This document shows positions 1 to 64,000 of a stretch of DNA of 64,000 bases, one piece after another. Below the pieces are notes generated by a model. That model did not search any database. It saw nothing but the letters and a program-made list of their open reading frames with translations, and was not told the DNA's origin. Source of the DNA: Malania oleifera. Taxonomy: Eukaryota; Streptophyta; Magnoliopsida; Santalales; Ximeniaceae. Numbering within the stretch: position 1 is the first letter of the stretch; each line of letters opens with the position of its first letter. The stretch spans positions 29,597,682-29,661,681 of the forward strand of contig NC_080417.1 of the NCBI RefSeq assembly GCF_029873635.1, written 5' to 3'. Made by a program: the position numbers and the translations under genes.

Positions 1-1354
1 TGTGATTACATGTCTAAATTGCGTAATTAGGCGTTTAAATTCATTCGTTAAAGGTTATAATTTTAATTAAATGTTTGATTATGTTCAATATTTTAACATA
101 GTTCAAATTATAATATTTAGATCTTTACTCGATAATTTACGAATTTTCGGTAACTTATTATTGCAAGAGAAATTTTTGGACATTTAAGCCAAAATTAAAA
201 GTGTACGTGAGGTGTACATGAGCTGGAGTCCGAATCAGGATCGTGTGCATAAAACCAAATACCAAAGATCGGATCATAAGCCACATGCATGCAATTGACA
301 AGCATTTTACGTGGGTCGTGCGTGAGCTTGGGCCCGCGAAGAAGCCTTGAAAAAGGAGCTAAACAATTGTGAAGATGCATGTGTGCATGGGGTTTCATGC
401 ATGTGTGCGTTGCGATAGAAACAAGAAGTAGCAGGCCCGTGAGCAAAATAGATGAAGCATGTGGTGGGCTTGGACGACTGGGCCTCTGTGCGTAATGAGT
501 TCATGAGATAGTTGGAGCCAAAATTTGATGAACCTTATATCAAAAGTTAGCCAAATTCATACTATATCAAATTTGCAATTTCAATTTCGTATTTTAAATG
601 TTGAATTAATTAAAAAATGTAGAAAGGCCTTTTGAATTAAGGAATAATTAAGAAATGTTCTTTTTTAAAAAAAAGTTAATTTTTAGAATTTTAAATTTGA
701 TACTCATGATATTCTTGATTTGATGTTTAATGTTGCTTAAAATGTTGCTTGTGCACTTCTATTAACACCCATCTTTTCTATGATTTAGTTCCCACCACTA
801 ACAAATCAGATTCATTCATTTAAGAAATATAATTCTTAGTTAAAACTTTGTTTCATAATACAATTTTTGATGTACAGTAATTACTTTAAATTAAAGTAAG
901 TTATTTCAGTTATAATTTCTTACTTTTTTGAATGTCTTTTGAAATTATTTTCACTATCTTTAAAATAATGATAAAAGACATTGACTTTTACTTAAATTTA
1001 ACAAAAATACAAAAATATAAACTAAAATTCAAAAAATTTGAGATTTTGAAATATGAGAGATATGTTAAAATCTTAGGAAAATTTTGTACACCTCAAGAAG
1101 ATTGTGTCTTTTCTCACAAAGGTGTTGGAGTACTTTGCCTTTAAATTATTAGTAAAATCACAATCTCCTTTTTAACATGACTGAAAACGTGTTTGCAACA
1201 TTCAATTTTAATCACGCTTACTTATTGTCATGTCAATTTATTAATATTTAAAATCACAATTTGTGAAATTGTGTTTAATAGTTATAGGCATTTGCGCGTT
1301 ATTATTACAATAGAAAACGCAGTTTGAAAGTGCGGTTTTAGCTGTATCGAAAAA
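1..1354. other. Host intergenic DNA upstream of the PPR gene
   Basis: AT-rich sequence with no gene I can support. A block at about 195-540 is clearly richer in G+C than its surroundings and carries several CATGCATG/TGCATG (RY-type) words near 285 and 375-405. Its edges look abrupt, so it may be an old inserted fragment, but I recognise no termini or protein. The open stretches here read as non-coding. Confidence 0.6.
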
Positions 1355-1416
1355 GATATTGCTTCTTCACTTCTCGCTCGTTTCCTCCCTCTCAGAACCC
1401 TAAACCCTTCCCCACA
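1355..1416 (+). promoter_or_regulatory. PPR gene leader with pyrimidine patch and telo-box
   Basis: Pyrimidine-rich stretch (about 1361-1393) typical of plant core promoters and leaders, followed by a telo-box-like AACCCTAAACCC at about 1397-1408, ending a few bases before the start codon. Telo-boxes are common in promoters and leaders of plant genes for translation and organelle biogenesis. The start context has A at -3 and G at +4. No convincing TATA box is seen; a weak TATA-like word lies near 1281. The transcription start is inferred, not seen. Confidence 0.5.
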
Positions 1417-2637
1417 ATGGCTTCTTCTCTTCCGGTCCGCCATGTTCGTCATTTCTGCGCCGCCACCAACTCCACAATCTCCATCTCCAAAGCGAAAGCA
1501 AAACTTCGTTCCGAGTATGACCCCGACAAGGCCCTAGAAATCTACTCCTCCGTCTCCGACCATTACACCTCCCCTGTCTCCTCTCGCTACGCTCAGGAAT
1601 TCACTGTTCGGCGCCTCGCCAAATCTCGACGCTTTGACGACATCGAAACCCTAATCGAATCCCACAAAAAAGACCCCAAAATCACCCACGAACCCTACCT
1701 CTCTACCTTGATACGATCCTATGGCCGAGCCGGGATGTTCGATCACGCCCTCAAGACTTACAATCAGATGGACGAGCTTGGAACGCCGAGATCGGTTATA
1801 TCCTTCAACGCGCTCCTCTCTGCTTGCAACCAGTCAAAGCTGTTCGACCAGGTGCCCAAGCTTTTCTCTGAGATCCCACACAAGTTCAACATTTTGCCCG
1901 ATAAAATTTCGTATGGTATACTGGTTAAATCCTTCTGTGAGTCGGGTACACTGGAGAAGGCCATAGCGACTCTTGAAGAAATGGAGGAGAAAGGAATTGA
2001 GGTAACTGCTATAACTTTTACGACGGTTTTGGATGGTTTGTATAAGAAGGGGGAGAGCGAAACTGCTGAGAAGCTGTGGAATGACATGGTGGCAAAGGGG
2101 TGTTCGCTGGATGTTGCGTGCTATAATGTTAGGATCGTGTATGCTCATGGCGGTTCACCAGAGGGTGTGAAGGCCTTGATTGAAGAGATGAGCGACGCAG
2201 GGCTGAAACCCGACACCATTAGTTATAATTATTTAATGACTTCGTACTGTAAGGGTGGGATGATGGAAGAAGCTAAGAAGGTTTACGGTGAATTGGAGAG
2301 TAATGGGTGCCATCCAAATGCTGCAACTTTTAGGACTTTGATATTTTATTTGTGCAGAGCAGGGGATTTCGAGGAGGGGTATAAGGTTTTCAAGAACAGC
2401 GTGAAGCTGCATAAAATTCCTGATTTTGGGACGTTGAAGCATTTGTTGGAGGGTTTGGTGAAGAAATCGAAAATTAAGGAGGCAAAAGGATTGACGCGGA
2501 CAGTGAAGAAGAAGTTCCCCTCTAACTTCTTGAATGCTTGGAAGAAACTGGAGGAAAATCTTGGCTTGACTTCTGCTGCTGCTGCTGATGATGACGACGA
2601 TGTGCTCCAGCACCCAGCGAGGCTGCCCTGTAAGTGA
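1417..2637 (+). CDS. P-class pentatricopeptide repeat protein, probably mitochondrial
   Basis: Single-exon gene for a 406-residue PPR protein. Residues 1-30 are rich in Arg, Ser and Ala and poor in acidic residues, as in a mitochondrial presequence. Eight P-type 35-residue motifs can be laid end to end at about 93-127, 128-163, 164-198, 199-233, 234-267, 268-302, 303-337 and 338-372; a weaker helical pair precedes them (about 57-91). No E, E+ or DYW extension is present, so a role in RNA stability, translation or splicing is more likely than C-to-U editing. From memory it is close to the Arabidopsis pair At4g36680/At2g18520 (MASS start, KAKxKLR, PVSSRYAQE, KKKFP-FLNAWKKLEE near the end); no search was run. 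The tail (385-406) is Ala/Asp-rich and poorly conserved. The start was chosen for its context and presequence. Frame is open throughout and it looks functional. Confidence 0.95.
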   Translation: MASSLPVRHVRHFCAATNSTISISKAKAKLRSEYDPDKALEIYSSVSDHYTSPVSSRYAQEFTVRRLAKSRRFDDIETLIESHKKDPKITHEPYLSTLIRSYGRAGMFDHALKTYNQMDELGTPRSVISFNALLSACNQSKLFDQVPKLFSEIPHKFNILPDKISYGILVKSFCESGTLEKAIATLEEMEEKGIEVTAITFTTVLDGLYKKGESETAEKLWNDMVAKGCSLDVACYNVRIVYAHGGSPEGVKALIEEMSDAGLKPDTISYNYLMTSYCKGGMMEEAKKVYGELESNGCHPNAATFRTLIFYLCRAGDFEEGYKVFKNSVKLHKIPDFGTLKHLLEGLVKKSKIKEAKGLTRTVKKKFPSNFLNAWKKLEENLGLTSAAAADDDDDVLQHPARLPCK

Positions 2638-3827
2638 TGGTGGAACTGTTGCTAGTGGGTATTAAATTGTATTGTTCACCACAGCGTTAGATATTTAAAC
2701 CAGAGGAGTTCCTCGCTTGGTCTGTGACTGCAAATGATTCAATCTGATTGAAATGTGAATTGTTAGTGTGAGGGACAATGCAGATGAGCGATGCTGGTTT
2801 TGGCCCTTGGGTATTGCCTTTGGGAGCCATGTTGAGAGCTCCAAATGGAGATATTTTTTTGCTTAAAAGATGTTTTAAGGTCTCCCAGTTAATTGGTTTC
2901 TACAATTTTGATTCTTTGCTTCACCTTTTATCTTTGATTTTAGTGTTGAACATGCCCATTGCAGTGAGCCTGCTACTTGCATTATACAACATTCCTGTGG
3001 TGTTACTGGTGTATGCCTTTTGAAACTTGAAACAAATAGTTTTTTGCTGTGTTTCCATTGTAGACTTTAGCTCTCATGTCTTGAACAAGCAATGGGTTCC
3101 ATTTCCTCTGCAGTTTATTGTCTTGTTAACGTACTGTTGCCATTAGTGGAACTGTGGGTTCATGACTTCATTCATGAATGCAAAAAATCTAATTCCAGAA
3201 TGACTTTGTGTATAGAATTAAGTTCACAACAGTAACAGTTGAGGTAATGTTCATGAAATATAATCATGAAAAATGCTGGTTATAGAAGAAGAACATACTT
3301 TCTCTATTAATCACACTCCTGAATGATTCTCAATCTAGCCCGTGCATTTTATAAATGTTTAGAATCCATTCATGCAAGTCTATAATTGATATGACTTCAA
3401 AATTGTTCATTGGTGATTATTTGGGTTACATTTGTGAATTGTCATAGATGAATTTGGAATCAACTTTAAACAGTTTCACTTGGTGAGTTACTGAGCTTTA
3501 TTTATCAAATTGTTTAAAATTGTTCTCTTTTCCTACAATGATTGATTTCGATCTGCATATATTAATACATCTTGAACATTGCATGCTAGACAATTTATCT
3601 CAAGCTTTGGACGAATTCAGTAATGTATTCTGAATGGGCACTCAAAAAAACCTGAAACAGAGGAACACAATTAGAAATTTTTTTGCATAAATTGCATTAT
3701 ATATATTCAAGATTGGTTGGTTGAGATTGATCTCTTCAATTGTTTTTTTTTTTTTTAGGGTGGGTTTGGGTTTGTTTTGTGTTGTTCAGACTGTTTGGTC
3801 TTGGATGTTAACTAGGAGCTCATATTT
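2638..3827. other. 3' flank of the PPR gene
   Basis: AT-rich DNA that must hold the PPR 3' untranslated region and then intergenic sequence. No polyadenylation site can be placed with confidence and no second gene is recognised. From about 3800 begins a unit (GGAGCTCATATTTG followed by CTTATTATTGGCAG) that recurs in diverged tandem form at 15848-16410. Confidence 0.5.
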
Positions 3828-3995
3828 GTCTTTGTTTTTGCTTTTGTTTATTAGTTTTTTTTTTCTCACTTATTATTGGCAGTTAGGTCAACTCCGTTTG
3901 GTTGCTATGAAACCTATGACAATGAATTGCAATTTTTGTTTACATCTTCATATTTTTTGAATAAAAAAAGTGAACTGAATAGTAGTTGTAATGAT
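3828..3995 (+). repeat. Host segment duplicated on both sides of the Tat element (copy 1)
   Basis: About 165 bp of host sequence beginning GTCTTTGTTTTTGC and ending AGTTGTAATGAT, present again at 15684-15847. By eye there are about 7 substitutions and 2 small length differences between copies. It directly abuts integrase sequence at 3996, with a few bases of shared sequence (ATCA on the complementary strand) at the join. A normal retroelement insertion gives 5 bp, so this is not an ordinary target-site duplication. Confidence 0.85.
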
Positions 3996-6560
3996 GTCCA
4001 CACGAAGCGTGTAATGTTCCGCTCTGTTATGGTGGCTAGAGGTTCAGCCTCTACCCACTTAGTAAAATAATTTATTGCTACCAATAAAAACTTTCTTTGA
4101 CCTGTCGCCTGCGGTAGAGGTCCAAGGATGTCTATTCCCCACTGTGCGAAGGGGCAGTGACTGGTTAAAGGGGAGAGTAAATTAGAGGGTACGTGTGGTA
4201 CAGTTGCACATCGTTGACATCTGTCGCATTTCTTGACGAGTAAAACGCCTGTCGCATGGCTTTGTGGGCTAGGGCCCTACTGGTAAGGTGGTTTCCACAC
4301 ACTCCTTCGTGGATTTCTCTTAGTACGTATGTCCCTTCCTCATCGTTTAGACAAAGAAGGTAGGGCAATGTTAGAGATCGTCTGTACAGCTCCCGACCTA
4401 TCAGCGTATACCTTGCTGCTTTTCTTCTCACTTTCCGAGCTTCCTTGTTGTCTTGTGGTAAGGATTCGTTCTGGAGAAATAGGAACAAAGGCGCCCTCCA
4501 ATAATTCTTGTTGATTTCGGACTCTACTGAGTTAACTTTGTCTTCCTCGTATGATGATTTCCCTATTCGCTCTAGATAAATAGCTTCTTTCCATTTCGCC
4601 TCGGTCGCTGAGGCCAATTTCGTAAGTGCGTCGGCCTTTTTGTTTTCTGCCCTTGGTACGTGTTCTATATCGAATCGAACAAATGCTTTCTCGTATTCTT
4701 GGGTCTTAACAAGATATTTCTTCATTCTTGGATCCCTAGTTTCAAATTTTCCTTTCAGCTGCTCTACCACTAGTTGAGAATCACTCAATACCTTGATCTG
4801 TGCCACCACTAATACTTCTGCCAAGTGCAGGCCTGCTAGCAAAGCTTCATACTCCACATCGTTGTTGGTTGCTGTGAACTCAAGTTTCAGTGCGAAAAGA
4901 GTTTCAGTGACTTTAGGGGCCGAAAGGATGAATCCAGCTCCCCCTCCAGTAGCGTTAGATGACCCATCAACATGCAGTGTCCATACGTCTGGCTTAGTGG
5001 ATGAGTCGGAGAACCTTTCTGCTGTAAAATCAGCGAGCACCTGGGCCTTGACCGCGGGCCTTGGTTGATATTGTATGTCGAACTCACTTAACTCAATTGA
5101 CCATTTTGTCATCCTTCCCGAACTCTCCGGTCGCTGTAGAATTTGTCTCATCGGTAGGTTTGTTAACACAATTACCTTGTGGGCCTGAAAGTAGGGCCTC
5201 AATTTTCGTGCTGCACAAACGATGGAGAACGCGGCTTTTTTCGGCTTTGCAGTAGTTCTTTTCAGCTCTGCTGAGCACCTTGCTAGTGTAATAGATGGGT
5301 TGATGCTTCTTGCCTTCTTCCCGAACCAGGACAGAGCTGACGACACTTTCTGTGGATGCTATATAAAGGTAAAGGTCTTCCACATTCTTTGCTTTGGTTA
5401 AGAGAGGAGGGGATCCGAGGTACTGCTTAAGCAATTCAAAGGCTTTGGCATGCTCTTTCTCCCATTCGAATCCTCCCTTAAACCCTAGTGCTTTGAAGAA
5501 TGGTAAGCCTTTGTCCCCTGAGCAGGAGACAAATCTGCCGAGGGAGGCTATCCTCCCTGTCAAAACTTGGATCTCCTTTTTGATCTGTGGGGCCTCCATC
5601 TCCAGTAGCACTTTTATTTTATCTGGGTTTGCTTCTATACCTTTACGAGTCCACATAAAGCTCAGGAATTTTCCTACAGAAACACCGAACACACACTTCG
5701 ATGGGTTCAGTTTCATGTGGTACCGGTGAAGGAGTTCGAATGTTTCTCTCAAGTCTTTGCAATGTTGTCCTATTACCAAGCTTTTTACCAGCATGTCGTC
5801 CACGCACGCCTCCATTGTTTTTCCGAACTGATCTTTAAAGATCCTGTTCACCAATCTCTGATATGTGGCTCCTGCATTTTTTAGCCCGAAAGGCATCACC
5901 CGGTAACAATACAAACCCCTTTCGGTGATGAAAGGTGTTTTTTCTTCGTCTGCTCGACTCATGGGAATTTGGTTGTATCCTGAGTAAGCATCCATGAAGC
6001 TGAGGAGCTCATGCGCAGAGGTTGAATCCACTAGTTGGTCGATTCGGGGAAGAGGGAAATTGTCTTTTGGGCACGCCTTATTCAAGTCAGTAAAGTCTAT
6101 GCAAGTGCGCCATTTTCCATTTGACTTTCTTACTAGAATCACGTTGCTCAACCACTCCGGGTAGTCTACCTCCCTGACGAAGTTGGCTTGTACTAGCTTC
6201 GTCACTTCCTCATCGATTATTCTGATTCGCTCCATTGTGAAGTTTCTTTTTTTCTGCTTCACCAAGTTGGTGGTTGGGGTCGACCTGCAACCTGTGCTCT
6301 ATCACTGTAGGGTCGATGCCGGGCATGTCCGCGGCCGACCATGCAAATAAATCAGCGAATTCGTCCAAGAGTTCGCTTAGCTCCGCTTTCAAGGTGTCGG
6401 GCAAGTGATTCCTGATCTGTATACTTCTCTCCTGGTGGCCGTTCAGTGGTATGTGCTTGACATCTTCATCTACTGTACTGATCTGGGAATACTTTCCTCT
6501 TACTTCTAGATCTTCCACCGTTAGAGTTTCTCTAGCCTCCATCTTCCCTTTCAGGGCCAT
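3996..6560 (-). mobile_element. Tat pol region: RT, RNase H, archaeal-type RNase H, integrase part
   Basis: Fossil pol sequence on the minus strand. Reverse transcriptase lies at about 5350-6265 (ACPKDNFPLPRID, FMDAYSGYNQI and the catalytic-loop version VDDMLVK). The connection/RNase H segment is at about 5080-5350, the Tat-typical archaeal-like RNase H at about 4620-4985 (starting WTLHVDGSS, with NNDVEYEALLAGL), the integrase zinc-binding part at about 4200-4330 and the start of the integrase core at 3996-4180. The part 6266-6560 is the linker between protease and RT. Broken relic. Confidence 0.85.
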
Positions 6561-6584
6561 TACATAGCAACTCTGAGCAGCGGC

Positions 6585-8310
6585 CTAATCTCCATTGACA
6601 AATCTTATCCCTTGTGGTGTAGGGAATTTGACTTTGAGGTGGTACGTTGACGTTACCGCCCGAACTGTGTTAAGGAAAGGGCGATCCAAGATGACATTGT
6701 ATATCGAAGGTCGGTCGACCACCAAGAATTCTGTCAATGTCGTTACCTGCTGCGGAGTCGTCCCTATTGTCACCGGTAACGTGATTATACCCAAGGGGTG
6801 AACAGTGTCTCCCCTGAATCCTACCAAGGGGGTCGAGACCGACTTGAGTTGTTTCTTGTCGATCTTCATTCCAACCAGAACTGACCAGAACATGATGTTG
6901 GCCGAGCTCCCGTTGTCTATCAGTATGTGTTTGACCATATAATTGGCCACTAGTAAGGAGAGCGCTAATGCGTCATCATGTGGATGCTGCACCCCTTCTT
7001 CGTCTCCGCTGTCAAAGGTTATAACGTCATCTTTTCTGTTTGGCTTGCTACTAGTTTCCCCCTTCTCCATCGTCAGCACTTGTTTAGCATATCTTTTGCG
7101 TGCACTCCTGTTATCACCTCCACTAGCGGATCCTCTAAAGATCACCGCAATTTTCCCTATGGCCTGCTCTTCCTTCTCTTTTGCGCCATGCCTCTTCTGT
7201 TCGATTGGTTCCCTTTGTGGATTTTCTTTCTTTATAAACTTTGACAGATGTCCCCTTCTTATTAGGATTTCGATTTCTTTCCTCAACTGAATGCATTCTT
7301 CTGTGTCGTGGCCGTGATCCCTATGGAATGCGCAGAACTTGGACATGTTCCGCTTATGTAGAAGCGTTCGCATAGGTTCAGACCACGAGATGTAGTCCTT
7401 CTTTTTGATCTACATCTGTAACTCTAAGTGCAGTACATTTAGGGGTGTGTAGGTGGAGAACTTGTTGTGCTGTCCTCTCATCTTTGAACCTGTCTGCAGC
7501 GCACTAGTCTCATGCCTTTTTACAGATCTATAGGAGTCTCCAGATTCTCTGCTATTGTTTCTCCTTTTCCGCTCTATGCGATTTCCTCTCGTATCCATCA
7601 TCTCCTCCAGGTTTATGTATTTCTCTGCTCTGATCATTAACTTCCCCATGTCCACCGGTGGTTTTTTCCCTAGGGAGTATAAGAAGCTTCGGAGTTGAAG
7701 AGCCGTTGTCAAGGCGGTCAAAGCTACCCCCATGTCTAAGTTGCGGATTTCTAGGGTCGCTGTGTTGAACCGATGCATGAAGTTCTTTAGAGTTTCCCGC
7801 TCCCTTTGCACCATACTCATGAGATAGCCTGTTGTTTTAGCAACTCTCCGGCTACTAAGGAAGTGGCCGGTGAATATTTATTCCATCACTTGGAAGGAAC
7901 CAATAGATCTTGGTCGAAGAGTTCGATACCAGTCTCTGGTAGCACCCTTAAGGGTGGTTGCAAAAGCTCGACACATGATGGCGTTGGGAGCCCCTTGCAA
8001 CTGCATCAACATTTTGAAATTATCCAGATGATCAATGGGGTCAGACAAACCTTCGTATCTTTCAAAAGTGGGCATCTTGAATCCACTTGACAATGGGGCC
8101 TCCATGATTTCTTTGTTTAATGGAGGCTCTGAGGACCTTAGGGATGCTTCCCCATAGTAGGGTCTGGTTCTGCCCTCCTTTATCATTTTCTCTATATGCT
8201 CTATTTTCTTTATTCTTTCCTCAAGCTCCGTGGATCTTTGTTGGTTGACGTCCACGCTATTTGCATCTTCTACCTTCTTATTGAGATGAGTTTTCTCATC
8301 TTTCTCCACT
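6585..8310 (-). mobile_element. Tat gag and protease region
   Basis: Fossil gag-protease sequence. The gag core (retrotrans_gag type) is at about 7810-8100, with a GLSDPIDHL segment and a TRDWY motif. A Cys/His knuckle-like segment (CAFHRDHGHDTEEC) is at about 7300-7345. The aspartic protease is at about 6600-6950, with active-site region DNGSSANI and the RPFLN motif further on. Family assignment rests on these motifs and on the neighbouring pol. Broken in more than one place. Confidence 0.8.
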
Positions 8311-8591
8311 GGTTTGTTAGCTTGCTTGTCGGCGCTGGGATTCTCTTGCGGTTGGGGGAGGACATGCCCTTCTTAACTCTTTTGTTGTAAGAGTTGGTTG
8401 ACCATGTCCTTCATTTCCTTCTGGAAAGTAAGGAACTCCTTCCTGCTGACACCTGATGACTCTGCGGGCGTGGATTGGATGGATTGGGATGGTTCTTTTG
8501 TAGCAGGGAAGGAGGTAGAATTGCGTGAAGTCGGCTTTGCTGGAATGTCGAAAGTCGAAAGCAAGATAATATTGCCTCTTAAAAGCAGGTT

Positions 8592-8609
8592 CCCACAAAC
8601 GGCGCCAAC
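8592..8609 (-). other. Tat primer-binding site
   Basis: On the minus strand TTGGCGCCGTTTGTGGGA directly follows the LTR end CCCGCAACA. The TGGCGCCGT core is a form commonly seen next to Tat LTRs. It fixes the LTR boundary at 8610 and the orientation of the left half. Confidence 0.75.
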
Positions 8610-9159
8610 TGTTGCGGGATAAAAATAGTAGGGATGCTTCTTCAACTCCCGTGGACCTGAAAGAGGAAGAGAAGAAAGGCTTGGAGGACCCGGGGTGTAC
8701 TCCGAGGGATCTCTCCGATGCCTAAGTAAAAGGAACGCTTTTAGGGAGGCTAAACGCAACAGTAGAATGGTGTTTTGTCACTTACCTTTGCCTTTTCTCC
8801 AAATCTCTTCTTATAGGGGCTTGAGTTGACCGTCGGTTGGCTTGCACTTATTGCACAAGGGCGTGAATCGCTCTCCAGCAATAAGTGCGTACGTCTATTA
8901 CTCGGTTATTAAGGGCGTTGGCGTGGATCTCTCCTCCTCTTTATTGGGTCGGAGCTAATCACTCGTCCGAATGTCAGACCCGGAGAAAGTGCGAGATAGG
9001 CGTTGACCTGTCCTCATTAGCTAGATTATTATGGGTATATCGGTTGCCCCCCCTTCAGTTTCAAATTTCTAGATAGAATTTTGAATAATGGTTTTGTCTG
9101 CATCTTTCCCTTTAAAGGGTTTAACGCTCCATCTTGTTCCTCCCTTTTTTTTTTTTTTT

Positions 9160-9720
9160 CTTTTAGCTGAACAGCTCGTACCGAACTGTTTTGCCGGGCT
9201 GCTCGTGCCGAGCTGTTTAGCCGAGCTCCTCGTGCCAAGTTGCCGAGCTGTTTTGGCGAGCCGTTTTGCCGAGTTGCTTGTGCCGAGCTATTAGCCGAGC
9301 TCTTTGTGCTGAGCTGTTTTGCTGCGCTCCTCGTGCCGAGCTGTTTAGCCAAGCTTCTCGGCCCGAGCTGTTTCGTCTGAGCTCTTTCAAGAGTTGCTTG
9401 GGCCGAGCTATTTCGTCCGAGCTCTTTGAAGAATTGCTCGGGCCGAGCTGTTTTGTCCGAGCTCTTTGAAGAGTTACTCAGGCCGAGCTATTTCGTCCAA
9501 ACTCTTTGAAGAGTTGCTCGGGTTGAGCTGTTTCGTCCGAGCTCTTTGAAGAGTTGCTCGGGCCGAGCTATTTCGTCCGAACTCTTTGAAGAATTGCTCG
9601 GGCCGAGCTGTTTTGCTGAACAGTTTGTGCTGAGCTGTTTGTTTCGAGCTCTTTGAAGAGTTGCTCGTGCCGAGCTGCTTCGTCCGAGCTCTTTGAAGAG
9701 TTGCTTGGGCCGAGCTGTTG
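9160..9720. repeat. Tandem repeat field 1 in Tat LTR (CCGAGCT family)
   Basis: About 10 or more copies of a unit of roughly 40-45 bp built from CCGAGCT and CTTTGAAGAGTTGCT words. The word GAGCTCGG/CCGAGCTC is self-complementary, so each unit can form small hairpins. The long open stretches on both strands are by-products of the repeat and are not genes. The inverted partner field is at about 14455-15115. Confidence 0.8.
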
Positions 9721-10010
9721 CAAGGAGGGAATTTGACCGAGCTGTCCGACCTTTTCCCTGGAGTGAAGCTTGGACGACCTGTCCCATGGAAGGAATTTTT
9801 CCGACCTGTACCACGAAGGGAACTTGGCCGAGTTGTCCAACCTGCACATTGAGAGTAGATATACCGACCTATTCGACCTGCTTTATGAAGGGGATTTGTC
9901 AATCTGTCCCATGGAGGGAAATTGGCAGAGCTCTCCGACTCTATGAAGGGAATTAGTCCGACCTGTCCCATGGAGGGACATTGGCCGAGGTATCCGACCT
10001 GCACGGCTGT
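9721..10010. repeat. Tandem repeat field 2 in Tat LTR (TCCGACCTG family)
   Basis: Irregular repeats of roughly 35-40 bp with the words CCGACCTGTCCCATGG and GAAGGGAATT. It sits between fields 1 and 3 and has an inverted partner at about 14170-14450. Confidence 0.65.
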
Positions 10011-10400
10011 TTGGCCTTACAAGTCATGCTCGTTATTTGGGCCTTTGCGTCTACTGAGCCGTCTCTTCTTGGCAGTTCTGGCCTCACGAGTCGTGCTCGT
10101 CAGTTTGGCCTGTCCGCCTGATGAGTTGTGCTCATCTGTTGGGTTGTTCTGGCCTCACGAGTCGTGCTCGTCAGTTTGGCCTATCCGCCTGATGAGTCGT
10201 GCTCATCTGTTCGATTGGTTCGGCCTGACGAGTTGTTCTCGTCAATTTGGCCTATCCGCCTGATGAGTCGTGCTCATCTGTTGGGTTGTCCTGGCCTTAC
10301 GAGTCGTGCTTGTCAGTTTGTGAGTCGTGCTCATCTGCTGGGCCGTTCTGGTCATATGAGTCGTGCTCGTCTTTTGGTTGTTTCACCTTTCCGAGGCGTC
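10011..10400. repeat. Tandem repeat field 3 in Tat LTR (CACGAGTCGTGCTCGT family)
   Basis: About five to six copies of a unit near 65-70 bp with the words CACGAGTCGTGCTCGT and GATGAGTCGTGCTCATCTG. ACGAGTCGT and GATGAG...CTCATC are near-palindromic. The inverted partner is at about 13808-14160. Confidence 0.75.
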
Positions 10401-11011
10401 GTTGCACGCTTCTGTCCTGCGAGATATAAATAAAAGCAGGTTTTAAATGCGTTCTACCTTGGGAAGTGGGTTGGAGGAAACGTTCTCATTTATGGTCATC
10501 CGTCTAACATTGTGTCCGAGGTGATGTGGTCTTTCCGAGGCAGCGTTTGTCCTTTAGAAGTTGCGTCTGTGCATTTGTCAAAGATTTTTTGTGTCCTTTT
10601 CCTCCCTCGAGACGCAATCCTTTTTGTAAATGAAAATTCTTGAGATTCCCGCCATAGGGATTCGTGCCCTCCTCTCTTTATAAAGGCCAGTGGACTCTTT
10701 CATTCCGCACTCATCTTCATTCTGAGAGGACTCCTTCTTTCTCTTCTTTTCTTCATTCCACAAGTCCCCCATTTGGTGTTAGGTACGCTTTCCCTCTCTA
10801 TAGCATTTTTGTTTTGTTGTTCTTCATGTTCTTCATTGTTCTTGCATTAACTTTGTATGTTTGATCTTTTCTTGTAAGATAGCCTAGCTGTTTGTGTGTG
10901 AAATTTTACTGTCTTGATCTGTCTTGGCATCTTTTCCTCTTTGTTTTTGCTGGTGCTTGCTCGTTTGATCCTTAGGTATAGGTATTATTTCGTTCAGGCT
11001 TTATTTTTCCT

Positions 11012-11593
11012 ATGGAGTCTTCCTCACAGCCTTTAAGGGTTCCTACTACAGTTCGGAGCGCTCATTGTGACCTCACCTCCTCCGACCTGCAGAATGTTCA
11101 TTATTTTTTTGCCATACCATCGAATATTACTGTTAGGTTGTCATCTGCTTCCGAGTCAGCTCTTGATCAAAGCTCCGAGGAGCTCTGCCTCTATACCGAT
11201 TATCTAGATTTGGGTCTTAGGCTCCCTTTTCCCTCTTTTGTCTCTAACGTATTACGTTTTTACCGCATAGCACCTTCCCAACTTGTCCCGAACTCTTATC
11301 TTTTGCTCACCTGTTTTGCTGTGCTTCTGCTCCGCTTGGGCCATCAACCTACAGTTCCTTTTTTTAGAAGTTGTTTCCAAATGCGATCCCATTCTGCGGA
11401 GAAGGAGTTATTTTATTTCAACTCTCTACCAGGCTATAAACTTTTTTCATCAGGCAGTTCTTCCATCCATAACTGGAAGACTCGTTACTTATTTGCCTCG
11501 GGAGAGTTGAATTACACGGGCTCTTTTGTCTGGTCTTCTCCTCTTGATGGTAACGTTGTCTATCTCTTTTCCACCTTTTGCAGGGCTTATTAG
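11012..11593 (+). mobile_element. Extra Tat reading frame, antisense to gag-pol (left copy)
   Basis: A 193-codon open stretch lying outside the LTR and reading opposite to its element's gag-pol. It encodes a globular protein with a conserved-looking block (YLDLGLRLPFPSFV, then RFYRIAPSQLVPNS) that resembles the plant 'putative gypsy type transposon' domain (Pfam Transposase_28, by recall). Extra antisense frames between integrase and the 3' LTR are known in Tat elements; their function is not established. An inverted second copy is at 12666-13214, about 4-5% different at DNA level. Treated as part of the fossil element. Confidence 0.7.
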
Positions 11594-11814
11594 TAGGTTA
11601 TCTGCAGACTCATTTTTTTCCTTTCACTCCTTTTTCCTTTGTAGTTCGGGTGCGCCATCTCCTTCCCAGACTTTCCCCCGAAGAGCAGGTCATCCTGAAA
11701 AAACTTCGTGTTCTTGGTGAACAGGGTATTATCCCTCATGAGGAGCTGTTCCAAGAGCGTGTCCTCATGTAGTGGGGGATCAGCCCCGTTTCCTCAAGTC
11801 ATTCATCGCCCCTG

Positions 11815-11818
<4 letters not shown>

Positions 11819-11845
<27 letters not shown>
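11819..11845. repeat. (TA)n microsatellite near the palindrome centre, left arm
   Basis: Pure TA run followed by TGTGTATG. The corresponding point in the right arm (12313-12379) carries a long (AC)n run next to (TA)n, so the two arms have changed length independently. Confidence 0.9.
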
Positions 11846-11849
<4 letters not shown>

Positions 11850-11905
11850 ATGTTCGGATATTGTCTCTACTGTTGGTGTTTTTACTCATTTTCTCTTTTA
11901 TCCTT

Positions 11906-12261
11906 TTAGTGAAATAATCTATTGCTATCACTAAGTGGGTAGAGGCTGAACCTCTAGCCACCATAACAGAGCGGAACATTATACGCTTCGTGTGGACATC
12001 AGTGGTTTGCCGTTACGGCATCCCCTGAGCGATAGTTACAGACCACGAGAAGCAGTTCGACAACGACCGCTTCAAAAAGTTTTGTTCAGACCTATCTATT
12101 AAGCTCCTCTTCGCGTCAGTGGCGCACCCCCAGAGCAATGGACAGGTAGAGAACATGAATCGGATGATACTGCATGGACTGAGAACGCGACTCGAATCCA
12201 TGCAAGGTAGATGGGCAGAGGAACTCCCTTCCCTTATATGGGTGTACCATACCATATCTGC
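11906..12261 (+). mobile_element. Spacer of the palindrome: Tat integrase core fragment
   Basis: Integrase core on the plus strand from about 11932, with the motifs WVEAEPLATI, AHPQSNGQVENMNR and GRWAEELPSLIWVYHT. The first 70 or so bases of this fragment are the inverted counterpart of 3996-4065, so parts of the same integrase stretch are present in both orientations about 8 kb apart. It precedes the right-hand extra frame and LTR in the normal element order. Confidence 0.8.
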
Positions 12262-12312
12262 AAGGATAAAAGAGAAAAGGAGTAAAAACACCAACAGTAG
12301 AGACAATATCCG

Positions 12313-12378
<66 letters not shown>

Positions 12379-12379
12379 A
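12313..12379. repeat. (AC)n(TA)n microsatellite, right arm
   Basis: (AC)n from about 12313 to 12358 followed by (TA)n to about 12379, the expanded counterpart of 11819-11845. It gives spurious Thr-His and Cys-Val open stretches that should not be annotated. Confidence 0.95.
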
Positions 12380-12665
12380 TCAGGGGCGGGGAATGACTTG
12401 AGGAAACAGGGCTGATCCCCCACTGCACGAGGACACGCTCTTGGAGCAGCTCCTCATGAGGGATAATACCCTGTTCACCGAGGACACGAAGTTCTTTCAG
12501 GATGGTCTACTCTTCAGGGGAAAGTCTGGAAAGGAGATGGCGCACCCGAACTACAAAGGAAAAAAGGGTGAAAGGAAAAAAGATGAGTCAGCGGATAACC
12601 TACTAGTAAGCCCTGTAAAAGAGGGTGGAAAAGAGATAGACAACGTTACCATCAAAAGGAGAAGA

Positions 12666-13214
12666 TCAGACAAAAGAGCCCGTGTAATTCAACTCTCCCG
12701 AGGCAAAGAAGTAACGAGTCTTCCAGTTATGGATGGAAGAACTGCCTGGTGAAAAAAGTTTATAGCCTAATAGAGAGTTGAAATAATATAGCTCATTCTC
12801 CGCAGAATGGGATCGCATTTGGAAACAACTTCTAAAAAAAGGAACTGTAGGCTGATGGCCCAAGTGGAGCAGAAGCACGTCAAAACAAGTGAGCGAAAGA
12901 TAAGAGTTCGGGACAAGTTGGGAAGGTACTATGCGGTAAAAACGTAATATGTTAGAGACAAAAGAGGGAAAAGGAAGCCTAAGACCCAAATCTAGATAAT
13001 CGGTATAGAGGCAGAGCTCCTCGGAGTTTTGATCAAGAGCTGACTCGGAAGCAGATGACAACCTAACAGTAATATTCGATGGTATGGCAAAAAAATAATG
13101 AACATTCTGCAGGCCGGAGGAGGTAAGGTCACAACGAGCGCTCCGAATTGTAGTAGGAACCTTTAAAGGTAGTGAGGAAGACTGCATAGGGAAAACAAAG
13201 CCTGAACGAAACAA
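12666..13214 (-). mobile_element. Extra Tat reading frame, inverted right copy
   Basis: A 182-codon open stretch, homologous over almost its whole length to 11012-11593 but on the other strand. Here too it is antisense to its own half's integrase, as expected for an antisense frame between integrase and the 3' LTR. The N-terminal few residues differ between copies. Confidence 0.7.
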
Positions 13215-13436
13215 TACCTATATCTAAGGATCAAACGAGCAAGCACCAGCAAAAACAAAGAGGAAAAGATGCCAATACAGAACAAGACAGTAAAATTTCA
13301 CACACAAATAGCTAGGCCATCTTACAAGAAAAGATCAAACATACAAAGTTAACGCAAGAACAACGAAGAACATGAAGAACAACAAAACAAAAATGCTATA
13401 GAGAGGGAAAGCGTACCTAACACCAAATGGGGGACT

Positions 13437-15683
13437 TGGGGAATGAAGAAGAGAAGAGAAAGGAGTCCTCTCAGAATGAAGGCGAGTACGGAATGAAAGA
13501 GTCCATTGACCTTTATAAAGAGAGGGCACGAATCCCTGTGGCGCGAATCTCAAGAATTTCCATTTACAAAAAGGAATGCGTCTCGAGGGAGGAAAAGGAC
13601 ACAGAAAATCTCTGACAAATGCACAGACGCGGCTTCCCAAGGATGAACGTTGCCTCAGAAAGACCACATCACCTCGGACACAACGTTAGATGGATGACCA
13701 TAAATGAGAACGTTTCCTCCAACCCACTTCCCAAGATAGAACGCATTTAAAACCTACTTTTATTTATCTCTGGCAGGACGAAAGCGTGCAACGACGCCTC
13801 AGAAAGGTGAAACAACCAAAAGACGAGCACGACTCGTATGGCCAGAACGGCCCAGCAGATGAGCACGACTCGTAAGGCCAGGACAACCCAACAGATGAGC
13901 ACGACTCATTAGGCGGATAGGCCAAATTGACGAGAACGACTCGTCAGGCCGGAACAACCCAACAGATGAGCATGACTCATTAGGAGGATAGACCAAACTG
14001 ACGAACACGACTCGTGAGGTCAGAACAACCCAACAGATGAGCACGACTCATCAGGCGGACGGGCCAAACTGACGAGCACGACTCGTGAGGCCAGAACTGC
14101 CAAGCAGAGGAGCATGACTCAGTAGACGCAAAGGCCCAAATAACGAGCATGACTTGTAACGCCAAACAGCCGTGCAGGTCGGATACCTCGGCCAATGTCC
14201 CTCCATGGGACAGGTCAGACTAATTCCCTTCATGGAGTCGGAGAGCTCCGCTAATTTCCCTCAATGGGACAGATTGACAAATCCCTTTCATGAAGCAGGT
14301 CGAACAGATCGGTATATCTACTCTCAACGTGCAGGTCGGACAACTCGGCCAGGTTCCCTTCATGGTATAGGTCGGAAAAATTCCTTCCATGGGACAGGTC
14401 GTCCAACTTCACTCCAGGGAAAAGGTTGGACAGCTCGGTCAAATTCCCTCCTTGCAACAGCTCGGAAAAACAGCTCGGCCCGAGCAACTCTTCAAAGAGC
14501 TCGGATGAAACAGCTCGGCCCGAGCATCTCTTCAAAGAGCTCGGACAAAACAGCTCGGCACAAACTGTTCAACAAAACAGCTCGGCCCGAGCAATTCTTC
14601 AAAGAGCTCGAACGAAATAGCTCAGCCCAAGCAACTCTTTAAAGAGCTCGGACGAAGCAGCTCGGCACGAACAGTTCGGCAAAACAGCTCAGCCTGAGCA
14701 ACTTTTCAAAGAGTTCGGACGAGACAGCTCGGCTCGAGCAACTCTTCAAAGAGCTCGGACGAAACAGCTCGACCTGAGCAACTCTTCAAAGAGCTCGGAC
14801 GAAGCAGCTCGGCACGAGCAACTCTTCAAAGAGCTCGGCCCGAGCGCCCAAGCAACTCTTCAAGGAGCTCGGACGAAACAGCTCGGCTCGAGCAACTCTT
14901 CAAAGAGTTCGGACAAAACAGCTCGGCACAAACAGCTCGGCCTGAGCAATTCTTCAAAGAGCTCGGACGAAATAGCTCGACCCAAGCAACTCTTGAAAGA
15001 GCTCGGACGAAACAACTCGGCCTGAGAAGCTTGGCTAAACAGCTTGGCACGAAGAGCTCGGCAAAACGGCTCGGCAGCTCGGCACGAGGAGCTCGGCAAA
15101 ATAGCTCGGTACGAGCTGCTCAGCTGAAAAAAAAAAAAAAAAAAAGAAGGGAGGAACAAGATGGAGCGGTAAACCCTCTAAAGGGAAAGATGCAGACAAA
15201 ACCATTATTCAAAATTCTATTTAGAAATTTGAAACTGAATGGGGGACAGCTGATATGCCCATAATAATCTAGCTAATGAGGACAAGTCAACGCCTATCTC
15301 GCACTTTCTCCGGATCTGACATTCGAATGAGTGATTAGCTCCGACCCAATAAAGAGGAGGAGAGATCCACGCCAACGCCCTTAATAACCGAGTAATAGAC
15401 GCACGCACTTATTGCTAGAGAGCGATTCACGCCCTTATGCAATAAGTGCGAGCCAACCGACGGTCAACTCAAGCCCCTATAAGAAGGGATTTGGAGAAAA
15501 GACAAAGGTACGTGACAAAACACCATTCTACTGTTACGTTTAGCCTCCCCAAAAGCGTTCCTCTTACTTAGGCATCGGAGAGATTCCCCGGAGTATACCC
15601 CGGGTCCTCCAAGCCTTTCTTCTCTTCCTCTTTCAGGTCCACGGGAGTCGAAGGAGCATCCCTACTATTTTTATCCCGCAACA
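13437..15683 (+). repeat. Tat LTR, right copy
   Basis: Plus-strand LTR of about 2.25 kb beginning TGGGGAATGAAG after the purine-rich AAATGGGGGACT and ending CCCGCAACA at 15683, directly followed by host DNA. It carries the inverted partners of the three tandem fields at about 13808-14160, 14170-14450 and 14455-15115. A TATA-like TTTATAAAG lies near 13512. Open stretches on both strands inside are repeat artefacts. Confidence 0.8.
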
Positions 15684-15847
15684 GTCTTTGTTTTTGCTTT
15701 TGTTTATTAGTTTTTTTTCTCACTTATTATTGGCAGTTAGGTCAACTCCGTTTGGTTGCTATGAAACCCATGACAATGAATTGCAATTTTTGTTTACATC
15801 TTTTTTTTTTAATTAAAAAAAGTGAACTGAACAGTAGTTGTAATGAT
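15684..15847 (+). repeat. Host segment duplicated on both sides of the Tat element (copy 2)
   Basis: Second copy of 3828-3995. Host sequence continues from it without a break into 15848 onward, so this copy is joined to the native downstream DNA while copy 1 is joined to the native upstream DNA. Confidence 0.85.
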
Positions 15848-16410
15848 TTATTTCATGTTCTTCTGCAACCAAATGATGCTGTTTTGTGTGGATTTATTTG
15901 ATGATTTGGGTCTCAAATTTTTCTTTTTTCCTTTTCCCTACTTTTTAGTATCAGAAATGAAGTAGACTCCATTTGGTTGCTGCTGGGAAATGGAGGAAAA
16001 CCAATTCAATTACTTTTTTCTTTGTTTTTTTCCCCAACTGATAAATAATTGAAGAACATGAAGTGGAAAGAAATTTAGGACTTGTTTAATAGTTTGGAGC
16101 TCATATTTGTTTTTAACTTCTTATTATTGGAAGGAGTAAATTCTGTTTGGCTGTTGAGAAAACCAAAGAAAATGAATTCAATTTTTGCTTCTTTTGCCTC
16201 TTTCTACCCGACAAAGAATCAAAGAACATGAACTGCAAAGGTATGTGGGATTTGTTTGATAATATCCTTTTTCTTTCGTTCTCTTTTCTCACATGTTACT
16301 ATTGCAAATTAAGTGGACTCCAGGTTACTGTTGAGAAAATTGAGGGAAATGAATTGCCAATAAAACTGAGGAAAATGAAGAACACAGACTCGATAAAGAA
16401 TGTAGTAGGA
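15848..16410 (+). repeat. Diverged tandem repeats of host intergenic sequence
   Basis: Two to three further, strongly diverged units of the sequence seen at 3800-3995. Each carries an ACTCC-TTTGGTTGCTG-like segment, a GAAAATGAATT-like segment and a GAAGAACATGAA-like segment (near 15960-16060, 16135-16230 and 16310-16385). The period is roughly 160-190 bp. Non-coding. Confidence 0.5.
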
Positions 16411-18407
16411 AAATGAAGAACACAGACTCAAAAAGAATGTAGTTAAGAGCAGTCGGTTATCTGTCTGTCCTTTATGCCATGGCTAGCAGTGGCTGGACTG
16501 TAATGCCTAACTCATGTTTTTCAACCGTGATGTAATTTTTATGAATTGCTGGCATTTGTGTTCTTGTTCTTGTTTTTGTTTTATTACTATTATCAGTTTT
16601 TTTTTTCTTTTTTTAAACAAAAATGTTGGTCTCAGGAATGGGAGGCCTTCACTGAAGGAAGCTCAACCTACATTTTAAAATTTATTGTCATGTAGAGGTA
16701 TTAGTGATTTTGGATGTATTAAAGGGTATTTTTTTCTAAGAGAAAAAACAGTAATATTAAAGAATATGTTAGGAGCATTGGTTCACAAGATTCCTAAAAA
16801 AAAAATTTACAGTAAAAGAACATGATCGATGACATACATGGTTACTCATTGGATTAAGGGGGAGTTTGGCTCTCCTCATTGTCCATTTTAAAAGTAAAAA
16901 TTAGGTCAGATGTGTTTGATAAATAGCTTTTTTAGCTTTTAAAAGTTAATTTTATCTTTTCTTAAATGAGCTTTTAAAAGTTATAAATTTAAAATTTTTA
17001 AAAATTGAAAGCTAACTTTTTTTGACAAACTATTTAATTCTATTGTTCTTAATTTTTTTTTTAGATACTATAAAACTATCAATATATTAATTATATTTTC
17101 TAAAAATATATATATATATATATATATCTATTTTAGTCATTTTAACTTTTTTACCAAACATATAAAGTTCTTTTTTCTTTGTAATAACTCTTCTAAAGGT
17201 TGGACAAAAATTTTTTATAACATAAAAAAGAAGTCACAAGGAAGTCAAACTAAGCCCTAGTTTCTTTTCTAAGCAGTATTATTAAATTCGTTATTTGGTA
17301 AATTTTATCGCTAGACTAGACTGGTGTATTGGAAAAAAATGATTTCCTTTTGTAGTTCACATCTTATACGTCTTTTCCTTAAAAAAAAAAATGCAATTAT
17401 CTTGGGTTTATTATCCAAAATCTTAATATATAGTTCACATCAACAAGTATTATTTGTATTTTCTTTTTAAAAAGTAGTATTAACACTTAATTTGTTTCTA
17501 TATAATGCGATGTAGAATCTATTTCCTCTTTTCTTATTTTTCAGTCTTTTTTTGTTTCCAAAGTCAAATTTTAAATTTATCATTTAATGCATTAAAAAAA
17601 ATACATATAGACCGTTATTAATATTTTTGGAATGTCAATGGCACCTTCTATCCACATTTTCTTCAAACGTTTATTAAATGAAATGTGTGATAAAATTTTA
17701 GAATGCCATGTAATAATGGAGGATGATGATAAATTGTAATAGTATATCTCTTTATGCTTCAACATTTGAAATAATAAAATAATAAAAGTGAGAATATAAA
17801 GTGTAAAATACTAGTTATTATATTGACATATAGTACATTGGGACGGGTTTGACAGGCCAAATTATGGATCTCAAATTTAGATTTATTTGAATTTAAATAA
17901 AATTTAAAGTAATTTAATATTATTTTTATCTAAAATTTTTCAAACTTATATTTAAAATCTAACTTCAATCTCCTAAAATCCTAAATACACAATTAATATA
18001 TTTTATGACAAAAAAAAAAAAAAAAAAAAGACCGGCAATGTATAAACAATGAGACCCTTAACTTGAAAACACAAAATTTTCCAATATATTAGAGTCGAGC
18101 AAGTTGACTTTAAAACTAATTTTAATTGCTTAAATTTATTTACAATTATGAAAAAAATATTTGCCATATCAAAAAGTGTAAACTCACAATGAATCCAAAA
18201 TTTTTGGAATATCCAAAAAATCCAAATCATTGAAGCATCAAAACTAATTCTCCAAAGTTGAAAATTCAATACTCGAAAATTGATGGGTGCGCATGACGCC
18301 TGTGCATATTCCATGCCAAGTGCATTGAAGAACCTTTCATAAAGCTTAAAATCCTCTTCCCCTCTCCCTTTCCCTATATTCTTCAATTGTAAAAAACTGC
18401 TACTCAA
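16411..18407. other. AT-rich intergenic DNA
   Basis: Apart from the possible MITE at 16855-17265, a (TA)n run at about 17106-17128 and poly(T) or poly(A) runs, nothing is recognised. The open stretch at 18003-18440 on the minus strand has no recognisable protein character. The last 100 bases (about 18340-18407), pyrimidine-rich with a TATA-like CCTATATTC, are probably the old promoter and leader of the BAG-type pseudogene. Confidence 0.5.
16855..17265. mobile_element. Possible MITE with imperfect terminal inverted repeats
   Basis: An AT-rich block whose left end (AAGGGGGAGTTTGGCTCT) and the complement of its right end (AGGGCTTAGTTTGACTT) are similar imperfect inverted repeats. The interior holds short inverted AGCTTTTAAAAGTT-type words. 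Size and form fit a non-autonomous DNA transposon. I see no clear target-site duplication, so family and exact edges are uncertain. Confidence 0.35.
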
Positions 18408-18442
18408 TGAAACCCTCCAGCGGAGCTCCCTTCTTCTCATCC
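18408..18442 (+). pseudogene. BAG-domain co-chaperone pseudogene, 5' end
   Basis: The first 12 codons (ATG at 18408; MKPSSGAPFFSS) of a host gene whose remainder resumes at 25166 beyond the Copia element. The reading continues sensibly (Ser/Thr-rich) across the element, and a pyrimidine-rich leader precedes the ATG. The assignment as one gene is inferred from the two flanks fitting together and from the domain downstream. Confidence 0.55.
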
Positions 18443-18642
18443 TCTTAGGATACTTTGCCTTATTCTAAGGCTTGCCATATGTAACATTAATTGACCCTTA
18501 ATTTTAGGAGATTCTTTTGCATATACTTTCCATTTATTTGTCCTCTAATTGATATGTAATTATTTCCATGCAATCTGTAATTCAATATAAATGGGAAATA
18601 CTCACCACTTTACAAGTGTGGTGGTTTCATCAAACCTTTTCA
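18443..18642 (+). repeat. Copia 5' LTR
   Basis: 200 bp, from TCTTAGGATACTTTGCC (eroded first dinucleotide) to CAAACCTTTTCA. The matching 3' copy begins TGTTGAGGATAC. Confidence 0.85.
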
Positions 18643-18655
18643 TGGTATCAGAGCC
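18643..18655 (+). other. Copia primer-binding site
   Basis: TGGTATCAGAGCC directly after the LTR, complementary to the 3' end of initiator methionine tRNA as in most plant copia elements. It is not a tRNA gene. Confidence 0.85.
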
Positions 18656-18699
18656 AAACTGGATTAGCATCCCCTATCTGATCCCTTCATCCTCCCTCC

Positions 18700-20217
18700 C
18701 AATGGCTACCAAAACCTTCCCCACCCTTCTCCCTTTCAACACCTTAATTCACATGGTCACCATCAAACTTTCTTCCACCAAAGAGCCAACTCCTTCTCCT
18801 TCAGGCTAGCCAAGATTTATTAGGCTATGTTGATGGAACCATTGTGCCACCACCTAGGTTTGAACCTGCCGACTCTCACACACCAAATGACAAATTGTTA
18901 GCGTTGGTGGCTACATAATCATGTAATGTGTCTTGATGATATTAACCTATTTGTTGTTCTTAGTGCATTCCATCTTTGCAGATCATGTTTAGTACAGGTA
19001 CAAGTATCAAATACATGAAGGTACTGGATCAAAGGCAAAGATCGGACCGAGTAGACGTCAAGAAAGAAAATCAAAATACCTAAAAAGAGTCTATTCACCC
19101 CCCTTTGACTCTATATACTCCCAGGCCAACTATTGGTATCTGAGCATACCGCATTTTCACAAATAGTTGGCGTGGAAAGCTGCTGATCAACACCTCCTCA
19201 ATCTCCTCCTTTCCTCCCTCACAGAGGAGGCCATGGCAAAGGTTGTTGGCCTCTCCACCATACGCGAGGCCTTGCTTGACTTGGAGAATACTTTCAGCCA
19301 CAGTTCAAAGGCTCACAATATTTGCCTCAAATACAATCTCCAGCTGATGAAGCGTGGTACCAGACCTGTTTCCATCTATGCCCAAGCTTTCAAGGCCCTC
19401 TGTGATCAACTCTATGTGATTGGTCGACTTGTTGATGGAACCAATAAGGTGCACTAGTTCCTCCACGGTCATGGCGATGATTTCTCTTTCTCCACTGCGT
19501 AAATGGCGCTCATGCCTCTCCCCAGTTTTTCAAATTTAGTTTCTAAAGTTGAGAGCTTTTAGCTATTTCAGAAGTCCCTTGAGACTACTGCTCCTCCAAC
19601 TACAATGTTCACTACCGCAAATCATGGTCCTGAGCGGTACCAGCAAAGCTCCTTCCACAACTTCTATGGCCAAACTAGTGGCCATGGCTATAACTTTGCA
19701 AATTGAGGCTGAATCCACTCTCGTCAAGGGCACCGCTCTCCTCGCTGGCAAATATGTCACCTTAATGGTCATTATGCTGATCGATGCAACCAACTGTATG
19801 CACACAACAAGTCAAGTGCTCATTTTGCGTAGGATTTCATTGGTTCATGCTCTCTAAATGGACCCGAGGCCTCTGATTGGTTCTTGGACACTTGGGCTTC
19901 AGTCCATATGTCCAATCACTCATCCATTTTGGATCAGTCCACTCAATACATGGGCAAGGACTCAGTAATTGCGAGGAATGGTGCCTCTTTACCCATTACA
20001 CATACTGGTATCCTCTCTCCTGCCCCAAATATTCATTTATTAGATGTCTTTGTTGTTCTTCATCTCACTAAAAATATTATTTCAATTAGTAAATTTACGT
20101 CTAATTTTCCTTTATTCGTTACATTTACTAATAATCTTTTCATTGTTCAGAATCATCAAACAAGAAGAGCAGTGGCAATCGGTAAGAAAGATGGAGTCTT
20201 ATATGTGTTGGAGTGTG
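18700..20217 (+). mobile_element. Copia gag and protease region
   Basis: The gag-type segment starts near 18703 and continues at 19167-19500 (WKAADQHLLNLLLSSLTEEA, the UBN2-type gag of copia elements). A zinc-knuckle region lies near 19740-19800, and protease sequence at about 19880-20215 contains the active-site region (DTWASVHMSNHSS, in place of the usual D-T/S-G-A-S form). Fossil. Confidence 0.75.
18895..19166 (+). mobile_element. LTR-type fragment nested in Copia gag
   Basis: A stretch foreign to gag. Its end (TTCACCCCCCTTTGACTC, then ATTGGTATCTGAGC) looks like the 3' end of a SIRE-type LTR followed by a methionine-tRNA primer site. Similar words (ACAAATTGTTAGCG and ACAAATAGTTGGCG) lie on its two sides. 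Small and uncertain. Confidence 0.4.
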
Positions 20218-20222
20218 ACAAC

Positions 20223-22168
20223 TGAGAAGTAAGGTGTAATCCCAAGAGAGGGGTGAATTGGGTTTATTAAAATTTCTTTAAAAATTTTATTCGACAAATT
20301 CCTTGATTTAAGAATTAACCCAACGAATTAATATTTAGCAATCACACAATCACAATGATATTGATTTGCAACCCTACAAGCACAACCAACAATCCTTTTA
20401 AGTTAAGTCAACAACTAATCCAAGTTCAATCCTTTAATGAATGAATGATGATAAAGATCAGTTTGAATAAAATCTTAGAATATTCAAAATCTAACTTTTC
20501 TTTCAATCAATGAATAGTTAGAATAAATAATTTCAGATGTTTGATTTTACAAGATTTGAAACTTTCCTTTAATTGATAGAGCAAGATCAACTTTAGCAGT
20601 GTAGTAAAATCAATATTCAAGATTATTTCTGAATTTTTCAAACCACTTAACAACCAAATAATGATAACCAATATGTTTCTTGGTTTTAAATATGAAATAA
20701 ATTCTGTAATTCAGTGGGCTTCAAAATTTGATAATCTGATTTTTTTAATCAATCAATCAATATAGTATGTTGATTTCAAATATGGATCAAAGTAAGAAAC
20801 TTTAGCAACTCTAAATATTTAGCAAGTGTTAAATAATCATACACGCAAGTTATATGTTTGTAGAAAATTAAAGAGAGTAGGGAGACGAATTGAAGACCGT
20901 ATTTTTTACAAGGTTTGGCCAGCAGCCTACGTCCTTGCCCCAAGCAACCGCTATGATGATTTTCCTTTCCAACTTCTTTATAGGCCAAGTTACAACCTCT
21001 CCGTATCAAGTGGAGATCCCTCTCTAACAAAAATACCCCTTCTCGTTAGCTAATGATTCAACAACCCTGAATCGTCAAACAACAACAAAACAAGAAACAA
21101 TTTTGTGTACAAGTAGAACTCTCTCAACAAGAGCAGATTAGTACAATTGAAAATCAATATACTTCAATCAATAATCAATATAAAAGAGTGAAGCTCAGAT
21201 TATTATCACTGGGATTCTGATTTGATTTGAAAATGTTAGTAGAGAATGATAAGAAAACATGAATAAGAAATCGTGAGTTATATCAACATAAACACAACAA
21301 GACTTCAGAAAATATTTGAGCAAGAAAGCTTTGAACTTTGTAATTCGTATAAGCTTGATTATAGCTGATTGTTGTTGGTGTTTGTAATTCGTGAAATTAA
21401 CTTGTATTTATAGATTTAAAAAGTGTATAAACGTATTCCCCAAGTTACTTGAAGTATTTCCCAAGTTGTCTCAAAGATTGGAAGTCAAGCAAACAATTTT
21501 GGAAACTTCTCTCGCTGTTTTAAAATTTAAAAACACGAAGGTGAGTCGCCTAATCCCAAAGGGTCAGTCGCCTTTGCCTTGAAGTTACAGTGTATTTTGA
21601 AAGTCAGTACTGGGTCAGTCGCCTAAGCCTTAATGGTCAGTCACTTGAGATAGCTCTATTTGCATACTTAAAAACACATAAAAATGTCAGTCACCTGATG
21701 AAACTTCCTCAGTCGCTTGTCTTGCCTTCAGCTTAAGGTTTTTTTTAGCTTTTTGATTTCAAAACTTTACTTGGGTTTTGGAAAGATATAAGTAAAACTT
21801 TAAAACATTTTCCATGATTTTGAAATAAGGTCTCTAAGTCATTTAACTTTTCCTAATAGCTTCAAACAATTATATTGAAATTTTGAAGTACTTACATAAG
21901 ACTTCTTATAAACTATTACTCTCTAAGCGCTAAGTCTTCATGCATTGGCTTCCATTCTTTGTGTCTATCTTAAGCTTTTCCTTCAATTTACTTTAGCTTC
22001 ATCATGAGTGATGTCTCTAAGCATAATCGTCATTTTTTTTTCCTTTAAACACTTGAGCTTGATCTTTTATGAAAGCCTTTGAGCCTTGAAACTTATCTTA
22101 ACCAAACATGTTAAGTTCCTTTGATTTGTTATCATCAAAATAAGATTCTGAGCTTTATTAGGCCAATA
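20223..22168 (-). mobile_element. SIRE-type solo LTR nested in the Copia element
   Basis: A 1.95-kb LTR on the minus strand. Read from the right it begins with a TATTGGCCTAATAAAGC form of the usual TGTTGGCC start and ends near GGGATTACACCTTACTTCTCA. Flanked by ACAAC (20218-20222) and GCAAC (22169-22173), a near-perfect 5-bp duplication. Copia protease sequence stops at its left edge and pre-integrase sequence resumes at its right edge. A TATA box (CTATAAATACAAG on the minus strand) lies near 21398-21411, with GTCAGTCGCCT-type motifs upstream of it (21540-21720). Confidence 0.8.
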
Positions 22169-22173
22169 GCAAC

Positions 22174-24850
22174 TCTGCTTTTATTTTTGTCCTTAGGAAT
22201 AAATCTTTACATGCTTCCTATGATTTATGGACATGTGAATCATTCTATTATTTCTTATTTAAATAAACAAGGATATTTTTATCTTACATCCTTATTGCCC
22301 ACTCCAAAATTTTGTGTAGTACATGTCAACTTGTGAAAAATCATCGTTTTCTTTATTCACGTAATGAACATAAGTCATTTCATGTGTTAGATATTATTCA
22401 TTGCAACATATGGGGCCCTTCCCCCATCAAATCAAGTTTGGGATTTGCCTATTACATTCTCTTCATTGATGATTATTCACAGCTCACTTGGTTTTATCCT
22501 TTGAAATTCAAATCCAACTTTTACGATGTTTTCACTTAATTTCAAATAGTTATGGAAAATCAATATTCAACTCATATCAATTTTTCAAAGTGATGGCGGG
22601 GTCGAATTTACTAGCACTTGCCTTAAAACTCATCTTCATACCACCGACATTCACCATCAACTTTCCTATCCATATACACCCGCCCAAAATGGTTGCGCTA
22701 AACAAAAACATCACCATGTGACTGAGACCGGCTTGGCACTTCTTTTCCACTCTCACCTTTCTCCTTGCTTTTGGGTTGATGCCTTCAATACTGCAGCTTA
22801 CATCATCAACCATTTGCCCACACCACTTCTTGGAGGCAAGTCACCGTTTGAGCTTTTATATGGTTCCTTTCCAAATTATGAAAATTTTCATCCTTTTGGT
22901 TGTCAAGTTTATCCTTGTGTGCGTTATTATATGCCTAGAAAATTTTATCCTCACAATATTCCCTACATTTTTTTGGGTTACAATCCATCTTATAAAGGGT
23001 TTTGTTGCCTTGATCCCATCACCTCTCGGCTCTATATCACCCGACATGCTCAATTTGATGAAAATCATTTTCCTTTCATCGATACCTCTTAAGCTCAACC
23101 CCTTTCCTCTCTACATTTTTCCAAAATTTTGGAAACCAGTCTTCTCCATACAGACCCCCTCCCTTTTCCCTTACACACCATTCTCTATACATTACTCAAT
23201 CCGAATCTACCCCATATGCTATCTGTACTGACCCAGTGGATAAGTCTTTGTAGGCAACTGATTCTTTTGCAAGTCCCTCTTCACCGCATCCGGATTCTAT
23301 CCCGCCCTCTATTGAGACATGAACCGCTCCTTATGTTCCTACTCCTGCATTTTCGTTAGGTTCTCACCCTATGCTCACACGAGTTAAAGCTAGTATTTTC
23401 AAAACTCGCCATCTGGCAAACCTTGGTGTCTTTGGATCCTCTATACTTCTTTCTGCTCTTCTTGTCTCTACTAAGCCTAAATGATTCAAATATGTTTCTA
23501 AGAATCCTACTTGGCATGCTTCCATGGATGAAGAAGTTCAAGTCGTGCAAAATAATCGCACTTGGATTTTGGTCCCTTAACTTGCAAACACCAACATTGT
23601 GGGCTCCAATGGTGTTCCAGACCAAATATATACCTGATGGATCCATTAAGCATCTCAAAGCACCTTGTTGCCAAGGGCTATACATAGGTATATGGTCTTG
23701 ACTACACTAACACTTTTAGTCATGTTATCAACACTACCATTGTTTGTGTTGTGCTTTCTACTACTGTGACCAACAAATGGTCTCTTCGTCAACTTGACGT
23801 CAATAATGTGTTCCTTGATGGTACTCTCACTAAAAATGTTTATATGAAACAACCTCCTAGGAACATTGAAGAAAGCTCTCTATGGTATCAAGCATGCTCT
23901 TCGTGCCTGGTTCCATTGCTTAAGTTTTTTTCTCTTTCAACTTGGTTTCTCTTACAGTCATGCTGACACTTCTCTATTTTTCTTTCATAAGAAATCTGAC
24001 ATTATCTACTTGCTTCTTTATGTAGATGACATTATTGTTACTGGAAACAACTCATCTTTTCTTAATAATTTTACTTGTAAGCTCAATTCTGAGTTCGCCA
24101 ATAAGGATTTGGGTCCTCTCAGTTACTTTATTGGCCTTGAAGCTTCTCCAACTACAGATGATCTTTTTATCAGTCAACTGAAATATGCACAAGATATTCT
24201 TACTCAAGCTCAGTTACTTGATGGAAAACCTGTCTATACTCCCATGGTTGTTTCCCAACACCCGTTTGCTAATGGTCCTCTGTTTTCGAATCTCACTCGT
24301 TATGGGTCTCTCGTTGGTGCACTACAATACTTGACCATTACATGCACCGAAATTCTCATGTTGTCAACTCTATTAGCCAATTTCTACATGCTCCAACTGA
24401 AAATCATTTTCTTGCTGTTAAGAGTAGGGCACCCTCCATTTTGGCCTTACCCTTTGCCCATTTGTAACTCCTGGTGCTCTAGTTTCTTACTCTGATGTTG
24501 ACTGGGCAGGATGTCTTGAAACTCGTCATTCTACCTCTGGCTACTCTATTTATCTTGGTGACAATTTGGTTTCTTGGAGTGCTAAGAAGCAACCTACTGT
24601 ATGTAATTCTAGCTGTGAATCTGAGTATCGTGCTCTTGCGCACACTACAACCAAACTTATTTGGCTTACGCATCTTTTTCTTGACCTCTAGGTTCCCATT
24701 CCACAGTGGTCTCTTCTCTTATGCGACAACAAAAGTGCAATTTTTTTTAGCTCCAACCCAGTTCCTTACAAACGAACCAAGCATGTTGAATTAGACTATC
24801 ATTTCCTTTGAAAAATTTTTGTCTCTAGCAAACTTCACATGAAGTATGTG
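22174..24850 (+). mobile_element. Copia integrase, reverse transcriptase and RNase H region
   Basis: Fossil pol. Integrase at about 22300-23100 (CSTCQLVKNHRF zinc-binding end; FIDDYSQLTWFYPLK in the core; NTAAYIINHLPTPLL). RT at about 23480-24430 (LLLYVDDIIVTGNN catalytic loop; YGSLVGALQYLTIT). RNase H at about 24440-24850 ([45 protein letters not shown]). Broken. Confidence 0.85.
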
Positions 24851-24965
24851 CCCTCTCACCTATAGGTTGCCGACATCTTCACAAAAAGTGTTCCTCGACC
24901 CCTTTTTGAATTTTTCTGATACAAGTTTCACGTTTGTTCCAATATGACACCCAGCTTGTGGGGGG

Positions 24966-25165
24966 TGTTGAGGATACTTTGCCTTAATCTAAGGCTTGCC
25001 ATATGTGACATTAATTGACCCTTAATTATAGGAGATTCTTTTGTATATAATTTCTATTTATTTGTCCTCTAATTAATATGTAATTATTTCATGCAATTTG
25101 TAATTCAATATAAATGGAAAATACTTACCACTTTACAAGTGTGGTGGTTTCTTCAAACCTTCTCA
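24966..25165 (+). repeat. Copia 3' LTR
   Basis: 200 bp, TGTTGAGGATAC to CTTCTCA, preceded by the polypurine tract GTGGGGGG. Directly followed by host BAG-type coding sequence. Confidence 0.9.
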
Positions 25166-25586
25166 ACCACCTCCACCTATGGTTGCCAAAATGACCCAAT
25201 CACCCATCAGTCTGACCCCCGCATCACTGAAATCCCCACTAAGATGTCGATGATAGTCTTCCAACCGCTCCCACGCGATTTGCGCCCTTGTCAAGGAAAT
25301 CGCCATTATCGAATTGGAAGCCGCGCAGCTAGAGCACCTCATCTATCAAGAGGGGACTGTAGACACCCTCCATGGCAATGATCGCGAGAAGCTAATGAAT
25401 GAGTCCTTAATGATGCTGCTTCTATGGTTGGACATGGTGCTCGATGTTGATATAGCGGTGCGGGAGATGCAGCGGTTCCTGAGCCATTGGATCGTGAGGT
25501 TGTAGGAGATCGTGGACGCCATCTGCGACACGAAAGGGTTCCATTGGAATGGGATTTTGAGAGAGCGGGGTCGGGATGTGGCGTAG
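25166..25586 (+). pseudogene. BAG-domain co-chaperone pseudogene, main part
   Basis: Remains of a host gene for a plant BAG family regulator of Hsp70, most like the IQ-plus-BAG type (BAG5-like, by recall). One frame gives TTSTYGCQND and PRITEIPTK (25166-25240). Another gives an IQ-motif remnant with RSHAICALVKEI (about 25263-25300) and then the BAG domain to about 25535 (EKLMNESLMMLLLWLD, then AVREMQRFLSHWIVRL and EIVDAI). The original stop codon is at 25584-25586. Defects: a frame change within about 25235-25275, in-frame stops at 25251-25256, and a TAG at 25503-25505 where Gln (LQEIVDAI) is expected. Together with the Copia element after codon 12, the gene is dead. BAG proteins dock on the Hsp70 ATPase domain; the IQ motif would bind calmodulin. 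Confidence 0.7.
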
Positions 25587-25903
25587 AGTGAAGATTGTGC
25601 TTACATAGAGAGATTTTGTGTTTGGAATTTAGGGTTTCAGTAAGCCGTGAAATGATCATCTGGCGTGATTGTCGTTGGCCAAAGGCGGTAGAAGGAGCAT
25701 TTCGATTTCTAGGAGGGATATTCATATAGCTTGTATTTTAGATAATAGAAGAAGATATATCATGAGGTGGAGGAAATTGCAACCAATTGAGGAAATGAAA
25801 CTCCCACAACTATTCCCCCAAAAAAATAAAAAAAGGAAAAACAAAATTACAAAAATGCAAATTGTTTCTTATCCCAAATTATTAAATTTGTTGTTTTTTC
25901 AAT
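25587..25903. other. 3' flank of the BAG pseudogene
   Basis: Probable old 3' untranslated region. An A-rich stretch at about 25823-25860 could be a decayed poly(A) tail, which would make this a retrocopy, but the native-looking leader before 18408 argues for a resident gene. No other feature. Confidence 0.4.
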
Positions 25904-25908
25904 AGATG

Positions 25909-27752
25909 TAAAAACTAAGGTGTAGTCCCAAGAGGGGGGTGAATTGGATTTTAAAAAGTTTCTTTTAAATCTTTTTATAAATTCACAACCTTTTGTAAAT
26001 TTAGCAAACACACAAGAATGTTTTGATTTTTAATACAACCACAATCCACATTCAATACCAACACAAACCAAATACTTTCAACAATGACAATTGGTCAACC
26101 AAATAATCAATCAATCAAACATTATATACTTAACCAATATATGAGCTGCAACACCTCCAAAATTCAGCGTTTGCAAAACTCAGCATAGAGTTTGATTAAA
26201 GCCCTGTATTTATGGATCTTATGCACTTACTTTTAACTAAGGTTTCTACAAATGATTGATCAACATACTCCCTTTAAGGTTTCCACAAAAGATCAATCAA
26301 CGTACTTCCTTAAATTAAAAGTTTTTGCAATCTCAATTGTCTCAGCTTCCTGCACTCAGATACACAACCACACAATTTATATATACTGAAAAATTAAAGA
26401 GAAAGGGTTGAGAGTGAGATCGACTTTTTTATGAGGTTCGGCTTATACTAGCCTATGTCCTCTCCTTAGGCAAGACCACTTAAGGATTCCACTATCACAT
26501 TCCTTTATGGGCGGAACAAACTATTACAATCCCTCCTTCAATTAGGGTAGAGCCCCCTCTCCAAGCGATACCCCACGCTTGGTACAACGATCCAATAACC
26601 CTGAACCGTCAAGAAAACAAAGAGACAAGAAAAAATTCTTGTGTACAAGAAGTGCTCTCTGATAGAGATGGTTAGTACAAGATTAAGCACAACTAATACT
26701 TTAAAGTAAATATCAAATAGAATGAAATTGAAGCTCAAGGAAGTATGTCACCGGGATTCTTCTTTTGATTTGTATCAAATCTCAAGAGATTAGCTTTCAG
26801 ATCAATGATTAGAGATTCAGTTTATTTCAGAAAATTCTTAGCAAGAATATGTGAGCAAGAGGGCCTTGAGAGAGAGTGAGCAATATAGCTTGAAAACTAA
26901 TTTTTAATTCTTGGTAATGAATTTGATTTGAGAAACCATGTATTTATAGGCTCAAAAAGCGTTAAATTTATGTTGCCCAAGTTACTTGGAGTGTTTCCCA
27001 AGTTTTTATAAAGTTTGGGCCACAAGCAACTAGAGTTTGAATTTCAAAAGCATTTTAAAAAACTAGTCGTTTACGAGGGTCAGTCACCTGAACCCACCGT
27101 GGTCAGTTTCCTGACCTTTGAACACAGTGTAAATTTCCAGTTCAAAATAGGGTCAGTTGCCTAAGGTGCCGAGGTCAGTCGCCTGATCCTTCACTACTTG
27201 TTCAAAATTAATTCAAATAAAATGTGAGTCGTCTAACCAAACACAGGTCAGTCATCTAAACAGTTATAAATTCTATTTTTGAAGTTTGTTTTCAAAACTC
27301 TTAGTTGTCTTGCTTTGATGCATTTAAAGTATATTTTTCGGGGTTTTCAAAGTAAGGTCTTTAAGTCCATATTAATCCCTAATGAGTTTAAATGCATTCA
27401 AAATGATATTTAAAGTGAAGTACTAACATAAGACTTCCTAAAAACATTAAAACTCTCTTAAACTTAAAGTCTTCATGTATTTCTTTGCTTTGAGTTATCT
27501 TTGCTTTGAGCTTGAGTATTATTTAAAATTCATATGTCTTCACCATCTTGGATCTCTTTGAACTTTCATTTGATCACCTTGTGAGTGGAGAATAGCTTTT
27601 TGATTCTTGTGATCTTTGGACTTTCATTTCTTGAACCTTTTGAACTTGTTATAGTAGGTTTCCTGAAATATCATCACTTAAACCATAACTTGTTAAATTA
27701 TCCTTTATTTGTAATCATCAAAACAAGATTTGAAAGTCATGTTAGGCCAACA
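25909..27752 (-). mobile_element. SIRE-type solo LTR with exact target duplication
   Basis: A 1.84-kb minus-strand LTR beginning TGTTGGCCTAACATGAC (at 27752) and ending near GGGACTACACCTTAGTTTTTA (at 25909). Flanked by AGATG at 25904-25908 and 27753-27757, so it is a clean solo LTR. TATA box CTATAAATACATGG (minus) near 26935-26948, with GTCAGTCGCCT and GTCAGTCACCT motifs upstream of it at about 27065-27260. Same family as 20223-22168. Confidence 0.85.
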
Positions 27753-27760
27753 AGATGTTG

Positions 27761-29345
27761 TGAGGATTGGTGTAATCCCAAGAGGGGGGTGAATTGGAAT
27801 TTTAAAAACTTTTTCTAATTATTCAACCGATTCACAAATAATATCTCAATCAAAATTAAAAGCGTGTATAATAGTCTATATCAAGCATGTATGTAAAACA
27901 TTCACAACAATATATACAACATACATATGTGAAAATTTAAAGAGTAAGGTTAGAGATAATGACACTGAGATTTTTACAAGGTTCAACTATCTTCACCTAC
28001 GTCCTGGCCTCAAGCAAACCACTTGTGGATTTCCACTATCACACTCCTTTAAATAGGGTGGAGCCACTCGTTACACACTCCTTATAGGCGGAGCCACCTC
28101 TCCAAACGATATCCCCTTGTTTGACCCACTCCTTATAGGTAGAGCCACCTCTCCGAACAATATCCACTCACTCGGTAATCTCTTATTCTAGGCAGAGATA
28201 CCTCTCCAAGATATCCCCTCACTTGGCACGGTTCACAACCCAAACCACAAATATAAATGATTTGTTAAAAAATTTGCGTACAAGAATGCTTCTTCAAAAG
28301 CTAATTTGTACAATGGAAAAATACTTCTAAATGCACTCTCAAATAATTTTAAATATGAAACTCAGTAGAGTAGGGTGATCCTCTTAAAAATATTTTTGCA
28401 AGAAAATGAGAGTATGGAAAATGATTTTCTCAATATGACTTTTGAAATATCAACAAGCTTTTCAAGCAAGTATATATGAGTGAATATATGCTCAAAGCTT
28501 TCGTGTATAACTCACAAGATTTTCTCCAAAAAGTATTTTCAAAATGAAAGTAGGAGAAATATAAATTTGATCTTTGAAATATCACAAGAGTAAGAAGCCT
28601 TTGAAGCAATATATATGAGTGAATATATGTTCAAGACTTTCAATAATAACTCAAAATTTTTCTCTAAAAATGTTTTCAAAAAGAAAGTAGGAGAAATAAG
28701 AATTTGATCTTCAAAATGAGCATAAAATATGTTTGAGAATCAAAGAATAATCAAGTAATCTCTCAAAATGTTTTTCTAACATTCTCCAAATGTTTAAGCT
28801 TTGTATTTATAGGCAAAAACCCTTTGTAACTGTTTTATGGCCATTGGGAATATAAAATAGAAGTTTATTTTTGAAAACTAGTTGTTTTTCGGCCAATGGA
28901 GTTCAGGTCTCAATGTTAATTGTCTACAAGTCACCCCATTTTGTCGACGAATCACATGTGCTAAAAAACATATTTGGCTATTGGAAAAATTCATCGATGA
29001 GTCGTGCCCATTCGTTGATGATTCACCTGGGCAGAAACTCAATAATGCTTACTGGATTTATTAGTCGATGAATGCACTACATTAGTTGACTATTCCGCTG
29101 TTTTTCACACTAATAAGCCTTCTTTTAACTTCAAACCTTTTGTATGAGTTTTGCATTTTAAATAAAAGGCTTTTCATGTAAGATTGGAGTTCCTAAGGTC
29201 AGTGTAAAGCTTCACATTTAAATCAAATGATATGCATGCACAATTGAAACCTAATTAATAACAATACAACTGAAAAATATACAATACTTCAAGCTTTTGC
29301 TCTTTAAATTCCCATGGAATGCACCAAGATATATATATTTGTTGA
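27761..29345 (-). mobile_element. SIRE-type LTR, minus strand, right edge uncertain
   Basis: Ends (left edge) with the family's GGGATTACACCAATCC form three bases after the preceding solo LTR's target duplication. The right edge is not the usual TGTTGGCC start and meets the plus-strand LTR at 29346. GATGTTG occurs at both edges (27754-27760 and 29344-29350). TATA box CTATAAATACAAAG (minus) near 28799-28812; a field of GTCGACGAATCA and CATCGATGAGTCG motifs lies upstream at about 28938-29095. Confidence 0.65.
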
Positions 29346-31922
29346 TGTTGACCTAATTGGTCATATCTCATTTTGATAATGACAAATACCTTGATACTAA
29401 TGTTTGCCTTGAGCTTGCATGCAGGTTCACTCTACGCATGAAGTTGAAAAGATTTCTATATCATGATGGCGTATGGTGACCCCCAAGGAATATTAAAGAA
29501 TATTATGCTTAATTTTTATTTGTAATTTGTATATTCTTCATTTTGGACTGTAACGTATTATGGTCTGTAATAACGGCATCATACATGATAGGACTTCATG
29601 CTTAGGTTGCCTTATATTGACCTTTAGGTTCCTACACACTTAATGCATAGAACCCCTCTAAGCTCACATATCATCAGGGGTAAATTTAAATTAAAGTATG
29701 GACCTTAGACATAAAATCATAAGGACTTCGGGCGACCAAACTAGGCAAGTCAAATTGCCTCAGTTGACCGAACAGTTGACTAGTCAAATAGTTGACTTAA
29801 CTTTGGGGGACCCAACTCAAATGACTTGAGTGTCTACGGTCGACCGAACTTATACCCTTACTTTTTCCAATGTCCTCGAGCGCCCGAACTTGTAGTTCAT
29901 TTTCAGCTCGGGCGATCGAACATGCAAGTTCGACAGACCGAACTTGAGGATGGGCGACCGAACCTCGGACATTTTGGAAAATCACCTTCGCCAGCAAACC
30001 GAACTCATTTTCAAGCACCCAAACTTAAAAATTTTCCTCTTTCTCATGTGTCTATTCGAGCGACTAAACCTATGGCTCAATTGACCAAAACTCTCAGGTT
30101 GGCCTAATTTTTACCACAATTAATTGGGGTTAAATAGGGTTAATTTCTTAAACACAATTTAAAAAATTTTAATAATTCCCTGAGTGTCCCTAACAGTTAT
30201 AATTTTGGCCTTCTCTATATATATGGGTTCATTTGCACAATTAACATAAGATTAGCATTTGGATTAGCCTAAAAATTAGCCTAAAAATCCTCTGATTTTT
30301 TTAGTGCATATTTATCAAATTCAAAGCCCATACACTTCTTTTGTCATTCCTTTGATAGATTAAGCTTCCTAAGAGTATTCTTGAGTGATTCTATTTGCTT
30401 AAAAATTCTCCTTGTTCTAGACTGATTGATTGTTTTTATTGGGAGTTTTAGCCAAGGTTTTTCCCTCTGTTTAACTAATAAATCTTTGTGTAAGAAAACC
30501 TTTGTAGCTAGTGATTCTTTGCATCTTTGTTGCAAGACTCATCAAGCTTGTGGTTTTTGATTGTGCAAAATCTTTTTCACAAGCATACTTTTCAAATATC
30601 TCTTAAGCTATTATTTTGAGAAACTTATCTTTGAGATATTTTGAATACTCTAGTTGGAACTCTTTGAAACTTGTGGTGATTGATTAATATTGATACTTTG
30701 TTTCAAATATTGTTTGAAAATACACTATAGGACTTGAATGTATTTTTACATTAGATTGAGTGTTAGCACACTTCATTTGCACTAAGCATAAATTCTATCA
30801 TCTGTGTGTGCATATTTATCTGGATTATATTGTGGTACATATTTGCTTATATAGAAGCACTTTATTTGTACATCAAAATTTGAGCTGATTAATTGTATAC
30901 CTGATGTGTGTTCTAAAGAGGGAGACTTGCCTTGTGAAAAGTCTCAGATTGGCTTTGACCCGGTTAGGAAAGTTAGGTGCACCATCCTGGTAAGGTGTTG
31001 TATACGGTGCCGCTCCACCCGTGAAGTGAGCCTTAGTGGAATCCTTGTGCTTTTGAGCCAAGGTAGAGACATAGGCGCTTTTGCCAAACCTCAATAACAT
31101 ATTCGGTGTCACTTTTACTTTTCCTGCATTATATTCTGCATTGTGCTTGATTTAGTTTCCTTGCTGAATATTATGCATATCTGATTGACACGTTATTGTA
31201 TGTAATTGAGAGATATTGGAATTGTGTTGGATATACTGAAATTGATTAATATATCATATTTGCAACATCATATATACTTAGACTGCCCCTAGGTTGCGTA
31301 ATATTGTTGCTAGACTGGTTGACCTAGGAACAAATTTTTAAATCTCCAATTCACCCCCCTCTTGGGATTGCACCAAAGTCAACAATTGGTATCAAAGACT
31401 TGCTACCTAGACTTAATTGTTAGTTTGTAAAAAGATCATGATGGCTCGTGTTGGTGCATCTCCTTCGTGTGAGGAAAGGTTACTCACGAATCCTCCCGTG
31501 TTTTGCAGTGAAAATTTCACTGTATGGAAATTTAGAATGACTATATTTGTTAATACAAATAAATTTTGATGCCATGAACACCTTGCTGCATGCTTTAGAT
31601 TCTAACATTCTTTGTGAAGTTATGGCATGCAATAGTGCTACAAAGATATGGGAGGAACTTGAAAAGAGATATAGAGCAACTAAGCAAGAAAAAGCGATCA
31701 CTCTTTGTGACTCACGCTCAAAGGATCTTGAAGGAGAAAAATGGTGTTTTATAGTTTTAATTGATGATAAGGTAAATTCGCCGCCTTCTACTTTATCAAA
31801 TAATGCTAGTAATGATTCATGTGATAATTCTAATGATGCATTTGATACTAAATCATGTGATAGTTCTGGTAGTAAAAGCATGCCTACTTATGAAGAATTG
31901 CAAGTTGAATACGTAAGAAGGG
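29346..31922 (+). mobile_element. SIRE-type Ty1/copia element: 5' LTR, primer site and gag part (fossil)
   Basis: 5' LTR 29346-31384 (2.04 kb), from TGTTGACCTAATTGG to CACCCCCCTCTTGGGATTGC then TCAACA. Methionine-tRNA-type primer site GGTATCAAAGACTT at about 31388-31401. Gag from about 31438 (MMARVGASPSCEERLL) with a UBN2-like segment (NSATKIWEELEKRYRATKQ). At 31922/31923 it meets chromovirus integrase sequence of element C on the other strand. The rest of the element is not seen in this window. Broken. Confidence 0.75.
29725..30080 (+). promoter_or_regulatory. Motif field in SIRE LTR (GACCGAAC and TTGAC words)
   Basis: Repeated GGGCGACCGAAC, CGCCCGAACTTG, GTTGACCGAAC and GTTGACTAG words over about 350 bp, followed by a TATA-like CTCTATATATATGG at about 30212. 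TTGACC and TTGACT are W-box cores, the known binding words of plant WRKY factors. Enhancer function is inferred from position only. Confidence 0.45.
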
Positions 31923-33754
31923 TCTAGGACGTATTTCTTCAACATGGAAACGTGGAATACATCATGCATCCTGGATAACATAGGTGGTAAAGCTAGCCTG
32001 TAGGCAATCGGCCCCAAATTGAATAACCCTTTTAACTGAGCTATTTTCAGAAATACACGATTACCAACATCAAACTCTAATTCCTTGCGGTGGGTATCAG
32101 CGTAACTCTTCTGTTGGCTCTGAGCTGCACTAATTCTATCTCTGATAAGCTGAACCTTATCATGCGCTTGTTGAACAAGCTCTGGTCCCATGAATCGTCG
32201 TTCATCCATTTCATCCCAAAATAAAGGAGAACAACATCTCCTATTGTAAAGCGCCTCAAATGGTGCCATGCCAATGCTGGCCTGATAACTATTATTATAT
32301 GTAAATTCCACTAATGGCATAAACTGAGTCCAACTACCCCCAAATTCTAGCACGCACGTTCGAAGCATATCTTTTAATATCTGGATCTTCCTCTCAGTCT
32401 ATCCATCTGATTGAGGATGGAACACCATGTTAAAAGATAACTGAGACCTTAGAGCCTCCTGCAAACTCCTTCAAAATCATGACGTGATGTGGGTCTCTAT
32501 CTGACACTATAGACATTGGCACACCGTGAGAACGGACTATCTCCTGAATATATATATCTCTGTCAGTCTGTCAATGGAGTAGTTGATCTTGATAGGAAGG
32601 AAATGGGCGCTCTTAGTCAAACGGTTTACAATCACCCAAATCGCATTCTGACCATGCAACGCCGATGACAACTCTAAAATAAAGTCCATAGATATATTAT
32701 TCCACTTCCACTCCGGGATAAATAGCGGTTGCAACTGACCTGCCAGTCTCTAGTGCTCAGCTTTTATCTGCTGATACGTCAGACACTGGGCTATATACTC
32801 TGCAATTTATTTCTTCATACCACTCCACCAATAAGACTCACTAATCTCAATACATCTTCATACTGTCGGGATGACCTGTGTACAAAGATCTGTAAGCCTC
32901 CTCTATAATGGTCTTCCTGATGTCAGTATCGGCATGAACACATAATCTAGAACAGAATCGTAAAGGTCCGTCATCTATAATACAAATTCCCCCCCCCCCA
33001 ACCATTCTGCACTTTGACCATTACCTTTTCTAATTCTAGATCATCTTTCTGAGCTGCTTTAATCCTTTCCTGCAGAGTAGGTTGCACCACTAAACTAGCA
33101 ATACAAACTTGAAAACCACTTTTGATCAATTCTATACCAAATCTTTCCAGATCCATCATGATTGAATACTGAATCCCTATAGTTGTCAACGCTGGTCCCA
33201 CCAACTTCCTGCTCAAATCATCAGCTACCACGTTCGCCTTCCCTAGGTGATAACTGATAGTGCAGTCAAAATCTTTAATGAGTTCTAACCACCTTCTTTG
33301 CCTCATATTCAGTTCCTTCTGAGTGAAAAAGTACTTTAAACTCTTGTGGTCGGAGAAAATTTCGCACCGTTCGTCGTACAGGTAATGCCTTCAAATTTTC
33401 AATGCATGTACTACTACAGCTAATTCAAGATCATGGGTAGAGTAGTTCTTTTCATACTCTTTCAATTTCCTATAAGCATACGCTACTACTTTACCATGCA
33501 GCATTAATACACAGTCAAGTCCCTTCAAGGACGCATCACTGTAGATAACCAGTACTGGTGCCGTGACAAGCCTCTGCTTCAATTCCTGAAAACTCTACTC
33601 ACAGCTGTCGTCCCACTCAATTCTGACATTCTTTCTAGTCAGTCGTGTTAGAGGTCCTAATAGCGCTGAGAATCCCTCAACGAAATGTCGGTAATACCCA
33701 GATAACCCCAAGAAACTCTTGATCTCCTGGACATTCCTCAGTCTAGCCCAATTC
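31923..33754 (-). mobile_element. Element C: RT end, RNase H, integrase
   Basis: RT end at about 33600-33754 ([19 protein letters not shown]). RNase H at about 33210-33600 ([20 protein letters not shown] at its end). Integrase at about 31923-32960 (FTYNNSYQASIGMAPFEALY, then VSMLKKYVLDP at the join). Fossil. Confidence 0.8.
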
Positions 33755-33759
33755 ACTAC
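33755..33759. repeat. Target-site duplication of element A, left
   Basis: ACTAC, repeated exactly at 49759-49763. Confidence 0.85.
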
Positions 33760-33844
33760 TGTAGTGACCCATAGAATTTATAATATTCAAATAATAAAAG
33801 GAAGGGAGAAAAGGAAATAAAAGGGGGGCACAGCAGGTCTTTGT

Positions 33845-34030
33845 TAACGAACGCTTCGCGTTCGTCGATGACGCAGCATATTGGACTCGTTGAGGAGGGT
33901 GTAATTCGTTAACGAGAAAATATTGAGAGAGGTTTTGGGTGATTCTGAATTTCGTCGAAGAGGAGAGAGTTCGTCGATGAGCTGTCTTCATGACTTCGTC
34001 GACGAGGTGACGTGGCTCATCGATGAGGGC
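33845..34030 (+). promoter_or_regulatory. TCGTCGACGA motif field, A 5' LTR
   Basis: Seven or more copies of a self-complementary word TCGTCGACGA in intact or decayed form (for example TTCGTCGATGA and CTCATCGATGA), just upstream of the TATA-like word. The 3' LTR copy (47698-47885) keeps more intact versions. Confidence 0.55.
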
Positions 34031-34649
34031 GAGTGTATAAGTAGTTCTAAACACCATTTTTTTTTGTGGATTTTGGTCACAAAAATCTCTTCTCTCTTCC
34101 TTCGGTTCTCCTCACTTCTCTCTAAGATCTCGGGCCTATTTTATGCCGGTTTGACGATTTGAAGCCACCACGATGCTTCTGGGAAAGTTCTCTGCAAGTC
34201 TGCCGGAGCGGATCATTGGTGGAACGAGTTTGGAATTCATCCCAGATTTAGGGTAAGACTTTTTATTCAGTATTTAGCTATTTGACAATTGTAGAAAGCG
34301 TAGTACGCGTAGAAATACTAAAATTTAGTTCTAGGGAATGTCATTTTCAGGGTGTTGATCGGGGAACCCTGTGGGTACAGGACTATTTTCTTAAGGGGGC
34401 TTTTCAGGAATCCGATAAGAGAATAAACTAAGCTAGTTATTTTATGAAAATGTATGTATACTATTACAGCATCTGATTTCAGGAAAATAAATATATTTAT
34501 ATATGCTTTACGTTTGGGAAATACTGTTGCAAAAGATGATATGTTTAAATACGTATGAAACCTATTTTGTGTGGCATGAGTAAAATTTATAATGAAATAC
34601 TATTTTCTGGGAATATGAGAAAGATATGAATTTTTATAATGAAAAACCG

Positions 34650-34830
34650 GCGTAGGGGTCAAGAATTTTATATGATTTGTCGTGTACGGGCTGAGCTATG
34701 GATATGATTTGCCATGTATAGGTCGAGCTATGGATATGATTTTTCGGTGTATAGGCCGATCTATGCATATGTTTGCCAGCGTACAGGCCGAGCTATGAAT
34801 ATGTTTGCCGGCGTACGGGCCGAGCTATGG
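34650..34830 (+). repeat. 32-bp minisatellite in A 5' LTR
   Basis: About six units of roughly 32 bp with the words GCGTACGGGCCGAGCTATGG and ATATGATTTGCC. Counterparts lie at 48500-48722 (A 3' LTR) and 63640-63925 (C LTR, other strand). Confidence 0.85.
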
Positions 34831-35878
34831 TAAAATATGAAATATCGACGTACAGGCCGATGATTTTCATGATATACGTATAAATGCAAAATGATATGAT
34901 GATATTGATTTGGCAATTATAGTATGAAATATCCATGTATCACAATTTGATTATATGCTATATGTTATCAGAACCTAGTTAGCTTGGTTTAGGCTAGCAC
35001 TTGCACAGTACCGATGCTATGTGTTCATGATTCATCATGATATTTGTGTTAACGCTGCTGTACAGAGTGGCATGAGGTTAGATGGTCGATGTGGTTTTAA
35101 GAAGTGTGAGCGCCCCTGGTGTACGGACCAGGTCTGGCAGACCCATCGGACTTACCGACTATACTTTTGGCTTCGCAGTGGTCGACCAACCATTATCAGG
35201 TCCCGCCTTCGGGTCACACAACCCAGTCATGTGGGGGTAATACATGACAACAACCAGCTAACCTACCAGGGTTGTTTTCGTATTATATTATATGAGATGA
35301 ATTATGTTTATGAAAATCCTTTATGTTCTACTTTTGAATGAGTATATATATTTTCCTAGATATGATACATATAGTTTTACTGGTTATGGTTATGTATATG
35401 GTTATATATATAACACAGAAAAGCTCATGTTGCCACACACTAGTATTAGTTTATTTTCCCTTACTGAGAGGTGTCTCACCCCAAAATTTCATAAACATTT
35501 CAGGAGCCCCAGATAGAAGAGTTGATAAAGTTTCTCTGAGATAGTTACGGCTAGTTTGCCCTCTCTAAAGGGTATGTATGTTGTGATAGGGTCAGATGGA
35601 TTTTATGGGAAGTGACCCCAGGACTCTATTGGGTGCTTTATGTATGTAAATACAATGGATATAGTAACTCTGGTATTGTGATGGATGGCTTTGTGTTTAT
35701 GTTATTATGATTGTATGTTTCCTGTTGCTTAGGCTTCTGTTGTGTGTTTCTTATGTATCCCTAGAACCCACTGGTCCAGGTGGATTATGATCTGCTGGGT
35801 TTGTTATATGGGTTTAATTATATTATGGAAAAAAAAATATGAAAATTAAGCAGGTCGTTATAGTTTGGTATCCGAGCC

Positions 35879-37460
35879 TAGGTTGCTAGGTTCTATAGAC
35901 TTTAGAGTGTAGCAGAAACAATACTAGAGTATAGGAAATGATTTAAGGTTTTATTCTACAGTATAGAGGCAAGACTTCCATGGTGGTTTCTGTGTTTTTC
36001 CTAGGGTGACGATTTTAGGAAAACCATAGTAAACTATTGATGGGTTATGCTTCTAGAATGTAGGACAAGGGTAAGAAATAAATTGAGTGTTGAGATAAGA
36101 GGCTAGGTTAAGTGGGTAAATTATAAGGATAGGATTACTGAGTTGCGTTTGTTGTTTTTCAGGAAGGATACAAGGGAGGTAGTGCCCATGCGAGTGGCAG
36201 TGATGGAGCAGGGACATCAGATGCAAATGAGACCGACTTTGAAGTGGTATTACGTAGCGCGACTCAATAGGTTATGGATGAGATCGCTAGGAGCTCGAGG
36301 GAGCAAGGTGTTCCGTCGGTTGGCCATGGGTGCACTATTGAGAAGTTTACGAAGATGAATCCTTTAACCTTTTCAAGAGGAGTCAATCCTACAGCCGCTG
36401 AGAACTGTATGCAGGAGATCGAGAAGGTCCTAGTCGTATTGCAGTGTACTAAAGAATAGAAGGTCCTCTTCGCCACCTATAGACTTACAGGAGAGGTCGA
36501 GAAATGGTGGATTGCTGTGAGGCTTCTGGAGTAGCAGAGGACTATGCCAATTTAGGGAATTTTTCTTTGCTAGATATGTTCCAGCTACTGTCAGGGAGGC
36601 TAAAGTGGAAGAGTTCCTGAGTCTGAAGCAAGGACAGTTATTAGTCCAGCAGTATGCAGCACGTTTCATCAAGCTCTCTCATTTCACTTTGTACATTGTC
36701 CTTGATAAGGCAAAAAAGGCGAGGCAGTTTGAAAGAGGCTTGAGGCGGAGTATTTTCAAGTAGGTGGTAGTGCTGCGGATCTAGGATTTTGTTGAGCTAG
36801 TCGATAGAGCAGCCTTGGCAGAGGTTGGTGAGAGTTTGCATGTAGAGGAGCAGAGTAAGAGGAAGAGATCTGCATCTACGGGCTACCAGTAGGGTAATAG
36901 ATAGAATTAGTGGAGGAGAGCAAACCATGGTAGAGGGCAGAGGCAGGAGATTGGATGTCACGAGGTTCAGACAGTATAGGGTCCTCCTGTTTGTCAAACT
37001 TGTGGTAGGAGACACTGGGGAGAGTGTCTAGCAAGTAGGGTGGTCTACTATCGCTATGGTAGATCGGGACATATGGTGAGAGATTGTCCTATACTACCAT
37101 ATGCAGCTCCAGCCCCTAAACCATACCGAGGAGGTTATCAGGCGCCACGTGGGGGCCAATAGAGGAATACGACTCCAGCCAGAGTGTTCATGAATATGAT
37201 TTTTCATCCATATTTAGATTAGTTTGTTGTTATCTTTATTGATGATGTACTGGTCTACTCGAGGAGCTATGAGGAGCATAAGACACACTTGAGGTAGGTT
37301 CTGCAGACGTTACGGAAAAAGAAGTTGTATGCTAAGTTCAGTAAATGTGAATTCTGACCTGAGAAAGTCGTGTTTTGGGGGCATGTTATCTCAAGAGATG
37401 AAATTTCTATAGATCTCAGTAAGGTTAAGGCGGTAGTGAATTGGGCTAGACCGTTAGGAA
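35879..37460 (+). mobile_element. Element A leader, gag and RT segment
   Basis: Leader 35879-36163. Gag about 36164-37190 (IEKFTKMNPLTFSRGVNPTA; Cys/His zinc knuckle near 36998-37090 with GHMVRDCP). RT segment about 37196-37460 ([20 protein letters not shown]). Fossil; element B follows. Confidence 0.75.
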
Positions 37461-37544
37461 CGTTCTAGTGACCCGAAGAATAATAGTATTTAAATAATAA
37501 TGAGTGAGAGAAATGGAAACAGAAATAGAAGGAGGCAGTAGGCT

Positions 37545-37730
37545 TCATTGACGAATACAGGAATTCGTCAATGAAGGCCTTCAGGATCTCGTCGACGAGG
37601 TCCCATTTCATCGACGAGAAAATACCAAGCGAAGGTTTTGGGCTACTCTGAATTTAGTCGACGAAGGGTAAGATTCGTCAATGAATTTACTAAAGGACTT
37701 GTCGATGAGGTGACGTGTCTCATCAACGAA
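37545..37730 (+). promoter_or_regulatory. TCGTCGACGA motif field, B 5' LTR
   Basis: Intact and decayed copies (CTCGTCGACGAGG, TTCATCGACGAG, TTAGTCGACGAAGG) upstream of a TATA-like TATTAGTAG (TATAAGTAG in the 3' LTR). Partner field in the 3' LTR at 44335-44470. Confidence 0.5.
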
Positions 37731-37779
37731 TCTGGCCCTATTAGTAGTGAAAACTCGGATTTTTTTATCAAATTTCAGT

Positions 37780-37780
<1 letters not shown>

Positions 37781-37841
<61 letters not shown>
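37781..37841. repeat. (CT)n microsatellite in B 5' LTR
   Basis: About 60 bp of pure CT; the same position in the 3' LTR (44517-44541) is much shorter and interrupted, so the run expanded after insertion. Confidence 0.95.
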
Positions 37842-37844
<3 letters not shown>

Positions 37845-38274
37845 CTATCTCTTGCCCTTCTCTTTTCGATTTCGGCCCTGCCAATAGTTGTATCAATGAT
37901 CCAAAGCCACCACGATGCTCCTGACAAAGTTCTCTACAAGTATGCCGGAGCAGATCGTTGGTGAAACAAAGTTGGATTTCATCCCAAATTCAGGGTAAGG
38001 CTTTTTAGTCCATTTTTGGCCTTATAACAGTTATAGAAAATGATGTAGGTGAAGAAATATTGATATTTTGTTATGAAAAATGTCGTTTTCAAGGTGTTAT
38101 GTAGGAGGCCCTGCAAGTGTTAGGCCAGTATACCATAGGGGTTTTCCAGTAGTCAGGTAAGGAAAATATGCTATGCTAGGTAATTTTAAAATATTATATA
38201 GTTTATTAAATTATGAATATTATGTATTAAAGTATGGTGTGACTTGAGAATATAAATATAGTACGGAGATATGT

Positions 38275-38410
38275 TTTATGAATTTCAATACCATGATTAT
38301 ACGAATTCTAGTACCATGATTATATGAATCTCAGTACCATGATTATATGAATTTCAGTACTATGATTATGTGGTTTTCAGTATTATGATTATACAGTTCT
38401 CAGCACCATG
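38275..38410 (+). repeat. About 26-bp minisatellite in B 5' LTR
   Basis: About five to six units with the words AGTACCATGATTATATGAAT and TTTCAGTA. Partner at about 44975-45112 in the 3' LTR. Confidence 0.8.
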
Positions 38411-39508
38411 ACGTATGGGTTACAGTTACAGTTTATTCAATATCATGGTTATTACAGTTATTTCAGAATCATGGTAAATCATATAGTTGTATACAGAGAT
38501 ATATTATATAGTATCAGACCCTATTGGACCATACAGCAGAGCACAGTACCGTTGCTACAGATATTATGTTATGTTATGAGTGGAACCACCTATTTAGATA
38601 ATACGTGCTAGTAGGTCGATCACCTAGGCCCTTGATGTGGATAGACTCCCCATCAGATAAGGGTTGAGGTGGGCATATCAGACTAATGGAGTATAGTGAT
38701 TTACCCTGGTCGGCCAGCCAATGTAGATCCCGCCTACGGGCCGCACAACCCTTTCATGAGGGGTTAAATCATGACACACAATTATCCATAGGGAAATTTT
38801 TCAGTTACTATTATGTATATACAAATTTACAGAAATAGGGAACAAACTTATGTACACTAGAAGTATTTTGAATAGTAACCTACAATACTATTATGTTAAG
38901 TAACATGGAAAGGGTGGTGGATTTTATCACTTGTACTGTAATTACATATTCAGTTATACGTGATTATATGTAAACAGATTTTGAGGGTATTTTGGGAAAT
39001 AGATATATGTGTATATTTTGGGAAAACATGTTAGTACTCTGGTATTGGTATTGTATATATATTTACATATGGTTATGTCTACATGATTTCTACTTCTCGC
39101 TGCTTAGGTTAATGATTAGGTTTACCCCCAGTATGGTATCAGAGCATGTAGAATGTCATAGTATAAAAGAAAAAAAAAACATGGAAATTAAGTAAGTCGT
39201 TACAGTTTGGTATCAGAGCTTAGGTTGCTAGGTTCTGTAGACTTTAGAGTGCAGCAGAAGCAATACTTGAGTATAGGAAAAGGATTTGGGGTTGTTCGGT
39301 TGTCTGGATACAGGATTACCATGGTGGTTTTTGTGTTTTCCCTAGGATGACGATTTTAGGAAAACCATAATAAACTATCGTTGGGTCATGTGTCTAGGTG
39401 ACAGAACTGGATATTGAGTTAAGGTTAGGGAAGGTAATTAATTTTAAGTTGGTACAGGATAGGTCCGTATAGGAGATAAAGTGCTTAACTATGTTTCTTG
39501 TTTTCAGG

Positions 39509-40945
39509 ATGGACTCAGGAAGTAGTGGCATGAATGCTAGGGAGGATAGGCCAGGACCTTCCAGCATAGGTGGAGGAGATACAGATGTTGTACTACATAG
39601 CGTCACTCAACAGGTGATGGCTGAGATGGCCAGGAGCTCTGGGGAGTGTGGTTGTTCGATTGAGCAGTTTACGCGGATGAAGCCCCCATCCTTTTCTGGA
39701 GGAGATGACCCGACTATAGCTGAGAATTGGGTCCAGGATATCAAAGAGACATTGGCGGTGCTTCCATGTATGGATGAGCAGAAGGTAGCATTTGCCACAT
39801 TTAAGTTGACAGGGGAGGTGAAGCGCTAGTGGAGAGCAGCGCGTCTGATAGAGGAGCAGAGGCCAGTTCTAGTTCTAGTGACGTGGGACCGATTCAAGGA
39901 ACTGTTCTTTAAGCGATATTTCCCTGCTATAGTTCGGAGTGCGATGGCAGTAGAGTTTCTGCATTTGGTACAAGGGCAGATGACTGTATCCTAGTAAGTG
40001 GCTCGGTTTGTCTAGTTGTCGCGTTTTGCTCCACATTTAGCACCTGATGAAGAGAAAAAGGCAAGGAAGTTTGAAGAGGGAATGAGGCAGAATCTGTTTA
40101 AGCAGGTGATTGGTTTCAGAGCTCAGACATTCACAGAGGTTGTAGATAGAGCTGCGATCATTGAGAGTGGTATTCAGAGGGGTGTAGCAGCTCAGAGTCA
40201 GAGGAAGAGGCCTACGCCTCAAGGTTTTTCAGGTTGGCACCAGTAGGGGTCCATGGAGAGGAGGTCACAATAGGGGAGACCAGAGGCAGATGGCAGGATC
40301 TCGTGGGAACCAGGGTGTACCATCTTACCCGGTGTGTTAGACGTGCGAGAGACATCATTTGGGGGAGTGTCGGGTAGGTAGAGGTGTATGTTATCATTGT
40401 GGAAGACCCAGTCACGTGGTACAAGAATGCCCAGGTTAGCAGGACCAGGTTCCAGCTCCCAGGCCCTATCAGGGAGGACATCAATCAGCTCGGGGAGGAT
40501 ACCAGGGGCCTCGTGGTGGCCAGCAGAGGAATATGGCCCCAGCGCAAGTATATGCTCTGATGCCGGGTGATGCAGAGGCTGCTAGGGATGTGGTGACAGG
40601 TACATTTATTGTTTTATCACATCCAGTCATTGTTCTTTTTGACTCGGGTGCTACTCATTCTTTCATTTCTGCATTTATGTTAAATTATCTGAGAGTGAGA
40701 CCCAGTCATTAGATATAGCGCTGTTGGTAGATACACCATCAAGATCAGTGATCAGATGTCAGAGGGTATTTAGGGACTATCCAATAGAAATTCAGGGGAA
40801 AGTACTACTAGCAGATCTTATTGTGTTTGATATGTGTGGGTTCAATATAATACTGGGTATGGATTGGTTGGCTGCCAATCACACCAAAATTGATTGTTTC
40901 CAGAAAGAAGTAATTTTTAGACCTCCTGGAGAGTAGGAATTCAGA
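39509..40945 (+). mobile_element. Element B gag and protease
   Basis: Gag from ATG 39509 ([16 protein letters not shown]), core with [19 protein letters not shown] near 39670-39720, zinc knuckle about 40335-40435. Protease about 40600-40940 (LFDSGATHSFI active site; [14 protein letters not shown]). Fossil. Confidence 0.8.
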
Positions 40946-41069
40946 TTTGTTGGTTCACGGGTACGTGCTCCAACGCAATTGGTATCCGCCATGCAGGCGG
41001 GCAAATTTCTCTTGGATGGAAGTCAGGGGTTTATAGCATTTTTGAAAGAAGCATCTGAAAATGAATTAA

Positions 41070-43985
41070 AGATTGACAACACTTCAGTAGTACGAGAATT
41101 TCTAGATGTTTTTCCAAAGGAGCTACCAGGGTTGCCTCCAGTGCACGAGGTAGATTTTCCTATAGATTTACCTCCAGGGACAGCGTCGATTTCTAAGGTT
41201 CCTTACCATATGGCTCCAGCTCAATTGAGAGAATTAAAGGAACAATTACAATATTGTTGAATAAGGGGTTTATACGACCCAGTGTATCACCATGGGGAGC
41301 TCCAGTGTTGTTCGTAAAGAAGAAAGATGGGTCCATGAGGATATGTATTGATTACAAGGAGATAAACAAGGTTACTATTAAGAATAAATATTCTCTACCC
41401 CGTATAGACAATTTGTTTGATCAGCTCCAGGGTACACGGATATATTCCAAGATCGACCTCAGATCCGGGTATCATCAAATGAGAGTAAAAGCGGAGTACG
41501 TCGCGAAGATAGCCTTTGGGACCAAGTACGGGCACTATGAATTTCTCGTTATACCGTTTGGTCTGATGAATGCCCCAGCCGTGTTCATGGATTTGATGAA
41601 TAGTGTTTTTCACTAGTATCTAGATCAGTTTGTAGTAGTTTTCATTGATGATATACTGGTGTACTCGAGGAGTTTTGAGGAGCATGAGGTGCATTTGAGG
41701 CAGGTGTTACAGACTCTCAGGGAGGAGAAGCTTTATGCCAAGTTTAGCAAGTGTGAGTTCTAGCTTGAGAAGGTAGCAGTTTTAGGTCAAGTGATCTCAG
41801 GGGACGGTATTTCAATGGATCCCAACAAGATTGATGCAGTGGTAAATTGGGCTAGGCCAAAAAATGTGCAGGAAGTTAGGAGTTTCTTAGGACTGGAAGG
41901 TTATTACCGTCGATTTGTGGAGGGATTTTCAGCTTTGTTAGGACCTCTCACGCGATTGACTAGGAAAAATTCCAGATTTGTGTGGGATGAAGAATGTGAG
42001 TAGAGCTTCCAGGAATTAAAGCAGCGGCTTATCACTACACCAGTTCTGGCGATTCCATCGGGAGGTGATGGTTATGTTATTTACAGTGACGCGTCTTTGA
42101 AAGGGCTTGGTTGTGCTGATGCAACATGGTAGGGTGATAGCATATGCGTCCAAGCAATTGAAAGAATATGAAAAGAACTAACTTACTCATGATCTAGAAT
42201 TGGCTGCGGTTGTACATGCACTGAAGATCTGGAGGCATTACCTTTATGGTGAGAGGTGTGAGATATTTTCTAATCATAAGAGCCTAAAGTACTTCTTTAC
42301 ACAAAAAGAGTTGAATATGCGAAAGAGGAAGCGGTTGGAACTTATCAAGGATTACGACTGCACCATCAGTTACCACCCAAGTAAAGCAAATGTGGTGGCT
42401 AATGCACTAAGCCGTAAATTAGGAGACACAATACAGCTAGCAGTCGTAGTTCAGCATCCAATTCAGATGGATTTAGAAAGACTCGGTCTAGAATTAGTGG
42501 AGGATGATCCCCAGGCGCTTATTTCCAGTTTGGTTGTATAACCCACATTATATGAAAATATTAAGGCTGCTCAGAGAGATAATCCAGAGTTAGTGGAGGT
42601 GTTTGCCAGAATACAAGATGGTCAGGGAGAAGAATTCAGCATTTCTGACGATAGGGCTCTGAGATTTCACACTAGATTGTGTGTGCCTGCAGATGACAGT
42701 ATTAGGAGGATGATTTTAGAGGAGGCACACAGATCTCTATACATTGTTCATCCTGGCAGTACGAAAATGTATAGGGACCTACGGGAGTATTTCTGGTGGA
42801 GTGGCATGAAGAGAGAGATAGCAGAATTTGTGCGGTAGTGTTTAACGTGCCAACAGGTTAAAGTTGAGCACCAGAGGTCAGCTGGTCAGTTGCAGCCACT
42901 TTTCATTCCCGAGTGGAAGTGAGACCACATATCTATGGATTTTGTTACTTGGCTGCCGCCGGCGCTGCATGGTCAGAATGCCATCTGGGTAATAGTTGAT
43001 AGGTTGATGAAGACGGCACACTTTCTACCTATTAAAATCAGCTACTCTATGCATCGGTTAGCAGAGATATATATATACAGGAGATTGTTTGATCCCATGA
43101 AGTGTCAGTATCCATAGTCTTGAACCATGATACACGTTTTACATCGCGATTCTAGACGAGTTTACAGGAGGCACTAGGGACTCAGCTAACATTCAGCACA
43201 GCTTTCCACCCTTAGACCGATGGTCAGACTGAGAGAACAATTCAGGTATTAGAAGATATGCTTTATGCTTGTGTGCTAGACTTTGGAGGTAGCTGGATTC
43301 AATTTTTACCGCTAGTTGAATTTGCTTATAATAACAGTTACCCGACTAGCATCGGCATGGCACCATACGAGGCATTATATGATAGGAAATGTCGATCTCC
43401 TCTTTTCTGGGATGAAGTAGGCGAAATGCGAGTATTGGGTCTAGGATAATTTAGCAAGCGTGTGATAAAGTTCGACTTATTCAGGATAGGATCAGTACAG
43501 CTCAGAGTCGGAAGAAAAGCTACGCAGATACTTGCCGCCAAGAACTGGAATTTGAAGTGGGTGATCATGTATTTCTAAGAATAACTCCACTGAAGGGGAT
43601 ATTGAGATTTGGGAAGGAAGGTAAGTTGAGCCCTAGGTTTGTTGGCTCATTTGAGATACTTGAGAAGATTGGGTCAGTAGCCTATCGGCTAGCTTTACTG
43701 CCATCTCTATTTCGAGTTCATGACGTATTTCATATTTCTATGTTAAGAAAATACATCCCAGATCCTTCTCATATTATCAACCATACAGAATTGGAAGTCA
43801 ATGAGGCTTTAGCATATGAAGAAGCTCCAGTACAGATCCTAGATAGGAAAGAACAGGAATTGCGCAACAAGAAGATACCACTAGTAAAAGTTTTATGGAG
43901 AAACCACGCGATTGAAGAAGCCTCATAGGAACTTGAAGATGAAATCGGATGGAAATATCCCTATTTATTTGATGAATTATAGTAT
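41070..43985 (+). mobile_element. Element B RT, RNase H, integrase and chromodomain end
   Basis: RT about 41140-41900 ([35 protein letters not shown] loop). RNase H about 42010-42420 ([11 protein letters not shown] start; [20 protein letters not shown] end). Integrase zinc-binding part about 42730-42890 and core about 42910-43450 (EFAYNNSYPTSIGMAPYEAL). C-terminal region about 43550-43985 with the Tekay-type chromodomain segment (IPLVKVLWRNHAIEEAS). Fossil. Confidence 0.85.
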
Positions 43986-44257
43986 TGATATATATGCTAA
44001 GATGATAATTTTATTTTGTTAAGTCCAGTGTAATTGTAATGTAGAGTATAGGTTAGGTAGTATTTTGGTTTTGGGGGAAATTTTATTTTATGGTTGTAAT
44101 TTCCCAAAACTGCCCATGTAACCACGGTATTCCTCCGTTGTAAGTAAGGGTAGGTAATAAAATAAGTAGACCCTTTTCTTTTACTAGATGACGGAGTGTA
44201 TAGATAGAGATGCAGATAGTAAATTTTGAGGATGAAATTTTATAAGGAGGGGAGAAT

Positions 44258-45971
44258 GTAGTGACCCGAAGAATAATAGTATTTAAATAATAATAAGGGA
44301 GAGAAATGGAAATAGAAATAGAAGGAGGCAGTAGGCTTCGTCGAAGACATTGCATTTTGGAAAATATAATTTCAAGGATTACCAGGCTTCGTCGACGAAT
44401 ACAGGGATTCGTCGACGAATTTATTGAAGGACTCGTCGATGAAGTAACGTGTCTCGTCGAGGAATTTGACCCTATAAGTAGTGAAAACTCGGATTTTTTT
44501 ATCAAATTTCTGTGCTGTCTCTCTCTCTCCTCTCTCTCTCCTACGGTCTTTCTCCCTTATCTCTTTGATTTCGGCCCCGCCAATCACCAGATTGACTATT
44601 CAAAGCCACCACAACGCTCCTGGCAAAGTTCTCTGCAAGTCTGCCAGAGTGGATCGTTGGTGAAACGAAGTTGGATTTCATCCCAAATTCAAGGTAAGGC
44701 CTTTTAGTCCATTTTTGGCCTTATGACAATTATAGGAAATGATGTAGACGAATAAATACTAATATTTTGTTCTGAAAAATGTCATTTTTAGGGTGTTATG
44801 TAGGAGGCTCTGCGGGTGTTAGGCCAGTGTACCATAGGGGCTTTCCAATAGTCAGGTAAGGGAAATATGCTATGCTAGGTAATTTTAAAATATTATATAG
44901 TTTATTAAATTATGAATATTATGTATTAAAGTATGGTGTGGCTTGAGAATATGAATATAGTACGGAGATATGTTTTATGAATTTCAGTACCATGATTATA
45001 TGAATTCTAGTACCATGATTATACGAATCTCAGTACCATGATTATAGGAATTTCAATACTATGATTATGTAGTATTCAGTATTACGATTATACAGTTCTC
45101 AGTACCATGACGTATGGGTTATAGTTACCGTTTATTCAGTATCATGGTTATTACAGTTATTTCAGAATCATGGTAAATCAGACAGTTATATACAGAGATA
45201 TATTATATAATATTAGACCCTGTTGGACCATACAGCAGACCACAGTACTGTTGCTACAGATATTATGTTATGTTATGAGTGCAACCACCTATTTAGACAA
45301 TATGTGCTAGTAGGTTAATCACCTAGGCCCTTGACGTGGACAAGCTCCCCATCAGATATGGGTTGAGATGGGCAGATCAGACTGATGGAGTATAGTGATT
45401 TATCCTAATTGGCCAGCCAGTGTAGATCTCGCCTATGGGCCGTACAACCCTGTCATGAGGGGTTAAATCATGACACACAGCTATCCACAGGAAAAGTTTT
45501 CTGTTACTATTACGTATATACAAATTTACAGAAACAGGGAACATACTTATGTACACTAGAAGTATTTTGAATAGTAACCTAAAATACTGTTATGTTAAGC
45601 AACATGGAAAGGGTGGTGGATTTTATCACTTGTACTGTAATTACATATTCAGTTATACATGATTATACGTAAACAGATTTTCATAATATTGTAGCTCATT
45701 TGCCACACACTAGTAATAGCATATTTCGTCTTATTGAGCGTTGGATCATCCTAGTGTTGAATCATTTTTCAGGTGATTCGGGTAGGCAAGCAGACGAGGC
45801 TCGCAGATAGAGGGACTTGAGTAGTGCCCTGTTAGTGAAGTGAGTATTGTGGAGGATTTTTGTATATCCCAGTATAGTTGAGGGTATTTTGGGAAACAAA
45901 TATATGTGTATATTTTGGGAAAACATGTTATTACTCTGGTATTGGTATTGTATATATATTTACATATGGTT
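44258..45971 (+). repeat. Element B 3' LTR
   Basis: Begins TGTAGTGACCCGAAG after the polypurine tract AAGGAGGGGAGAA; motif field at 44335-44470 followed by CCCTATAAGTAG; minisatellite about 44975-45112. At 45971/45972 sequence returns to element A integrase. Confidence 0.85.
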
Positions 45972-47360
45972 AGTAGAGGTGATGGACAGAGTGTAGAGTG
46001 TCTAGGGGGAGGAATTCAGTGTTGCAGATGACGAGGCTCTACAATTCCGTTCCAGGCTATATGTTCCCGCCGATCCTGATATTAGAAAAACTATTTTAGA
46101 GGAGGCTCACAGATATTTGTTCACAGTTCATCCGGGTAGTATGAAGATGTACAAGGATCTACGAGAGTTCTATTGGTGGAGTGGTATGAAGAAAGAGATT
46201 GCTGAGTATGTAGCCCAGTGTTTGACATGCCAGCAAGTAAAAGCTGAGCACTAAAGGCCGGCAAGGCAGTTGCAGCCATTATTTATCACAGAGTGGAAGT
46301 GGGGTCATATATCTATGGATTTTGTGTTAGGACTACCAATGGCGTTGCATGGCCAGAATGCCATTTGGGTGATTGTTGACTATTTGACTAAGACCGACCA
46401 CTTTTTGCCTATCAAGATCAGCTACTCTCTCAACAGGTTGGCAGAGATTTACATTCAGGAGATAGTTCGTTCACATGGGGTTCCGGTATTTTTTGTGTCA
46501 GATCGAAACCGACACTTTACGTCACGATGTTGGAGGAGTTTGCAGGAAGCACTAGGGTCTTAGTTGTCTTTTAGCACGACATTCCATCCTTAGTCGAATG
46601 GACAGATTGAGAGGACGATACAAATATTTGAAGATATGCTCCGAGCATGAGTATTAGATTTTGGGGGTAGTTGGACTCAGTTCATGCCACTGGTGGAATT
46701 TGTGTATAACAACAGTTATTAGACCAGCATTGGCATAACACCATTTGACGCTTTTTATAATAGGATATGTCATTCTCCTTTATTTTGGGATGAAGTGGGT
46801 GAGTGGCGAGTTGTGGGACCAGAACATGTTCAATAAGTGCGTGATAAGGTTCAACTCATCAGAGAGAAAATTAGTGCGACTCAGAGTTGACATAAGAGTT
46901 ATGCTGATAATCGCAGCAGGAATTTGGAATTTGATGTTAGTGATCATGTATTTTTGAAGATAGCTCCGTTGAAAGGGGTTATGAGGTTCGACAGGAAGGG
47001 TAAATTTAGTCTTAGGTTTATCGGTCCATTTGAGATTCTAGAGAAAGTGTGGCCAGCAACCTACAGGCTAGCTTTGCCACCTATGTTATCCAGAATTCAC
47101 GACGTATTCCACGTGTCTATGTTGAGGAAATATGTCCCAGACCCTTCTCATATTATCAATTATAGTGAATTAGGGTTCGATGATTCACTGGTGTGTGAGG
47201 AGGTACCAGTACAGATTATGGATAGAAAAGTACAGGAGTTACATAACAAGAAGATTCCTCAGGTAAAGGTTTTGTAGAGGAATCATACAATTGAAGAGGC
47301 TTCTTGGGAATCCGATGAGCAAATGATGTAAAAGTATCCGCACTTATTCCAAGAAGTTTA
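45972..47360 (+). mobile_element. Element A integrase and chromodomain end
   Basis: Zinc-binding part about 46100-46260 (HPGSMKMYKDLREFYWWSGM; CLTCQQVKAEH). Core about 46270-46790 (HISMDFVLGLPMALHGQNAI). C-terminal region 46924-47360 (FLKIAPLKGVMRFD; SMLRKYVPDPSHIINY; KKIPQVKVL). Fossil continuation of A beyond B. Confidence 0.85.
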
Positions 47361-47616
47361 ATCGGGTAAAATGTAAGTAGTTTGCTAGTATTTCTTTTGC
47401 AGGTACATGTAAAAAGTTTAGTTAGTAAGTAGCATTTTAGTTTTGAGAGAATTTTCTTTTGTATATGTAATCGCCTAGGACTCAAAATGTAACCACGGTA
47501 TTCCTCCACCATAAGTGAGGGTAAGTAATAAAATAAGTAGACAGTTTTGCCTTTAAGGGATGATAAATTATATGGATAGTAAATTTCGAGGATGAAATTT
47601 TATAAGGAGGGGAGAA

Positions 47617-49758
47617 TGCAGTGACCCAAAGAATTTATAATATTTAAATAATAAACGGAAGGGAGAAAAGGAAATAAAAAGGGGGGCACAGTAGGTCTTC
47701 GTCGACGAACGATTTGCATTCGTCGACGACGCAGCATATTGGACTCGTCGACGAGGGTGTAATTCATCGATGAGAAAATACCGAGAAAGGTTTTGGGTGA
47801 TTCTAAATTTCATCGATGAGGAGAGAGTTCGTCGATGAGTTGTCTTCATGACCTCTTCAACGAGGTGACGTGACTCGTCGACAAGGGCCTATGTATAAGT
47901 AGTTCTAAACGCCATTTTTTGGTGGATTTTGGCCGCATAAATCTCTTCTCTCTTTCCCTTCGGTTCCTCTCACTTCTCTCTAAGATCTCAGGCCGATTTT
48001 CTGCCGGTTCGATGATCTAAAGACACCACGGCGCTCTTGGAAAAGTTCTTTGCAAATTTGCTGGAGCAGATCGTTGGTGGGACGAGTTTGGAATTCATCC
48101 TAGATTCAGGGTAAGGCTTTCTACTCAGTATTTGGCTATTTGACAGTTATAGAAAGCGTAATACGCGTAGAAATACTGAAGTTTAGTTTTGGGGAATGTA
48201 GTTTTCAGGGTGTTGATCGGGGAACCCTGCGAATGTAGGACTGTTTTCTTAAGGGGCTTTTTCAGGAATCGGGTAAGGGAATAAACTAAGCTAGTTATTT
48301 TATGAAAATGTATATATATTATTATAGCATCTTATTTCAGGAAAATAAATATATTTATATATGCTTTACGTTTGGGAAATACTTCTGTAAGATGATATGT
48401 TTAAGTATGTATGAAACCTATTTTGTGTGGCATGAGTAGAATTTATAATGAAATACTGTTTTCTTGGAATATGATAAAGATAAAGCATTTTTATAATGAA
48501 AAATCGGTGTATGGGCCGAGAATTTTATATGATTTGCCGGCATACGGGCCAAGATATAAATATGATTTGCTGATATATGGGCCCAGCTATGGATATGATT
48601 TGTTGGCGTACGGGCCAAACTATAGATATGACTTTTTGGCATACAGGCCGAGCTATGGATATGTTTGCCGGCATACAGGCCGAGCTATGGATATGTTTGC
48701 CAATGTACGGGCCGAGCTATAGTAAAATATGAAATACCGGTTTACGAGTTGATGATTTTCATGATATATGTATAAATTCAAAATGATATGATGATATTGA
48801 TTTAGAAATTATAGTATGAAATATACATGTATCATAATTTGATTATATGCTATATGTTATCAGAACCTAGTTGGCTTGATTTAGGCTAGCACTTGCACGG
48901 TACCAATGCTATGTGTTCATGATTCATCAAAATATTTGTGTTAACGCTGCTGTACAGAGTGGCGTGGGGTTGGATGGTCGATGTGGTTTTAAAAAGTGTG
49001 AGGACCCCTGGTGTACAGACCAGGTCTGGCAGACCCATCGAATTTACAGACTGTACTTTTGGTTTGGCATTGGTCGGCCAACCATTGTCAGGTCTCGCCT
49101 TCGGGTCACACAGCCTAGTAATATGGGGGTAATACATGACAATAGTCAGCTAACCTACTGGGGTTGTTTTCGTATTATATTATAAGAGATGATCAATTAT
49201 GTTTATGAAAATCCTTTATGTTCTGCTTTTGAATGAGTATATATGTTTTCTCAGATATGATACATACAGTTTTACTGGTTATGGTTATGTATATGATTAT
49301 ATGTATAACACATAAATGCTCATGTTGCCACGCACTAGTATTAGTTTATTTTCCCTTTCTAAGAGGTGTCTCCCCCCAAATTTTCATAAACATTTCATTA
49401 GCCCCAGATAGGAGAGTGGATAAAGCTTCGTTGAGATAGTTACGACTGGTTTGCCCTCTCTGAAGGGTATGTATGTTGTGATAGGGTCGGATGGATTTTA
49501 TGGGAAGTGACCCTAGGACTCTTTTGGGTGGTTTATGTATGTAAATACAATGGTTATAGTAACTCTAGTATTGTGATGGATGGTTTTGTGTTTATGTTAT
49601 TATGATTGTATGTTTTCTACTGCTTAGGCTTCCATTATGTGTTTCTGATGTATCCCTGGTACCCACGGGTCCAGGTGGATTATGATCTGCTGGATTTATT
49701 ATATGAGTTTAACTGTATTATGAAAAATATATATATGGAAATTAAAAAAGTCGTTACA
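47617..49758 (+). repeat. Element A 3' LTR
   Basis: 2.14 kb, TGCAGTGACCC to AAGTCGTTACA, after the polypurine tract AAGGAGGGGAGAA (47604-47616). Motif field 47698-47885 has at least three exact TCGTCGACGA words upstream of GTATAAGTAG (near 47893). Minisatellite about 48500-48722, seven units. Confidence 0.9.
47698..47885 (+). promoter_or_regulatory. TCGTCGACGA motif field, A 3' LTR
   Basis: The best preserved field: CTTCGTCGACGAACG, ATTCGTCGACGACG, CTCGTCGACGAGGG and several decayed forms, ending just before the TATA-like TATAAGTAG. Confidence 0.6.
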
Positions 49759-49763
49759 ACTAC
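49759..49763. repeat. Target-site duplication of element A, right
   Basis: ACTAC, equal to 33755-33759. Element C RT sequence resumes in the right place. Confidence 0.85.
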
Positions 49764-51305
49764 CGTCTCAATCTTACTAGGATCCACAGATATACCATCT
49801 CCTGAAATGACATGCCCCAAAAACACAACCTTTTCAAGCCAGAATTTACATTTACTGAACTTAGCATACAACTTCTTTTCCCTGAGAGTCTATAAAACTT
49901 GCCGCAAATGCATCTTATGCTCCTCATAGCTCCTCGAATAGACCATTACATCATCAATAAAAACAACAACAAACTGGTCCAAGTATTGGTGGAAAACTCT
50001 ATTCATTAGATTCATAAATACCGCAGGAGCATTCATCAGGCCAAACAGCATAACGAGAAATTCATAATGTCTGTATTTGGTCCTAAAGGTTGTCTTTGAT
50101 ACATCCTCTGCTTTCACTTTCACCTGATGATAGCCTAAACTGAGGTGAATCTTAGAATACACCAGTGTACCCTAGAGCTGGTCAAATAAATCATCTATAA
50201 GGGATAAAGGATACTTGTTCTTGACTGTCACCTTATTAATTTCCCTATAATCTACACACATCCTCATAGACCCATCTTTTTTCTTCACAAATAATACTGG
50301 AGCTCCCCACGGAGATACACTAGATCATATAAATCCCTTTTCAAGCAAATCTTGCAACTAATTCTTCAATTCTGCCAACTCTACTGGCGTCATTCGGTAA
50401 GGTACTTTAGAAATCGGCGCTGTCTCTAGAAGCGGATCAATAGAAAAATACACCTCATGATCAGGTGGCAAACCTGGTAACTCATCTTGGAAAAACATTC
50501 GTAAATTCCTTTACTACTGGCGTACTAATTAGTTTCAATTCATTCCCTGACATTTCCTTCATAAAGGCAACGAATCCCTAACAACCATTCAGCAGTAGTC
50601 TCCTTGCCTAAATAGATGAAACTATCTGAGGTAGAGATTGCACTCATGACACTATGAATCTGAATTCTGGTCTTCGTGGAGGTCTGAATATCACTTCTCT
50701 CGAATGGCAATCTATACTAGCAAAGTTAGCTGTTAGCCAATCCATGCCGAATATGACATCAAACCCATACATGTCCATCACTATCAAATCAACAGATAAA
50801 ATTCTCCCGTGGATATCAACTGGACAACCCTAAAGCACCCTACTACTCCTCACTGCTGACCCGGTCCATGTAGATACCAACAATTCAGTGTCTAACAACT
50901 ATGTTTTTGCCCCACATAGTCTAGTGCACTCCAGTGACACAAATGAGTGTATGGATCCTGAATCAAATAATACAATAACTTTAAAGGAAAACATGCTAAC
51001 CATACCTGTCACCACGTCGTCGGCCGTCTTAGCATCACCCGGCATCAAAACAAAAACTCTAGTTGGAGCCATATTTCTCTGCTGGCCCCCATGTGGTGCA
51101 TGGTAGCCTCCCTGGTACAATCTAGGAATAGGAGCGATATCTTGTGGTAAAGGGCAGTCTTGCACCAAATATCAATGTCTACCGCAACAATAGCCGATAA
51201 CTCGTCCCACTCAACACTCTCCTTAGTGTCTCCTCCCACAAGTCTGACAGACAGTAGGATTCTGCACTATATGAACCTCATGATCCCTAGCTTCCTGTCT
51301 CTGCC
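49764..51305 (-). mobile_element. Element C: RT, protease and zinc knuckle
   Basis: RT about 49764-50420 ([36 protein letters not shown]). Protease about 50690-51000 (LFDSGSIHSFVS). Zinc-knuckle and Pro/Gly-rich linker about 51030-51290 (MVQDCPLPQ). Fossil. Confidence 0.8.
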
Positions 51306-51310
51306 CTCTA

Positions 51311-53881
51311 TGTAATGCCCCGAACCCTTAAACCCGGGTCCGATGCATTATACCCGATAAAATCCCTAATAAATCATATTCCATAATATACGCAGCGGAA
51401 AACATGATTATAATCTCCATATAACATAATACCAAAGTTTACTAATTCTAACTACCAACCATAATAAATTAATCATCCACCAGTATTCAAATATATACAT
51501 TTCTCTAAAACATTATCCACTAATATCAGTATGTTTTACAACTATCCTTTCATAACTGAGTTAAAGCATAAAGATATAAAACATAAAATATACATATCAG
51601 AATTAACATAAAAATATACCATTTTTCTTAAATCTTCCAAAAAATGTTATAAAATCTTGAGCTCTCAAAGCTCGATCCTGAGAAATCCTGAAAAAAAATG
51701 AATTCATATTCGGGTGAGACACATCTCAGTAAGGGAAGAAACCATATATTAAACTCAGTGTGTGGCCATCATGAGATTATACATATCATTTTATAATATT
51801 TGCAAATCATTAACATAATACTGAAAGTCATTTTCTGATCCTAAATAAACACATGCAAATGTTTAACCCACGAGATTACCTCAGGATAAAGGTGATTACC
51901 CGCCCATACAAGTAGCACCCTTTTGCTCTGATACATTTAGCAACCCGAAGGTCACAATTTAAGCATACCAGGGCACTCACCTTACTCAGTAAGCCCTCAA
52001 GTGTTAGATTGATCTCGTACCCACGCATTCAATAATAGTTTACCTGCAAAGGCCCTAAGGATTGGGAATTCTACCCGCCCATACAAGTAGGTTCCCTCTG
52101 CCCTAGTGCGTTATGTAGCTACTGCCACATCTGAAGCTACTAGTGCACTCGCTTTACTCAGCAAGCCCTCGGGTGAAAGGTACACCTCGCCCAATCGTAA
52201 CATGTTCTACGTACATACATACTTCTATTATCATAATACATCATTCTATTCTGTTATTATACATTCATGCACATTCATTCCCGTTCATAACTTAACTTTA
52301 CATTTCGTTTCACTTTAAGTGGCTCTTTCCCATTTACATCATTTACATTTGTCATTTCATTTCATTGCCATTTCATCGTCATTTCATTGCATAACATTTC
52401 ATTTCATTACTTCGTACTACAGCTGGTCTTTAGCCATCATCAGTTAGTCTACGTAGAAACATGCTAAATCTGCTAACACAGCTCCTTTTAGCTGTTATCA
52501 GTTTACACAGAAGTGTGCTAGATCTGCTAACATGGCTCTCTTTCAGCTATCTTACATTTACATGATTGCATTAACATACACAGGCAACATTGTCCATATC
52601 ATATTTTATTTTCATTACTTTACTTACTTAGCCTACATCTCATACATTTAATATATATTTGCACAGAATCTCATGCCACACAATTTAACAATAAAATTCA
52701 TATATTACCTGTAAAATAAGCCAACCAACATTTAACATTTATATACTGAAAATACCTTTCATTTCTTACTTAATTATCTTGAAAATATTTCCTACTTTTA
52801 TCAGTTCATTTTTGCATATACATATCTAATAAACCGCCCTAAACTCGAAAAAATATAATTTAAACAGTTGGCGTTTTACCCATACTGAAACATATACACG
52901 TACATATAACACAATTTATTTTTCCATTAAATTCATAAAAATTATGATTTAATATATATTTTTCCCCTTACCTGGTTTCTTGAACTACGCTAACAGGGAC
53001 TCTGAAAAATACCTGCGGCGCTCACCCGGACCCTGAATCAAAAATTCCTAACTCCAATAAATTATTCCTGAATAAAATATTATTTAAATATTTCCTAGGG
53101 CTATAATTCCTAAATAAATAAATATACCCTTAAATTTAGCCAAATTGCCAAATTTCCCAAATCCCACTCTCGCTTTGGAGTAGGGCTTAGAAATCCCCAA
53201 TTGAAAAATTACCTATATTAAAATGACGACAACGACGATTAGGACCCCGTGGTAGTGCCTGATCGTCGATTCAACAGCAAATTTAACTAGAAATTGAGAA
53301 ATTGGGAAAAATTTACCTTTCCCTAGGAGCAGTACTTAAGTAGTTCCTACGACAAATCCGCTCCAGTAGAAATGTCGGTGGCGGAGTTAGGAACCCAACG
53401 GCACCTTCCTTTTTCCGATCGGTTGAATATTCATCGAGAAATGAGAGGAGAGAGAGAGAGAGACGGAGACAGAGACGAAGACGGAGAGTGGAAGAAGAAG
53501 AAAGTACAGAGAGACTGAGAAAGAGCGAAGCTGAGAGATGCAGTTGATGGAATTGGATTTCAAATTGAAATCCAATCCATCTTATTACCTTTAATATATA
53601 TTATTATATTATTAAATCTTATATATATATATATACTTTAACTTATATAAATATATTATAATAAACTAATATATATATATATATATATATATCTTTATTT
53701 CAATTTTTTTTTACTATTCTTTTATTTATTTAATTAATTTAATAATATTTAATTAATTCATTAATTAATTGATAATTACTCATTTTGTTTTCATACTATT
53801 TTATTTATTTATTTATTTAATACATTAATTTAATAGTGTTTAACCACTTAATTAATTAATTTTTTTTTTCGGGTTATTACA
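51311..53881 (-). mobile_element. Chromovirus-type solo LTR D, with exact target duplication
   Basis: 2.57-kb LTR bounded by TGTAATGCCCCG and GGGTTATTACA, flanked by CTCTA at 51306-51310 and 53882-53886. Orientation is minus, judged from the segment near 51700-51780, whose complement carries the family's CCACACACTGAG and CTTACTGAGA words in the same order as A's LTR. No coding part, so a solo LTR. The AT-rich left part of U3 (53600-53880 on this strand) holds TA runs. Confidence 0.85.
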
Positions 53882-53941
53882 CTCTACCATAGTTTCCTCT
53901 CCTCCACTGACCCTGTTTATGACCCTGCTGGTAGCCTGAAG

Positions 53942-55951
53942 TGTAACAACCGCGACCCGCCACATGGGTCTGGAGTGCTACTTTATTGATGTTAGTGTAC
54001 TTGATACCTTATTCATCAAATATAAAACATACATACGCAGCGAAAATAAAATATAAAATCCTCGAACTACATTACCAAAGTTCTAACTATCTTTATACAC
54101 GAATATATCCATTTTCACATAATTACATCCTATAAATTAAATAAAAATAAAATATCTATCTACACACTACCCACATAAAATTTATGCCACTAGCCCGGTT
54201 CCTCTAGCCTGCTAAACCTGATCTCTAGGATTCCCTGAAAATACAGTTTGTAAAGTAGGGGTGAGGCACAGTTCAGTAAGAGAAAGACTAAGTTAATGTC
54301 AATGTGTGGCCAGCATGCATTTAGTGTACAGAAAATAACCTGTTCACTAAATAGATAAACACATTTATGAAGACATTCTTATTTTACACTCACACACACA
54401 ATTAGCCGAAGATATGGAGATTACCCACCCATACAAGTAACTTTCCTCTGTTTTAGTACCATTACTACTACTAGGGCACTCACCTTTCTTAGTAAGCCCT
54501 TGAAATTATCTTATTAATTAACCGTATTCACATAAATTAACAGATATGCATATAAGACACTCCCTGTGACAAACATGTCATTTACTTTCCCATGGCACAG
54601 GTTATGCCGCCCGAAGGCTGGACTAAGCCTGGGTGATTAGTACAAACAAAGTCAAAAATAACATCTTCTGTAAACACATCTACAAGCATCCACAGCAAAG
54701 TTGCAGGTCTAACGCCCTTGCTTCAACCTCACGCAGGCAGTCGGCTGGACCCCCTACACTTCTATCGAGATAGTATAGGTGCACGTGGTCTAACTAGCAA
54801 CGGTATCGAGCTCACAACACACTGGTCCCTAGGGTTCCTAAAGCATATCATGCAATTTAAATAATAGAAATCACCATTTAAAATATCAATTCACATATAT
54901 TTCCTATTATTCCAAAAACCTGGCCCCCAAGCACAAAATACAATCCGGCATAAAGTCATCAATTAAAACTCAGCCCTCGGCCGTCAAATAATAATCCTGG
55001 CCCTTGGTCAATCAAACAATACCCGACCGCCTACCGTTAATTCAAACTCCTGCATTTCATAAACAGTTCTAGTATTTTCACAAGCATTTCTAGTATTTCT
55101 CGAACAATTCAGTATTTCAAAATCCTAAATTCAGATATATAACAATCCATACAAATTAAATCATCTGCCACAATTTTCCACATTTTAACATATCCATATA
55201 AACAAACAAGCTTTCCACCGTTCATTTTATTCAAAAATACCAGACCATATATCCTATGTTTGTAAAATCCATTTCGAACGGTTGGTTTTCAAAATAGCTT
55301 TTAAATTCCCAAATGAATAAATAATAAATAAACAAATTTATATAAACATAATAATTTAATTGATTCAAATTTCATAAAATTACTGACTTAACTTAATCCC
55401 CTTACCTGATTCCTGAAAAAACCCGATAACACCCCCGCCTACGCCCCAGGTGTTCAAAAACCACTGAACCCTGAAATTCAAATTTCACCATATTATTCGT
55501 CATAATTCCTAGAGTAACTTTCTCTAAAATTTCCCTAAGTTTTGAATACCCTAAATAGCCTAATAAAAGCCTAAATTATCAAACTTACGCCCAATTTAGG
55601 ATTGGTACCCCGAAGCTCCAATTAGATTGTAGAGAATCTCCCCACGAGTCTCCTGACAATTTTCGTTCCTTAATGGGACTTATAGTTTAAGAGAAATTAA
55701 GGTAAGTTTGAAATTTGGCCTTACCCCAGGAGATATGCCTACGCTGCTCCCACGATAGGTCTGCTCCAGTAGAAATGTCAATGGCAGGGAGTAGAGTCCA
55801 ATGACATTTTCGGATTTTTGATTGGCCGAATAACAGAGATGAGATGGAGGAGAGGGGGAGAGAGGAGACGAGGGACACGTTGAGCTATCTGTGCAGAATG
55901 AAAATGAAGAAGAAGATGTTTCCTGAAGGATTATCCTTGAGGAAACCTTAG

Positions 55952-56009
<58 letters not shown>

Positions 56010-56158
56010 TATATTATATTATTTAATTAATAATATTAATTAATTAATTAATATATTTTAAAAAAAATATTTTTATTTCAATTTTATTTTAATTTTTTTA
56101 ATAATAATGAATTTTTTATTTTTTATTTTTTTGTATTATTATTTTTAGGATCACTACA
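53942..56158 (-). repeat. Element E 3' LTR
   Basis: 2.22 kb, on this strand TGTAACAACCGCG to GGATCACTACA. Contains a long (TA)n run at 55954-56004. Confidence 0.85.
55954..56004. repeat. (TA)n microsatellite in E 3' LTR
   Basis: About 50 bp of TA; the partner in the other LTR (61400-61431) is shorter. Confidence 0.95.
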
Positions 56159-56477
56159 TTCTCTCCTCCTTACAAAAATTTCATCCTCGAAATTTGTTAA
56201 CTATTACCAATTATCTCCTTAATTTACAATCTCTGTCTACAGAAGAGTCGGTAGCCACCCACATAGTGGCCCCGTCCCATGTTTATTAACTACCCTCACT
56301 TTTGGCGAAGGAATACCGTGGTTACAATACTGCCTTTGGGAAATTACAATAACCATAACAAATTTTCCCAAAGACTATCTATAATTGAAGCTATACAAAA
56401 CTAACCATACAACCTACTCTAATCCCTCTATATACAACCATACCATTACCTGTTTGGCACTAGCCCTCGCTGAACAG

Positions 56478-59400
56478 CTACGGGTACTTCTGGTGTATTT
56501 TCGTTTCTAACTCCCTAGAAGTCTCCTCAACTACATGATTTTTCCATAGCACCTTCACTAACGGTATATCCTTGGTACATAGTTCCTGTATTTTTCGATC
56601 CAGAATTTGAACTGGTAGCTCCTCGTATACTAAAGTATCCCTAATCTTCAAAGACTTACAACTGATCATATGTGAGGGGTCTGGAACATACCCCCTCAAC
56701 ATGGACACATGGAACACGTCGTGTATCCTGGACATTGTTGGGGGTAGTGCTATCCTGTACACCGCTGAACCAATCCTCTCCAGAATCTCGAACGGCCCAA
56801 TGTATCTAGGGCTCAGCTTGCCCTTGTTTCCATACCTCATCACTCCCTTCATCGGAGCAATCCTCAATAATATCATATCACCTACTACGAATTCTAGCCC
56901 CCGTCGGTGAGTATCCGCATAACTCTTCTGCCAACTCTGAACTGCTTTAATCCTTTCCTTAATAGGTTCAACCTTTGTAGAGGCTTGCTGAACAAGTTCT
57001 GGTCCCAAAATCTACCGCTCGCCTACTTCATCCTAGTACAATGGAGATGGGCACCAGCGACCATACAAAGCCTCATATGGTGCCATTCCAATGCTAGTCT
57101 GGTGACTGTTATTCTATGCAAACTCAACCAACAGTAGATATCGGATCCAACTACCCTCAAAATCTAACACACATGCCCGTAGCATATCCTCAAGAATCTG
57201 AATGGTCCATTTAGATTGTCCATCCGTCTGAGGGTGAAATGCAGTGCTAAAAGTGAGTTGAGAACCCAACGCTCCCTGCAAACTCTTCCAGAAACGAGAA
57301 GTGAACCGTAGATCCCGATCTGAAATGATGGACACAGGCACGCCATGTATTTTGACTGTCTCCTGAACATAGAGTTCTGCTAGCTTATCCATGGAATAAC
57401 TGGTTCTAACCGGAATGAAATGGGTAATCTTCGTCAATCTATCAATCGCTACCCATATGGCATTCTGCCCATCCAACGCTGAAGGCAATCCCGATACAAA
57501 GTGCATTGAGATGTGCTCCCACTTCCACAAAGGGATGTCCAATGGTTGAAGTGGTTCGGCTGGCCTCTGGTATTCTGCCTACACCTGCTGACACATCAAG
57601 CACTAAGCCACAAATTTAGAAATTTTCCTTTTCATGTTACTCCACCAAAACGATTCTCGTAAGTCTCTATACATCTTCGTGCTACCCGTGTGAACAGTAT
57701 AGAGAGAGCGGTGAGCTTCCCCCAAAATCGTCCTCTTTATCTCTGCATCATCTGGCACACACAATTGAGTGTGAAATCTGAGAACTCCATCCTTAGCAAC
57801 ATTAAAGTCTATGTGCTGCTCATCCTATATCTTTTCTACTATCTCCATCAACTTTGCATCTTTCAACTGAGCTGTTCTGATTCTCTCTCGTAAAGTTGAT
57901 TGAACCACCCAACTAGAAATGAATGCCTGATGATTCCCTTCTACCAATTCTACACCCAACCTCTCCAGGTCCATCACTATATGGTGAGAAGTCATAACTG
58001 CTGAGGCTGACGAACTCCCAGATTTTTGGCTCAATGCATCAACTACCACGTTTACCTTTCCTGAGTGATAGCTAAGTGCAGTCATAATCCTTTATCAACT
58101 CAAGTCATCGACACTGACTCATATTCAACTCCTTTTGGGTGAAGAAGTACTTGAGACTCTTATGGTCAATAAAGATCTCGCACCTTACACCATAAAGGTA
58201 GTATCGCCAGATTTTCAACTCAAACACAACTACTGCCAACTCCAAGTCATGCATAGGATAGTTCTTTTCGTACTTTTTTAACTAGCGAGACGCATACACA
58301 ATGACTTTCCCATGCTGCATTAGAATACAACCAAGTCCCTTCTGTGATGTGTCATTATAAATTACAAATCCACCCTCACCTAATGGAAGGGTTAACACTA
58401 GGGCAATGACTAGACGCTACTTCAACTCTTGGAAGCTCTGCTCACATTAGTCGATCTAGTCAAACTTCACATTCTTCCTTGTGAGTCGTGTCAAAGACCT
58501 TGATAATCTGGAGAACCCCTCAACAAATCAGCTGTAGTATCCGGCAAGACCTAGAAAACTTCTGATTTCCTACACGTTCTTCAACTTTGCCCAGTCAACT
58601 ACAGCCTCCATTTTGCTCGGATCCACTGAAATCCCTTCCTTGGATACCACATGACCCAAAAATGTAACCTGCTCTGGCCAAAATTCACATTTCTTAAGTT
58701 TAGCAAATAACTTCTTTTCCCTGAGCACCTGAAGTACTAGTCTCAGATGAGATTCATGCTCCTTAGGGCTCCTCGAATAGATCAAAATATCATCTATGAA
58801 AACAATAACAAATTGGTCTAAGTACTCATGGAATACCCTGTTCATTAGATCCATAAATACCGCTGGAGCATTCGTCAACCCGAACGGCATAACCAAGAAC
58901 TCGTAATGGTCGTACCAAGTCCGAAAAGCAGTCTTCGATACATCATCTGATCTAACCTTCACCTCATGATATTCAGATCGTAGATCGATTTTAGAAAAAA
59001 TCTGCGTACCCTAAAGCTGATCAAACAGATCATCAATTTAGGGTAATGGATACTTGTTCTTCACCGTTACCATATTAATCTCTCGGTAGTCGATGCACAT
59101 CCTCATCGACCCATCCTTTTTCTTCAAAAACAACACCGGTGCACCCCAAGGCGATACACTCAGTATGATAAACCCCCTATCTAGAAGCTCATGTAGTTGC
59201 TCCTTTAACTCCTTTAATTCAGATGGAGTCATTCTATATGGGGCTTTGGAGATTGGTGCTATCCCTGGGATTAGATCAATTGCAAATTCCACCTCCCGAT
59301 CAGGAAGCAACCCGGTAAATCCTCTGAAAAAACATGAGAGAACTCCCTTATCATTGGGATATCTTCCAACTTGAGTTCCTCCTTCGGCGCTTCCTTCACC

Positions 59401-59860
59401 ACTGCAAGGTAACCCTAGCATCCCCCCAAAAGTAACCTCTTCACCTGAATAGCAGAAAGGATCCATGGTGCTGAATGCACACACGACCCAAAAAAATACA
59501 AACTCCTGCTTCCTTGGAGGTCTGAATACCACCTCCTTCCTGTGACGGTCAATGCTTGCGTAGCTAGATGCTAGCCAGTCCATGCCCAGAATAATGTCAA
59601 AACCATACATATCAAAGACTATCAAACTAGTAGGCAGCACTCTCCTCTTAATCTCTACTGGATAATCCCTGATCACCCTACTACATATTAACACTGACCC
59701 TATTAGTGTGCCCACTACTAACTCAGTCTCTAATAGTTGAGCCTCTAACCCATATTGTTTAACAAATCCCCGAGATATAAACGAGTGGGTTACACCTGAA
59801 TCAAATAATACAATGACACTATCTGATAGTATGTAAATAGGATATAACTCGACTTAGAAA
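56478..59860 (-). mobile_element. Element E protease, RT, RNase H, integrase
   Basis: Protease about 59550-59830 ([18 protein letters not shown]). RT about 58562-59300 ([39 protein letters not shown]). RNase H about 57990-58400. Integrase about 56700-57660 ([34 protein letters not shown]). Chromodomain-type end about 56478-56600 (IPLVKVLWKNHVVEETS). Fossil. Confidence 0.85.
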
Positions 59861-60262
59861 TTTCACCCTTAACATAATTAATACAAATATGGAATACTGG
59901 AATTGATATAATATACGGGTTCTAATTTAATAATTCATATTCTAATTCTATCACACAACCATTGAGATAAAAATATCCATCCTAACATTAACTTCACACA
60001 CATACCCACTCATCCTAACATTCCATCCTAAATTTTCAGAGTTCAAGTCCCTCAACCTAGAAACGAAACCATCAATGGATTTACCATGGTTTTCTAGAAC
60101 TCGCGACTGATTCAGAAAATCACAAAAGTTCGTCAATAGATTTCTGCCTCCAAACTTCCAAACCAAAACTCATCTTAACCTACCCACTCTTATCCATATC
60201 ATATCTCAACCTATACTCTGGTAATTATCAATCCTCGAAGTCTGTAGAACCTAACAAACTTA
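59861..60262. other. Element E, between protease and primer site
   Basis: About 400 bp inside E in which I recognise no protein. The stretch near 60230-60262 resembles the family's leader next to the primer site. Confidence 0.5.
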
Positions 60263-60277
60263 GACTCTGATACCACC

Positions 60278-61398
60278 TGTAACAACCTCGACCCGTCACG
60301 TGGGCTCAGAGTGCTACTTTATTGACGTCAGTGTACCTAATACCTTATTCATCAGATATAAAACATACATACGCATCGAAAATAAAATATAAAATCCTCG
60401 AACTACATTACCAGAGTTCTAACTATCTTTATACAGGAATATATCCATTTTCACATAATTACATCCTATAAAACTAAACAAAAATAAAATATCTATCTAC
60501 ACACTACCTACATAAAATTTACACCACTAGCCCGGCTCCTCTAGCCTGCTAAACCCGATCTCTAGGATTCGCTGAAAAGACAGTTTGTAAAGTAGGGGTG
60601 AGGCACAACTCAGTAAGGGAAAGACAAAGTTAATGTCAGTGTGTGGCCAGCATGCATTTAGTGTACAGAAAATAACCAGTTCACTAAATAGATAAACACA
60701 TTTATGAAAACATTCTTATTTTACACTCACACACACAATTAGCTGAGGATAGGGAAGATTACCCGGCCATACAAGTAACTTCCCTCTGCTCTAGTACCAT
60801 CACTGCTACCAGGGCACTCACCTTTCTCAATAAGCCCTCGAAATTATCTTATTAATTAACCATATTCACATAAATTAACAAATATGCATATAAGACACTC
60901 CCTGTGACAAACACGCCATTTACTTTCCCATGGCACAGGTTGTGCAGCCCAAAGGCTGGACTAAGCCTGGGTGATCAACCCAAATAAAGTCAAAGTTGTA
61001 CATGGTCAAGCATCCACAACAAAGTTGCAGGTCAAACGCCCTTACTTCAACCTCACGAGGGCAATCGGCTGGACCCCTTAAACTTCGATCTAGACAGTGT
61101 GGGTGCACATGGTCTAACTAGCAATGGTACCGAGCTCACAATATACCGGTCGCTCCCACGACAGATCCTACGCTAGGAGATATGCCTACGCCGCTCCCAT
61201 GACAGATCCACTATAGTAGAAATGTCGGTGGCGGTGAGTAGAGTCCAATGATATTTTCGGATTTTTGATTGGCCAAATAACGGAGACAAGATGGAGGAGA
61301 GTGGGAGAGAGGAGACGAGGGACACGTTGAGCTATCTGTGCAGAATGAAAATGAAGAAGAAGATGTTTCTTGAAGGATTATCCTTCAAGAAACCTTAA

Positions 61399-61436
<38 letters not shown>

Positions 61437-61606
61437 TATTAGTATTATATTATATTATTGAATTAATAATATTAATTAATTAATTAATATTTTTTAAAAA
61501 ATTTAATTTTTATTTCAATTTAATTTTAATTTTTTTAATAATAATAATTTTAAAAAATTTTAATTAATTAATTATTTTATTTATTATTTTTTTTAGGATC
61601 ACTACA
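60278..61606 (-). repeat. Element E 5' LTR
   Basis: 1.33 kb, on this strand TGTAACAACCTCG to GGATCACTACA, next to the primer site and followed by TGAAG. Both ends match the 3' LTR. Confidence 0.85.
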
Positions 61607-61611
61607 TGAAG

Positions 61612-62343
61612 ATGCAGATCTCTTCTTCTGTCCCTGTTCCTCTACATCTATACGCTCACCAACCTTTGCCAAAGCTGCTCTGTCGACTAACTCAGCAAAA
61701 TCCTGAATCCTTAACACCTCCACCTTTTTGTATATGCCTCTCCTCAATGCTCTTTCAAATTGTCTCGCCTTCTTTACCTCATCAGGAACAATATACGTAG
61801 CAAATCGAGAGAGCTCTATAAACCTCGTCGCATACTACTGAACTGACAGTTGTCCCTACTTCAGACTTCGGAACTCTTCTACTGTAACCGCCCTGATAGT
61901 AGTTGGAAAATACCTGTCAAAGAATAATTCTTTAAATCGATCCCATGTCATCACTATCAATGTTGTCCTCTGCTGCTTCAGAAGTCTCACAGTAGTCCAC
62001 CACCTCTCAACCTCTCCTGTAAGTTTATAGGTGGCAAAGAGGACCCTCTATTCCTCCGTACACTGTAGCACCACCAAAATTTTCTCAATTTTCTGCATTC
62101 AATTCTCGGTAGCTGTAGGATTAACTCCTCTAGAAAACACCTGAGGATTCTTCTTAGTAAACTTCTCTATAGTGCACCCATGGCCTACAGACGGACCTCC
62201 CTGCTCTCTGGAGCCCTAGCGATCTTAGTCATAACCTGCTGAGCCATGCTACGTAGTACTGTATCGGAATTAGTGCCGCTTGCACTCGAGGGCCCTGCTC
62301 TATCATTGCCACTCGCATGGGCACTACCTCCTCTTGGATCCAT
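61612..62343 (-). mobile_element. Element C gag, 5' part
   Basis: Gag starts at ATG 62343 on the minus strand (MDPRGGSAHASGNDRAGPSS) and is homologous to A gag at 36164 onward; it continues beyond E and D (53887-53936 and then 51305 downward). Fossil. Confidence 0.8.
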
Positions 62344-62631
62344 CTTGGAAAACAATAAACGTAACTTAGGAATCCTATACTTATAGTTTACACACCTAAC
62401 ATAGTTACTTATCTTAACTCCCTCAACTCATTCCTAATTCCAGTCCTACGTTCTAGGAAAACAACCCAACAATAGTTTACTATGGTTTTCCTGAAATCAT
62501 CACCCCAAGAAAAACACAAAAACCATTACGAAAGTCCTACCTCTAGACTGTAGAACAAAACCTTAAATCATTTTCCTATACTCTGGTACGTTTTCGCTGC
62601 ACTCTAAAGTCTACAGAACCTAACAACCTAG

Positions 62632-62646
62632 GTTTTGACACCAAAC
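62632..62646 (-). other. Element C primer-binding site
   Basis: Complement GTTTGGTGTCAAAACC, a worn version of the methionine-tRNA site seen in A, B and E, next to the LTR end GCCGTTATA. Confidence 0.6.
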
Positions 62647-64000
62647 TATAACGGCCTGCTTATTATACCATTTTTTTTTATGATAACATAAATCAACATA
62701 ATAAATCTAGTTATTCATAACCCACCTGGACCCAAGGGTACCAGCGGTAACCTGTCATCCATTCCATTACCTATGCAGCAAGAAATGTGATATCATAAAT
62801 AAATTAAAATACCATTCATCACAATACTAGAGTTACTATATCCACTGTAAAATATATACAATCCAAAAGAGTCCTAGGGTCACCTCCACAAAATCCATCT
62901 GACCCTATCAAAAATACTTACCCTTCAGAAAGGGTATATCAACTGTAACTACCTCTGCAGAGTTTTATCCGCTCTCCTACTTGGGGCTCCTGAAATGTTT
63001 GTATAATTTTGGGGTGAGACACCTCTCAGTAAGGGAAAATAAACTAATACCAGTGTATGGCAACATAAGTATTTTCATGTTATACATAAACCATACATAA
63101 ACATATCAGTGAAGTTGTCCATTTCATATTTGGGAAAAACATATATAATCATATCATGATAGAACATACTGGATTTCCATAACCATAATTCATCTCATAT
63201 AATAATCAAATAAAAACAACCCTGGAAGGTTAGTTGGGTGGTGTCATGTCTTACCCCCACATGACTGGGTTGTGTGGCCCGAAGGCTGGACCTGACAATG
63301 GTTGGCCGATCACTGCCAAGTCAAAGTAAATGTCTATAAGTATGATGGGTCTGTCAGAACTGGTCCGTACACCAAGGGCACCAACACTTCAATAAATCAC
63401 ATCAACTATCCATCCTCACGTTGCCCTGTACGACAGTGATAACACAATATCGTGATGATCATGAACACATAACTATGGTACTGTGCTCATGCAAGCCTAA
63501 ACTAAGTCAACTAGGTTCTAATAACATATTAAATATTTTAAAATTGTGATACATTGCTAATCCATAATAATAATTGTCAATTCAACATCATCATAACACA
63601 TTTCATATATGAAGTGAAAATCATCAGCCTTTACACCGACATTTCATATTTTATCAATCACGACCCGTATGCCGTATCACATATCAAATAAAAGGCTCGG
63701 CCCGTATGCCGGCATATCATATAAATGGCTTGGCTCGTACGTTGGCATATCATGTAAATGGCTCGGCCCGTACATCGACATATCATGTAAATGGCTCGAC
63801 CCGTACGTCGACATATCATGTAAATGGCTCAGCCCGTACGCCAGCCTATCATGTGAGAACATTCTCGGCCCGTACGTCGGTATATCATATAAAACTCTCA
63901 GTCTGTATGCCGGTGTATCATATAAAAATTTGTATCATTTAAAATTTTCACAGAAAATAGTATTCATAATAAATTCTACTCATGCCACAAAAAAATGGGT
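62647..64000 (-). repeat. Element C 5' LTR (continues past the window)
   Basis: Same family as A's LTR: shared segments near 63040 (TAAGGGAAAATAAACTAATAC), 63240-63460 and the 32-bp minisatellite. A's LTRs are about 2.1 kb, so roughly 0.75 kb of this LTR should lie outside the window. Confidence 0.8.
63640..63925 (-). repeat. 32-33-bp minisatellite in C LTR
   Basis: About eight units with the words GGCTCGGCCCGTACG and CATATCATGTAAAT. It is open on both strands, giving repeat-derived peptides that are not genes. No unique spacers, so not a CRISPR array. Confidence 0.9.

Follow-up and report, generated by a model that had tools for sequence, protein, structure and literature searches.

The stretch of Malania oleifera DNA analysed here (the window: 64,000 nucleotides, contig NC_080417.1, positions 29,597,682 to 29,661,681) carries a composite structure of 11.7 kb made of two partial retroelement halves placed head to head, as read from the assembly sequence alone. 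When the first 20 kb of the window were compared with themselves by BLASTN, the segment 8608-11905 aligned in inverted orientation with 15685-12262 (E = 0, 88.0% identity including gaps) around a 356-bp spacer (11906-12261), which confirmed the inverted repeat of the original prediction. The arms do contain an LTR as had been proposed, but this accounts for only 433 bp and they consist mostly of the region between the integrase (INT) sequence and the 3' LTR (the 3' region). Likewise the spacer bears INT sequence, except that its first 22 bp lie in the opposite orientation and that its end, from 12252, is 3' region. The expected inverted INT copy was recovered with 71/72 identical positions (3992-4063 against 12001-11930). 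A direct duplication of host sequence, of 168 and 164 bp, brackets the whole structure and was absent from the original prediction.

Table 1 Features of the composite structure and its host flanks (window coordinates).
Feature	Position	Strand	Details
Left host duplication copy	3828..3995		168 bp; last 4 bases TGAT (3992-3995) also element sequence (microhomology)
Internal part, Retand-like	3996..8607	-	ORFs; PBS, gag, protease region, RT, RNase H, second RNase H, INT start; abrupt end inside INT at 3996
Single LTR of left half	8610..9042	-	433 bp; preceded by 3'-region sequence, followed by GT (2 bp), then TGGCGCC
Left arm, INT-to-3' LTR region	9043..11905	-	40-bp and 71-bp tandem repeats
Antisense ORF, Transposase_28, left arm	10982..11593	+	PF04195, E = 2.7e-14
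INT piece	11906..11927	-	22 bp, opposite to remainder of spacer; fold-back TTAGTGA/TCACTAA, 15-nt loop
INT fragment	11928..12254	+	11930-12001 is an inverted copy of 3992-4063; in-frame stop; ends at deletion junction
Deletion junction INT/3' region	12252..12254	+	1,361 bp missing relative to the C4:88.03 Mb copy; 3-bp microhomology CCA
3' region of right half	12252..15250	+	tandem repeats; right palindrome arm from 12262 onward
Antisense ORF, Transposase_28, right arm	12666..13217	-	PF04195, E = 1.1e-12
LTR of right half	15251..15683	+	433 bp, complete to terminal CA
GT	15684..15685	+	the two bases between LTR and PBS in left half; shared with the start of the right host copy (2-bp microhomology)
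Right host duplication copy	15684..15847		164 bp; direct repeat of 3828-3995, 94.6%, E = 1.3e-69

The left half follows the order 3' region-LTR-PBS-gag-pol, which is that of a one-LTR circle or a tandem. The TGGCGCC motif after its LTR and GT we take, from its position and familiar sequence, to be the PBS. Its internal part gave Pfam matches to RVT_1, RT_RNaseH_2, RT_RNaseH and RVT_3 and is colinear with a two-LTR relative (C1:27874964-27887543); no Pfam match was obtained for the three ORFs that precede RT, so that gag and protease are assigned there from position. A PBS at the 3' LTR end was seen in 0 of the 8 distinct relatives in which that end was read (17 loci examined, 11 giving an entry, 3 of the 11 repeating a copy). 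The right half runs INT-(1.36-kb deletion)-3' region-LTR, its last bases being GT after the LTR terminus; its INT fragment gave a weak rve match (E = 0.05), under the Pfam cut-off. An intact element with one inverted LTR was rejected, since neither half is a complete element, the right half lacks 1.36 kb found in a relative and internal sequence flanks the single LTR of the left half on both sides. The order found fits the abnormal head-to-head join that had been predicted.

In its domain content the element matches the Retand clade of the Tat lineage (Ty3/gypsy). In the minus-strand ORFs, the Pfam matches RT_RNaseH_2/RT_RNaseH are followed by RVT_3 (E = 7.4e-17), and Integrase_H2C2 (E = 1.2e-11) comes after this second RNase H in the relative L013; a second RNase H (aRH) between RNase H and INT is given as a Retand criterion in the accessible part of PMC6317226. 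Between pol and the 3' LTR each arm carries one antisense Transposase_28 ORF, a criterion stated in the accessible part of PMC11963269. Both features agree with the Tat membership of the original prediction. In the same portions of these sources, the clade also shares the tandem repeats between pol and the 3' LTR, and the 433-bp LTR falls inside its published range of 315-1,194 bp. One relative of the window copy has a 5-bp duplication as in the clade, whereas the window copy differs in being two partial elements head to head within a 164-168-bp duplication.

The join between INT and the 3' region was compared with the spacing of the two sequences across the genome. INT lay upstream at 45 of the 81 places with the 3'-region motif: at 8 bp in the window, at 1,295-1,711 bp in 41 cases, and at 1,041, 3,652 and 5,100 bp in three. 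The 36 places where no INT was listed comprise the left arm of the window, four that were read and have normal spacing, and 31 others. This count used 100 of 195 INT places plus 8 others, and the 45/36 split was the same with fewer INT places. A deletion subfamily as the origin of the join is not supported, the 8-bp spacing being confined to the window among the 45 places with INT upstream. The central junction, for which the original prediction had proposed a genome search, was also found once: 11878-11942 matched only itself in the 1.49-Gb assembly. Longer matches had hinted at a microinversion shared by three other copies, which fell on reading those copies. In the 3' region the starting points of the two arms are no more than 10 bp apart (L013 positions 4619 and 4629); a central polypurine tract behind these near-identical starts was rejected, the purine-rich motif being conserved no better than its surroundings in a 9-copy alignment, in which one copy breaks off before the motif.

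The edges of the structure differ from those of an intact insertion, which has both LTRs in direct orientation and a target duplication of 5 bp: the LTRs are inverted and the duplication measures 164-168 bp, compared with the 5-bp AGATG of a two-LTR relative (C11:48.28 Mb). The two host copies differ by 5/164 substitutions and 2 indel events, and a paralogue on contig C8 carries the host stretch once and uninterrupted. Microhomology was present at both host junctions, with 4 bp (TGAT) on the left and 2 bp (GT) on the right, in addition to the 3 bp (CCA) between INT and the 3' region. The right end, exactly LTR plus GT, fits a cDNA end, yet this GT is host sequence too. Short shared bases such as GT arise by chance as well.

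These edge marks suggest that the cell pasted the element in while mending a break and that the element did not insert itself. We hold it probable, with some reserve, that the structure arose by integrase-independent capture of Retand (Tat) retrotransposon DNA by end joining during chromosome-break repair, because the flanking duplication is not one of 5 bp, the C8 paralogue has a single uninterrupted host copy, the joins share TGAT, GT and CCA and the centre folds back, the right end is cDNA-like, the left half has the one-LTR order, and the central junction occurs once in the assembly. The host break would have had staggered ends about 165 bp apart, and their filling in would have duplicated that stretch. 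The host ends would have been joined to element DNA by microhomology, through 4 bp inside INT on the left and 2 bp at the LTR terminus on the right. The inserted DNA would already have been aberrant, one half arranged like a one-LTR circle (or tandem) and the other with a 3' cDNA-like end; a head-to-head join via a fold-back within INT would have linked the two and removed the DNA adjoining INT. The substrate would have been extrachromosomal, and all joins would belong to one event. The causes first proposed, namely a strand switch in repair or reverse transcription or the joining of two elements, were of the right family and had been left undecided. Against capture, the GT of the right end can equally be host, so that the cDNA signature is not proven; arm starts within 10 bp are not well explained by separate breaks; the C8 paralogue covers no more than about 14 bp of the right flank; and an overhang of 165 bp is long.

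The exact right LTR terminus also bears on another order of events, in which an integrase-mediated insertion on the plus strand came first, with the duplication GTCTT (CA|GTCTT at the right LTR end, where GTCTT is host sequence), and a later break or replication error in an insert-free chromosome led to copying from it, with template switches. Copying would have returned via the real LTR-host junction, so that 168 bp were duplicated and the 5' LTR was lost. Template switching would cover the microhomologies and the fold-back as well; however, two events at almost one place are required, no trace of a 5' LTR was found in the left flank around 3828, and the left half demands a tandem or circle template here too. 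We consider this course unlikely.

Across 3270 aligned sites the arms show 238 substitutions (7.3%), distributed as 66/1168, 28/353, 115/1196 (tandem repeats), 9/119 and 20/434 (LTR), together with 17 indel events; this bears out the earlier view that the palindrome is not a simple mirror artefact. The joins are known from the assembly alone, as would suit a mirror or chimeric contig, but these differences, those between the host copies and the repair-type microhomologies at the junctions make an assembly artefact very improbable. The LTR divergence of the arms (20/433) lies inside the range of 5'/3' LTR pairs in three relatives (13/433, 22/432 and 21/433), and the arms minus the tandem-repeat part can be compared with the host duplication (123/2074 against 5/164, Fisher p = 0.16); both results argue for capture. 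With the tandem repeats included, the arms diverge more than the host duplication (238/3270 against 5/164, Fisher p = 0.04), an excess that leans towards arms already different at insertion, or mutating or aligning worse, and counts against capture. Private shared mutations were discarded as proof of one source: two alignments, of 1,559 and 561 columns, each gave a single site exclusive to the arms, compared with 23 for L011/L015, and one source molecule is thus not demonstrated, a further point against capture. The tree of copies is star-like.

Both the excess divergence and the private-site counts are compatible with two independently inserted elements that recombined in the chromosome, by inversion or deletion between neighbours. 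Independent insertions would, however, be expected to have different flanks, and the single host duplication around the pair and the continuous C8 paralogue are what one insertion should leave; this origin seems quite improbable. Alternatively, the palindrome may have been a single self-primed, hairpin-like product of reverse transcription, with the fold-back in INT and a one-LTR intermediate opposite, joined to the host as one molecule. The fold-back lies at the centre, one molecule would hold both the one-LTR order and the cDNA-like end, the arms start within 10 bp, and the two window LTRs are sisters in the tree, with weak support (88/75). In an 842-bp tree of the 3' region, however, the left arm is equally near two other copies and the right arm, hardly any private sites are shared, and the asymmetry of the spacer can be explained only if about 0.33 kb was later deleted from the centre. 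We regard such a product as possible but rather unlikely; it is a sub-case of break capture, and the two probabilities overlap. It appears doubtful that the insert records a recurrent integrase-independent inverted route in plants, in which a single palindromic product of this kind, folded in INT with its other side still a one-LTR intermediate, enters by end joining.

Two further origins were rejected. Autointegration would be expected to fuse an LTR end with an internal site and to duplicate a few bp there; in the window INT meets the 3' region at a distance of 2.9 kb from the LTR start, and the overlap is 72 bp. A tandem or shared-LTR complex element requires units in the same orientation, whereas the halves are inverted.

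Every ingredient of break capture is known already, and their combination looks uncommon. No plant inverted-LTR or head-to-head element was found by title in a partial coverage of the literature, titles being a weak test. Among 100 of 144 LTR places, a second outward-facing pair was located (C5:106198345(-)/106206760(+)), a candidate by LTR positions that may be another such case. A plant fossil of this type shows concretely what whole-genome scans can look for, namely a long host duplication made by fill-in, joins with microhomology, an LTR end that could be a cDNA terminus, and a fold-back at the centre. Copies of this kind would probably escape annotation that is tuned to LTRs in direct orientation and to 5-bp duplications.

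The comparisons that follow draw on the accessible portions of the sources cited. Integrase-independent entry of LTR retrotransposons has been worked out in yeast and is discussed in plants mainly from tandem arrays (PMC12786077, PMC11899658). Precedents for break capture come from rice, where a review traces insertions with duplications to asymmetrical nicks (PMC7407515), from Ty1 and from fold-back inversions. In yeast, Ty1 cDNA taken up at breaks resembles the window copy in placing element fragments at breaks, with the 3' LTR region as a hotspot and cDNA-only bases at the LTR end (40/56 wild-type 3'-LTR inserts; preprint PMC10802722); those inserts are fragments, unlike the inverted composite of 11.7 kb in the plant. 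Fold-back inversions and templated insertions at breaks share the short inverted piece at a small hairpin and the 0-5 bp of junction homology, but the local ones span 2 to about 150 bp and here kilobase arms are joined (PMC11724301). Complex and tandem LTR elements likewise have internal sequence flanking one LTR on both sides; they are tandems on one strand, with 5-bp duplications in those formed by template switching, unlike the inverted window copy with its long duplication (PMC1950507, PMC11899658). Finally, the inverted two-LTR circle of autointegration can likewise leave an element with its two LTRs inverted relative to each other, but by our reasoning its LTR end would join an internal site, whereas here INT joins the 3' region (PMC4751563).

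BLASTN comparison of the first 20 kb of the window (C1:29597682-29661681) with itself recovered the long inverted arms and the inverted copy of integrase (INT) sequence that had been read in the original prediction as a Tat retroelement rearranged into a palindrome, and added a direct repeat of host sequence, absent from that prediction, which brackets the whole inverted structure. The earlier observation is sound, and its interpretation stands only in part: we now consider the insert a repair-captured, head-to-head retroelement, capture being somewhat favoured.

Coordinates of features in the window
Feature	Position	Strand	Details
PPR (pentatricopeptide-repeat) protein, long ORF	1342-2637		1.2 kb upstream of host duplication
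C8:50647892-50648855 match	2992-3995; 15684-15861		89.5%; 91.7%
Host duplication	3828-3995; 15684-15847	direct	94.6%, E = 1.3e-69
INT match	3992-4063; 12001-11930	inverted	72 bp
RT, RNase H, second RNase H (RVT_3), in this order	ORFs between 4165 and 6298	-	Pfam
Arms	8608-11905; 15685-12262	inverted	
LTRs	8610-9042; 15251-15683		first begins with C
Transposase_28 ORF, one per arm		antisense	E = 2.7e-14; 1.1e-12
Left host join			4 bp common, TGAT
Right host join			2 bp common, GT
Right-half deletion join			3 bp common, CCA
Dispersed repeat, short	16850-17240		>30 genomic matches, mostly 72-80%
Repeat pair	33760-35860; 47617-49756	direct	87-89% (all three pairs)
Repeat pair	37654-38982; 44388-45681	direct	
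Repeat pair	53942-54830; 60278-61154	direct	

The Pfam search gave no match for three ORFs further upstream on the minus strand. INT was recognised in the relative at C4:88.03 Mb (L013) by Integrase_H2C2 (E = 1.2e-11), with a weak rve match (E = 0.0044). Predicted domains place the element in the Retand clade of Tat by the criteria of PMC6317226 and PMC11963269; the second RNase H and the antisense Transposase_28 ORFs agree with the Tat assignment made earlier.

Comparison with the copy at C1:27874964-27887543 gave an LTR of 433 bp (TGATAT...CAACA), the remaining 2.9 kb of each arm lying between INT and the 3' LTR (3' region). The relative at C11:48.28 Mb has LTRs bordered by AGATG, a 5-bp duplication. 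Such a duplication is not cleanly readable at the C1 and C4 copies, which sit in (TA)n runs, (TA)n microsatellites surrounding L044, L045, L013 and L046 (relatives at C1:27.88 and C4:88.03 Mb). When 81 3'-region motif places were paired with INT places (100 listed of 195, plus 8), the spacing was 1,295-1,711 bp in 41 of the 45 pairable among the INT matches listed, and 8 (window), 1,041, 3,652 and 5,100 bp in the others. The 3,652 bp belong to L014 (C1:27880293-27883933), about 2.26 kb above the usual 1.39 kb.

On the minus strand, the left half runs from 3' region through LTR, GT, TGGCGCC (by its position the predicted primer binding site, PBS), gag and pol to INT, and stops at 3996. Internal sequence therein flanks a single LTR on both sides, as in a one-LTR circle or a tandem. 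Inspection of 17 loci yielded 11 rows, three of which repeat a copy, and in none of the eight distinct relatives thus read at the end of the 3' LTR did a PBS follow it. The right half, on the plus strand, consists of an INT fragment, a 1,361-bp deletion (measured against the C4:88.03 Mb copy), the 3' region and an LTR terminating CA-GT.

At the centre, the minus strand descends through INT to L013 position 2931, turns at a fold-back (TTAGTGA/TCACTAA around a 15-nt loop), ascends through 2909-2937 and then passes directly to 4629, within the 3' region. In the 1.49-Gb assembly (510 contigs), regarded as a plant's because of the element family and a PPR gene, the sole match of this 65-bp centre was the centre itself. 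Of the 81 3'-region motif places, only those in the window form a pair of neighbours with opposite orientation at a distance of up to 60 kb. What is oddest is how closely the two arms start, at most 10 bp apart. One molecule that folded back and later lost its centre, a loss that is itself assumed, fits this better than two separate captures. Among 100 of 144 places listed, C5:106198345-106207217 has two outward-facing LTR ends of the same superfamily 8.4 kb apart, arranged like those of the window; this may be a further head-to-head case.

The C8 stretch, a duplicate of about 1 kb with abrupt ends on both sides, carries the duplicated host stretch once and matches the right flank for some 14 bp more, where homology stops. 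The pre-insertion sequence was therefore most likely single-copy, 164-168 bp being duplicated by the insertion, a reading weakened by the short C8 reach into the right flank. Further downstream, the 16850-17240 repeat is perhaps a miniature transposon; other repeats are densely nested in 32000-64000, with inverted pairs (66-81%) too, and GC skew switches sign near 50 kb.

The host duplication differs by 5 substitutions in 164, compared with 123/2,074 for the arms minus their tandem-repeat part (Fisher p = 0.16); including that part, where repeats are aligned less surely, gives 238/3,270 (p = 0.04), which leans against arms identical at insertion. The LTRs of the two arms differ at 20/433 positions, and the 5'/3' pairs of three relatives at 13/433, 22/432 and 21/433. 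These divergences allow one old event near the time of the family's burst, unproven because the arms have almost no private sites in common and the tree of element copies is star-like. Capture does not depend on a single source, so its strength is unchanged. The copy is probably inert, since pol is spread over several frames, a stop codon interrupts the INT fragment in frame and INT is truncated at 3996.

From the directly observed order, host duplication, single-copy paralogue, junction homologies and centre found once, we infer that a staggered host break would have been filled in and that end joining linked it to element DNA of aberrant structure, in which one end of an LTR is consistent with a cDNA terminus. 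Precedents appear in three sources: yeast breaks capture Ty1 cDNA (preprint PMC10802722), fold-back inversions form at breaks (PMC11724301), and rice duplications are ascribed to asymmetrical nicks (review PMC7407515).
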